From positions 1 through 41,492 of the forward strand of contig JAMXLJ010000148.1 in the NCBI GenBank assembly GCA_024281095.1: a stretch of 41,492 nucleotides of DNA, read 5' to 3'. This document shows positions 1-41,492 of this stretch, piece by piece (the first letter of the stretch is position 1; every line of letters starts with the position of its first letter). The notes beneath the pieces were generated by a model that saw only the letters and a list, made by a program, of their open reading frames with translations, searched no databases and was not told where the DNA came from. The stretch comes from Acidimicrobiia bacterium (GTDB lineage: Bacteria; Actinomycetota; Acidimicrobiia; IMCC26256; JAMXLJ01). A program made the translations under genes and the position numbers.

Positions 1-635
1 TCACGCACGCACCGGTGCTCGACGAAGCGCAGCGGGCCGGGTTGTGCGAGACGTTCGACGACGACAGCAACTTCCGCAGCACGGTCGTGATGGCGCGTCA
101 CAACTTCGGTGAAGGGTCCTACCGGTATTTTCGATACCCGTTGCCCGATGCCGTTGCCGCACTGCGTCGCGACGCGTACGCACCGCTCGCCGGCCTGGCG
201 AACGAATGGGCCCGACGCCTGCGGCTCGAGACCCGCTACCCGAACACACTGGACGAGTTCCTCGACCGCTGTCACCACGCGGGCCAGAAGAAGCCCACAC
301 CCTTGGTGCTGCGCTACGAGGCCGGCGGCTGGAACGCGCTGCACCAGGACCTCTACGGCGACATCGTCTTTCCCTTGCAGATCACCGTCGCGTTGACCAC
401 GCCCGGCGTGGACTTCACCGGCGGCGAGAACCTCCTCGTGGAGCAGCGCCCGCGCGCGCAGTCACGGGGCACGTCGATCACGATTCCGGCGGGTCACGCG
501 CTCGTGTTCCCGACGCGCGAGCGCGCGGTGCGCGGCACCCGCGGATATCACCGCACCGTGATGCGTCACGGCGTGAGCACGCTGAAGTCCGGAACCCGCG
601 TGACGCTCGGCATCATCTTCCACGACGCCGCCTGA
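1..635 (+). CDS. 2OG-Fe(II) oxygenase, nucleic-acid oxygenase (Oxygenase-NA) type, 5'-truncated
   Basis: The frame is open from the left edge of the window, so the N-terminus (perhaps 20-40 residues) is missing; the GTG at 15 is probably internal. Visible landmarks are the iron ligands in NALHQDLYGD (H-x-D), a distal histidine in the GYHRTVMRHG region, the stretch FTGGENLLVEQRPR, and the C-terminal TLGIIFHDA. These match my recollection of the Pfam Oxygenase-NA family (PF09859), described as an oxygenase acting on damaged DNA. The expected chemistry is oxidation of a substrate with 2-oxoglutarate and O2 at a mononuclear Fe(II). The next gene is a DNA ligase, which fits a repair role, although an inverted repeat and a possible promoter lie between them. 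Family assignment is fairly sure; the substrate is not. Confidence 0.85.
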   Translation, partial: THAPVLDEAQRAGLCETFDDDSNFRSTVVMARHNFGEGSYRYFRYPLPDAVAALRRDAYAPLAGLANEWARRLRLETRYPNTLDEFLDRCHHAGQKKPTPLVLRYEAGGWNALHQDLYGDIVFPLQITVALTTPGVDFTGGENLLVEQRPRAQSRGTSITIPAGHALVFPTRERAVRGTRGYHRTVMRHGVSTLKSGTRVTLGIIFHDAA

Positions 636-646
636 CCCACGACGAC

Positions 647-685
647 TTGGGACGAATTCCCGGTCTAGCTTGAAAATCGTCCCAA
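647..685. repeat. Inverted repeat TTGGGACGA/TCGTCCCAA (element copy 1)
   Basis: Arms at 647-655 and 677-685 are perfect 9-bp complements separated by 21 bases. The right arm reads on as TCGTCCCAACTGAG. Related arms occur at 12399-12444, 35341-35385 and, as a single half-site, at 6201-6215. The element lies between the oxygenase and the ligase and brackets a possible -10 box. It could be an operator pair, a terminator without a U-tract, or a small dispersed repeat. Confidence 0.6.
665..670 (+). promoter_or_regulatory. Possible -10 box (TAGCTT) of the DNA ligase gene
   Basis: TAGCTT fits the actinobacterial TANNNT pattern and lies 33 bases before the GTG start of the ligase, inside the loop of the inverted repeat at 647-685. 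No convincing -35 box is visible. A ribosome-binding sequence (GAGGAAGGG, 688-696) follows. Confidence 0.35.
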
Positions 686-703
686 CTGAGGAAGGGTGGG
701 AGC

Positions 704-2206
704 GTGCTGCTGGCCGATCTCGTCGCCGTGTCCGATGCCGTCGCGTCGACGTCGTCACGCACCGCGAAGATCGCCGCGTTCGCAGAAGTGCTGCGCGACC
801 TGCAGCCCGAGGAGATCCCGGTCGCGGTGGCCTTCCTCACCGGTGCGCCGCGACAGGGCAAGGTCGGCATCGGTTGGGCCACCCTCGCCGGTATCGACAG
901 CACACCGGCCGCGGCGCCGTCGATCAGCGTGCTCGAGGTCGACGAGACGATTGACCGCGTCCTCGGCACCCGCGGCTCACGGTCGGCGGCCGCGCGCCGC
1001 GACCTCGTCGCGGGCCTGCTCGAGCGCGCGACCGCACGTGAGGCCGACTTCATCCGCCGGCTCTTCGTGGGCGAGCTTCGCCAGGGCGCGCTCGAAGGCG
1101 TGATGGGCGACGCGATCGCCAAGGCCGCGGGCGTGCCCGCCGTGCGTGTGCGTCGCGCCGCGATGCTCACCGGCGATCTCGGCGAGGCGGCCGGCCTCGC
1201 CCTCGGGCCCGGCGGAAGCGGCCTGGACGCGGTGCAGCTGCAGGTCCTGCGGCCCGTGCTGCCCATGCTCGCGGGAACGGCCGAGAGTGTCGCGGCCGCG
1301 CTCGAGCACACCGGCCGTTCCTCGGTCGAGTGGAAGCTGGACGGCGCACGGATCCAGGTCCACCGGGCCGGCGAGGACGTGCGCATCTTCACGCGGAACC
1401 TCAACGACATCACCGCACGCCTGCCGGACGTCGTCGAGCTCGTGCGCGCGATGCCGGTCGACGACCTCGTGCTCGACGGCGAGGCGATCGGCGTGGGCGA
1501 GGACGCGCGGCCCGACCGCTTCCAGGAGACGATGCGGCGGTTCAGCGCGGACACGATGCAGTACGAGCGCGCGCTGCGCGCCTCGTTCTTCGACGTCCTG
1601 CGCGTTGACGGCTCCGATCTGCTGGAAGCGCCGTTGCGCGACCGCCTCGAGGTCCTCGCGCGGGTGGCGGAAGGGCACTGCATCCCGTCCGTTGCCACCG
1701 ACGACCCCGACGTGGCCGCCGCAGTGCTCGAGGACGCGCTCGCAGCCGGCCACGAGGGCGTCATGGTGAAGTCGCTGGAGTCCGCCTACGACGCCGGCCG
1801 GCGCGGCGGCGCGTGGCGCAAGGTCAAGCCGGTGCGCACACTCGACCTCGTCGTCCTCGCGGTGGAATGGGGACACGGCCGCCGCCGAGGGTGGCTGTCG
1901 AACCTGCACCTCGGCGCGCGCGACGGCGGCGGCGGCTTCGTGATGGTGGGCAAGACTTTCAAAGGCCTCACGGACCAGCTCCTCACCTGGCAGACCGCGC
2001 GGCTGCAGGAGTTGGCGATCGGGCAGGAGGGTCACATCGTGCACGTGAAGCCGGAGCTCGTCGTCGAGATCGCGCTCGACGGCGTACAGGTGTCGCCGCG
2101 CTACCCCGGCGGCGTCGCCTTGCGATTCGCGCGGGTCCGCCGCTACCGGCCCGACCGCTCCCCCGCCGATGCCGACACCATCGAAACGGTGCAGGCGATG
2201 CTCTGA
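704..2206 (+). CDS. ligB: ATP-dependent DNA ligase, LigB type
   Basis: A 500-residue protein with an N-terminal DNA-binding domain (about 1-190), a nucleotidyltransferase core and a C-terminal OB fold. The active-site lysine is K211 in [13 protein letters not shown], the KxDG motif that takes the AMP. Later core motifs include LDGEAIG (about 260) and HEGVMVKS, plus [14 protein letters not shown] leading into the OB domain. Length and domain order match the actinobacterial LigB family (mycobacterial LigB is about 507 aa) rather than the NAD-dependent LigA. The GTG start at 704 is preceded by GAGGAAGGG, a good ribosome-binding site. The expected role is sealing nicks in double-stranded DNA as an accessory repair ligase. 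A strong hairpin begins at its stop codon. Confidence 0.93.
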
Positions 2207-2244
2207 CCGCTTCGGCGGCGCCCGGTTGGTGGGAAAGCGGTCAG
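2203..2244 (+). terminator. Hairpin overlapping the ligase stop codon
   Basis: CTGACCGCTT (2203-2212) and AAGCGGTCAG (2235-2244) are perfect 10-bp complements with a 22-nt loop; the left arm contains the TGA stop of the ligase gene. There is no U-tract, which is usual in high-GC actinobacteria. The probable function is transcription termination or 3'-end stabilisation. Confidence 0.55.
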
Positions 2245-2299
2245 CCCCGGGCAGACTCCCTCGGCGCATCGGGGCGTGGGACACGGACGAGGGAGCGAG

Positions 2300-3892
2300 A
2301 TGAGCGACGAGCGGATCCACGCGCGGCGATGGTGGACCCTCTCGGTGCTGTGCCTCAGCCTGCTGCTGATCATCGCCGGGAACTCGTCGCTCAACGTGAC
2401 CTTGCCCGACATTCAACGGTCGCTCGGTTCCAGCCCGAGCGGCTTGGAATGGATCGTCGACGCCTACAGCCTGGTGTTCGCGAGCCTGCTGCTCCCTGCC
2501 GGCGCGCTCGCCGACCGCTTCGGACGCAAGACCGCGCTGCAGTTCGGCCTCGTGCTGTTCGCCTCGTGCGCCTTGGTTGCGACGTTCGGCACCGAGACGT
2601 GGCACCTGATCCTGCTGCGGGCGCTCATGGGCGTGGGCGCGGCGTTCATCATGCCGGGCACTCTGTCGATTCTCGCCAACGTCTTCCACGACCCCGTCGA
2701 GCGCCGCCGCGCCATCAGCATCTGGGCCGGGTTCGCGGGCATGGGCGGCGCCCTCGGAACCGTCGTGTCCGGCTTTCTGCTCGAGTACTTCTTCTGGGGC
2801 TCGACCTTCCTCGTCAACGTGCCCATCGCGCTCCTCGCGCTCGTGGCCGGCTTCTGGCTCGTGCCGAACTCGTCGGACCCGACCGAGGCCCAGATCGACC
2901 CGCCGGGCGTCGTGCTCGTCGTCGCCGGGTTGACCGTGCTGCTCTACGGGATCATCGAGGCGCCGACCCACGGCTGGCTGCAACCGGCGACGATCATCGC
3001 CATGCTCACCGGCCTCGCCATCCTCGCGGTGTTCGTCGCGTGGGAGCTGCGTGCCCGTCATCCCATGCTCGACGTCCGCCTCTTCCGCGTGCGGCCGTTC
3101 GCGATCGGCTCGTCGACCATCACCCTGCAGTACTTCGCGATGTTCGGCCTGTACTTCGCGCTCGCCCAGTATCTCCAGCTCGCGCACGGCTATTCGACGC
3201 TGCAGACCGCGCTGATCGGCCTGCCGATCGGTGTGTTCGCGATGATCGGCGCGCCCGTGAGCGCCGGGATGGTGGGCCGCTTCGGGCCCCGGCGCGTGGT
3301 GGGCACCGGCCTGCTCGTCTCCGGCACGGGGCTGTTCCTGCTCGGTTGGGTGACGGCGGAGACCTCGGTGCTCTACATCCTGGTGGGGTTCGCGCTCGTC
3401 GGCCTGGGCAACGGCCAGACCACCGCGCCGTCGACTGCCCTGATCATGGGCTCGGTGCCGCGCGCCAAGTCCGGTGTCGGCTCCGCGGTGAACGACCTCT
3501 CACGGGAGCTCGGCGGTGCCCTCGGAATAGCCGTGCTCGGTTCGGTGATGGCGTCGGTCTATCGCAGCCGCATCGCGGGCAAGCTCGCCGGCCTCCCGGC
3601 GTCGGTGCGCCAATCCGCCCGTTCCTCGGTGGCCGGCGCGTTCAACGCGGCCCGCGGGCTCGACGCGGCGAGCGCGCACCGGGTCGTCCACGAGGCCCAG
3701 CAGACGTTCGCCCACGCGTTCGGCGTCGCCATGCTGCTGGGGACGGGCGTGATCCTCTTGAACTCGCTGTTCGTCTGGACGTTCCAGCACCGCGGTGTGG
3801 TGCACGCGACGCCCGGAGCCCCGCCGGAGGCGGCCGAGAGCGACGCGGCCGAGCTCGAGGCCATCGACATCGCGCTCACCGAAGCGGAATAG
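2300..3892 (+). CDS. MFS drug-efflux-type transporter, DHA2 (14-TMS) family
   Basis: A 530-residue inner-membrane protein with about 14 hydrophobic helices. The motif-A loop [14 protein letters not shown] is present after the second helix, and the N-terminal segment [34 protein letters not shown] is typical of EmrB/QacA-type proton-driven exporters. The central pair of extra helices around residues 200-250 supports the 14-helix class. ATG 2300 is chosen because GAGGGAG lies just upstream; an earlier in-frame ATG at 2276 has no such site. A hydrophilic, acidic tail ([17 protein letters not shown]) closes the protein. The substrate cannot be read from sequence; export of lipophilic compounds or a metabolite is possible. 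No TetR-type regulator sits next to it. Confidence 0.88.
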
Positions 3893-3900
3893 CGGAGGGC

Positions 3901-3928
3901 CGGGACGCGCCCGGGTGTCCCGTACAAT
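3901..3928 (+). promoter_or_regulatory. Promoter of typA with a palindrome abutting the -10 box
   Basis: TACAAT at 3923-3928 is the best -10 box in the window and lies 29 bases before the typA ATG. Directly upstream, CGGGAC (3901-3906) and GTCCCG (3917-3922) form a 6-bp dyad occupying the spacer. The dyad may be an operator, or the end of the MFS transcript. Confidence 0.55.
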
Positions 3929-3957
3929 GGAGCTCCCCCTTTCGGAAAGGCCCTCCC

Positions 3958-5778
<1,821 letters not shown>

Positions 5779-5864
5779 CGCGCGCAGGGAGCGGCGGGTC
5801 GGTGGTAGCGCCGGGGAACCCGGGCGGGTTTCGCGTCGAGCTTCTTCGCTCCTGGGCGCGGGCG

Positions 5865-5870
5865 TAGCCT
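5865..5870 (+). promoter_or_regulatory. -10 box TAGCCT of a probable leaderless gene
   Basis: TAGCCT ends 7 bases before the GTG at 5878, the spacing expected if transcription begins at the start codon itself. No ribosome-binding site is visible, which fits leaderless translation. Confidence 0.5.
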
Positions 5871-5877
5871 GGTAGGC

Positions 5878-6195
5878 GTGGAGCACGAGGATCGCCCGCT
5901 CGGGCCGTTGGCGGCTGAGAGCGTCGAGGGTGTGGCGCAGGCGGACCCTGGGGCGGCGCACTTCGACCGGCCGGTTGACCGATTTCGGCGGAGTGCTGTC
6001 GGGTCGGTGCTCGCCGCGGGGATGTTCGGGCTCGCCGACGTGCTCGAAGGACGCGAGAAGCGCGAGCAGCCGGCGATCGTCACCGAGGCGCCCACCAGGC
6101 CCGACGACGGGCCGATCCGGCTCCTGCTCGACCCGGAGCACCCCGATCGGTCGGTCGTGATCGTGCGGCGGCACCTCCGCGAAGAGGGCCGCTGA
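5878..6195 (+). CDS. Small conserved-looking protein of unknown function
   Basis: A 105-residue protein that I do not recognise by name. The N-terminal half is acidic and soluble (EHEDRPLGPLAAESVEG), followed by a short weakly hydrophobic stretch (AVGSVLAAGMFGLADVLEG, about residues 40-58). A C-terminal segment rich in Asp, Pro and Arg (LLLDPEHPDRSVVIVRRHL) could form a small beta hairpin. The -10 box 7 bases upstream and the short spacing from typA support it as a real gene. It stands alone between typA and the lipoprotein gene, with no operon partner. A peripheral membrane or scaffold role is only a guess. Confidence 0.6.
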   Translation: MEHEDRPLGPLAAESVEGVAQADPGAAHFDRPVDRFRRSAVGSVLAAGMFGLADVLEGREKREQPAIVTEAPTRPDDGPIRLLLDPEHPDRSVVIVRRHLREEGR

Positions 6196-6200
6196 ACGGA

Positions 6201-6215
6201 GTTGTCCCAACCGAG
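6201..6215. repeat. Single half-site of the GGGAC element
   Basis: GTTGTCCCAACCGAG matches the right arms of the inverted-repeat elements (TCGTCCCRACTGAG) at 11 or more positions. It lies 6 bases after a stop codon and about 23 bases before a possible -10 box. No left arm is present because the preceding sequence is coding. Confidence 0.35.
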
Positions 6216-6237
6216 CTCGTGCGAGGGGCAACCGCGG

Positions 6238-6243
6238 TAGGTT
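6238..6243 (+). promoter_or_regulatory. Possible -10 box (TAGGTT) of the lipoprotein gene
   Basis: TAGGTT fits TANNNT and lies 34 bases before the ATG at 6278, giving a short leader with GGGGGCAGGGGG near the start as a weak ribosome-binding region. No -35 box is evident. Confidence 0.35.
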
Positions 6244-6277
6244 CGGCGGCCACGGTGCCGGGGGCAGGGGGCGACTC

Positions 6278-7837
6278 ATGACGGGACGGGCCCGGAGCGG
6301 TCGCATCGGCGCGCTCGTCGCGGTGGTCACGACGGTGCTGCTCGCCGGCGGATGCACCTGGGTCTCCGTCGCGAGCCACACGCCCGACGGCTCGGACGGC
6401 AACCGCGCGAGCGGCCACGCCGTCCTCGACAGTGCGGGCAACTACCTGACGTTCCAGTCCGATGCGTCGAACCTGGTCGACGGCGACACCAACGGCGTCA
6501 CCGACGTGTTCAAAGCCGACAACGTCGGCGGCCATGTGGAACGTCCGAGTGTCGCGAGCGACGGGACGGAAGGGAACGGACCGAGCCGCAACCCCGACAT
6601 CGACTGCTGCGGCGGCCTCATCGTGTTCGAGTCGGACGCGAGCAACCTGGTGCCCGGCGACACCAACGGCACTACCGACGTGTTCGTGCACAACCAGACG
6701 ACGAAGGTGACGACGCTCGTCAGCGTGGCCGCCAACGGAGGGCCGGCCAACGGTCCGAGCACCCATCCGGTGATCAGCGCGGACGGCAAATGGATCGCGT
6801 TCGAGTCGACCGCGACCAACATCGTGTCGGGCGTGTCCGGTCATCAGGTGTACGTGCGGCCGTGGCAGGCGGGCGGGCCGACACAGCTCGTGAGCCGGGC
6901 GAGCTGCGTCAGCGGGGTGCAGACGGCGGGAAACGGCGACAGCACGCGGCCGCACATCGACACATTCGGTCAGACGGTGGCGTTCACCTCGACGGCTACC
7001 AACTTCGCCGTCGACCCCGGGAATGCGTCGCCGAACGCCTACGCCGCCCTCACGAACGGCTGTGACGCGTCGACGGTCCCGTCGTTGGTCGGCTACGACA
7101 CCGCGGGCCACATTCCGCAGCACGGGTCGATCGCGACGTCGATCGACGGCAACGGTCGTCACGTCGCGTTCGACGCGTACTCGGCGTCGTGTCCGGGGTC
7201 GTGCACGGTGGCCGGTGTGTACGTACGCGACCGCACCGGTTCCACGTCTGTAGCGATAGCGCCCGGTGACCCGCTGGCCGCGGGTGGGTCGCTGGAAGTC
7301 GGCGGGAACATGATCGCGATCCAGGCGACGGGTCCGGGGGGCGTGTCCCCGGTCGCCGAGGTCATCACCATGTCGACGGGAGCAGCCCGGGTGATCAGTA
7401 CCGACCCGGCCGGGCACGCGCGCGCGATCCAGCCCGTCACCGATCCGGCATCGGACGGGCCGACGATCGCGTACTTCGGCGGCTACTTCGTCTATGCGGC
7501 ACCGGGCGCGGGCAACGTCGCCCAGGCGTTCGCCCAGACCACACAGCCGGTGCCCGTGGTCTCGGCGGTCAAGCCGTCGAGCATCGCCCGCGGAGCGAGC
7601 AACCTGGTGCTCACGATCAACGGCAGCTTCTTCGCCGCGGGGTCGGTGGTGACACCCCCGACGGGCGTCACGGTCGACACCACCACGTTCGTCGACCCGA
7701 ACACTTTGCAGGTCACCGTGCACGTCGCTCCGGGCGCACCGACTGGCCCCGGCGGCGTGACCGTCGCCGTGCCGGGAGGTCTCGGCCTCGACTACGGCAG
7801 CCTCGGCTCCTGCTCGGGATGCTTGACCGTCAACTGA
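6278..7837 (+). CDS. Beta-propeller lipoprotein with C-terminal IPT/TIG-like domain
   Basis: A 519-residue exported protein. The N-terminus has basic residues, a hydrophobic core (GALVAVVTTVLLAGG) and a lipobox ending at C26, so it should be anchored to the outer face of the membrane. The body holds repeated blades of the TolB/PD40 type: ASGHAVLDSAGNYLTFQSDASNLV, RNPDIDCCGGLIVFESDASNLV and HPVISADGKWIAFESTATNIV. Between blades are acidic loops (DGDTNGVTDVF, PGDTNGTTDVF) that resemble calcium-binding loops. The last 90 residues (PVVSAVKPSSIARGASNLVLTINGSFF...) look like an IPT/TIG immunoglobulin-like domain. It may be a surface binding or scaffolding protein. It precedes the AftD-like gene by 61 bases, but that gene has its own -10 box. 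Confidence 0.75.
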   Translation: MTGRARSGRIGALVAVVTTVLLAGGCTWVSVASHTPDGSDGNRASGHAVLDSAGNYLTFQSDASNLVDGDTNGVTDVFKADNVGGHVERPSVASDGTEGNGPSRNPDIDCCGGLIVFESDASNLVPGDTNGTTDVFVHNQTTKVTTLVSVAANGGPANGPSTHPVISADGKWIAFESTATNIVSGVSGHQVYVRPWQAGGPTQLVSRASCVSGVQTAGNGDSTRPHIDTFGQTVAFTSTATNFAVDPGNASPNAYAALTNGCDASTVPSLVGYDTAGHIPQHGSIATSIDGNGRHVAFDAYSASCPGSCTVAGVYVRDRTGSTSVAIAPGDPLAAGGSLEVGGNMIAIQATGPGGVSPVAEVITMSTGAARVISTDPAGHARAIQPVTDPASDGPTIAYFGGYFVYAAPGAGNVAQAFAQTTQPVPVVSAVKPSSIARGASNLVLTINGSFFAAGSVVTPPTGVTVDTTTFVDPNTLQVTVHVAPGAPTGPGGVTVAVPGGLGLDYGSLGSCSGCLTVN

Positions 7838-7883
7838 CGCGAAAGACCGTCGCAGCGCACCCGGAGCGACCGAGGTCCTGACC

Positions 7884-7889
7884 TAGCAT
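7884..7889 (+). promoter_or_regulatory. -10 box TAGCAT of the first AftD-like gene
   Basis: TAGCAT ends 9 bases before ATG 7899. The same hexamer precedes the convergent paralogue on the minus strand at a similar distance (10 bases), suggesting matched promoters with very short leaders. Confidence 0.5.
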
Positions 7890-7898
7890 CGCCCGACG

Positions 7899-10800
7899 AT
7901 GACGACCACGGTTGCCAAGCCGGTCGCCCGCCCGCTGTCCGGCGCAGCGGGCTTCCCCACCACCCGCCGGCTGCGCGCCGCCGGGTACGCGCTGCTGGCG
8001 CTGATCACGTACGTGCCGCTGTTGCGCACCGCGCCGGGCAAGGTCTCCGCGGACACGAAGACCTACCTCTACCTCGACCCGAGCCGGCTGCTCGCCCGCG
8101 CGTCGTCGATGTGGGACCCGAACATCGGTTTCGGCACGGTCACGCACCAGAACATCGGATACCTCTTCCCGATGGGCCCCTACTACTGGCTGATGCACGC
8201 GCTCGGCGCGCCGGCGTGGGTCTCGCAACGTCTGTGGCTCGGCAGCATCTTGTTCCTCGCCGGTGTCGGGATGCTGTATCTGATGCGCACGCTGCACGTG
8301 CGCGGGCCCGGTGTGGTCTGCGCCGCGCTCGTGTTCATGTTCACGCCGTACCTCCTGGATTTCGCGTCGCGGCTCTCCGTCATCCTGCTGCCCTGGGCGG
8401 GGCTGCCGTGGATGCTCGCGCTCGTCATCAAGGCGCTGCGCGACGAACGCAGCTGGCGGTACGCGGCCGCGTTCGCGATCGTCGTGCAGGTCGTCGGCAG
8501 CGTCAACGCGACGGCACTGGTGTTCGCCGGGATCGCGCCGGTGCTCTGGATCATCTACGCCGTCACCGTCGCGCGCGAGGCCACCTGGAGCCGGGCCCTG
8601 AAGGTCGCCGGCAAGGTGGGGCTCCTGACAGTGCTCGCGTCGCTCTGGTGGATCGCCGGGCTCTCGGTTCAGAGCGGCTACGGCCTCGACATCTTGAAGT
8701 TCACCGAGACGGTGCAAACGGTGTCGCTCGCGTCGTCCGCGAGCGAGGTGATGCGCGGCCTCGGGTACTGGTTCTTCTACGGGATCGACAAGCTCGGCCC
8801 GTGGACCCTTGCGAGCATCCCCTACACCCAACATCCGTGGTTGATCGCGATCAGCTTCGGGATACCGATCCTGGCCATGGTGTCGGCGGCAGTGATCCGC
8901 TGGCGCCACCGTGTGTTCTTCATTCTCGTGATGCTGGTCGGGGTCGCGGTCGCGGTCGGCGCATTTCCGTACGAGCAACCATCGGTGCTCGGCCGCACGT
9001 TCAAGTCGTTCGCGCACTCCTCCAACTTCGGCCTCGCGCTGCGCAGCACGAGTCGCGCGGTACCGCTCATCGCGCTCGGCGTCGCAGTGCTCGTCGGCGT
9101 TGGGGTCAACGCCGTGTTCGACGCACTGTCGGCTCGTGGGCTCACGCTCCAAGGTTCCGCCGTCGTCGCGCTCGTCGGCATGCTCGCGTTGCTGAACATC
9201 TGGCCGTTGTGGCGCGGCACGGTCTACGGCGGAAACCTCCTGCGCGACGAGAACGTTCCTGCCTACTGGACGCAGGCCGCCGCCGCGCTGGACCGCCGGC
9301 CGCACGACACGCGCGTGCTCGAGATTCCCGGCGCCGACTTCGCCGCGTACCGCTGGGGCCAGACGGTCGACCCGATCACTCCAGGCCTCATGGACCGTCC
9401 GTACGTCGCGCGTGAGCTCGTCCCGTGGGGATCCGCTGCGTCGGCGAACCTGCTGAACGCGCTCGACCGGCGCATGCAGGAAGGCGTGCTCGACCCGGCC
9501 GCGATCGCGCCGGTCGCGCGGCTGATGAGCGCGGGCGACGTCCTCTACCGGGCCGACCTGGAGACGGACCGTTTCGACCTCGTGCGCGCGCGGCCGTTGT
9601 GGCTGCTGCTCACGAAGCCCGTGCCTCCGGGTCTCGATGCGCCCACCGGGTACGGCAACGGCCTCGGACGACCGCTCACGTTCAAGCAGATCGACCCGAT
9701 CGCGCTCGCGCTCCCGGCCGGCATGGGCGACCCGCCGCCGGTCTCGGTGTTTCCCGTTCCGGACGCGCAGCCCATCGTGCACGCCCGCGCCGCGTCGGCA
9801 CCGCTCGTCATGTCGGGCGACGGAGAGGGAGTCGTGGATGTCGCGAGCGGGGGCGCGCTCGGCAACTCCGTGATCCTGTACTCCGGCTCGTACGCCGGCG
9901 ACCCGAAGGCCTTGAAGGCCCAGGTCGACCAGCCCGGCGCACTGCTCGTCGTCACCGACTCGAACCGCAAGCGCGGCGAGCGATGGAGCGGCGTGAAATG
10001 GAACATGGGGGCCACCGAGCGGGCCGACGAGACGCCGCTGACGACCGACGAGAAGGACAACCGCCTCGTCGTGTTCCCCGCCGCCGGCACGGACGCCTAT
10101 ACGGTGATCCAGACGCCCGGCGTGCACGTGTCGACGTCGTCGTACGGCAACCCCGACACGTATGAGCCCGAGATGCGGGGCGACCACGCGCTCGACGGCG
10201 ATCCCAACACGATGTGGCTCACCGGCGAACGCAACCGTGTCATCGGTGAGCGGATCCGCATCGATCTCGATACACCGGTCACCACCGACCACGTCAACCT
10301 GGTGCAACCACTCGTCGGCGTCATGAACCGCTACATCACGAAGATGACGGTGACCTTCGACGGCGGCAACGCGCGCACCATTGGTCTTGGACGGTCGTCG
10401 CGCGCCGCGGCCGGACAGACCGTGACGTTCCCCAAGCGCACCTTCCACCGGATCGAATTCACGATCGCCGGCACGAACGTCGGGAACAAGGTCTACGCCC
10501 CGTACGACAACGGTGTCGGCCTGGCCGAGATCCGCCTACGCGACGACCACCCGGGCGCACAGGACGTGCGCTCCGACGAGATCGTGCGCATGCCGACCGA
10601 CCTCGTGAGCGCGGCCGGCGCTTCCGCCGCGGGTCACCCGTTGGTCTTCTCCATGAGCCGATCGCGCACTGTTGTGGTGCGCTCCGCCGACGAGCCCACC
10701 GTCGTGCGGGAATTCTCCGTTCCCGACGCTCGCGCCTTCGGTGTGCGCGGCACTGCCCGCATGAACGCCACCGTGCCCGGTGCGCTCATGGACTCGCTGC

Positions 10801-12395
10801 TCGGCACGCCCGACGTGTCCGCCGGTGGAATCACCGCGACGTCGTCACTGCAGCTTCCGGGCGATCCGAACGCGCGCGCGTCGTCGGCATTCGACGGGGA
10901 TCCCGCGACGGCGTGGACCACGGGCTTCCAGCACACGGTCGGGCAATGGGTGCAGGCCACGTTGCCCGCGCCGGTGACGTTCGACCATCTCGACCTGCAG
11001 GTCGTCGCCGACGGCCGCCATACGGTGCCGACGCAATTGCGCATCGACGCGGGCGGCCAGAGCCGCGTCGTCACCGTTCCGCCGGTGCAGGACCAGAAGG
11101 CGGAGAACGCGGTCGTGTCGGTGCCGGTGAGGTTCGCACCCCTTACGGGCAAGGACGTCCGGGTCACGATCACCGACATCCGGCGGGTGACGACGATCGA
11201 GTACTACGAGAACCAGCCGACCGAGATGCCGGTCGCCATCGCGGACGTCGGCATCCCCGGTGTGCGACGCGGACCGCTGCCCGCACAAATGCCCGGCGCG
11301 TGTCGCACAGATCTCCTCACGCTCGACGGCTCGCCGCTCGGCGTCCGGGTCACCGGTTCGACGGCCGACGCGACGACGTTGCGGGCGCTCGACGTGTCGC
11401 TGTGCGATCCCGCGCACCCCGACGACCCCGCGCCCGTGATCAACCTCGCGGCGGGAAACCACATCGTGCGTTCCGCACCCGGCGCGGTGACCGGCCTCGA
11501 CGTCGATTCGTTGGTGCTGGGCTCGGATGCCGGCGGCGCGGCGATGGCCCTCGGTTCGCACGGCGCGCTGCCCGGCTCGGTCGTTTCCACGCCGCAGACT
11601 GCATCCTCGGCGACGCCGAGGATCACGGTCACGAAGAACGGCCGTACCGATCTCCGGGTGCACGTCGACGGCGCCACACCGGGCAGCCCGTTCTGGCTGG
11701 TGCTGGGCCAGAGCGTGAACGCAGGATGGAAGGCCACCCTTCCCGGGGCCGGAGTGAAGGGCTCGAGCCTCGTCGATGGCTACGCGAACGGATGGCTGGT
11801 GCATCCCACGTCGGCGAGCTTCGACGTGCCGATGCACTGGACACCGCAACGCGCGGTGTGGGCGTCGTTGCTGATCTCCGCGGCCGTGCTGGTGCTCTGC
11901 ACGGTGCTCGTGCTGGGCGGCATCGTGCTCGCTCGTCGTCGAGCGCGCGCCGGCCTCGGGGCCGCGCACGAAGATGCCGCGCTGCCCGAGGCGGTCGACG
12001 AGCTCGACGGCGTGCCGCGGCTCGTGAACCCGCTCACCGCGTTCGGCGCCCGGCCGCGTACCGCGGTCGCAGTCGGCGCTTCCGTCGTGACGTTCGCGGT
12101 CGGGCTCGTGGTCGCGCGCTGGTGGATCGGCTTGATCGCGGGCGCGCTCGTTGCCGCCGTCGCACTGCGCCCGCGCCTGCGGCCGTTGCTGACGTTCGCC
12201 GCGCCTGCTGCACTCGCGTTCGTCACGCTGTACCTCATGTACAACCAGTACCGGCACCGCTGGGTCAGCGACCTGGCGTGGCCGGCGCGCTACACGCGCC
12301 TCAGCCAGCTCGCGTGGCTCGCGATCGTGCTGCTCGCCGCCGACGCGGTCGTCGAGATCGTCCGCACGCGCTCCCGGAGCCGCAGCAAGGAATGA
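7899..12395 (+). CDS. AftD-like GT-C arabinofuranosyltransferase (DUF3367), copy A
   Basis: A 1498-residue membrane protein. The first roughly 440 residues hold many transmembrane helices with the GT-C acidic signature near the first loop (SADTKTYLYLDPSRLLAR, about residue 50), followed by FPMGPYYWLMHALG. A large extracytoplasmic part contains two F5/8-type (discoidin-like, carbohydrate-binding) modules, recognisable from HALDGDPNTMWLTGE (about 760) and SAFDGDPATAWTTGF (about 1000). The C-terminus returns to the membrane (about 1320 onward). Order and size match actinobacterial AftD, which transfers arabinofuranose from decaprenyl-phospho-arabinose during cell-wall arabinan synthesis. Whether this organism makes a true arabinan is not shown here, so substrate is inferred. 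A close paralogue lies convergently downstream. Confidence 0.88.
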   Translation: MTTTVAKPVARPLSGAAGFPTTRRLRAAGYALLALITYVPLLRTAPGKVSADTKTYLYLDPSRLLARASSMWDPNIGFGTVTHQNIGYLFPMGPYYWLMHALGAPAWVSQRLWLGSILFLAGVGMLYLMRTLHVRGPGVVCAALVFMFTPYLLDFASRLSVILLPWAGLPWMLALVIKALRDERSWRYAAAFAIVVQVVGSVNATALVFAGIAPVLWIIYAVTVAREATWSRALKVAGKVGLLTVLASLWWIAGLSVQSGYGLDILKFTETVQTVSLASSASEVMRGLGYWFFYGIDKLGPWTLASIPYTQHPWLIAISFGIPILAMVSAAVIRWRHRVFFILVMLVGVAVAVGAFPYEQPSVLGRTFKSFAHSSNFGLALRSTSRAVPLIALGVAVLVGVGVNAVFDALSARGLTLQGSAVVALVGMLALLNIWPLWRGTVYGGNLLRDENVPAYWTQAAAALDRRPHDTRVLEIPGADFAAYRWGQTVDPITPGLMDRPYVARELVPWGSAASANLLNALDRRMQEGVLDPAAIAPVARLMSAGDVLYRADLETDRFDLVRARPLWLLLTKPVPPGLDAPTGYGNGLGRPLTFKQIDPIALALPAGMGDPPPVSVFPVPDAQPIVHARAASAPLVMSGDGEGVVDVASGGALGNSVILYSGSYAGDPKALKAQVDQPGALLVVTDSNRKRGERWSGVKWNMGATERADETPLTTDEKDNRLVVFPAAGTDAYTVIQTPGVHVSTSSYGNPDTYEPEMRGDHALDGDPNTMWLTGERNRVIGERIRIDLDTPVTTDHVNLVQPLVGVMNRYITKMTVTFDGGNARTIGLGRSSRAAAGQTVTFPKRTFHRIEFTIAGTNVGNKVYAPYDNGVGLAEIRLRDDHPGAQDVRSDEIVRMPTDLVSAAGASAAGHPLVFSMSRSRTVVVRSADEPTVVREFSVPDARAFGVRGTARMNATVPGALMDSLLGTPDVSAGGITATSSLQLPGDPNARASSAFDGDPATAWTTGFQHTVGQWVQATLPAPVTFDHLDLQVVADGRHTVPTQLRIDAGGQSRVVTVPPVQDQKAENAVVSVPVRFAPLTGKDVRVTITDIRRVTTIEYYENQPTEMPVAIADVGIPGVRRGPLPAQMPGACRTDLLTLDGSPLGVRVTGSTADATTLRALDVSLCDPAHPDDPAPVINLAAGNHIVRSAPGAVTGLDVDSLVLGSDAGGAAMALGSHGALPGSVVSTPQTASSATPRITVTKNGRTDLRVHVDGATPGSPFWLVLGQSVNAGWKATLPGAGVKGSSLVDGYANGWLVHPTSASFDVPMHWTPQRAVWASLLISAAVLVLCTVLVLGGIVLARRRARAGLGAAHEDAALPEAVDELDGVPRLVNPLTAFGARPRTAVAVGASVVTFAVGLVVARWWIGLIAGALVAAVALRPRLRPLLTFAAPAALAFVTLYLMYNQYRHRWVSDLAWPARYTRLSQLAWLAIVLLAADAVVEIVRTRSRSRSKE

Positions 12396-12398
12396 ATC

Positions 12399-12444
12399 AC
12401 TTGGGACGTTCAGCCCCGTTCCGATCGGCGCGAGTGTCCCGACT
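12399..12444. repeat. Inverted repeat element, copy 2, between convergent genes
   Basis: ACTTGGGAC (12399-12407) faces GTCCCGACT (12436-12444); pairing is 8 of 9 positions including one G-T. It fills most of the 60-base gap between the two convergent AftD-like genes, a place where a bidirectional terminator is expected. It is less perfect than copies 1 and 3. Confidence 0.5.
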
Positions 12445-12455
12445 GATGGAGTGGC

Positions 12456-15400
12456 TCAGGCGTCGCGGCGGCGTTCGAGGAACATTCCGCACGCGAGATC
12501 GACGGCGAGCAATGCCAGCGTGAGCCACGCGAGATCAGGGGCATGCGCGAGACGGCTCGCGACGAGCGCGACCGGCGCGCCGAGTGTCACCAGCCATCGG
12601 GCGCGCGGCACACGCGCGACCAAGGCGGCCGCCGCCGCGGCGACGATCCCGATCCACAGCCGCGAGAACGCGAAGGTCACCAGCCCGAGTGCGCCCGCGA
12701 GCGCCACCGTCGAGGTCCACGACGGCACACCGGCACTGATGAACCACAGCGGCGACGTCGAGACGGGCCTGTCGGCGAGCGCGGGTTGTGCCGGGCTCGC
12801 GGCCGCCAGGCGCCGGCGCCGGGTCGCGTTCACGACGATGCCGATGCACACCGCCACCGCGAGTGCGCTCAGGCCGAAGGCGATCCACACCTGGCGTTGT
12901 GGCGTCCACCGCAGGTGCAGGGTCATCGTGCCCGCGCTCCGGGGCCGGATCAGCCAGCCGTTCGCGTAGCCGTCGACGAGCTGCTGCGGCCCTACTGAAC
13001 CGCCGGTACCGCCGGCAACGCCGGCCTTCCAACCCTTGCTCGAGCTCTGGCCCAGCACCAACCAGAACGGTGAACCGTCCGTGCGCACGTTGACGTCGAC
13101 GGCCGTCGCATGGTTCGCAGTGACACGCACGGACGCGCCGGACGTCTGCAGCGGCGCGCCGAGCGGCGCGATCGCGGCCGGACCGCCGGTGCGGTCCGAC
13201 GAGAGCACGACCCGGTCGACGTCGACCGCGGTGGACAGGCCGACCGCCGACTGCAGGGTGTGACTGCCCGCGGACAAGCGCAGCGGCGGCGAGCACGACA
13301 CCACGCCGAGCCCCGTGCGGGCATCCGCGGCCGTACCGGTGAGGCGTACCGACATCGGTGCGCCGTCGACCCGCACCAGGTCGCTTCGGCATGCGCCCGA
13401 CAGCTCGGACGGCGCCGCGGGGCGCGGCACGCCGGGCACGCCGGCCTCCGCGATCGACACGGGCAGCGTCGCGGCGGGGCCGGGGTCGCCCGGGATCGCG
13501 GTGACACGCCGGACCTTCTCGATCCTGATCCGCACGTGACGCGCGGTCAGCGACGGGAACGACAGGTGCACGGTCTGCGTCGCGCCTTCGTGGGTGCCGT
13601 CCGCGATCGGCGGGACGTCGACGTCGCGTTGCTCGCCGGTGTCAGTCAGAAGGCGGAGCCGCGTCGGCACGGAATGCCGGCCGTCGGCGACCACGGTGAG
13701 GTCCTCGTGGTCGACCGTGATCGGCGCCGGCAGGGTGAGATCGAGGAACTGTCCCTCCTGCGGGCCGAGCGGCGCCGTCCACGCCGTCGCCGGATCACCG
13801 TCGAACGCGCGCGAAGCTCGCGCGTCGACGTCGCCCGTGAGATAACCCGAGGCCGCGTAGCCCACGCCCGGAGCCGTGGTTCCGAGCAGCTCGTCGATCT
13901 GCACGTCGGATGCACGTGCGTCGACGCGTGCCGTGCCGGTCAGCGCGAACGTGCGCGTGTCGGGAAGGACGAACCTGCGGTCGAGCGCGAGCTCCTCGTC
14001 CTGCTTGCCCGCGACACCGGGGTCGAAGCGCAGACGTGTGAGCACGACGTCGAGACGATGGCCCGAGGCGAGTCCACCCGTTCGCTGCGCGAAGTCGACC
14101 GGCAACCGAACGGTCTCGCTCACGTGGACATCGCCGAGGCGCACCTCCGCGAAACCGACCGCGTTCACGTGCTCGGGGTCGGGAACCGGGTTGGTGCGCA
14201 GCAGCGTGATCCGGAGCTTCTTCACCGTGCGTTCGGGGAACCGCACGACCTGACCGGCGGGATCGAATGACTCGGGGCCGAGGTCGACCGTCACGGGACT
14301 TCCATGGTCGAACGAGAGGCGCACCCTCGTGAGGTACCGGTCGCGCGGCCCGTCCTGCGGTTGCACGAGTGTCACCTGGTTCGTGCGGACCGGTTGGTCC
14401 GTACGCAACGTGATGCTCTGACCGCGGGGATCGGCGCCGCCGACGCGCCACGACGTCCGGGGATCACCATCGAATGCGTGCACCGCGCGGTCTTCGGGGC
14501 GCGGCGCGCCGCCGTCGCCCGTCGCGTCGACGCGGCCACCGATCTGTTCGACCACCGACCCGCTCGCGTCGGTGGAGCCCGGGAACGGATCGAGACGGAA
14601 GTCGTAGTGGTTCGGGTCGGGCAGCGTCTGCCCGGCGCGTTCCGTCGCGCCCTTCGTCGAGATGATCTGATAGAACCAGTTCTCGATGCGTCGCCGATTC
14701 GAATCGGTGAGCACGAGGTCGGCACCGTTGTCGAGCGCCTGACGAAGCTGCGTGCCGTCGAGCGCGGCGAGCTCCAGCACTTGGGCGTCACCGTCGAGCA
14801 GTCCTGCCGCGGTGCTGTCGACGATGCCCTCGCCGTCGCCCGCGAGCACCACGGGCTGACGCAGAGGCGCGGTGTGCACGATCGGGACCGCGCCCTGCAC
14901 CTGGAAGAGGGCGACGGGTGGCGGGTTCGGCGCGTTGTCGGGGGTGCGCAGCGCGACTTCGTCGACGAGCGGTGGTGAGGACACGTTCGGCGCCGGCGGC
15001 CCGAAGCCTTGTGGCGGGCTCAGGCCGGGCGGGACCGGCTGCGTCAGCTCCGCCCACAACGCGCGCGGTCTCGGCATCTCGAAGCGCTCGTACTGCATGT
15101 CGGATCGGAGCGCGATCGTGCCGATCCCGAACAGACGCGCCATCGGCGCGAGCGAGGCGGGCTCGAACGTCCCTTCCTGGATTCGATGGTCGATCGCGTC
15201 GAGGAGGTTGACCGACTGCGGCGAGCCGTACGGGAGCACCTCGCGCGCGACATACGGACGGTCGATCAGCCCGGGCGTGATCGGCTCGATGGCGTTCCCC
15301 CACCGGTATGCGGCGAAGTTCGCCCCCGGGATCTCGAGGACACGCGTCGCGTTGCCGCCGCGCTGCATCGCCGCCGCCGCGTCGAGCCAGTACCCCGGCA

Positions 15401-16709
15401 GCTGCTCGGGCCGCAGCACCTGCTTCGACAGGAAGCCACCGCCCTCCCACACCGGCGACAGCGCGGCGAATGCGATCGCGCCGACCATCACCGCGGCCGT
15501 TGCTTCGTGACGACGGATGCGGATCGATCCCACGGCGGCCGCGAGCAGACCCGCGAGGCCGAGCACGATCACGGGGTGGACGCGTGAGGTGTTGCGCAGC
15601 GCCAAGCCGAGCGACGAGTCGGTGGCGAAGCGCTTCCACAACGCGCCGTACGGGCTCGAATCGTCGTACGGCCATGCGCCCACACCGATGAGCGTGCCGG
15701 TGATGACGAGCAACACGAAGTAGGCGCGGTAGCGCCAGCGCATGATCGCCGCAGCGACGAGCGCGGCAACAGGCACGAGGTAGCTGAACGAGACGGCGAA
15801 CCAGTGGTTGTTGACGTACGCGCGGGCCTGGTCGACGGTGTACCCCAGCCGGTCGGTGCCGTAGAAGAACCAATCGCCGAGCCCGCGGAGCAGGTCGCCG
15901 GGCGACGAGGACTTCGACACCGTGCGGACGTTCTCGGTGAGCTGCAGGACGGGCAGGCCGTACGCGCCCTGCAGGCGGAGCCCGACGGCCCACCACAACG
16001 ACACGCCGATACTGAGCGCGCCGATCCGTGCGGCCGCGCCCGCGGCCGCACGCGCCGCGGCCCGGCCCTGTACGGCTTCCAGCACCAACCAGAGAATGGG
16101 TGCGACGCCCGCGAGGAGCAATGCAGACGCGTTCACGCCGCCCACCGCGAGGACGATCAACGCGAACAGCGCCGGATCGCGCCAGCCGCCGCGACGGGTG
16201 GCACGGACCGTGAGGCCCACGAGCCATGGGAGCGCGGCCCACGGCAGCAGCAGCACGGAGATCCGGGCCGTGAACGAGAGCTGATGCGGCGTGAGCATGT
16301 ACACGAGCGCACCCGCGAGCGCGCCGGCCCGCCCGGTTCCCAGCATGCGGAAGAGCCAGCGTGCCCCGAGCGCCGCGGCCAGCGAGATGGTCCCGAGCCA
16401 GATGCGTTGGGCGATCCAGATCGGAACGCCGACACGGTCCATCAGCCAGTAGTACGGCCCCATCGGGAACAGGTAGCCGATCTGCTGGTGGGGCACGGTG
16501 CCGGCGCCCACGTGCGGGTCCCACATGAACAGCGCGCGGGCGAGGAAGCGCCCCGGGTCGGTGTAGAGGTACTGCTTCGTGTCGCTGCTGACGAGATGAC
16601 GCGCCGACAAGAAGAACGGGACGTAGGCGACGAGCGCGAGCCCGACGACCTCGAGCACGCCCGCGCGCGATCGTTCGTGTCGCGCGGAGGGCGCGATGGT
16701 GCGCATCAT
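12456..16709 (-). CDS. AftD-like GT-C arabinofuranosyltransferase (DUF3367), copy B
   Basis: A 1417-residue paralogue of copy A, in convergent orientation. The N-terminal GT-C region contains SSDTKQYLYTDPGRFLAR and FPMGPYYWLMDRVG, aligned residue by residue with copy A. Two F5/8-type modules follow (HAFDGDPRTSWRVGG, about 745; RAFDGDPATAWTAPL, about 970), then the segment GSPFWLVLGQSSSKGWKAG and a C-terminal membrane bundle starting near residue 1275. The start at 16709 is chosen because TAGCAT lies 10 bases upstream; a longer frame to 16745 would place the -10 box inside the gene. Expected role: transfer of arabinofuranose or a similar lipid-linked sugar outside the membrane. The pair may act on different branch positions. 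Confidence 0.88.
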   Translation of the reverse strand: MMRTIAPSARHERSRAGVLEVVGLALVAYVPFFLSARHLVSSDTKQYLYTDPGRFLARALFMWDPHVGAGTVPHQQIGYLFPMGPYYWLMDRVGVPIWIAQRIWLGTISLAAALGARWLFRMLGTGRAGALAGALVYMLTPHQLSFTARISVLLLPWAALPWLVGLTVRATRRGGWRDPALFALIVLAVGGVNASALLLAGVAPILWLVLEAVQGRAAARAAAGAAARIGALSIGVSLWWAVGLRLQGAYGLPVLQLTENVRTVSKSSSPGDLLRGLGDWFFYGTDRLGYTVDQARAYVNNHWFAVSFSYLVPVAALVAAAIMRWRYRAYFVLLVITGTLIGVGAWPYDDSSPYGALWKRFATDSSLGLALRNTSRVHPVIVLGLAGLLAAAVGSIRIRRHEATAAVMVGAIAFAALSPVWEGGGFLSKQVLRPEQLPGYWLDAAAAMQRGGNATRVLEIPGANFAAYRWGNAIEPITPGLIDRPYVAREVLPYGSPQSVNLLDAIDHRIQEGTFEPASLAPMARLFGIGTIALRSDMQYERFEMPRPRALWAELTQPVPPGLSPPQGFGPPAPNVSSPPLVDEVALRTPDNAPNPPPVALFQVQGAVPIVHTAPLRQPVVLAGDGEGIVDSTAAGLLDGDAQVLELAALDGTQLRQALDNGADLVLTDSNRRRIENWFYQIISTKGATERAGQTLPDPNHYDFRLDPFPGSTDASGSVVEQIGGRVDATGDGGAPRPEDRAVHAFDGDPRTSWRVGGADPRGQSITLRTDQPVRTNQVTLVQPQDGPRDRYLTRVRLSFDHGSPVTVDLGPESFDPAGQVVRFPERTVKKLRITLLRTNPVPDPEHVNAVGFAEVRLGDVHVSETVRLPVDFAQRTGGLASGHRLDVVLTRLRFDPGVAGKQDEELALDRRFVLPDTRTFALTGTARVDARASDVQIDELLGTTAPGVGYAASGYLTGDVDARASRAFDGDPATAWTAPLGPQEGQFLDLTLPAPITVDHEDLTVVADGRHSVPTRLRLLTDTGEQRDVDVPPIADGTHEGATQTVHLSFPSLTARHVRIRIEKVRRVTAIPGDPGPAATLPVSIAEAGVPGVPRPAAPSELSGACRSDLVRVDGAPMSVRLTGTAADARTGLGVVSCSPPLRLSAGSHTLQSAVGLSTAVDVDRVVLSSDRTGGPAAIAPLGAPLQTSGASVRVTANHATAVDVNVRTDGSPFWLVLGQSSSKGWKAGVAGGTGGSVGPQQLVDGYANGWLIRPRSAGTMTLHLRWTPQRQVWIAFGLSALAVAVCIGIVVNATRRRRLAAASPAQPALADRPVSTSPLWFISAGVPSWTSTVALAGALGLVTFAFSRLWIGIVAAAAAALVARVPRARWLVTLGAPVALVASRLAHAPDLAWLTLALLAVDLACGMFLERRRDA

Positions 16710-16719
16710 TCGGTGCCGA

Positions 16720-16725
16720 ATGCTA
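16720..16725 (-). promoter_or_regulatory. -10 box TAGCAT of the second AftD-like gene
   Basis: On the minus strand TAGCAT ends 10 bases before ATG 16709. It is the same hexamer as that of the paralogue at 7884-7889, implying shared promoter design and a very short or absent leader. Confidence 0.5.
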
Positions 16726-16827
16726 CTGCCGCCTCTGCCCCGCACCGCGGTCGGCGACGCGCCGTCGCGCGGCCACGGGCCGCGAGCGGAGCCGCCGGAG
16801 GTCCACCAGCGCGCGGCTCCCGCTGAC

Positions 16828-16833
16828 TACGTT
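16828..16833 (+). promoter_or_regulatory. Possible -10 box (TACGTT) of the methyltransferase gene
   Basis: TACGTT lies 12 bases before the GTG at 16846 in the 136-base divergent region between copy B and the methyltransferase gene. It supports 16846 over the longer open frame beginning at 16696, which would overlap the divergent gene. Confidence 0.4.
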
Positions 16834-16845
16834 GGCCGCCACAGG

Positions 16846-18156
16846 GTGCCGCTCGTGCATTTGCACCGTGGCACGCGTCCGCACGAACCCGGGGATGACT
16901 TGAGCACCCGCGACGCCATCGTGCAGAAGCTGACCATTCTCGACGAGGCTCACCAGAGCCTCCTCGGCCACGGCATCGACCCCGATCGGCGCTCGGAGCT
17001 CCACGACGCGCTCGACCGCGGTGCCACGCTCGGTGAGCTGCTGATGGCGCTCGTGGCGTCCGACGAGTACGTCGAGCAGCTCGTGAGCGAGCTCGTGGAC
17101 GAACGGACGTCCGACGCCGAGTTCGTCGAGGAGGCGTACCGGGTGGCGTTGCGTCGCGACCCGGACCGCGACGGCCGGCGCGCGTTCCTCGACGCACTGG
17201 GTCTCGGTGCATCCCGGTGCGACGTCGTACGGAGCTTGGTGCGTTCCGACGAGCACGTGAATCGGGTCGTCGCCGGCGCCTACCGGCTGCCAAACCTCCG
17301 CGCGTTGCGTCCCGACCGGTACCGCAGCCTCGTGACGGAGACCGGCGCTCGCGAACAGTTCTTCCGCATCGAAGACGACGAGGACTTCGACTGGCTCGAG
17401 TCGTCGATCCTTGCGAACGACTACTACGACCGCCCCGGCGTTTGGGGCTTCTCACTCGACGAGGACAAGCGCGCGATGGCGGGCATGCTCGCCAACTTCG
17501 AGCCCCGGCGGGCGCTGGAGCTGGGCTGCGCGAGCGGCCCCGTGCTCCAGGCGCTTGCCGACCTTGGTTTCGAGGCGGAAGGAATCGAGATCAGCCGCGG
17601 CGCGATCGAGCGGGCCGTGCCCGAAGTGCGACCGCGCATTCACCAGGGCGACATCCTCGACCTCGAAGCCGAGGCGAGATACGACCTCGTGTTCGGCCTC
17701 GACATCTTCGAGCACCTGAACCCGAACCGACTCGACACGTATCTCGAACGGATCGAGAGCATCCTGGCCCCGCACGGCTTCGTCTTCGTCAACGTGCCGA
17801 CGTACGGGCACGACCCGGTGTTCGGAACGGTGTTCGATCCATTCGTCCCGGAGTGGCGCGAAGCTTCCGAGCGCGGTGAGCGGTTCTCGTTGCTGCAGGT
17901 CGACGACGACGGCTACCCGATGCACGGTCACCTGATCTGGGCGCCGCCGGAATGGTGGCTGCGGCGGTTCGCGACGCACGGCCTCTACCGCGACGTGGCC
18001 GTCGAGAGCGCGCTCCACGACGCGTACGACGAGTTCTTCGGGCCGCGCTACCCGGCCCGGCTGGCCTTCTTCGTGTTGACCCGCCAGCCGCTCGGCGCGG
18101 CGAGCCGGCAGGTCGTCGAGCGTGTCCGCGCCTCTCGCGCCGTCGCCGGTCGGTAG
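16846..18156 (+). CDS. DUF4214-like domain fused to SAM-dependent methyltransferase
   Basis: A 436-residue soluble protein with two parts. Residues about 20-150 are helical and include FVEEAYRVALRRDPDRDGRRAFLDAL, followed by SRCDVVRSLVRSDEHV, the pattern of the DUF4214 module found in glycan-related and surface proteins. Residues about 215-400 form a class I methyltransferase: motif I ALELGCASGPVLQAL, then EGIEISRGAIERA, then DLVFGLDIFEHLNP at motif IV. In between is a hydrophilic linker (LESSILANDYYDRPGVWGF). It probably methylates a sugar or lipid-linked glycan precursor in the cytoplasm, given its neighbours. The GTG start at 16846 is chosen from the -10 box; TTG 16900 is an alternative. 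The glycan substrate is inferred. Confidence 0.75.
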   Translation: MPLVHLHRGTRPHEPGDDLSTRDAIVQKLTILDEAHQSLLGHGIDPDRRSELHDALDRGATLGELLMALVASDEYVEQLVSELVDERTSDAEFVEEAYRVALRRDPDRDGRRAFLDALGLGASRCDVVRSLVRSDEHVNRVVAGAYRLPNLRALRPDRYRSLVTETGAREQFFRIEDDEDFDWLESSILANDYYDRPGVWGFSLDEDKRAMAGMLANFEPRRALELGCASGPVLQALADLGFEAEGIEISRGAIERAVPEVRPRIHQGDILDLEAEARYDLVFGLDIFEHLNPNRLDTYLERIESILAPHGFVFVNVPTYGHDPVFGTVFDPFVPEWREASERGERFSLLQVDDDGYPMHGHLIWAPPEWWLRRFATHGLYRDVAVESALHDAYDEFFGPRYPARLAFFVLTRQPLGAASRQVVERVRASRAVAGR

Positions 18157-18273
18157 CCCGCCGATCGGACCCGCCCCCACGACTTCGTGCGCGTGGGCAC
18201 GGTGCGTGAGCAGCGGTGGCGGGAGAACGCACCACCGTGGCCTGCTGTGCCCGGGGCGGTGCACCCCGACGGG

Positions 18274-18279
18274 TAGGTT
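18274..18279 (+). promoter_or_regulatory. Possible -10 box (TAGGTT) of the glycosyltransferase gene
   Basis: TAGGTT is followed by a leader of about 55 bases to GTG 18339. The 182-base gap before this gene also holds a small stem CGGTGG/CCACCG (near 18215-18238) of unknown function, and nothing else that I recognise. Confidence 0.35.
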
Positions 18280-18338
18280 TGGGGCGGTGATCAGGCGGTG
18301 ATCGGGGCAGAGTTGCAGCTCGTCGCGAGGGTGCAGCG

Positions 18339-20369
18339 GTGAGTCGCGAGGCGGTGCTCGAGGAAGCGGAACCAGGGCTTCCCGCGTCCGGGCTCAACGC
18401 GCGTGGTTCGTTGCGGGCCGCCGCCGAGCAGTACTGGGTCCTGCTCGTGCTCGCGGCCGCCGGCATCGCGATCCCGCTGCTGGCTCGGCACTTGATGTTC
18501 CCGGCGTATTCGTGGAACCGGGACGAGCCGATCTACCTCTGGCAGGCGCACGCGCTGCGCGACGGGTACTTCACCACTCCCGACGGCGGGTTCCCGACGT
18601 TCTTCCGGCCCTGGTTGTCGGCCGCCAAGGACGGCGTGCTGTTCTCCCAGTACACGCTCGGGTGGCCGCTCGTGCTCGCCGGTTCACTCGTGGCCTTCGG
18701 ATCGCCCGACGGTGCGCTCGCCCTCGCGGGGCTGCTCGTCGTGCTCGGCACCTACACGTTCACGCGTGAGCTCACCCGTGACCATGTGCTCGCGCTCGTC
18801 GCGACGGGCCTGATGGTGCTGTCGCCGATCCTTCCGATCCAGGGCGGCGTGTACCTCGGCTACATGTTCACGCTCGGCCTCGGATTGCTGTTCGCGGCCG
18901 GCGTGCTGGCCGGCGTGCGGCGGAGCAAGCCGCTGTTGATCGTGGGCGCCGGCGTGCTCCTCGGGTGGATCTTCATGACCCGTCCCTACGACGCGGTCCT
19001 CTGGGGCATCGCGGTCGGCGGATACGTCGTGTTCGTGCGATGGCGCGAGTGGCGACGGATCGCGGCGTGGGCCGGCTGGCTCGCGCTCGGCGCGCTGCCG
19101 CTCGTCCTCGCGACGCTCGCGTACAACCAGCACGTCACCGGCAGCGCGACGACCTTCCCGATCACGGTCGCGGACCCGCTCGACAAGTTCGGGTTCGGCG
19201 TGCGCCAGATCATGCCGACGTTCAACACCTACAGCTATGGGCCCGGGCAGGCTCTCAAGAGCACGGCGAAGAACATCTTCTATCTGCCGCTGTTCATGAT
19301 CGGGGGGTACCTCGGCGCGGCTGCCGCGGCGTACGGGCTCTGGTTGCGCCGTCGCGATCGCACGACCATCGCGCTGCTCGCGCTCGGCCTGGTGTTCCCG
19401 CTCGGCTACATCCTGTTCTGGGGTAGCGCCGTGTCGGCCCAGACCACCAACCTGAGCGGACCGATCTACTTCATACCGCTCTACGCGCCGCTCACGATCC
19501 TCATCGCGGCCGTGCTCGTCGACACGTGGCGCCGTCGCCGTGCACAGGGCGTCGCGGTCGTCGCCGTGCTCGCACTCGCGACCGTGCCCTTCGGTGGCAC
19601 CCGATACCTGTACAACATCCGTATCAGCGACTCGCAACGAGCGTGGAAGAAGAGCGTCGAACCGATTGCGCGCGACAAGGCGCTCGTCTTCGTCTGGAAC
19701 GACGGGCCCGGGCCGTTCCTCCTGTATCTCAACCCGTATTCGATGAACAGCGCCAAGCTCGACGACCGACTCTTGTACGCGGTCGACAACGGTGGCGCGG
19801 ACTTCGATCTGATCGCGGCGCGACCCGACCACACGCCGTACCTGCAGATGTTGTCGATACCTCCCGACTACCTGCTCCCGAACGGCAATCCCCGCACACC
19901 GAAGATCCGCCTGCTGCCGCTGCGCACGCTGCACGCCAGCACCGTGACCCTGCACGCGCGCGTCACCAACCCGCGGCACCGTCGGAGTGTCGTGATCGCA
20001 TTGAAGATGGGCGATCACACCGACTTCCGCACACTCACGACCGACGGCACGGGCGGCGCCGACTTCCAGACCGAGTTCACGCTCGTGCCACCGGGCGCCA
20101 GCTCCGCTCCCGGCTCGACCGCACTCGACGGCAGGCTGGGCACCGTGCAGGTCGCCGTCGGCTACGGGACCACTCCCGAAGCGGCGCGCCGCAACCTCCT
20201 CGCGCGTGAGTTCTTCCCCTACCGGGTGACCGGCTCCTCGGTGGATCTGCTCCTGCCCTCGCGCAAGAACCGCGCCATGCGCGAAGACAAGGGCAAGCGG
20301 AAGTGGTTCCCGGAAACAACCCTGCGCGAGCTCGAAATCACCCTCACCTCCACGCCCGCGACACCCTGA
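18339..20369 (+). CDS. GT39/PMT-like membrane glycosyltransferase
   Basis: A 676-residue protein. After a short cytoplasmic start the first helix (YWVLLVLAAAGIAIPLLARHL) leads into an outer loop with NRDEPIYLWQAHALRDGYF, carrying the Asp-Glu pair expected in GT-C enzymes of the GT39 type. About ten further helices follow to residue 430 or so. The last 240 residues are extracytoplasmic and beta-rich (ALVFVWNDGPGPFLLYLNP..., VTLHARVTNPRHRRSVVIALKMG). The enzyme should take a polyprenyl-phosphate sugar and glycosylate a wall polymer or exported protein. An epimerase-like gene follows after 13 bases, so the two are probably co-transcribed. The GTG start has GAGGG about 10 bases upstream. Acceptor unknown. 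Confidence 0.78.
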   Translation: MSREAVLEEAEPGLPASGLNARGSLRAAAEQYWVLLVLAAAGIAIPLLARHLMFPAYSWNRDEPIYLWQAHALRDGYFTTPDGGFPTFFRPWLSAAKDGVLFSQYTLGWPLVLAGSLVAFGSPDGALALAGLLVVLGTYTFTRELTRDHVLALVATGLMVLSPILPIQGGVYLGYMFTLGLGLLFAAGVLAGVRRSKPLLIVGAGVLLGWIFMTRPYDAVLWGIAVGGYVVFVRWREWRRIAAWAGWLALGALPLVLATLAYNQHVTGSATTFPITVADPLDKFGFGVRQIMPTFNTYSYGPGQALKSTAKNIFYLPLFMIGGYLGAAAAAYGLWLRRRDRTTIALLALGLVFPLGYILFWGSAVSAQTTNLSGPIYFIPLYAPLTILIAAVLVDTWRRRRAQGVAVVAVLALATVPFGGTRYLYNIRISDSQRAWKKSVEPIARDKALVFVWNDGPGPFLLYLNPYSMNSAKLDDRLLYAVDNGGADFDLIAARPDHTPYLQMLSIPPDYLLPNGNPRTPKIRLLPLRTLHASTVTLHARVTNPRHRRSVVIALKMGDHTDFRTLTTDGTGGADFQTEFTLVPPGASSAPGSTALDGRLGTVQVAVGYGTTPEAARRNLLAREFFPYRVTGSSVDLLLPSRKNRAMREDKGKRKWFPETTLRELEITLTSTPATP

Positions 20370-20382
20370 CACAGGCGCAGCG

Positions 20383-21327
20383 TTGACGCGTCCGCGGGTC
20401 GCCGTCGAGGTCTGGCACGGCGAGGCCGCGGTCAAGCTCACGGCCGGCGAGACCACCGCGACGTTTCTCCCCAACCTCGGCATGCTCGGTGTGTCGCTGC
20501 GGTATGCAGGCCGTGAGCTGCTCGCGCTCCCGGGGGGAGTGCGCGCCTACCGGCACCAACACGTGACCGGGCTTCCGTTGCTCGCTCCGTGGGCGAACCG
20601 GCTCGCCGGACGCCGCTACCGCGCGATGGGAGTCGACGTCGATCTCGTCGACGTTCGGCTCCATACCGATGGCAGCGGCCTGCCCATCCACGGCACGATG
20701 GCCGCACAGCCGGGCTGGCAGATCACCGCTTTGGAGCACGACGACCGCAGCGCAGCACTGCGGGCCCGCTTCGACTTCGGGACGCGGGCCGACCTGCTGC
20801 GCTCGTTTCCCTATCCGCATGTCGTCGACGTGACCGCGACCGTGGACGACGGCCGCCTCGAGCTGGCCACCGCGGTCACCGCGACGGGCGACCTCGGAGT
20901 GCCGATCTCGTTCGGCTACCACCCCTACTTCTCGCTGCACGGCACGGCACGGGACCGCTGGCGCCTTCGTGTTCCGGATCGCGCACATCTCCTGCTCGAC
21001 GACCGCGGCATTCCGACGGGCGAGCGCCGCGACGAAGGCGCCGAGGTGCGACCCCTCGGCCGGCGCACGTTCGACGATCTGTTCGCGCTGTCCGGCGACC
21101 GTGTGACCGCGTTGCTCGCGGAAGACATGTCGATCACGCTCTTGTTCGACGACTGCTTCCCCTACATGCAACTCTTCGCGCCGCCGCGGCGGCGGTTCCT
21201 GTGCATCGAGCCCATGACCGCACCCACCAACGCGCTCGTCACCGGGCAGCATCCGAACATCGATCCGGGTGACACGTTCACGGCCGCGTTCACCGTTCAC
21301 GCCACGATGCGGACGGCCCACGACTGA
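20383..21327 (+). CDS. Aldose 1-epimerase-like (GalM family) protein
   Basis: A 314-residue beta-sandwich protein of the galactose mutarotase superfamily. Candidate catalytic and binding residues are present: H103 in LPIHGTMA, H180 in SFGYHPYFSL and E276 in LCIEPMTAPTNAL, the usual His-His-Glu set. The substrate pocket motif LLAPWANRLAGRRY is also typical. It would interconvert alpha and beta anomers of a free or phosphorylated hexose in the cytoplasm. The TTG start at 20383 follows the glycosyltransferase stop by 13 bases, suggesting an operon; there is no earlier in-frame start within the intergenic gap. Which sugar it acts on is not evident, but the location suggests supply to glycan synthesis. 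Confidence 0.85.
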   Translation: MTRPRVAVEVWHGEAAVKLTAGETTATFLPNLGMLGVSLRYAGRELLALPGGVRAYRHQHVTGLPLLAPWANRLAGRRYRAMGVDVDLVDVRLHTDGSGLPIHGTMAAQPGWQITALEHDDRSAALRARFDFGTRADLLRSFPYPHVVDVTATVDDGRLELATAVTATGDLGVPISFGYHPYFSLHGTARDRWRLRVPDRAHLLLDDRGIPTGERRDEGAEVRPLGRRTFDDLFALSGDRVTALLAEDMSITLLFDDCFPYMQLFAPPRRRFLCIEPMTAPTNALVTGQHPNIDPGDTFTAAFTVHATMRTAHD

Positions 21328-21349
21328 CGTTCCGATCGGTGTTCGGGCT

Positions 21350-21369
21350 GTCGGGCGACGACGCCAGAC
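21350..21369. terminator. Possible bidirectional hairpin between convergent genes
   Basis: GTCGGGCG (21350-21357) and CGCCAGAC (21362-21369) pair with one mismatch around a 4-nt loop, in the 73-base gap between the epimerase-like gene and the minus-strand gene. Modest stability and no U-tract keep confidence low. Confidence 0.35.
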
Positions 21370-21400
21370 ACCGGCCCATCGAGCTGCTCACGCGGAGGCC

Positions 21401-22399
21401 TCAGCCGGCGAGGGCATCTCTGCGGTCGCGGAAGAACATGAGCGCCCGTACGCGTTGGTCGTCGGCCCGCACGAGATCCGGGAGCGAAAGGATCGCGCCG
21501 CGGAAGCCGGTGGCGTTCCAGGCACCGTCGTCCGGCACGTCGTCGATGTACCACGGCGTGACATAGAGGTAGGGATCGGGGTGGTCCCGGTCGCCGGGTG
21601 AGGCGCCGAACGTGGCCCGTCGGCGTTGCGTGTCGGGCAGACATTCGAAGCCGGCATCGAAGTGCTCCGGCCACAGCTGGACCCGGCTGCCGTCGATCGA
21701 GGCCGCGTCGGCACGCAACGTCTCCAGCACGGAGAACGCGAATCCATACCACGCCGCGAGAAAGGCGGTTGCGCCCGCATCGACGGGCAACTGCTCGTCG
21801 GCGTCGCCGAGCGCGGGCACATCCAGCTCGCCGGCCGGGCGTTCGTCGGGTGGTCCGTCGAGCACGAGCTGCGCAGCGCGACGCAAGGTCGTGACGGGTT
21901 CGGCGCGCGCGGTGTCACCACGCTGCCGCACGAGTTGCGTACCGGCCACGCGCGCCTGCTCGTCGTGGCCGAAGAACGGTGTGCCGAACCCACCGAAGGT
22001 GTACCGCAATCCGATCTTGCCGTTCGCACGTCGTCGCGCCGGCGAGATCACGTAGACGGCGAGACGGTGCAGCGCCTCACGTGTCTCGCGAAAGCCCGGC
22101 GGCGGCTCACCGAGGCGATCGTATGCGCCGAGCCACCGCGCCCGGACCCAGGTCGTTTGCTGCGGATGGTCGACGAGCCATTCGTCCCACGTCGTTCCCG
22201 CACCGGGGATCGGGGTCACCAAACGCCCCGTCGCACCTGACGATGCGAGCGGGTCGTCGGCGAACCATTCATCCGTGACTGCCGGCGGAGACGGTTCCAA
22301 CACCCGGGCCGTATACCCGTGACCCACGAGCTCCTGGGCCTCCCGGCGCGCGTCGCGGGCCGAGGTCGTGTCGCGATCTGTCTCATCACGTGGGTTCAT
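21401..22399 (-). CDS. Conserved-looking protein of unknown function
   Basis: A 332-residue soluble protein with no signal peptide or membrane helix. The N-terminal third is hydrophilic. The centre contains VYVISPARRRANGKIGLRYTFGGFGTPFFGHDEQ. The C-terminal third contains WYGFAFSVLETLRAD, VQLWPEHFDAGFECLP and DPYLYVTPWYIDD, phrases rich in aromatic and acidic residues that recall a binding fold. I have a sense of similar unnamed proteins in actinobacteria but cannot name a family or function. ATG 22399 is divergent from the pilus operon; a weak CACAAT sequence on the minus strand near 22416-22421 could be its -10 box. The palindrome at 22459-22476 lies in the shared divergent region and could affect it too. 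Confidence 0.7.
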   Translation of the reverse strand: MNPRDETDRDTTSARDARREAQELVGHGYTARVLEPSPPAVTDEWFADDPLASSGATGRLVTPIPGAGTTWDEWLVDHPQQTTWVRARWLGAYDRLGEPPPGFRETREALHRLAVYVISPARRRANGKIGLRYTFGGFGTPFFGHDEQARVAGTQLVRQRGDTARAEPVTTLRRAAQLVLDGPPDERPAGELDVPALGDADEQLPVDAGATAFLAAWYGFAFSVLETLRADAASIDGSRVQLWPEHFDAGFECLPDTQRRRATFGASPGDRDHPDPYLYVTPWYIDDVPDDGAWNATGFRGAILSLPDLVRADDQRVRALMFFRDRRDALAG

Positions 22400-22458
22400 G
22401 GGTGATGCGATTGTGCCTCACGTGCCCGCGGCCGGCTGTCTCGAACCGTGCATACGAA

Positions 22459-22476
22459 ATGAGTCGTGCGACCCAT
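22459..22476. promoter_or_regulatory. 18-bp palindromic operator upstream of the pilus operon
   Basis: ATGAGTCG-TG-CGACCCAT is a dyad with 7 of 8 complementary positions per half. A near-identical 18-mer (two centre bases differ) lies at 30863-30880, before the second surface-protein cluster. In both cases a -10-like sequence starts 22-24 bases further on, which puts the site immediately upstream of the expected -35 position, where an activator dimer would bind. It lies in the divergent 22400-22664 region. Confidence 0.65.
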
Positions 22477-22498
22477 AACAATCTTCATCACCCCTCTT

Positions 22499-22504
22499 TA
22501 GAGT
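22499..22504 (+). promoter_or_regulatory. Probable -10 box (TAGAGT) of the pilus operon
   Basis: TAGAGT lies 22 bases after the palindrome, in the only AT-richer patch (about 22450-22500) of the region. The -35 window contains no consensus TTGACA, as expected for an activator-dependent promoter. Transcription from here gives a leader of roughly 155 nt. Confidence 0.45.
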
Positions 22505-22505
22505 G

Positions 22506-22576
22506 CCGGCAACGGGCGAAACTCCGTCGGCAACCGCCGGGCAGCGTGTGCGCCTATCCGGAAGCAACAAGCTTCC
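22506..22576 (+). promoter_or_regulatory. Structured 5' leader of the pilus operon
   Basis: The leader can fold into at least two hairpins. In the first, an outer stem (GCCG / CGGC) encloses an inner stem CGGG-CGAAAC-TCCG (within 22506-22531). The second has GGAAGC (22560-22565) pairing with GCTTCC (22571-22576) around AACAA. The single-stranded stretches GGCAAC are repeated (22508 and 22529). This could be a regulatory RNA. I compared it with the cyclic-di-GMP, SAM and cobalamin riboswitch patterns I remember and found no convincing match. Confidence 0.35.
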
Positions 22577-22664
22577 ATACCCAGGGCAGGGTGGACATTG
22601 CACGGACAGTGTGGGGTCGTTGGCGTCGCGCGTATAGCGCCGGCGCGTGGGCAAGGGGCCAGTG

Positions 22665-24428
22665 GTGCGCCGGCGACGCGCTGAGGAGGCGCCGGCAGGC
22701 GCGCCGGTACCCGTGGCCACGCTCGTGCCGGACCTCGACGCAGCGGTCGACCGCGCACGACTCGGTGATGTGCTGGTGGAGACGGGCAGCGTGGGACGCG
22801 ACGCCGTCGAGACGGCCGCTGCGAGCCTTCGCGGAACCCGCCTCGGAACGGCGCTGTTGGAGGACGGTCTCCTCGACGAGATCGCATTGACGGCCGCACT
22901 GGCCCGGCACTTCCGGCTGCCGGTTCTCGATCTCCGCAAGGCGAAGCCCGCCCCGACCGCGACCGAGCTCGTGAGCGAGAGCGACGCCCACCAATTCGAC
23001 GTTCTCCCGGTGTCGCTCGACGAGGGCGTGCTGCACGTCGCGGTCGCCGATCCGCTCAACCGGGAGCTGCTCGATCACCTCCGCCGGCTGCCGGTGAAGC
23101 AGGTGAACGTCGCGCTCGGCGTGCCGTCGCATCTGCGCAACCGCGTCAACCAGACCTACCGCGCATTGTCCGAAGTCCAGACCGACATCGACGCGTTCCG
23201 TTCGAGCGCGCGCACGACCGACGAGCTGACCGTCGCGGACGACGCGACGGACCAGGATGCACCGATCGTCCAGGTCGTCAACAAGATCGTGACACAGGCC
23301 CTGCGCGACCGCGCGTCCGACGTGCACATCGAGCCGACCGACGAAGGCGTCAACGTGCGCTTCCGTATCGACGGCGCGCTGAAGGAGATCGTCACGCTGC
23401 CCGGCGAGATGGCGGCCGCGCTCGTGAGCCGGCTCAAGATCATGGCCGACATGAACATCGTCGAGCGACGCCGTCCTCAGGACGGGCAGTTCGAGATGAC
23501 GGTCGACGGTCGCATGCTCGATGTTCGCGTCTCGACGACCACGACCATCTGGGGCGAGAAGGCCGTGCTGCGGCTGCTCGACCGCAAGCGTTCACTCCTG
23601 CGCCTGGGCGACCTCGGGATGCCGCCGAGCTCAGGCGAGCGGTTCTCGCGCATCGTCGGTTCGCCGTTCGGGATGGTGATTGTCGCCGGTCCGACCGGAA
23701 GCGGGAAAACGACGACGCTGTACGCGACCTTGACCGAGATCAACCGGCCCGACATGAACGTCATGACCATCGAGGACCCGGTCGAGTACGTCTTCCCCAA
23801 GATCAACCAGATCCAGATCAGCGAGCAGGCGGGGCTCACGTTCGCGACCGGGCTCAAGTCGATCCTGCGCCAGGACCCCGACGTCATCCTCGTCGGCGAG
23901 GTGCGCGACGTCGAGACGGCACGCATCGCCGTGCAGAGCGCGCTCACCGGTCATCTCGTGCTCTCCTCGGTGCACGCCATCGACGCCGTGTCCGCGCTGT
24001 ACCGGCTCCTCGACATGGGAATCGAATCCTTCCGCGTCACCTCGGCGATCGTCGGTGTCGTGGCGCAGCGCCTGGTCCGCAGGATCTGCCGGTCGTGTGC
24101 CCGTCCGTACACCCCGTCGGCTCAGGAGCAGGCGCTGTTCCGCAACCTGGGCGGTGCCGCGAAGGACTCCTGGGTGCGCGGCGAGGGATGCAGCCTCTGC
24201 TCGGGCACCGGTTACTTCGAGCGCCTCGGGGTGTTCGAGGTGCTCAGTCTCACCGACGAGATCCGTCAAGCGCTCGTAGAAGGCACGCCTCCTCGGGTGA
24301 CGCGCGAGCTCGCGGTCCGGCAAGGGATGTCCAGCCTCCAGACGGAGGCGCTGCGGCTCGTCGCCGCCAATGTCACGACCCTGGACGAGGTGGTTCGTCA
24401 CGTGTTCGGAGCGGAGGGCTCGCAATGA
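22665..24428 (+). CDS. pilB: Type IV pilus assembly ATPase PilB (GspE family)
   Basis: A 587-residue cytoplasmic motor ATPase. An N-terminal MshEN-like domain (about 20-150; LGDVLVETGSVGRDAVE, RLGTALLEDGLLDEIALTAALARHF) is of the type that can bind cyclic di-GMP. The motor core shows DASDVHIEP-type sequence (RASDVHIEPTDEGVNVRFRIDG), Walker A GPTGSGKTTT with K348, the Asp box TIEDPVEY, Walker B QDPDVILVGEVRD and the His box GHLVLSSVHAIDA. A zinc tetracysteine follows (CRSC...CSLC). It powers pilus extension. GTG 22665 is chosen because AAGGGG lies 6 bases upstream; GTG 22647 is possible. It begins the operon and overlaps pilC by 4 bases. Confidence 0.95.
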   Translation: MRRRRAEEAPAGAPVPVATLVPDLDAAVDRARLGDVLVETGSVGRDAVETAAASLRGTRLGTALLEDGLLDEIALTAALARHFRLPVLDLRKAKPAPTATELVSESDAHQFDVLPVSLDEGVLHVAVADPLNRELLDHLRRLPVKQVNVALGVPSHLRNRVNQTYRALSEVQTDIDAFRSSARTTDELTVADDATDQDAPIVQVVNKIVTQALRDRASDVHIEPTDEGVNVRFRIDGALKEIVTLPGEMAAALVSRLKIMADMNIVERRRPQDGQFEMTVDGRMLDVRVSTTTTIWGEKAVLRLLDRKRSLLRLGDLGMPPSSGERFSRIVGSPFGMVIVAGPTGSGKTTTLYATLTEINRPDMNVMTIEDPVEYVFPKINQIQISEQAGLTFATGLKSILRQDPDVILVGEVRDVETARIAVQSALTGHLVLSSVHAIDAVSALYRLLDMGIESFRVTSAIVGVVAQRLVRRICRSCARPYTPSAQEQALFRNLGGAAKDSWVRGEGCSLCSGTGYFERLGVFEVLSLTDEIRQALVEGTPPRVTRELAVRQGMSSLQTEALRLVAANVTTLDEVVRHVFGAEGSQ

Positions 24429-25561
24429 CCGACGTCATGACCGCACGACCGGCAGTTGCACCGCCGAGCGACGACCGCGAACGGCCGACTCCCTGGTACA
24501 AGCAGCGCATCGCGATCGGTCGCGAGATCAAGAGCGTCGAGCTCATGAACTTCTCGCGCCAGGGCGCTTCGTTCCTGCGTGCCGGCGTTCCGATTCTGGA
24601 CGCGCTCGGCATCGTCGCCGAGGAGAACGGCTCGAAGAAGATGACGGAGGTTCTCCACGACCTCCAGCGGCGAATTCGCGGCGGTTCGAGCTTCGGTGAC
24701 GCGCTCGCTGCGCACCCCCGGGCCTTCCCCCGCTACTACATCGCGGTCGTGCGCGCGTCGGAGCTCACGGGCCGGCTCGACGACGCGCTCGACCAGCTCG
24801 CAACGTATCTCGAGCGCGACATCGCCGCTCGCCGTCAGGTCAAGAGCGCGTTGACCTACCCGAGCTTCGTGTTCGCGATGGCGATCGTCGCGGTGTTCAT
24901 CATGGCGATCTGGGTGCTGCCGAAGTTCAAGGGCTTCTACAAGGGACTCGGCGCACACCTGCCGCTTCCCACCCGCATGCTCCTCGGCTTCACCGACTTC
25001 ATCGGCAACTGGTGGTTCCTGCTCGTCGGCCTCGCCGCCGGGCTGGGAATCGCCGCGTACGCCGTCCTCGGCGGCGATCACGGCAAGGAGCGTCGCGACA
25101 ACCTCGTGCTCAAGGTTCCCGGGATCGGTCCGCTCGTGCAGCTGATCGTGATCGAGCGGTTCTGCCGCGTCCTCGCCGCACTGGTCGACGCCGGCGTGTC
25201 GCTTCCCGAGGCGGTGCGCGTGTCGGCCGACAGCACGAACCACCGGCTGTACCAGACGAAGCTCGCGGCCGCCCGCGAAGGCATGATGCGAGGTGAAGGT
25301 CTGGCCGCGCCGATCACCGCCACGGGTCTGTTCCCTCCGGCGGCGCGCCAGATGATGCGCGTCGGCGAGAGCACGGGCTCGCTCGACGCGCAGTTGCAGG
25401 CGGCCGCAACCTTCTACGAGCGCGAGCTGAACTACCGGCTGAAGCGGTTGACCGACATGTTCGAACCGATCGTGGTCCTCACCGTCGGCGGTGCTGTGGG
25501 GTTCGTCGCCATCGCACAGATCTCGGCGATGTACAGCATCTACCACCAGGTGAAGATCTAG
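24425..25561 (+). CDS. pilC: Type IV pilus inner-membrane platform protein PilC (GspF family)
   Basis: A 378-residue protein with two T2SSF domains. The first (about 40-160) contains FSRQGASFLRAGVPILDAL and TYPSFVFAMAIVAVFIMAIWVLPKF, a domain followed by a membrane helix. The second (about 240-360) contains RFCRVLAALVDAGVSLPEAVRV and RVGESTGSLDAQLQAAATFYEREL. It ends in a third helix (PIVVLTVGGAVGFVAIAQISAMYSIY). The protein sits in the cytoplasmic membrane, where PilB and PilT act on it to add or remove pilins. ATG 24425 overlaps the pilB stop (ATGA), so translation is coupled. Length and helix pattern are normal for the family. Confidence 0.94.
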   Translation: MTDVMTARPAVAPPSDDRERPTPWYKQRIAIGREIKSVELMNFSRQGASFLRAGVPILDALGIVAEENGSKKMTEVLHDLQRRIRGGSSFGDALAAHPRAFPRYYIAVVRASELTGRLDDALDQLATYLERDIAARRQVKSALTYPSFVFAMAIVAVFIMAIWVLPKFKGFYKGLGAHLPLPTRMLLGFTDFIGNWWFLLVGLAAGLGIAAYAVLGGDHGKERRDNLVLKVPGIGPLVQLIVIERFCRVLAALVDAGVSLPEAVRVSADSTNHRLYQTKLAAAREGMMRGEGLAAPITATGLFPPAARQMMRVGESTGSLDAQLQAAATFYERELNYRLKRLTDMFEPIVVLTVGGAVGFVAIAQISAMYSIYHQVKI

Positions 25562-25562
25562 T

Positions 25563-25624
25563 CCTGAAGCATCAGGCGCGCACTCACGTCGGGTGCGTCG
25601 TTGAACACACCGTCCCACAGGGAC
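25563..25624 (+). promoter_or_regulatory. Hairpin-rich leader of the major pilin gene
   Basis: Three small stems lie between pilC and pilA: CCTGA/TCAGG (25563-25576, 4-nt loop), CGCAC/GTGCG (in about 25577-25599), and GTCCC/GGGAC with a 3-nt loop (25612-25624). They are followed by the strong ribosome-binding site GGAGGAAT. Such a leader could protect or process the pilin mRNA and help uncouple pilin dosage from pilB and pilC. Confidence 0.4.
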
Positions 25625-25647
25625 ACTCGGCAGGAGGAATACCAACA

Positions 25648-26025
25648 ATGACAGTGACCGAGCACCCGACGCAGCAAAGGGATGAGCGTGGATTCACGCT
25701 CATCGAGCTGCTCGTCTCCATCGTCGTCGTCGCGATCCTGGCCGCCGTGGCCATCGTCGGCGTCGGTGGTCTGCAGAACAAAGGCAGCTCGAGCGCGTGC
25801 CAGGCGTCGGTGGACGCGGCGAAGGCTGCTTCTGCCGTGCACTACGCCAACACCGGCTCGTGGCCGACGACCTTCGACGCGATGACCGGCGCCACGCCGG
25901 CTCCCGAGTTCGAGGTTGCGTCGGGCGTGACCGCGACCGGCACCACCCTCAAGAACGGCAGCAACTGGTCGGTGACGATGGGCGGCGGCGGCAGCTCGCC
26001 GAACACGTTCACCGCGTGCCCGTAG
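25648..26025 (+). CDS. pilA: Major type IV prepilin
   Basis: A 125-residue prepilin. The 15-residue leader ends in the prepilin peptidase site RG|FTLIELL, with Glu at mature position 5 (E20), and the hydrophobic helix continues as VSIVVVAILAAVAIVGV. The mature part is about 110 residues with one Cys near the start (C51) and one at the C-terminus (ACP), likely a disulphide as in many pilins. A Ser/Thr/Gly-rich globular region (TGATPAPEFEVASGVTATGTTL, SNWSVTMGGGGSS) follows. A strong ribosome-binding site and the flanking hairpins suggest high expression. It is the probable main subunit of the fibre. No prepilin peptidase gene is in view. Confidence 0.93.
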   Translation: MTVTEHPTQQRDERGFTLIELLVSIVVVAILAAVAIVGVGGLQNKGSSSACQASVDAAKAASAVHYANTGSWPTTFDAMTGATPAPEFEVASGVTATGTTLKNGSNWSVTMGGGGSSPNTFTACP

Positions 26026-26036
26026 GACCGGTGGCA

Positions 26037-26067
26037 GAGCCCCGGGCGCGCACTGCGCCCGGGGCTC
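26037..26067 (+). terminator. Strong hairpin after the major pilin gene
   Basis: GAGCCCCGGGCGC and GCGCCCGGGGCTC are perfect 13-bp complements around a 5-nt loop (GCACT). No U-tract follows, and the minor pilin genes continue 53 bases later. It is likely a partial terminator or mRNA-stabilising structure that gives more pilA than downstream mRNA. A nearly identical design follows the gene at 31048. Confidence 0.8.
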
Positions 26068-26119
26068 CAACGCACCGGCTCCGCACTTGTTCGAACCACG
26101 CACATGAAAGGAGGACCAC

Positions 26120-26500
26120 GTGCGCACTCGTGACGAAGCAGGAGAGAGCCTCATCGAGATCGTGATCGCGCTCGTGATCCTCGGTGCCGTCGTCTCCGCG
26201 ATGCTCGCGACCATCGCCACCTCGGCGACGAGCTCGAAGGGGCACCGTGACCTCGTGACCGCCGACGCGGCGCTCCGCAACTACGCGGAAGCGACGAAGT
26301 CGGCCGTGCGTACGTCGTGCACCTCGAGCGGCGCCACGTACACCGTGTCGTACACCGCCCCGAGCGGATTGGGCGTGAGCCCCGTTCCGTCGACTTCGCA
26401 GCCGTGCCCCTCCACCACGAGCGTCACGGTGGTGCACCTTCAGGTCACCTTGCCGTCCGGCACGGTGAAGCCGTTGGACAGCGAGGTCCGGGCGCCATGA
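26120..26500 (+). CDS. Minor pseudopilin, PilV/PilE-like
   Basis: A 126-residue prepilin-like protein. The leader MRTRDEAG is followed by ESLIEIVIALVILGAVVSAMLATIA: cleavage after G8 leaves Glu at mature position 5 (E13). The first mature residue is Glu rather than Phe, which is unusual but tolerated by prepilin peptidases. The globular part has two Cys (TSCTSS, SQPCPS) and is otherwise Ser/Thr-rich. The GTG start at 26120 is supported by a perfect AAAGGAGG at 26107-26114, 5 bases upstream. The gene overlaps the next by 4 bases. It probably belongs to the priming complex or tip of the pilus together with the next two proteins. Confidence 0.85.
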   Translation: MRTRDEAGESLIEIVIALVILGAVVSAMLATIATSATSSKGHRDLVTADAALRNYAEATKSAVRTSCTSSGATYTVSYTAPSGLGVSPVPSTSQPCPSTTSVTVVHLQVTLPSGTVKPLDSEVRAP

Positions 26501-26976
26501 CCCGTCGGGTTCAGACGCGCTCGGAACAGGGCGCGGCCCTCGTGCTCGCAATCGGCGTCATGGTCGTGATCGGCCTGATCGCGACGACTTCTCTGGCGCT
26601 CATCACGACGAGCGTGAACGGACGGGCCACCCTCGACGCCGTCCGCAACCGCCAGTACGCCGCCGACGGCGCGGTCGAGGCGACCATCGCGCACGTGCGC
26701 ACGGTGTCGAGTCCGGGGCTCGGACCGTGCGGCGGCCCCTACACGTACCCGGCGCTCAACAAGGTTGCGATCCACGTCGACTGCGTGAACGTTCCGACGC
26801 TCACGACGAGCGGCGCGCTCCAGCGCAACGTCGTGTTCACCGCGTGCATCGACACCGGCGTGCTCTGCACGGACTCGAGCGCGATCGTGCGGGCCCAGGT
26901 CAACTACGAGGCCACCTCGATCTCGAACCCCACCATCACGCGCACCTACGTGCAGTCATGGAGCGTGAACCGATGA
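26497..26976 (+). CDS. PilX-like minor pilin-associated protein
   Basis: A 159-residue protein with the PilX-type N-terminus EQGAALVLAIGVMVVIGLIATTSLALITT: a Gly-Ala start to the helix, and no Glu at position 5. This is typical of PilX/GspK-like subunits thought to cap the pilus tip. The rest is a soluble domain with four Cys (GPCGG, VDCVN, TACIDTG, VLCTD) that could form two disulphides. ATG 26497 overlaps the preceding stop by 4 bases, and the gene overlaps the next ATG by 4 bases, so the three minor subunits are translationally coupled. The assignment rests on the helix and on its place between PilV-like and PilW-like genes. Confidence 0.8.
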   Translation: MTRRVQTRSEQGAALVLAIGVMVVIGLIATTSLALITTSVNGRATLDAVRNRQYAADGAVEATIAHVRTVSSPGLGPCGGPYTYPALNKVAIHVDCVNVPTLTTSGALQRNVVFTACIDTGVLCTDSSAIVRAQVNYEATSISNPTITRTYVQSWSVNR

Positions 26977-29666
26977 GCCGGCGCGGCGCCGTTCGAAAGG
27001 CCGTGGCTCGACGCGCGGGAGACCGCGGCTTCACGCTCATCGAACTGCTCGTGGCGATCACGCTCCTCGGGCTCGTCACGGGCGCGCTCACCGCGGTCTT
27101 CCTCACCGCGATCAACGGCACCCAGGCCGGCGCCGAGCGGGTGCGCGAGTCGAGTGACGCGCAGCTCGTCGCCGCGTTCCTGACGCGCGACGCACAGGCC
27201 GCGGGCGGGACGAACCCTGCGACCGGTTCGGTCGACACCTCACTCGGCGTCTCGCTCACGGATGCGGCCGGCTGCACCGGGCCGGGCGCCATGGTGGTCC
27301 GCTTCAAGTGGCAGGACCGCTCGAGCACGGTCGCCCACCTGCGGGTCGCGGCGTATTACTTCAACTCGGCTGCCGCTCAGCTGGTGCGCGTGACCTGCAC
27401 CGACGGGTCCGTGGGTCCGTCGATGACCCTGGGCAGCCACGTCGGCACCAATCCCGCCGCCCCCACCGCGAGTTGCAATCCGTCGTCCGCTTGCCCCGGT
27501 CTGCCGAACACGGTCTCCCTGACCGTCAGCGAGAGCAACAACCCACTGAACTCCCCTTCGCCGTACACGTACACACTCACCGCGAGCCTCCGCCCGCAGG
27601 CGCAGACACCGCCTTCGGGCGAGGACAACAGCGTTCCCTTGCTCCTCCTCGCCAACGGGTCCTCGTGCCCGGCCGGCGGGGCGCTCGCGATGTCGGCCCA
27701 GGGCGGCGGCGCCTCGACCCTTCGCATCCACGGCGGGGCCGCGGTGAGCGGCTACAGCCCGAACTGCCCCTCGGTGTCGTTCCAAGGCTCGGTCGACTAC
27801 AAGGCCGCCGACGGCACGTACGTGCTTTCGCCGGGCACGTGTCAGGGAGTGACCTGCAACACGTTCGCCACACCCATCGCGGACCCGTTCGCGGGTCTCA
27901 CCCCGCCGTCGGTCAACTGCTCGGGCGCGAACCCGGCACCGCAGAACGGCGTGTACCCGGCAGGCACGTACCCGCAGGCGCTGAGCGTGGGGAACGCGAC
28001 GTTCAGCGCCGGCACGTACGTGTTCTGCCACGGCCTCACGACGAGCGGCAACGTGGTCGCGAACAACGTGCTGTTCTACTTCGCCGGCGGCACGCTGACG
28101 GTGTCGGGCGGTTCGTTCGCGAGCTCGGCGCAGTCCGGTAACGCGTACGCCGGCGTCGCGGTGTGGCAGCCCGCGAGCAACGCGACGGCAATGAACATCT
28201 GCTGCAGCAACAACACCATCGCCTCGATCGACGGCGCGCTGTACGCGCCGGGCGCGGTCGTCAACCTTCACAACGGCACCATCTCGATCAAGATGCTCGT
28301 CGCGCTGGCGGTCGCATGGAGCGGCGGCGGCAATGGCGGGACGTCGATCGGCACCGTGCCCCCGGCCCTCGCGATCACGGGCCCGGCCGGCCTGCCCGCA
28401 TCGAGCCAGAACGCGCCGTACCCGAACACGACCGTGACCGCGACGGGCGGTGACGGCGCCTACACATGGAGCCAGACCGGCCTGCCCGCCGGCCTCACGA
28501 TCGACCCCCTCACGGGCGTGATCTCCGGTACGCCCACGGCCTCGGGCAACTTCACCGTGCAAGTGAAGGTCACCGACGCATTCAACGCAACGGCGACGCA
28601 GTCCTACCCGCTCACCATCAATCCGCCCGTCACCATCACCGGGCCGTCGACGCTTCCGTCGTGGACAAAGGGACGTGTGTACCCGAACACGTCGATGACG
28701 TCGACCGGCGGCACCGGGACGGTCACGTGGTCTGCGACCGGCCTGCCCGCCGGGCTGTCGATCGCGCCGGCGAGCGGAGTGATCTCCGGCACGCCGACGA
28801 CACCCGGCACGTCGAATGTGACCGTCGTCGCGACTGACGGCACCGGCGCAACCGCGACGAAGAGTTACACCGTGACGATCAACACGACGCCGTCGATCGC
28901 CACGACTGCGCTGCCGAACGGCGAGAAGAGCGTGGCATATTCGGCGACGTTGGCGACGAGCGGTGGGACCGCGCCGTTCACCTGGACGGCCACGGGCCTC
29001 CCGAACGGCCTGTCGCTGAACTCGGGCACCGGCGTGATCTCGGGCACGCCCACGACGACCGGTTCGTACACGATCAACCTGGGTGTCACGGACGCTTCGG
29101 GTGCGGGCGCGTCCGGCACTGCCTCGCTCGTGCTGTACCCGCAGCTGAGCATTACGGGCCCAACCTCCCCGCCCGCATGGACCGCGGGGCGTGCGTACCC
29201 CGCCACGACTGCGACCGCGACCGGCGGCACCGGCAGTTACAGCTGGTCGGCGACCGGCCTGCCGACGGGGATGTCGATCAACGCATCCACGGGCGTGATC
29301 GGTGGCACACCGGCCACGGCCGGCGCCTACACCGTGACGGTCAAGGTGACCGACACCGCCTCGCCGCCGTTCAGCGCAACGAGGACGTACACGCTCACGA
29401 TCAACGCGCCACCGGCGATCACACCGACCAACACGAGCGTGAAGAAGAACAAGGCGTTCAGCTTCACGCCCGGCACGACCGGTGGCACGACGCCGTTCAC
29501 GTGGTCGATCTCCGGCCAGCCGGGATGGGTCGCACTCAACCCGTCGACCGGTCTGGTGAGTGGGACCGCACCGAACGGCACCGGCACGTTCAACTTCACG
29601 CTCGGTGTCACCGACGCGGCGGGCTCCGTCGCCACGGTGACGTACACCATCACGGTCACGAACTGA
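26973..29666 (+). CDS. Giant PilW-like pseudopilin with five Ig-like (He_PIG) repeats
   Basis: An 897-residue protein. The leader ends in RG|FTLIELLVAITLLGLVTGAL, a complete prepilin site (cleavage after G19, Glu5 at E24), so it should enter the pilus machinery. Residues about 45-200 resemble a PilW-type globular domain. Residues about 210-450 form a Cys-containing, Gly/Ser-rich beta region (NGVYPAGTYPQALSVGNATFSAGTYVFCHG, SIDGALYAPGAVVNLHNG) that looks like a polymer-binding or beta-helical domain. From about 467 to the end are five 85-90-residue repeats of the putative Ig type (e.g. YTWSQTGLPAGLTIDPLTGV followed by ISGTP). PilW proteins are usually near 200-350 aa, so this is a strong expansion, probably a tip adhesin. 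Confidence 0.85.
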   Translation: MSRRGAVRKAVARRAGDRGFTLIELLVAITLLGLVTGALTAVFLTAINGTQAGAERVRESSDAQLVAAFLTRDAQAAGGTNPATGSVDTSLGVSLTDAAGCTGPGAMVVRFKWQDRSSTVAHLRVAAYYFNSAAAQLVRVTCTDGSVGPSMTLGSHVGTNPAAPTASCNPSSACPGLPNTVSLTVSESNNPLNSPSPYTYTLTASLRPQAQTPPSGEDNSVPLLLLANGSSCPAGGALAMSAQGGGASTLRIHGGAAVSGYSPNCPSVSFQGSVDYKAADGTYVLSPGTCQGVTCNTFATPIADPFAGLTPPSVNCSGANPAPQNGVYPAGTYPQALSVGNATFSAGTYVFCHGLTTSGNVVANNVLFYFAGGTLTVSGGSFASSAQSGNAYAGVAVWQPASNATAMNICCSNNTIASIDGALYAPGAVVNLHNGTISIKMLVALAVAWSGGGNGGTSIGTVPPALAITGPAGLPASSQNAPYPNTTVTATGGDGAYTWSQTGLPAGLTIDPLTGVISGTPTASGNFTVQVKVTDAFNATATQSYPLTINPPVTITGPSTLPSWTKGRVYPNTSMTSTGGTGTVTWSATGLPAGLSIAPASGVISGTPTTPGTSNVTVVATDGTGATATKSYTVTINTTPSIATTALPNGEKSVAYSATLATSGGTAPFTWTATGLPNGLSLNSGTGVISGTPTTTGSYTINLGVTDASGAGASGTASLVLYPQLSITGPTSPPAWTAGRAYPATTATATGGTGSYSWSATGLPTGMSINASTGVIGGTPATAGAYTVTVKVTDTASPPFSATRTYTLTINAPPAITPTNTSVKKNKAFSFTPGTTGGTTPFTWSISGQPGWVALNPSTGLVSGTAPNGTGTFNFTLGVTDAAGSVATVTYTITVTN
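28372..29663 (+). repeat. Five tandem intragenic repeats of about 260 bp
   Basis: Repeat units begin near 28372, 28629, 28890, 29145 and 29416, giving periods of 257, 261, 255 and 271 bases. Conserved DNA such as GACCGGCCTGCCCGCCGG recurs in several units. Each encodes an Ig-like fold with the landmark GLP.G(L/M)(T/S)I...TGVI(S/G)GTP. The last unit is most diverged (ISGQPGWVALNPSTGLVSGTA). Repeat number could vary by recombination. Confidence 0.8.
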
Positions 29667-29678
29667 TCAGGAGATCTG

Positions 29679-30782
29679 ATGACAACGCTTCCGCTTCTCG
29701 ACCTGGTCCTCGACGCCGTCATCCGGTGCGATGCGACCGACATGCTGCTCACGACCGGTTCGGAGCCGATGATGCGGATTGGCGGCGTGCTGCAGGCAAC
29801 CGGCGAGTTCCCCGCATTGGGCGAACCCGAGATGCGCGAGATGCTGTCTGCGCTGACCGACGAGGGCCAGCGGGCCCAGCTCGAGGCCGACCGCGACCTC
29901 GACTTCGCGTTCTCGTTCGGCGACGGGCGCTTCCGTGCCAACGCGTTCTTCGAACGCGGCCGGCTCGCGATCGCGTTGCGTCTCATGCACCGCGAGATCC
30001 CGACGTTCGACGAGATCGGTCTCCCGCATTCGGTGCGCGAGCTCGCGTCGCTCCACCAGGGCCTGATCCTGTTCACCGGGCCCACCGGATCGGGCAAGTC
30101 GACGAGCCTCGCGACGCTCGTGGACGCGGTGAACGCCACTCGACCGTGCCACATCATCACGATCGAGGACCCGGTGGAGTACCTGCACCGGGACCGCCGA
30201 GCGGTGGTCCACCAGCGGGAGATCGGTCTCGACGCACAGTCGTTCGACCGGGCGCTGCGCGCCGCGCTCCGCGAAGACCCCGACGTCGTCCTCGTCGGTG
30301 AGATGCGGGACCTCGAGAGCATCGAGATCACGTTGCGGCTCGCGGAGACCGGCCATCTCGTCATGTCGTCGCTGCACACCAACGACGCCGCGCAGGCCCT
30401 CGACCGCATCGTCGACGTCTTCCCCGCCGACCGGCAGGCACAGATCCGGCTGCAGCTCGCGAGCGTCCTGTCGGGCGTCGTCGCGCAGCGGCTCGTTCCG
30501 AGCGTGCACGGCGGGCTCGTCGCGGCGTTCGAGGTGTTGATCGCAACGTCGGGCGTGCGCAACCTGATCCGCGAGGGCAAGACGCGTCAGATCCGCAACG
30601 CGATGCAGCTCGGCATCGCTTCCGGCAACCAGACGCTCGAGATGTCGCTGAACGAGTTGGTCGCGGCGGGCACGATCAGCGTCGAGACCGCGCTCGCCAC
30701 CGCGTTCGTGCCCCACGAGGTCGACGCACCCGCGCACCTCGAGATCGTCTCCCCGTTCGCGGCGGTGAACGCGGCCGGTTGA
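29679..30782 (+). CDS. pilT: Type IV pilus retraction ATPase PilT
   Basis: A 367-residue motor of normal PilT length. Landmarks are Walker A GPTGSGKST (K140), the Asp box TIEDPVEYLHRD, Walker B EDPDVVLVGEMRD, and the His box TGHLVMSSLHTNDAAQALDRIVD. Near the end is the stretch RNAMQLGIASGNQTLEMSLNELV, close to the AIRNLIRE motif of the family (here VRNLIREGK just before). It depolymerises pili, giving twitching, surface sensing or DNA uptake. An AGGAG ribosome-binding site lies 12 bases after the pilW-like stop. Here pilT is the last gene of the operon, after the minor pilins, instead of beside pilB. Retraction makes a delivery or tethering role of the large adhesin plausible. Confidence 0.94.
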   Translation: MTTLPLLDLVLDAVIRCDATDMLLTTGSEPMMRIGGVLQATGEFPALGEPEMREMLSALTDEGQRAQLEADRDLDFAFSFGDGRFRANAFFERGRLAIALRLMHREIPTFDEIGLPHSVRELASLHQGLILFTGPTGSGKSTSLATLVDAVNATRPCHIITIEDPVEYLHRDRRAVVHQREIGLDAQSFDRALRAALREDPDVVLVGEMRDLESIEITLRLAETGHLVMSSLHTNDAAQALDRIVDVFPADRQAQIRLQLASVLSGVVAQRLVPSVHGGLVAAFEVLIATSGVRNLIREGKTRQIRNAMQLGIASGNQTLEMSLNELVAAGTISVETALATAFVPHEVDAPAHLEIVSPFAAVNAAG

Positions 30783-30817
30783 GGCGCCGCCCTCCCGGCG
30801 ATGAACACGCAACCCGG

Positions 30818-30849
30818 CGTGACCCGTCGGGGATGCCACGCGGGTCACG
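30818..30849 (+). terminator. Hairpin after pilT
   Basis: CGTGACCCG (30818-30826) and CGGGTCACG (30841-30849) are perfect 9-bp complements with a 14-nt loop, 36 bases after the pilT stop. It probably ends the pilus transcript before the next promoter. Confidence 0.6.
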
Positions 30850-30862
30850 TGCGGCCGTCAGA

Positions 30863-30880
30863 ATGAGTCGGCCGACCCAT
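30863..30880. promoter_or_regulatory. 18-bp palindromic operator upstream of the TasA-like cluster
   Basis: ATGAGTCG-GC-CGACCCAT matches the pilus-operon site at 22459-22476 in 16 of 18 positions, differing only in the two centre bases; the A before it is shared too. The match lies in non-coding sequence at both places. A -10-like sequence starts 24 bases downstream. It is best read as a binding site for one dimeric regulator controlling both clusters. Confidence 0.65.
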
Positions 30881-30904
30881 TGTGAGCACGCTGTGTGACC
30901 CTCA

Positions 30905-30910
30905 TAGTGG
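30905..30910 (+). promoter_or_regulatory. Possible -10 box (TAGTGG) of the TasA-like cluster
   Basis: TAGTGG is a weak match to TANNNT and lies at the same place relative to the palindrome (24 bases after it) as TAGAGT does at pilB (22 bases after). The implied leader to ATG 31048 is about 130 nt. Confidence 0.3.
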
Positions 30911-30959
30911 CGCTTGCGTCGCCACACCGGAGTGAGCGGCGCAGGGCGACGCGATGAGT

Positions 30960-30990
30960 CGCCGGCCACACGTGGTCGCCTGGGCCGGCG
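30960..30990 (+). promoter_or_regulatory. Leader hairpin of the TasA-like gene
   Basis: CGCCGGCC (30960-30967) and GGCCGGCG (30983-30990) are perfect 8-bp complements with a 15-nt loop, inside the presumed leader. It may stabilise the mRNA or regulate translation; the ribosome-binding site AAGGAG lies further down, about 10 bases before ATG 31048, and is outside the stem. Confidence 0.45.
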
Positions 30991-31047
30991 AGGAGCGAGA
31001 GGCGAAACCGACGCCCGGTTCTGTCTCTCGAACTCCAAGGAGCCTCA

Positions 31048-31485
31048 ATGGGCAAGCTCTCTCGCAAGTTCCTCGTCGTGAGCGGTGTCGTCGTCACGCT
31101 CGCGATCGGCGGGATCGCGTACGCGTACTTCAGCAGCACGGGCAGTGGCACGGGCACGGCGTCGGTCGGTTCGTCCTCGGCGCTCACGATCCACGCCTCC
31201 GCCCCGACCACGCTGTACCCGGGCACGAGCTCCACCGTGTCGTTCACGGTCGACAACCCGTCGCCCGGCCACGAGCGCATCGGCACGATCCACCTCGCAA
31301 GCGTCGACACGCCGGCGAGCTGCAGCGCCGCCGACTTCACCATGCCCGACGTCACGGCCAACCAAGACGTCGCATCGGGCAACGGCATCGCGATCACGGC
31401 GACCGGCACGCTCACCATGGCGAACAACGGGAACCAGGACGCCTGCCAGGCAGGCACGATCACGCTGCACCTCACGAGCAACTGA
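31048..31485 (+). CDS. Small secreted protein with TasA/camelysin-like (SipW-type) N-terminus
   Basis: A 145-residue exported protein. The N-terminus is KLSRKFLVVSGVVVTLAIGGIAYAYFSSTG followed by SGTGTASVG; the AYFSS...GTG..ASVG pattern after the hydrophobic core is that of proteins processed by SipW-like signal peptidases, such as TasA and camelysin. The mature part of about 115 residues is beta-rich (LYPGTSSTVSFTVDNPS..., DACQAGTITLHLTSN), with two Cys (CSAADF, DACQAG). It could be a fibre or matrix subunit. AAGGAG precedes ATG 31048. The shared operator with the pilus operon and the strong hairpin after the gene suggest high, regulated expression. It may be the major subunit of a second surface structure; this is inference. 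Confidence 0.8.
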   Translation: MGKLSRKFLVVSGVVVTLAIGGIAYAYFSSTGSGTGTASVGSSSALTIHASAPTTLYPGTSSTVSFTVDNPSPGHERIGTIHLASVDTPASCSAADFTMPDVTANQDVASGNGIAITATGTLTMANNGNQDACQAGTITLHLTSN

Positions 31486-31496
31486 TCACCGTTCTT

Positions 31497-31529
31497 CGGC
31501 GGAGAGGCGCCACACGCGCCTCTCCGCCG
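31497..31529 (+). terminator. Strong hairpin after the TasA-like gene
   Basis: CGGCGGAGAGGCGC and GCGCCTCTCCGCCG are perfect 14-bp complements around CACAC, starting 12 bases after the stop codon. It matches the design of the hairpin after pilA. It probably terminates most transcripts, leaving lower read-through to the two larger genes downstream. Confidence 0.8.
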
Positions 31530-31626
31530 CGGCCGTTCGTTCGACGGAGCGCAGCGAGGAGCGGCACGCGACGTGGCGCTGCTCGGTGCTTTCCCCCACT
31601 CGCCCCTCCCTGACTGCAAGGCCACG

Positions 31627-32607
31627 ATGCGCCCCTTCAGAACCCTGTCCCTCGCCGCGAAGTCCGGCGCCGTAGTGGCCGCCGGCGCCTTGACCGCCGG
31701 TACAGCCGCAGCGCTGTTCGCCGCCGGCAGTGGCCCGGCGAGCATGACGCCTGCGCCTGCGATCACCAGCGCTCCGTCGACGCCGACACGCGCGACGAGC
31801 GCGGCATTCACGTTCACCGACACCGCACCTGGCGCGGTCTTCTCCTGCGCGTTCGACGCGAGCACCTTCGCTTCGTGTCAGAGCCCCACGACCTACGCCG
31901 CCCTCGGCGACGGCACGCACACGTTCCGGGTGCGTGCACAGGCGTCCAACAGGTCGATGAGCACGGCGACCGCGCGCACATGGACCGTGGACACGGTCCC
32001 ACCTCCTCCGCCGACTTTCACCACCGCGCCGAACGACCCGACCACTGCGACCAGCGCCCAGTTCGCGCTGTCGGATTCCGACGGTGGCGCCACCTTCCAG
32101 TGCGCGCTGGACGGAGGCGCGTCCAACAAGTGCTCGAGCAGGCCCGTCTACACGGGTCTTTCCGTGGGGGACCACTGCCTGCGCGCGCAGGCGGTCGACC
32201 CTGCCGGCAACCTCAGCAGGGCCGTCTCGTCGTGCTGGACCATCGTCATCCGCGGCGGGTTCGACATCACCGGCGACGTCGTCGCGCTCGCCCCGGGGGT
32301 CAACCGGCCCCTGAATCTGACGATAAAGAATCCGTTCAACTTCCCGATCCGGGTCACCGACGTGTCGATCGGCATCCAGAGCTCCACGAACCGGCCCACG
32401 TGTTCGCCGTCGGCCAACCTGCTCGTCGACCACGGGCTGCTCGTGCCCGTGAACGTTCCGGCCAACAGCACCCGGACCCTGCAACAGCTCGGCGTCGACC
32501 CCGCATCGTGGCCCCTCGTCGCGATGCTCGACCTCGCCACGCCGCAGGACTCGTGCAAGGGCGCCGTGTTTCCCGTCCGCTACACCGCGACGGCAAGCAA
32601 GCCATGA
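31627..32607 (+). CDS. Secreted protein with two Ig-like repeats and a TasA-like C-terminal domain
   Basis: A 326-residue exported protein. The signal region is PFRTLSLAAKSGAVVAAGALTAGTAAALFAAG. Two repeats follow, each with a Cys pair and the pattern FSCAFDAS...C.SPTTYAALGDGTHTFRVRAQ (first, about 45-125) and FQCALDGG...C.SRPVYTGLSVGDHCLRAQAVDPAGNLS (second, about 130-210), with proline-rich linkers (DTVPPPPPTF). The C-terminal 115 residues (LAPGVNRPLNLTIKNPF..., DSCKGAVFPVRYTATA) recall the mature part of the TasA-like protein upstream (LYPGTSSTVSFTVDNPS..., DACQAGTITLHLTSN), suggesting they are related. It might anchor or cap that fibre. ATG 31627 is preferred over ATG-less upstream frame. 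The stop overlaps the next gene's ATG. Confidence 0.7.
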   Translation: MRPFRTLSLAAKSGAVVAAGALTAGTAAALFAAGSGPASMTPAPAITSAPSTPTRATSAAFTFTDTAPGAVFSCAFDASTFASCQSPTTYAALGDGTHTFRVRAQASNRSMSTATARTWTVDTVPPPPPTFTTAPNDPTTATSAQFALSDSDGGATFQCALDGGASNKCSSRPVYTGLSVGDHCLRAQAVDPAGNLSRAVSSCWTIVIRGGFDITGDVVALAPGVNRPLNLTIKNPFNFPIRVTDVSIGIQSSTNRPTCSPSANLLVDHGLLVPVNVPANSTRTLQQLGVDPASWPLVAMLDLATPQDSCKGAVFPVRYTATASKP

Positions 32608-34046
32608 GGTTCCGTACCCGCGCAGCGGTCGTGCTCGTCACGACGCTGGTCGTCACCGCGAACGCCGCAATCGCCTGGGCCTACTTCAGCTCGATGGGAA
32701 CCGGCAGTACGAACGCCTCGGTCGGCACGCTGAGCGCTCCGACCGCCCCGGGCGTGAATGCATCCCCGACCGCGGCCCCGGTGCACGTCACCTGGACCGG
32801 CGTCGGTCCCCCTCGCGGCTCGACCGCGGTTGGCTACTGGGTACGCCGCTCCAACGGCGCGACGGCGACCGACGTATGCGGCAGTTCGAAGACGAGTCCG
32901 ATCTCAGCCGGCACCGGGGCGAAGAGCTGTGACGACACGAGCGTCGCGGTTGGTGGGCCCTACACCTACACCGTCACGTCGGTCTGGCGTTCGTGGACCG
33001 CCCAGAGCGGCTCCAGCAGCGCGGTGACGGTCACCACTCTCGATCACTTCAATGTCAGCGCGAGCACGTCGGCGCCGACTGCGGGCACCGCGTTCAATGT
33101 GACGGTTACGGCGAAGGACGCATCCAACGCCACCATCGCGGGCTACACCGGCACCGTCCACTTCACGAGTAGCGACGCGCAGGCCACGCTGCCATCCGAC
33201 TACACGTTCGTGTCCGGTGACAACGGCGTCCACGCCTTCAACAGCGCCGTCACGCTCAAGACCGCGGGCGGTCAGAGCGTGAACGTCAAGGACACGTCAC
33301 AGACGACGAAGACCGGAACAACGAGTGTCACCGTCTCCGCCGCGGGCCTCGACCACTTCGCGGTCGCGAACCCCGGGACTCAGGTCGCCGGCACCGCCTT
33401 CAACCTCAGCATCACCGCGCAGGACCTGTACAACAACACCGTCACGGGTTACACGGGCTCGAAATCGCTCACGTTCAGCGGCCCGGGCAGCGCCCCGAAC
33501 GGCACCGCACCGAGCTACCCGTCGTCGGTCTCGTTCGGTGTTGGCACGGCGAGCCCGAGCGTTACGTTGTCGAAGGCGCAGGCCACGACACTGACGGTCA
33601 GCGACGGGACGCACACGGGAACAAGTGCCTCCTTCACGGTCAATACCGGTACGGCCACAAAGCTCGCGTGGACGCACGTGACCGCGGGCGGGACGCTTTC
33701 GAGCCCGTGCCTGTTCACATGTACCGACACCGCGCTCGGCAACAACAACACGTTCACTGCCAACGTCAGCGTCACGGATACGTGGGGCAACACCGTGAGC
33801 AATCTGGGTAGCGGCCACACCGTCACCGTCTCGACACCGAGCAGCGGCGCGGGCAGCGGCGGCGTGTTCACGCCCGGGAACACGACGTCCGTAACGTTGA
33901 CGATCGCGAGCAGCGGCACGGCGGACTCCACCGCCCAGTTCACGTTCAAGACCCAGAACGGCAATTGGACGTCCGACACGCTGGCCGCGCAGACGCTGGC
34001 CGGCACGGTGTACGCCAGCGCCTCCGCAACGGTGACGAAGAACTAG
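32604..34046 (+). CDS. Large secreted protein with TasA-like N-terminus and Ig/invasin-like repeats
   Basis: A 480-residue exported protein. The N-terminus is RTRAAVVLVTTLVVTANAAIAWAYFSSMG then GSTNASVG, the same TasA-like pattern as the gene at 31048. A fibronectin-like domain follows (VHVTWTGVGPP..., YTYTVTSVWRSWTAQSGSS, about 60-145). Three bacterial Ig or invasin-like repeats come next: LDHFNVSASTSAPTAGTAFNVTVTAKD, LDHFAVANPGTQVAGTAFNLSITAQD and TKLAWTHVTAGG...NNTFTANVSVTDTWGN. The first two share a clear 100-residue period. There is no LPXTG, so wall attachment is unexplained. It starts in the ATGA overlap with the previous gene, so the two are translationally coupled. Likely an adhesin-like partner of the small subunit. 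Confidence 0.75.
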   Translation: MRFRTRAAVVLVTTLVVTANAAIAWAYFSSMGTGSTNASVGTLSAPTAPGVNASPTAAPVHVTWTGVGPPRGSTAVGYWVRRSNGATATDVCGSSKTSPISAGTGAKSCDDTSVAVGGPYTYTVTSVWRSWTAQSGSSSAVTVTTLDHFNVSASTSAPTAGTAFNVTVTAKDASNATIAGYTGTVHFTSSDAQATLPSDYTFVSGDNGVHAFNSAVTLKTAGGQSVNVKDTSQTTKTGTTSVTVSAAGLDHFAVANPGTQVAGTAFNLSITAQDLYNNTVTGYTGSKSLTFSGPGSAPNGTAPSYPSSVSFGVGTASPSVTLSKAQATTLTVSDGTHTGTSASFTVNTGTATKLAWTHVTAGGTLSSPCLFTCTDTALGNNNTFTANVSVTDTWGNTVSNLGSGHTVTVSTPSSGAGSGGVFTPGNTTSVTLTIASSGTADSTAQFTFKTQNGNWTSDTLAAQTLAGTVYASASATVTKN

Positions 34047-34103
34047 CAACCGGTGTTTCGTGCCGGCCAAGGCCCGGCCGCGCCACCGGCCACTCGTCTG
34101 ACG

Positions 34104-34109
34104 TACCAT
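34104..34109 (+). promoter_or_regulatory. Possible -10 box (TACCAT) of the nitronate monooxygenase-like gene
   Basis: TACCAT fits TANNNT and is followed by a leader of about 97 bases to GTG 34207. The preceding 34050-34095 stretch is GC-rich with self-complementary parts (CCGGTG / CACCGG) that may end the previous transcript. Confidence 0.3.
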
Positions 34110-34206
34110 CAGGTCCCCCTTCAGGCGGTCGGGCACGGGCCGCCCGGGCACGCCTGATCCGAAGCGACCGGCGATCGTGGGCCGGTCACGAGCAGGAGCG
34201 CAGCGA

Positions 34207-35325
34207 GTGCACACAGAGCTCTGCGACCGACTCGGCATCGAGTTCCCGATCTTCGCCTTCACGCATTGCCGCGACGTCGTCGCCGCGGTCAGCCGGGCCG
34301 GGGGGTTCGGCGTGCTCGGTGCCGTGGGATTCGACCCGGAGCAGCTCGAGATCGAGCTCGCGTGGATCGACGAGCACGTGGGCGACCATCCCTACGGCGT
34401 CGACGTCGTGATCCCGGGCAAGTACGAAGGCATGGGCGAGAGCGACCCGGGCAAGCTCGCGCAGCAACTGCGCGACATGGTCCCCGCCGGCCATCTCGAG
34501 TTCGCACGCAAGCTCCTCGCGGATCACGGCGTGCCCGAGCTGCCCGCGGGCGAGAGCGGGGCGCTCCGCCTGCTCGGTTGGACCGCGGCCACTGCCGCAC
34601 CGCAGGTCGACGTCGCGTTGAACCACGAGAAGATGCGGCTCATCGCCAACGCGCTCGGAACGCCGCCGGCCGACATCGTCGACGAGATCAAGAGCAGCGG
34701 CCGGTTCATCGCCGCGCTGTGCGGCTCACCTGATCAGGCCCGCCGTCACTGCGACGCCGGGATCGACATCGTGATCGCGCAAGGCGGTGAGGGCGGCGGC
34801 CACACCGGCGAGGTCGGTTCCGTCGTGCTCTGGCCGCAGGTGGTGCAGGCCGTCGCGCCGACGCCGGTGCTTGCCGCGGGCGGCATCGGCAACGGCGCGC
34901 AGATCGCGGCGGCCCTCGCGATGGGCGCCCAGGGCGTCTGGACAGGGTCGCTGTGGCTCACCGTCGAGGAATCCGCACTGCCGCCCGCGCAGAAGCAGCA
35001 ACTGCTCGACGCGTCGAGTCGCGACACGGTGCGCTCGCGTTCGTTCACCGGGAAACCGGCCCGCATGCTGCGCAACGATTGGACCGACGCGTGGGAACGC
35101 CCCGACACGCCCGACCCGTTGCCCATGCCGCTGCAGTACATGGTGTCGGGCGAGTGCGTCAGCCGCGGCAGCGCGTATCCGGAGAAGGCGCTCGACGTGA
35201 TGTTCAACCCGGTCGGACAGGTCGTCGGCCAGATGAACCAGGTGCGCAAAGCGCGCGACGTCGTGCTCGGCCTCGTCGAGGAGTACGTCGAGGCAGTCGA
35301 GCGCCTCAACGCGGTCAACGCCTGA
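34207..35325 (+). CDS. Nitronate monooxygenase / 2-nitropropane dioxygenase family FMN enzyme
   Basis: A 372-residue TIM-barrel flavoenzyme. Family landmarks are the start ELCDRLGIEFPIFAFTHCRDVVAAVSRAGGFGVLG, the phosphate-binding segment DIVIAQGGEGGGHTGEVG, and VLAAGGIGNGAQIAAALAMGAQGVWTGS near residues 220-250, which bind FMN. The C-terminal region (RSRSFTGKPARMLRNDWTDAW) is also typical. It may oxidise propionate-3-nitronate or another nitronate, or act as an FMN-dependent reductase; the family is diverse. GTG 34207 is chosen because AGGAG lies about 10 bases upstream and the conserved N-terminus follows. An inverted-repeat element separates it from the next gene, so it may be a single-gene unit. 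Confidence 0.88.
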   Translation: MHTELCDRLGIEFPIFAFTHCRDVVAAVSRAGGFGVLGAVGFDPEQLEIELAWIDEHVGDHPYGVDVVIPGKYEGMGESDPGKLAQQLRDMVPAGHLEFARKLLADHGVPELPAGESGALRLLGWTAATAAPQVDVALNHEKMRLIANALGTPPADIVDEIKSSGRFIAALCGSPDQARRHCDAGIDIVIAQGGEGGGHTGEVGSVVLWPQVVQAVAPTPVLAAGGIGNGAQIAAALAMGAQGVWTGSLWLTVEESALPPAQKQQLLDASSRDTVRSRSFTGKPARMLRNDWTDAWERPDTPDPLPMPLQYMVSGECVSRGSAYPEKALDVMFNPVGQVVGQMNQVRKARDVVLGLVEEYVEAVERLNAVNA

Positions 35326-35340
35326 CCTCACCCGGCACCG

Positions 35341-35385
35341 GTCGGGACGATTCTCACGTCAGGAGAGCGACGAAATCGTCCCGAC
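35341..35385. repeat. Inverted repeat element, copy 3 (12-bp perfect arms)
   Basis: GTCGGGACGATT (35341-35352) and AATCGTCCCGAC (35374-35385) are perfect 12-bp complements with a 21-base spacer, the best copy in the window. The right arm continues as TGAG, as in copy 1. It lies 16 bases after a stop codon and 22 bases before the next GTG. Confidence 0.7.
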
Positions 35386-35406
35386 TGAGCGAGCGAAGGA
35401 GCGTCG

Positions 35407-35811
35407 GTGACAACCGAGTTCGACGCCGCAAAGGTGCACGCGACCGTCGCGGGCGCTCCGGCGCGCCTCGTCGTCAGCTTCGACATCGACGGCACGATGT
35501 GGTTCGGTGATCCCGCGGGCCCGGTGCGCCGCGACCTTCCGCGCCGCGTCGTCGAGCTCGGCCACGTCATCGGATGCGCGTCCGATCGCACGCGCCGCGA
35601 GCAGCTGACGCTCTGGAGCCGGCACGGCCTCGAGGTCGCGTTCGTGGGTGGCAAGCACCATCTCGGCGACGTGCGCGAGCGCTTCGCCGCCGACCGCTAC
35701 GTCCACATCGGCGACACCGACGTCGACGAGCACTTCGCGCTCGCGGCGGGGTTCGAGTTCGTCCGCGTCGACGGCCTCCCTGCGCCTGGTACACCGGGCT
35801 GGATCGTCTGA
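35407..35811 (+). CDS. Minimal HAD-superfamily phosphatase-like protein
   Basis: A 134-residue protein with all four HAD motifs in compressed form: motif I SFDIDGTMW (D26, D28), motif II ASDRTRREQ, a motif-III Lys in GGKHHLGD, and motif IV HIGDTDVDEHFA. There is no cap domain, so it belongs to the small C0-type HAD proteins, which often act on macromolecules or on polynucleotide ends, though some are sugar-phosphate phosphatases. GTG 35407 is preceded by GAAGGAGCG, a good ribosome-binding site. The stop is one base before the next gene's GTG, so the two are coupled. Its substrate is unknown. Confidence 0.75.
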   Translation: MTTEFDAAKVHATVAGAPARLVVSFDIDGTMWFGDPAGPVRRDLPRRVVELGHVIGCASDRTRREQLTLWSRHGLEVAFVGGKHHLGDVRERFAADRYVHIGDTDVDEHFALAAGFEFVRVDGLPAPGTPGWIV

Positions 35812-35812
35812 C

Positions 35813-36442
35813 GTGAGGGAGCAGGCCCGTACCGCGCTCGTCGCGGGCGTCACGACTCCTGTCGGCGGCGCGATCGCGGACCGCCTCGCCGCCGACGGAT
35901 TCGACCTCGACACCGAGGACGGTCGGCTCGACGTGGCCGTCTACGCGGTCGTCCCGCACGACTCGCTGACGTCACGCCCGCTGGTGCAGATCGACGAGGA
36001 CACGTTCGCCGAATGGTGTGAAGCGCCGATACGCGCGTTCCTGCAATGGCTCCAGGCGGTGCACGCACGCGTGGCCGATCGGCATGCCACCGTCGTGCTC
36101 GTCGCGCCCACTGCATCGCAAGAGGGCGCGGCGGGGCTCGTGCCGTACACGACCGCGGTGGAGGCGCAACGGCTCCTCGCCAAGTCCGCAGCCCGTCAGT
36201 GGGGCGCCGACGGGCCCACGGTGCTCATCGTGGCTCCACGTCTCGGCGTCGTCGCGGCCGATGGCGCGACGTCGGTCGACGGTACCGACGCCGACCGCAC
36301 CCCGCCCGTGCTCGACGCCGGATCGTTCAGCGCCGAGGCGGTGGCCGGCGTCGTCTCGTTGCTCGTCTCGGCACCGCCCGCGTCGCGTCCGCTGTCGGGA
36401 GCGACCATCGCGGTCGACGGCGGCGCGCTCATGGCCCCATGA
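35813..36442 (+). CDS. Degenerate short-chain dehydrogenase/reductase-like protein
   Basis: A 209-residue protein with the SDR fold but broken signatures. The cofactor loop is GVTTPVGGAIADRL instead of TGxxxGxG, the middle region is shortened, and the catalytic Tyr-x-x-x-Lys is replaced by YTTAVEAQ with no Lys. The end VAGVVSLLVSAPPASRPLSGATIAVDGGALM is a clear SDR C-terminus. It is likely a non-catalytic partner, perhaps forming a hetero-oligomer with the canonical SDR encoded next, whose ATG overlaps its stop. Paired active and inactive SDR subunits are known in fatty-acid and polyketide-like systems; that analogy is inference. Confidence 0.7.
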   Translation: MREQARTALVAGVTTPVGGAIADRLAADGFDLDTEDGRLDVAVYAVVPHDSLTSRPLVQIDEDTFAEWCEAPIRAFLQWLQAVHARVADRHATVVLVAPTASQEGAAGLVPYTTAVEAQRLLAKSAARQWGADGPTVLIVAPRLGVVAADGATSVDGTDADRTPPVLDAGSFSAEAVAGVVSLLVSAPPASRPLSGATIAVDGGALMAP

Positions 36443-37206
36443 CGGCGGTCCTCGACGGGCGCGTCGTGGTCGTGACGGGCGCGAACCGTGGCGTCGGCCG
36501 CGGCCTGGCGCTCGCGTTCGGCGCCGCCGGTGCCCGTGTCGTCGCGACCGCCCGCGACGAGGAAGCGGGTCGCGCGGTCGTCGAAGAGATCCGCCGCCGC
36601 GGTGCCGAGGCGACGTTCGCCCGCTGCGACGTCACGGTGCGGGCCGACGTCGACGCCGCGATCGACGCGGCGGTGTCGTCATACGGTGCGCTCGACGCGA
36701 TGGTGCACAACGCGGTGAGCGTCCGATCCAGCGAGCCGCACGATCTTTCCCGATCTCCGATCGCATTGTGGGACGAGCACGTCGCGGTGTCGATACGTGG
36801 CGCGTACCGTTGCGCGGTCGCGGCCTTCGCCTCGCTCCGCGACCGCGGGGGCGCCTTGCTCGTGCTCACGTCACCCGCGGGGATCAACGGCTCGGCGACG
36901 TTGCCGTTCTACGCCGGCGTCAAAGGTGCCCAACGCGCGTTCGTGAAGAGCCTGGCCCGCGAGTGGGGGCCGCAGGGCGTGCGGGTCAACGGCCTGGCGC
37001 CGCTCGCGGCAACACCTGCGTTGGAACGCGCCTTCGCCGCCGACCCGGCGATGGAGGACCGCCTCGGCTCGATCGTGCCGTTGCGACGCTACGGCGATCC
37101 CGAGCACGACATCGGGCCCGCGGCCGTGTTCCTGTGCAGTGACGACGCCCGTTACATCACCGGGCAGACACTGGTCGTCAGCGGGGGTCGCCTCACGAGC
37201 CTGTGA
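36439..37206 (+). CDS. Canonical short-chain dehydrogenase/reductase
   Basis: A 255-residue Rossmann-fold oxidoreductase. The nucleotide loop is TGANRGVG (13-20), Asn in HNAVS (about 91), the catalytic Ser is S145 in LTSPAG, and the Tyr-Lys pair is Y158/K162 in FYAGVKGAQRAFVKSLA. The C-terminus PAAVFLCSDDARYITGQTLVVSGG is typical. ARDEE after the second strand suggests NADP(H), with Arg near the cofactor ribose. The ATG overlaps the stop of the degenerate SDR upstream, so the two are translated together. The gene's 3' end overlaps the convergent membrane glycosyltransferase gene by 14 bases. Substrate unknown; a 3-oxoacyl or alcohol substrate is possible. Confidence 0.9.
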   Translation: MTAVLDGRVVVVTGANRGVGRGLALAFGAAGARVVATARDEEAGRAVVEEIRRRGAEATFARCDVTVRADVDAAIDAAVSSYGALDAMVHNAVSVRSSEPHDLSRSPIALWDEHVAVSIRGAYRCAVAAFASLRDRGGALLVLTSPAGINGSATLPFYAGVKGAQRAFVKSLAREWGPQGVRVNGLAPLAATPALERAFAADPAMEDRLGSIVPLRRYGDPEHDIGPAAVFLCSDDARYITGQTLVVSGGRLTSL

Positions 37207-38920
37207 CCGCGTGAACCGGCTCGACGTCGACGGGATCGGCAGGACCTGACCGACGCCTCCGGCGCAACTGCGCGGCGAACGTCGTGACCCCGACGGCGGC
37301 GAGCACGATGATCGCGGGCTCGGCCGCGATGCGGAATCGTTGGTTCCCGTATGTGACGGCACTCGTGAAGGTCACCATCGCGATGACCGACAGGAACGGC
37401 CAGATCGGCTTCCGTTCGCGCCGGCGCGCGATGGCGCCGTACACAGCGAACGGCAGCATGGCCAGGTAGACATACCAACCCACGTACTGCCACTCCTCCG
37501 TGCGTGTCTCCGTGGCCGCCTCGATCTTCATCTGCCGGAAGGGCGCGTAGAACCCCCACGTCCTCAGCACGCGCGCCGTCACGACGGCCGGGAACCGCGA
37601 CGTGTGCGAGCGCGCGTACCGCACTGCGGCCGCCCGCGACCGGTTGTTCTGGTAGGTCTCGTCGTACTTCGGCCCCGCACGGTTGAAGACCCGGTTGGCG
37701 ACCTGCGCCGACCAGTCGGGCGTGTACCCGCGTTGCAGGCACTCCACGCGCCAGAACCCCTTGGAGAGGCCGGAGTAGGTCTCGTCGCAGTTCGCCCCCG
37801 CGATGACCGTCGCCGAGTTGTTCGACACCCAGATGAAGTGGTGCATCACGACGAGATTCCGAATCGTCCACGGCAGCAGCAGCACCACCACGACGAGGCA
37901 GGCGGTGCCGAGCGCCATCAGACGCCGCTTGAGGATCTCGGCCTTGATGCTCAACGCCAGCGGCACGAGCAGGAACGGGATCAGCAGAAGTCCCTCACCC
38001 CGCGTCAGGGTCGCGAGGCCGACCAGCACGCCCAGCACGATCCAGGTCCGGGTCGACGCCCGTTCTCGCGCCTTGAACGCCACGAAGAGCGTCGCCGCCA
38101 CGAACGCCGCGTAGAGCGAGTCGGCCATGATCGCGCCGTCGGCGTTGATGAACACGGGATACGCAGAGGCGATGAGTCCCGCGGTCAGCCCGACGCGCTC
38201 GCCACCGATCCGGCGCCCGAGCAACGCCGTCATCACCACGAGCGATACGCCGAGCAGGCCCGAGAACACGATGTGCCACAGCCGGGCGTGGATGCCGACG
38301 GCAGAGACAGCCGCGATGTACGTCGTGAACGCGGGTGGGAAGAGCGCGCTCGGGAACGAGCCCCCGATCGTGTGCCAGCCTCTGTTGTAGTAGTCGGCGT
38401 CGAATCCCAGGATGCGGTATTGCGCGCTGTAGAAAGAGAACGAGACGCGCATTCCCGCCGCGAAAACAGCGATCAGCGCAAGCGACGCCGCGAAGCCGAG
38501 CTTCCATTGCGACGTCACCGGGTCGCGTCGTAACCCCAGGAACAGCACCACGGTGACCGCGCCGAGAAACACGAGAACACCCGCGGCGATGGTTCTCGGC
38601 CGCATGGCCTCCCGGCAGGGCACGTACCGTTTGGCCGCCTCCACCACCCGGTCGACGCGTGCGAGCTGTGCCCGCTGCTCCGCCGGGCTCGCAGCCCCTC
38701 GAGGGGGCGGCAGGCTCGCGACCTTCCTCAGCGTCACCCGGGCGTCGGCTCGCGTCCACATCCCTACCGGCGTCCCGCACGCCTTGTCGTGAACGGTCGG
38801 GTCGTGGACGTTCGCGTCGAACGGGACGACGAAGAAGAGCAGCGCTCCGAGGAGGCACAGCAGGATCCCGGCGCCTACGCCGGCGTACCGGAGGCGAGGC
38901 CTCTGCGAGGAAGCGTCCAC
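37193..38920 (-). CDS. GT39/ArnT-like membrane glycosyltransferase
   Basis: A 575-residue membrane protein with about 11 helices. The first helix (YAGVGAGILLCLLGALLFFVVPF) is followed by a periplasmic loop of about 75 residues with Cys (KACGTPVGMW; YVPCREAM). Next comes a helix, then FDADYYNRGWHTIGGSFPSALFPPAF, a GT-C-type acidic loop, and NADGAIMADSLYAAF. The helix block GLATLTRGEGLLLIPFLLVPLAL is also characteristic of polyprenol-dependent transferases. The outer domain contains SNNSATVIAGANCDETYSG. GTG 38920 is chosen since a longer frame would run into the divergent VOC gene; GTG 38962 is another option. The acceptor and sugar are unknown. Its end overlaps the convergent SDR gene. Confidence 0.8.
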   Translation of the reverse strand: MDASSQRPRLRYAGVGAGILLCLLGALLFFVVPFDANVHDPTVHDKACGTPVGMWTRADARVTLRKVASLPPPRGAASPAEQRAQLARVDRVVEAAKRYVPCREAMRPRTIAAGVLVFLGAVTVVLFLGLRRDPVTSQWKLGFAASLALIAVFAAGMRVSFSFYSAQYRILGFDADYYNRGWHTIGGSFPSALFPPAFTTYIAAVSAVGIHARLWHIVFSGLLGVSLVVMTALLGRRIGGERVGLTAGLIASAYPVFINADGAIMADSLYAAFVAATLFVAFKARERASTRTWIVLGVLVGLATLTRGEGLLLIPFLLVPLALSIKAEILKRRLMALGTACLVVVVLLLPWTIRNLVVMHHFIWVSNNSATVIAGANCDETYSGLSKGFWRVECLQRGYTPDWSAQVANRVFNRAGPKYDETYQNNRSRAAAVRYARSHTSRFPAVVTARVLRTWGFYAPFRQMKIEAATETRTEEWQYVGWYVYLAMLPFAVYGAIARRRERKPIWPFLSVIAMVTFTSAVTYGNQRFRIAAEPAIIVLAAVGVTTFAAQLRRRRRSGPADPVDVEPVHAVTGS

Positions 38921-38989
38921 TGCCCGGGTGGAATGCTGGCGATCGCGAGGAATGGCGGGCACTGTAGCCCCGGGCAACGGCGTGCCAGG

Positions 38990-39442
38990 ATGCGTCGTGC
39001 CGGTTCCACGTTGCCTCAGCAATCGTGCGATGAAGCGGTGAAGGACGGTCCGCTTCCGGACCGGCTGCAGGTCGGGATCGTTCCGCACGACCTCGCGGCG
39101 TCTCTCGAGTTCTACCGCGACACGCTCGGCCTCGCGTATGCCGGTGCCCGGCCCGCCCTCGAAGGCCGCACGCTGCACGTCTTCGCGCTCGGATCCGCGA
39201 CCGTGAAGCTGCTCGAGGTCGCCGGGTCGCCGCCCGGCCGCGCGCCGAGGGTGCCGTACGCGGACGCGGCGGGGATTCGCTGGCTCACCCTGGACGTGGT
39301 CGATCTCGACGGCATCCTGCAGCGGTGCCGGCGGGCCGGCGCCCGGTTCCAGCTCGAGCCCGTCGATGTCAGGGCCGGGATCCGGGTTGCGATCGTGGAG
39401 GATCCCGACGGCAACGCGATCGAGCTCGTCGAGCGGAAATGA
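38990..39442 (+). CDS. VOC (glyoxalase / bleomycin-resistance) family protein
   Basis: A 150-residue single-domain protein of the vicinal oxygen chelate fold. Landmarks are QVGIVPHDLAASLEFYRDTLGLAY at the start, TLHVFALGSATVKLLEV in the middle and GIRVAIVEDPDGNAIELVE at the C-terminus. Pairing of betaalphabetabetabeta units is visible, and the His and the two Glu positions suit a metal site. ATG 38990 is used; GTG 39038 would give a 134-residue form starting just before the domain. The next oxygenase ATG at 39439 overlaps the stop, but a -10 box inside the gap suggests a separate start. Substrate unknown; lyase, dioxygenase or resistance functions are all possible for the family. Confidence 0.85.
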   Translation: MRRAGSTLPQQSCDEAVKDGPLPDRLQVGIVPHDLAASLEFYRDTLGLAYAGARPALEGRTLHVFALGSATVKLLEVAGSPPGRAPRVPYADAAGIRWLTLDVVDLDGILQRCRRAGARFQLEPVDVRAGIRVAIVEDPDGNAIELVERK

Positions 39443-39468
39443 GCGGAACCGCCGGCGCACCAGGTCGG

Positions 39469-39474
39469 TACCCT
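39469..39474 (+). promoter_or_regulatory. -10 box TACCCT of the AlkB-like gene
   Basis: TACCCT ends 6 bases before ATG 39481, a textbook spacing for leaderless transcription. It favours 39481 as the start over ATG 39439, which overlaps the VOC stop. Confidence 0.5.
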
Positions 39475-39480
39475 GAACCG

Positions 39481-40170
39481 ATGGCCGAGCACCAGCAGCG
39501 CGCCGGCGTGGAGACCGGCCTGGGCGCCGTGGATCTCGACGCGCGATGCGAACGCATCATGCTCGACGACACGTCGTGGGTCGACGTCGTCCGCGGCTTC
39601 GTCGCCGGCGCCGACGTGGTGTACCGGGCCCTCCTCGACACCGTCGACTTCCAGCCGGCCCGCCTCTGGCGTTACGAGCGATGGGTCGAGGAGCCGCGCC
39701 TCCACCACTGGTTCGGCGCCGGTCCGTTCCCGCATCCGGCCCTTGTCGACGCGCAGCGGGTGCTGCAGTCGCGTTACCGCGTCATGTTCGACGGCCTGGC
39801 CCTGGCCTGGTACCGCGACGGCCGCGACAGCGTCGCGTTCCACCGTGACCGCGAGCTGCGATTCTGTGAGGACACCGTCATCGCGATTCTCACCTTCGGC
39901 GGCCCGCGGCCGTTCCTGCTCCGGCCGCGCCTGCGGCGCGACAAGTGGATCGCACCGCAGGGCGGCGCGACGTACGACGTCGCACCGGGCAGCGGCGATC
40001 TGCTCGTGATGGGCGGCCGCTGCCAGCGCGACTGGGAGCACTCGGTGCCGAAGGTCAGCGCGGCGGTGCCGGGCCGCATCTCGGCCCAGTGGCGGTGGAC
40101 GTCGCGGCGCGGGCGCCCCGAAGTCGGCGGCTCCTACCGGGCGCCGCGCCACTTCGACGCGCCCCGCTGA
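39481..40170 (+). CDS. AlkB-like 2OG-Fe(II) dioxygenase
   Basis: A 229-residue protein. The iron and cosubstrate residues are in place: H121 and D123 in VAFHRDRELRF, distal H187 in DWEHSVPK, and R199/R205 in RISAQWRW, the Arg-x5-Arg pattern of AlkB proteins with Ser and Gln at the usual Asn and Thr positions. The substrate-lid region LALAWYRDGRDS precedes the HxD. It should demethylate alkylated bases in DNA or RNA by oxidation. The start at 39481 is supported by the leaderless -10 box. It lies after a VOC gene; the divergence from canonical RxNxTxR is small. DNA repair is the likeliest role, but RNA or other substrates are possible. Confidence 0.85.
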   Translation: MAEHQQRAGVETGLGAVDLDARCERIMLDDTSWVDVVRGFVAGADVVYRALLDTVDFQPARLWRYERWVEEPRLHHWFGAGPFPHPALVDAQRVLQSRYRVMFDGLALAWYRDGRDSVAFHRDRELRFCEDTVIAILTFGGPRPFLLRPRLRRDKWIAPQGGATYDVAPGSGDLLVMGGRCQRDWEHSVPKVSAAVPGRISAQWRWTSRRGRPEVGGSYRAPRHFDAPR

Positions 40171-40204
40171 CGGCACCACGAACCCGCGTCAGTCACGCCG
40201 TTGG

Positions 40205-41086
40205 TCAGCGGTTCCGGCGTTGCTCGACGTCGCGGTACGCGGTCTCGGCGAAGCGGTCGCCGAACAGGACCTCGCCCGGGCTGCGACCGTCGACGTGCCC
40301 CATGATCCCCTTGTACAGCCGGTACCCGAGAAGCTCCAGCAGCCGGTCGGAGAACGTGGCCGCGACGGACGCGGGGATGCCGAGGTAGGGGTTCTGCTGC
40401 TGGCGGACGAAGCCGGGGCAGTACTGCACGTTGACTCCCAGTCGCCAGACGTCCGCAGTGGTGTTGGCGCCGCCGCCGTGCCACAAGCTGCCGTGGAACA
40501 CCATCACCGAGCCCGCGGCCATCTCGAGTGCCTGCGCCTCGACGGAACCCGCGACGCCGGTGGCCGTCTCGCCGATCCATTCGCTCGATCCGGGCTCACC
40601 GGTGAAGCGGTGCGAGCCGGGCACGAACAAGGTGCCGCCGTTCTCGGCGGTGAAGTCGGTGAGCGCCCACATGCTCGTGACCATCATCGGCGCGTGCGGC
40701 CGCGGCAGGTGACGCGCCATCACGACGTCGTCGCCGTGCAGCGGTTGCGGATCCTCGCCGGGCCCGATGTCGATCGCGGTCATTCCCGACAGCAGGCAAC
40801 CCCGGTCGAGCATGCCCTCGACGATGGGCAACACGTTCGGGTGCACGGGCATCGCCTGAAACACCGGGTCCTTGGCGAGCAGGTTGTACATCCGCAGGGT
40901 CGAGTGACCTTCCGCAGCCGTGTCGCGCGGTTGTACGCCGAGATCGCGTTCGAGCCGGCGGATCGTCTCGCGAAGGTCGGCGACCAGGTCGGGCTCGATC
41001 GCGTCGTCGACGATGGTGTAGCCCTCGTCGTCGATACGCGCGAGGTGCGCGGCGACGGCGGAATCGTCGAGCACGGTGACGGTCAT
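40205..41086 (-). CDS. Phytanoyl-CoA dioxygenase (PhyH) family oxygenase
   Basis: A 293-residue 2OG-Fe(II) enzyme. The iron ligands are H117 and D119 in PQPLHGDDVVMA, and the distal His is H203 in SLWHGGGANTT. The stretch ENGGTLFVPGSHRF is the hallmark of the PhyH fold, and VNVQYCPGFVRQQQNPYL is typical of the actinobacterial branch. It hydroxylates or halogenates a small molecule or fatty-acid-like substrate; the substrate is unknown. The start at 41086 has GAGGGAG about 6 bases upstream. It is convergent with the AlkB-like gene and divergent from the truncated acetyltransferase gene at the window's edge. Confidence 0.88.
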   Translation of the reverse strand: MTVTVLDDSAVAAHLARIDDEGYTIVDDAIEPDLVADLRETIRRLERDLGVQPRDTAAEGHSTLRMYNLLAKDPVFQAMPVHPNVLPIVEGMLDRGCLLSGMTAIDIGPGEDPQPLHGDDVVMARHLPRPHAPMMVTSMWALTDFTAENGGTLFVPGSHRFTGEPGSSEWIGETATGVAGSVEAQALEMAAGSVMVFHGSLWHGGGANTTADVWRLGVNVQYCPGFVRQQQNPYLGIPASVAATFSDRLLELLGYRLYKGIMGHVDGRSPGEVLFGDRFAETAYRDVEQRRNR

Positions 41087-41113
41087 ATCGTCTCCCTCGT
41101 GCCAGGATCAGGC

Positions 41114-41492
41114 GTGCATCCGCTCGACAACGCAGCGTGGCGGGCGCTTCAGGGCCCGCAGGAAACGCTAGCCGAGCGTCTGCCGCTCGCGGCCCGTTAC
41201 CAGCCGCAGGTCGCGCCGTTCGCCGCTCTCCCCGACGAGCCGACCCCCGAGGCATGGGACGACCTGCGCGCGCTCATCGGGGCCGGTCACGCCGCGGTGC
41301 TCTTCCGGCGCGGCGTCGAGGTTCCCGCAGCATGGGAGCAGATCTTCCGCGGCGACGGCGTGCAAATGGTCCTCGAAGGGCCGGTTCGCGCCGCGGGCAC
41401 GCATGCGGCCGGCCCGCGGGCGGCCGGCCCGGGGGTGGGCGGCATGGTCATCGAGATTCTGTACGAGCGCGACGTCCCCGCGATGGTCGACC
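41114..41492 (+). CDS. GNAT-like N-acetyltransferase, 3'-truncated
   Basis: The reading frame runs from GTG 41114 to the right edge without a stop. The 126 visible residues begin HPLDNAAWRALQGPQETLAERL, then AARYQPQVAPFAALPDEPTPEAWDDL, FRGDGVQMVLEGPVRA and VIEILYERDVPAMVD. This start and the following spacing match the N-terminal part of a GNAT-type acetyltransferase family in actinobacteria, in which the catalytic acetyl-CoA-binding half comes later, out of view. A CAGGAT sequence 5 bases before the GTG could be a -10 box. The acceptor is unknown. A short imperfect repeat (AAGPRAAGPG, encoded around 41405-41435) is the only oddity. Confidence 0.6.
   Translation, partial: MHPLDNAAWRALQGPQETLAERLPLAARYQPQVAPFAALPDEPTPEAWDDLRALIGAGHAAVLFRRGVEVPAAWEQIFRGDGVQMVLEGPVRAAGTHAAGPRAAGPGVGGMVIEILYERDVPAMVD

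Follow-up and report, generated by a model that had tools for sequence, protein, structure and literature searches.

A three-module type IV minor pilin with a predicted beta-solenoid and Ig-like repeats, a candidate adhesive tip protein of a retractable pilus in a soil actinobacterium

A giant modular minor pilin

The 41,492-bp stretch of Acidimicrobiia DNA analysed in this study (hereafter, the window) carries a type IV pilus operon in which a single gene (26973..29666, + strand) encodes an 897-aa protein composed of three modules: a PilW-like pilin part, a predicted beta-solenoid and five He_PIG Ig-like repeats. We consider it likely that this giant pilin belongs to the modular type IV minor pilins and sits at the tip of a type IVa pilus that PilT can retract, where it would probably provide a soil actinobacterium with a sticky tip. 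Modular pilins as a kind are already known; what is new is the trimodular form with its dedicated operon. The leader, the modules, the operon, the orthologs and the variation in repeat number and C-terminal end can all be read from the sequences themselves.

The reading frame contains no internal stop codons (N-terminus, MSRRGAVRKAVARRAGDRG/FTLIELLVAITLLG), and the GC contents at the three codon positions (0.58/0.63/0.87) follow the pattern of a coding frame. Residues 17–39 match the Pfam N_methyl model (30.3 bits; cut-off, 21.2), and TIGR02532 is matched with 25.9 bits (cut-off, 16.3). The leader reads G19/FTLIE, with cleavage expected between G19 and F20 and with E24 as Glu5. This class III signal peptide/N_methyl motif with Glu5 and the presence of extra modules (five He_PIG domains and the solenoid) place the protein, by its sequence, among the modular type IV pilins. 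The first module, comprising the leader, a long alpha1 and the pilin head, covers residues 1–210 (26973..27602, + strand). In the predicted structure, it consists of helices 22–48 and 52–76 followed by beta strands, a low-confidence model with blocks of pLDDT values of 27–57. No curated PilW/GspJ model exceeded its cut-off (gspJ, 14.4 bits versus 64.85; no PilW model matched), and the label 'PilW-like' is used because of the gene order and the pilin shape. A sequence search of the pilin part alone against the PDB yielded no E-value below 0.27. The original prediction, an approximately 897-aa protein with a prepilin site and five C-terminal Ig-like repeats, was thus borne out in one frame with regard to the pilin part and the repeats, but it had missed the solenoid of about 250 residues between them.

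The operon and the pilus machinery of the genome

The gene order is PilB-PilC-pilin-PilV-PilX-giant-PilT, with all genes on the + strand. The extension ATPase (22647..24428; start codon uncertain) is of the PilB/GspE type and contains an MshEN domain (T2SSE, 409.5 bits; MshEN, 60.4 bits); it shows good matches to the NCBIfam GspE/PilB models, yet under their equivalog cut-offs. The gene for the platform protein PilC (24425..25561; T2SSF, 186.7 bits; inferred start, MTDVMTARP) overlaps the ATPase gene by ATGA. These genes are followed by those for a 125-aa type IV pilin, the probable major pilin (25648..26025; N_methyl, 37.5 bits; TIGR02532, 31.9 bits), and a 126-aa PilV/GspI-like minor pilin with the leader G/ESLIE (26120..26500; N_methyl, 20.4 bits, slightly under the cut-off of 21.2). 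The next gene (26497..26976) has ATGA overlaps at both ends, that with the giant pilin gene lying at 26973–26976. Its product was assigned as a PilX/GspK-like minor pilin without Glu5 from its position and N-terminal pattern, and it has no match in Pfam or NCBIfam. This protein could itself be the terminal cap, an arrangement that would place the giant pilin one step below the tip. The retraction ATPase PilT (29679..30782; TIGR01420 pilT_fam, 415.9 bits; cut-off, 319.1) starts 12 nt past the stop codon of the giant pilin gene. As had been proposed, the gene lies in the slot of a minor pilin, within a type IV pilus operon that has a genuine PilT.

The genome contains a type IVa set comprising the extension ATPase, the platform protein, PilM, PilO, prepilin peptidase and PilT. 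The prepilin peptidase, PilM and PilO are encoded together on another contig (C63) and may serve either pilus locus of the genome. The second pilus locus has a PilW of ordinary size. No Pfam match to PilN (PF05137) was found in the genome, but this model matches just 2 of 14 control genomes. The PilM and PilO genes on C63 are adjacent, with a gap that could hold PilN.

The predicted beta-solenoid

Residues 211–462 (27603..28358, + strand; approximate boundaries) form a DUF7305-like module that is predicted to fold as a beta-solenoid, with pLDDT values of approximately 80–95 from residue 311 to approximately 450. In the model, the solenoid is placed after the pilin strands, although the pilin part of that model is of low confidence. 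Foldseek returned no match with an E-value at or below 0.001 for either of two models, and the fold assignment rests on VIA-align, which re-aligns only Foldseek's own candidates. DUF3494 proteins aligned with Z-scores of up to 14.5 when VIA-align was run with the first model and of up to 13.5 with the solenoid domain alone; for the Thermus thermophilus pilin ComZ, the Z-scores were 11.7 (225 residues) and 11.5 (197 residues), respectively. The best 22 matches of the first model and the best 25 of the domain alone were ice-binding or antifreeze proteins. The predicted fold thus resembles those of the DUF3494 ice-binding proteins and of the putative tip pilin ComZ.

At the sequence level, no confident relation to the DUF3494 proteins (PF11999) emerged. 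The solenoid sequence alone produced only chance-level matches in the PDB; a profile of it had a DUF3494 protein as its best match (E = 0.0073), and no DUF3494 chain was found with the corresponding profile of the Tad-type solenoids. The giant pilin does not reach the cut-off of Pfam DUF7305 (PF23981; 13.2 bits versus 27), and a genome-wide search for this family gave no match at the gene. The orthologous region of L049, however, passes it with 29.8 bits, and the module is named 'DUF7305-like' for this reason. No mention of DUF7305 was found in the literature searched. The solenoid HMM also picks up other pilins as well as Tad proteins throughout the class, and the relation to Tad-domain proteins of the same class is strong (hhalign probability, 99.7; E = 1.4e-26).

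The Ig-like repeats and the orthologs

Pfam He_PIG matches the giant pilin in five stretches (E = 1.9e-64), and a profile built from the repeats recovered exactly five significant copies, every one in the C-terminal half. With boundaries set by hand, the repeats lie at 28365..28625, 28626..28886, 28887..29141, 29142..29408 and 29409..29663 (+ strand), are 87, 87, 85, 89 and 85 aa long, and share 36–56% pairwise identity. The C-terminal repeat 5 is divergent and is matched best by the final repeat of L047 (55%). No DNA-level tandem array with the repeat period of the protein was found in the gene, which indicates that these are old protein repeats and not the product of assembly collapse. In the PDB, the repeats match the sequence of SraP, the serine-rich adhesin for platelets (4m00, 4m03; E = 6.5e-16 for 4m03), in its cadherin-like stalk domains. 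SraP is a wall-anchored adhesin with a lectin part and not a pilin. He_PIG is annotated merely as a putative Ig domain and the giant pilin contains no recognised ligand-binding domain; the repeats are therefore best described as a stalk without a known hand.

A protein combining pilin, solenoid and He_PIG repeats is encoded in 6 of the 61 related genomes, including the genome analysed here. The five others belong to the same order and share the same junction region. Across this family, the number of repeats is 2, 2, 3, 5, 8 or 11. The pilin and solenoid parts show 30–49% identity among orthologs, the pilin part being conserved as much as the rest of the protein, whereas the C-terminal ends differ; those of L048, L049 and L008 matched no family above its cut-off. 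The protein therefore appears to be a constant carrier with a variable stalk and end. L048 has the orthologous operon in identical order (PilB, 69%; PilC, 67%; PilT, 69% identity), with PilV-like and PilX-like orthologs at the same place (55% and 52% identical, respectively). In L050 the pilin genes are the same, and PilT lies 2.5 kb downstream in inverted orientation. The solenoid protein is absent from the genus-mate G001.

Proposed role and alternative explanations

In the role that we propose, the prepilin peptidase would cleave after G19 and methylate F20, and the pilin part would pack together with its two neighbours, the PilV-like pilin and the PilX-like pilin lacking Glu5, to form a complex that initiates a type IVa pilus and caps it. 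Beyond the filament would follow the rigid DUF7305-like beta-solenoid and then the stalk of five cadherin-like Ig domains. An Ig domain is approximately 4 nm long, and the stalk would thus extend roughly 20 nm. Contact would probably be made by whichever repeat or end domain lies farthest out, and PilT from the same operon would retract the pilus, pulling the cell toward whatever the stalk holds. The retractable adhesin suggested by the original prediction is the likeliest reading; within it, the processing, the position at the tip, the assembly of the pilus, its retraction, the adhesion and a ligand are inferred. This reading is supported by the N_methyl motif, Glu5 and He_PIG domains in one frame, the T4aP gene set, the orthologous operon of L048 and pilin genes of L050, the constant carrier with its variable stalk and end, the match to SraP and the fold shared with ComZ. 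Counting against it are the possible cap role of the PilX-like neighbour, the poor model of the pilin part, the lack of a recognised ligand-binding domain, the missing Pfam match to PilN and the absence of the solenoid protein from G001.

Several other readings were weighed against this one. Among the PDB matches listed, ComZ is the pilin with such a solenoid, and PilT lies in the same operon; the giant pilin might therefore be a DNA-uptake receptor that catches DNA at the tip of a PilT-retracted competence pilus. However, the ComZ solenoid is inserted inside the pilin sheet (PMC6561018), whereas that of the giant pilin follows the pilin part in the model, which is of low confidence there. This reading is also made unlikely by the composition of the solenoid, which contains just three K+R in 248 residues (pI 5.2), and it leaves the five-domain stalk unexplained. 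He_PIG arrays are frequent in surface proteins, and some pseudopilins never leave the cell envelope. The pilin leader might thus serve merely as a membrane or wall anchor, with the Ig stalk as a surface fibre off the pilus, but we regard this as quite improbable, because Glu5 and the pilin part are conserved and the ATGA-coupled slot between the PilX-like and PilT genes is kept.

The similarity in predicted fold to DUF3494 proteins, the best profile match in the PDB and the origin of relatives from MAGs labelled Chersky and palsa would also suit an ice- or crystal-surface binder that has kept the ice-binding activity of its fold and anchors the cell to ice in cold soil. Such a function is very unlikely given that the profile–profile comparison with the DUF3494 proteins of the class was weak (probability, 37%; 82 columns), a Pfam search found no PF11999 protein in the genome, and the domain contains a single T-x-T motif; moreover, the same domain occurs in Tad proteins across the class and the fold occurs in ComZ of a thermophile. 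There is likewise a very slim chance that the solenoid is a descendant or sister of the DUF3494 ice-binding proteins and has itself kept the ability to bind an ordered surface such as ice, in which case a retractable pilus might grip an ice or mineral lattice via the tip-held solenoid, with the Ig stalk beyond. Finally, the assembly comprises 177 contigs, of which the window is one, and an assembly or annotation artefact might have joined two unrelated genes, one for a pilin and one for a repeat protein. This is extremely improbable: the frame is open, and an assembly error or missed stop, which the original prediction had named as a possible refutation, was rejected because the five other genomes independently encode the same fusion.

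Relation to other modular pilins

The best-studied modular pilins come from Firmicutes and diderms. The actinobacterial pili studied by 2019 are of the Tad type (PMC6916266). Raynaud et al. (2021) reported more than 1,200 modular pilins with 264 architectures, and N-methyl plus PF05345 (He_PIG), which likewise joins an N-terminal prepilin motif and He_PIG on one chain, is among the 15 commonest (PMC8179133). The claim that the architecture was undescribed is therefore not supported. Nor is the protein an isolated case, as 6 of the 61 related genomes, its own included, encode it. The available part of the survey text mentions no solenoid between the pilin and Ig parts (PMC8179133).

In Streptococcus sanguinis, a monoderm whose T4aP is retracted by PilT, the minor pilins PilB and PilC likewise carry an extra module at the C-terminus; they are adhesive, with a single vWA or lectin module and measured ligands (PMC8179133, PMC9934059), whereas the giant pilin, a putative adhesin, carries a solenoid and an Ig stalk instead. 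Structures and modelling led to the proposal that these two proteins and ComZ occupy the tip, since a bulky module could not be accommodated in the filament body (PMC8179133, PMC9934059, PMC6561018). ComZ (PDB 6qvi) shares a large beta-solenoid with the giant pilin but has no Ig repeats and binds DNA (PMC6561018).

Modular pilins account for the ability of a single pilus machine to serve many functions. In the T4aP operon of these uncultured soil actinobacteria, a series is seen from a plain pilin to pilin plus solenoid and to pilin plus solenoid with 2 to 11 Ig domains and ends that differ. The Tad-domain proteins of the same class belong to another pilus system and have a different N-terminus, but their solenoids belong to the same family. 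This suggests that two pilus types have a tip module in common and offers a concrete test of the idea. Among the TadG/KilN-type minor pilins, TadG has been placed by modelling at the tip of the Tad pilus, with a modular domain at its C-terminus (PMC12075869), and a table in a 2023 review places TadG with the membrane sub-complex (PMC10191384).

Structure of the giant pilin gene and its operon

The giant PilW-like protein is encoded by a frame at 26973-29666 (+) that is open throughout its 897 codons. Its start codon and the stop codon of the preceding gene overlap as ATGA (26973-26976), and the pilT start lies 12 nt past its own stop. Pfam detected N_methyl at residues 17-39 and He_PIG in five copies (E 1.9e-64), which measure 87, 87, 85, 89 and 85 aa and share 36-56% identity with one another. 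Prepilin processing should cut between G19 and F20, which places Glu5 at E24. Because the frame is open and contains N_methyl and five measured He_PIG repeats of 85-89 aa, the original prediction of a pilin with a prepilin site and five Ig-like repeats was correct; it overlooked ~250 residues that separate the pilin part from the repeats (the solenoid).

The gene order in the window is PilB, PilC, pilin, PilV-like, PilX-like (lacking Glu5), giant and PilT. The same order is found in locus L048 of genome G020 (JADGOO010000017.1; Acidimicrobiia bacterium, Chersky), where the products are 69, 67, 55, 55, 52, 45 and 69% identical, respectively, to those of the window. Locus L050 (G037, PLBO01000088.1, palsa) retains all operon genes, but PilT is inverted and located downstream. 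Because L047 (G009, JANYBW010000085.1) and L049 (G033, SXHN01000116.1) begin at contig ends, they show only the last part of the PilX-like gene before the giant; no PilT match was found in the 7.5 and 11.5 kb that these loci cover, respectively.

Distribution of the giant pilin

The first 456 residues of the giant were searched against 61 genomes (its own and 60 relatives), 25 of which contained some match. The match covers both pilin and solenoid in six (the window's own genome, G009, G020, G033, G037 and G043) and is confined to or near the pilin part in the other 19. In all six, He_PIG repeats are present in the same frame as the pilin and solenoid; thus, an assembly artefact is not borne out, and the giant is neither an artefact nor unique. 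The suggestion that the architecture was undescribed does not hold in general, because N_methyl plus PF05345 is given among the 15 commonest modular-pilin architectures in PMC8179133. For the three-module protein, with its ComZ/DUF3494-like solenoid, no published description was found among the open-access papers searched.

Predicted fold of the solenoid

The middle region of the giant yielded no Pfam match over the cut-off, the best being DUF7305 (13.2 bits versus 27). In the corresponding region of the orthologs, DUF7305 scored 29.8 bits in L049, above the cut-off, and 24.7 bits in L048, below it; no match was obtained in L047 and L050. An AlphaFold2 model based on five sequences predicted a beta-helix from residue 311 to ~450 (pLDDT ~80-95), the pilin part being poorly modelled. 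In VIA-align comparisons, the solenoid region of this model matched ice-binding proteins of the DUF3494 type over 187-188 residues (Z up to 14.5, rmsd 3.2) and the Thermus thermophilus solenoid pilin ComZ over 225 residues (Z 11.7, rmsd 5.0). When modelled alone (pLDDT 72, pTM 0.79), the domain again matched DUF3494 proteins (Z 13.5, 178 residues, rmsd 3.1) and ComZ (Z 11.5, 197 residues, rmsd 3.6), the next unrelated entries being near Z 8. Foldseek returned nothing at E <= 0.001 for either model. The best PDB match of a profile built from 11 solenoid domains was a DUF3494 protein (E 0.0073), and hhalign comparison of the solenoid profile with 11 DUF3494 proteins of the class gave a probability of only 37%. 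We are fairly sure that the predicted fold resembles those of DUF3494 and ComZ; common descent with DUF3494 is plausible, and ice binding is not indicated.

Of 119 genomes of the class, nine encode DUF3494 ice-binding proteins (L066-L080), among them G037 and G043, which also carry the giant pilin; none was found in the window's own genome in this class-sample search.

The solenoid family in other proteins

A profile of the solenoid domain matched 22 of 296 genomes of the class. The carrier is a prepilin-type protein in 12 (N_methyl over the cut-off in nine, below it in L008, and recognized as a motif by eye alone in L032 and L039) and a Tad (PF13400) protein in nine (eight over the cut-off, L035 just below); the remaining carrier, L044, has no recognized N-terminus. 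A second place in G043 (L045), whose start is cut off, was excluded from these counts. The pilin-borne and Tad-borne solenoids form one family (hhalign 99.7%, E 1.4e-26). In the phylum sample, a pilin plus solenoid profile matched 11 of 396 genomes at E 1e-10, mostly over the pilin part alone. G432, a genome outside the class, was matched over both parts; its 469-aa protein consists of pilin and solenoid without Ig repeats, and the gene adjoins PilC, PilV-, PilX- and pilin-like genes.

The window's own genome also encodes, apart from both of its pilus loci, a 529-aa PilX-like protein with a partial DUF7305 match (contig C33, L082, 1414-3003 (-)), which scored 24.2 bits when scanned alone and 27.1 bits with its neighbours (cut-off 27). 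DUF7305 was detected in none of 14 control genomes.

Variable stalk and proposed function

The pilin and solenoid of the other five orthologs are 30-49% identical to those of the giant. The number of He_PIG repeats ranges from 2 to 11 across the six: five in the giant, 11 in L047, two each in L048 and L049, eight in L050 and three in L008. The best partner of the giant's last repeat is the last repeat of L047 (55%). In L048 (11909-12403), L049 (2070-2582) and L008 (139-642 (-)), the repeats are followed by C-terminal tails of 165-171 aa that look alike; these matched no Pfam family over the cut-off and may represent an alternative tip domain. The end of L050 differs from them and matches Qn_am_d_aIII over the cut-off (31 bits). 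The He_PIG repeats match domains of the staphylococcal adhesin SraP in the PDB by sequence (E 6.5e-16). A constant carrier with a variable stalk and end would be the pattern expected of an adhesin.

With the modules, operon and orthologs as observed, the giant is most likely a modular minor pilin presented on the tip of retractable type IVa pili (T4aP). After processing, its solenoid would cap the pilus, and its Ig stalk would extend roughly 20 nm, taking ~4 nm for each Ig domain; the distal part would then bind and PilT would pull. The models for this putative tip position are Streptococcus sanguinis PilB/PilC and ComZ, as presented in PMC8179133, PMC9934059 and PMC6561018, and PilT-driven retraction of a monoderm T4aP is described in PMC6916266.

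Other pilus loci and neighbouring genes

A second type IV pilus locus is present on contig C153 of the same genome (L051). It contains PilB (53% identical to the window PilB), PilC, and short PilW-, PilV- and PilX-like genes, the PilW-like protein being of ordinary size (<200 aa) and without a solenoid or Ig part. A locus with a short PilW is also present in the genus-mate G001. Prepilin peptidase, PilM and PilO are grouped on contig C63 of the window's own genome, in which PilN was not detected.

Within the window, the region 3' of pilT (31573-34046 (+)) encodes an Ig-like secreted protein (31573-32607) and, within the frame 31875-34046 (+), a second such protein that starts MRFRTRAAVVLV; by eye, the proteins of this region have a SipW/TasA-type exported appearance, with no confident family assignment. 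Two very large convergent genes, at 7899-12395 (+) (1498 aa) and 12456-16745 (-) (1429 aa), encode products with similar-looking N-termini that appear by eye to be membrane proteins.
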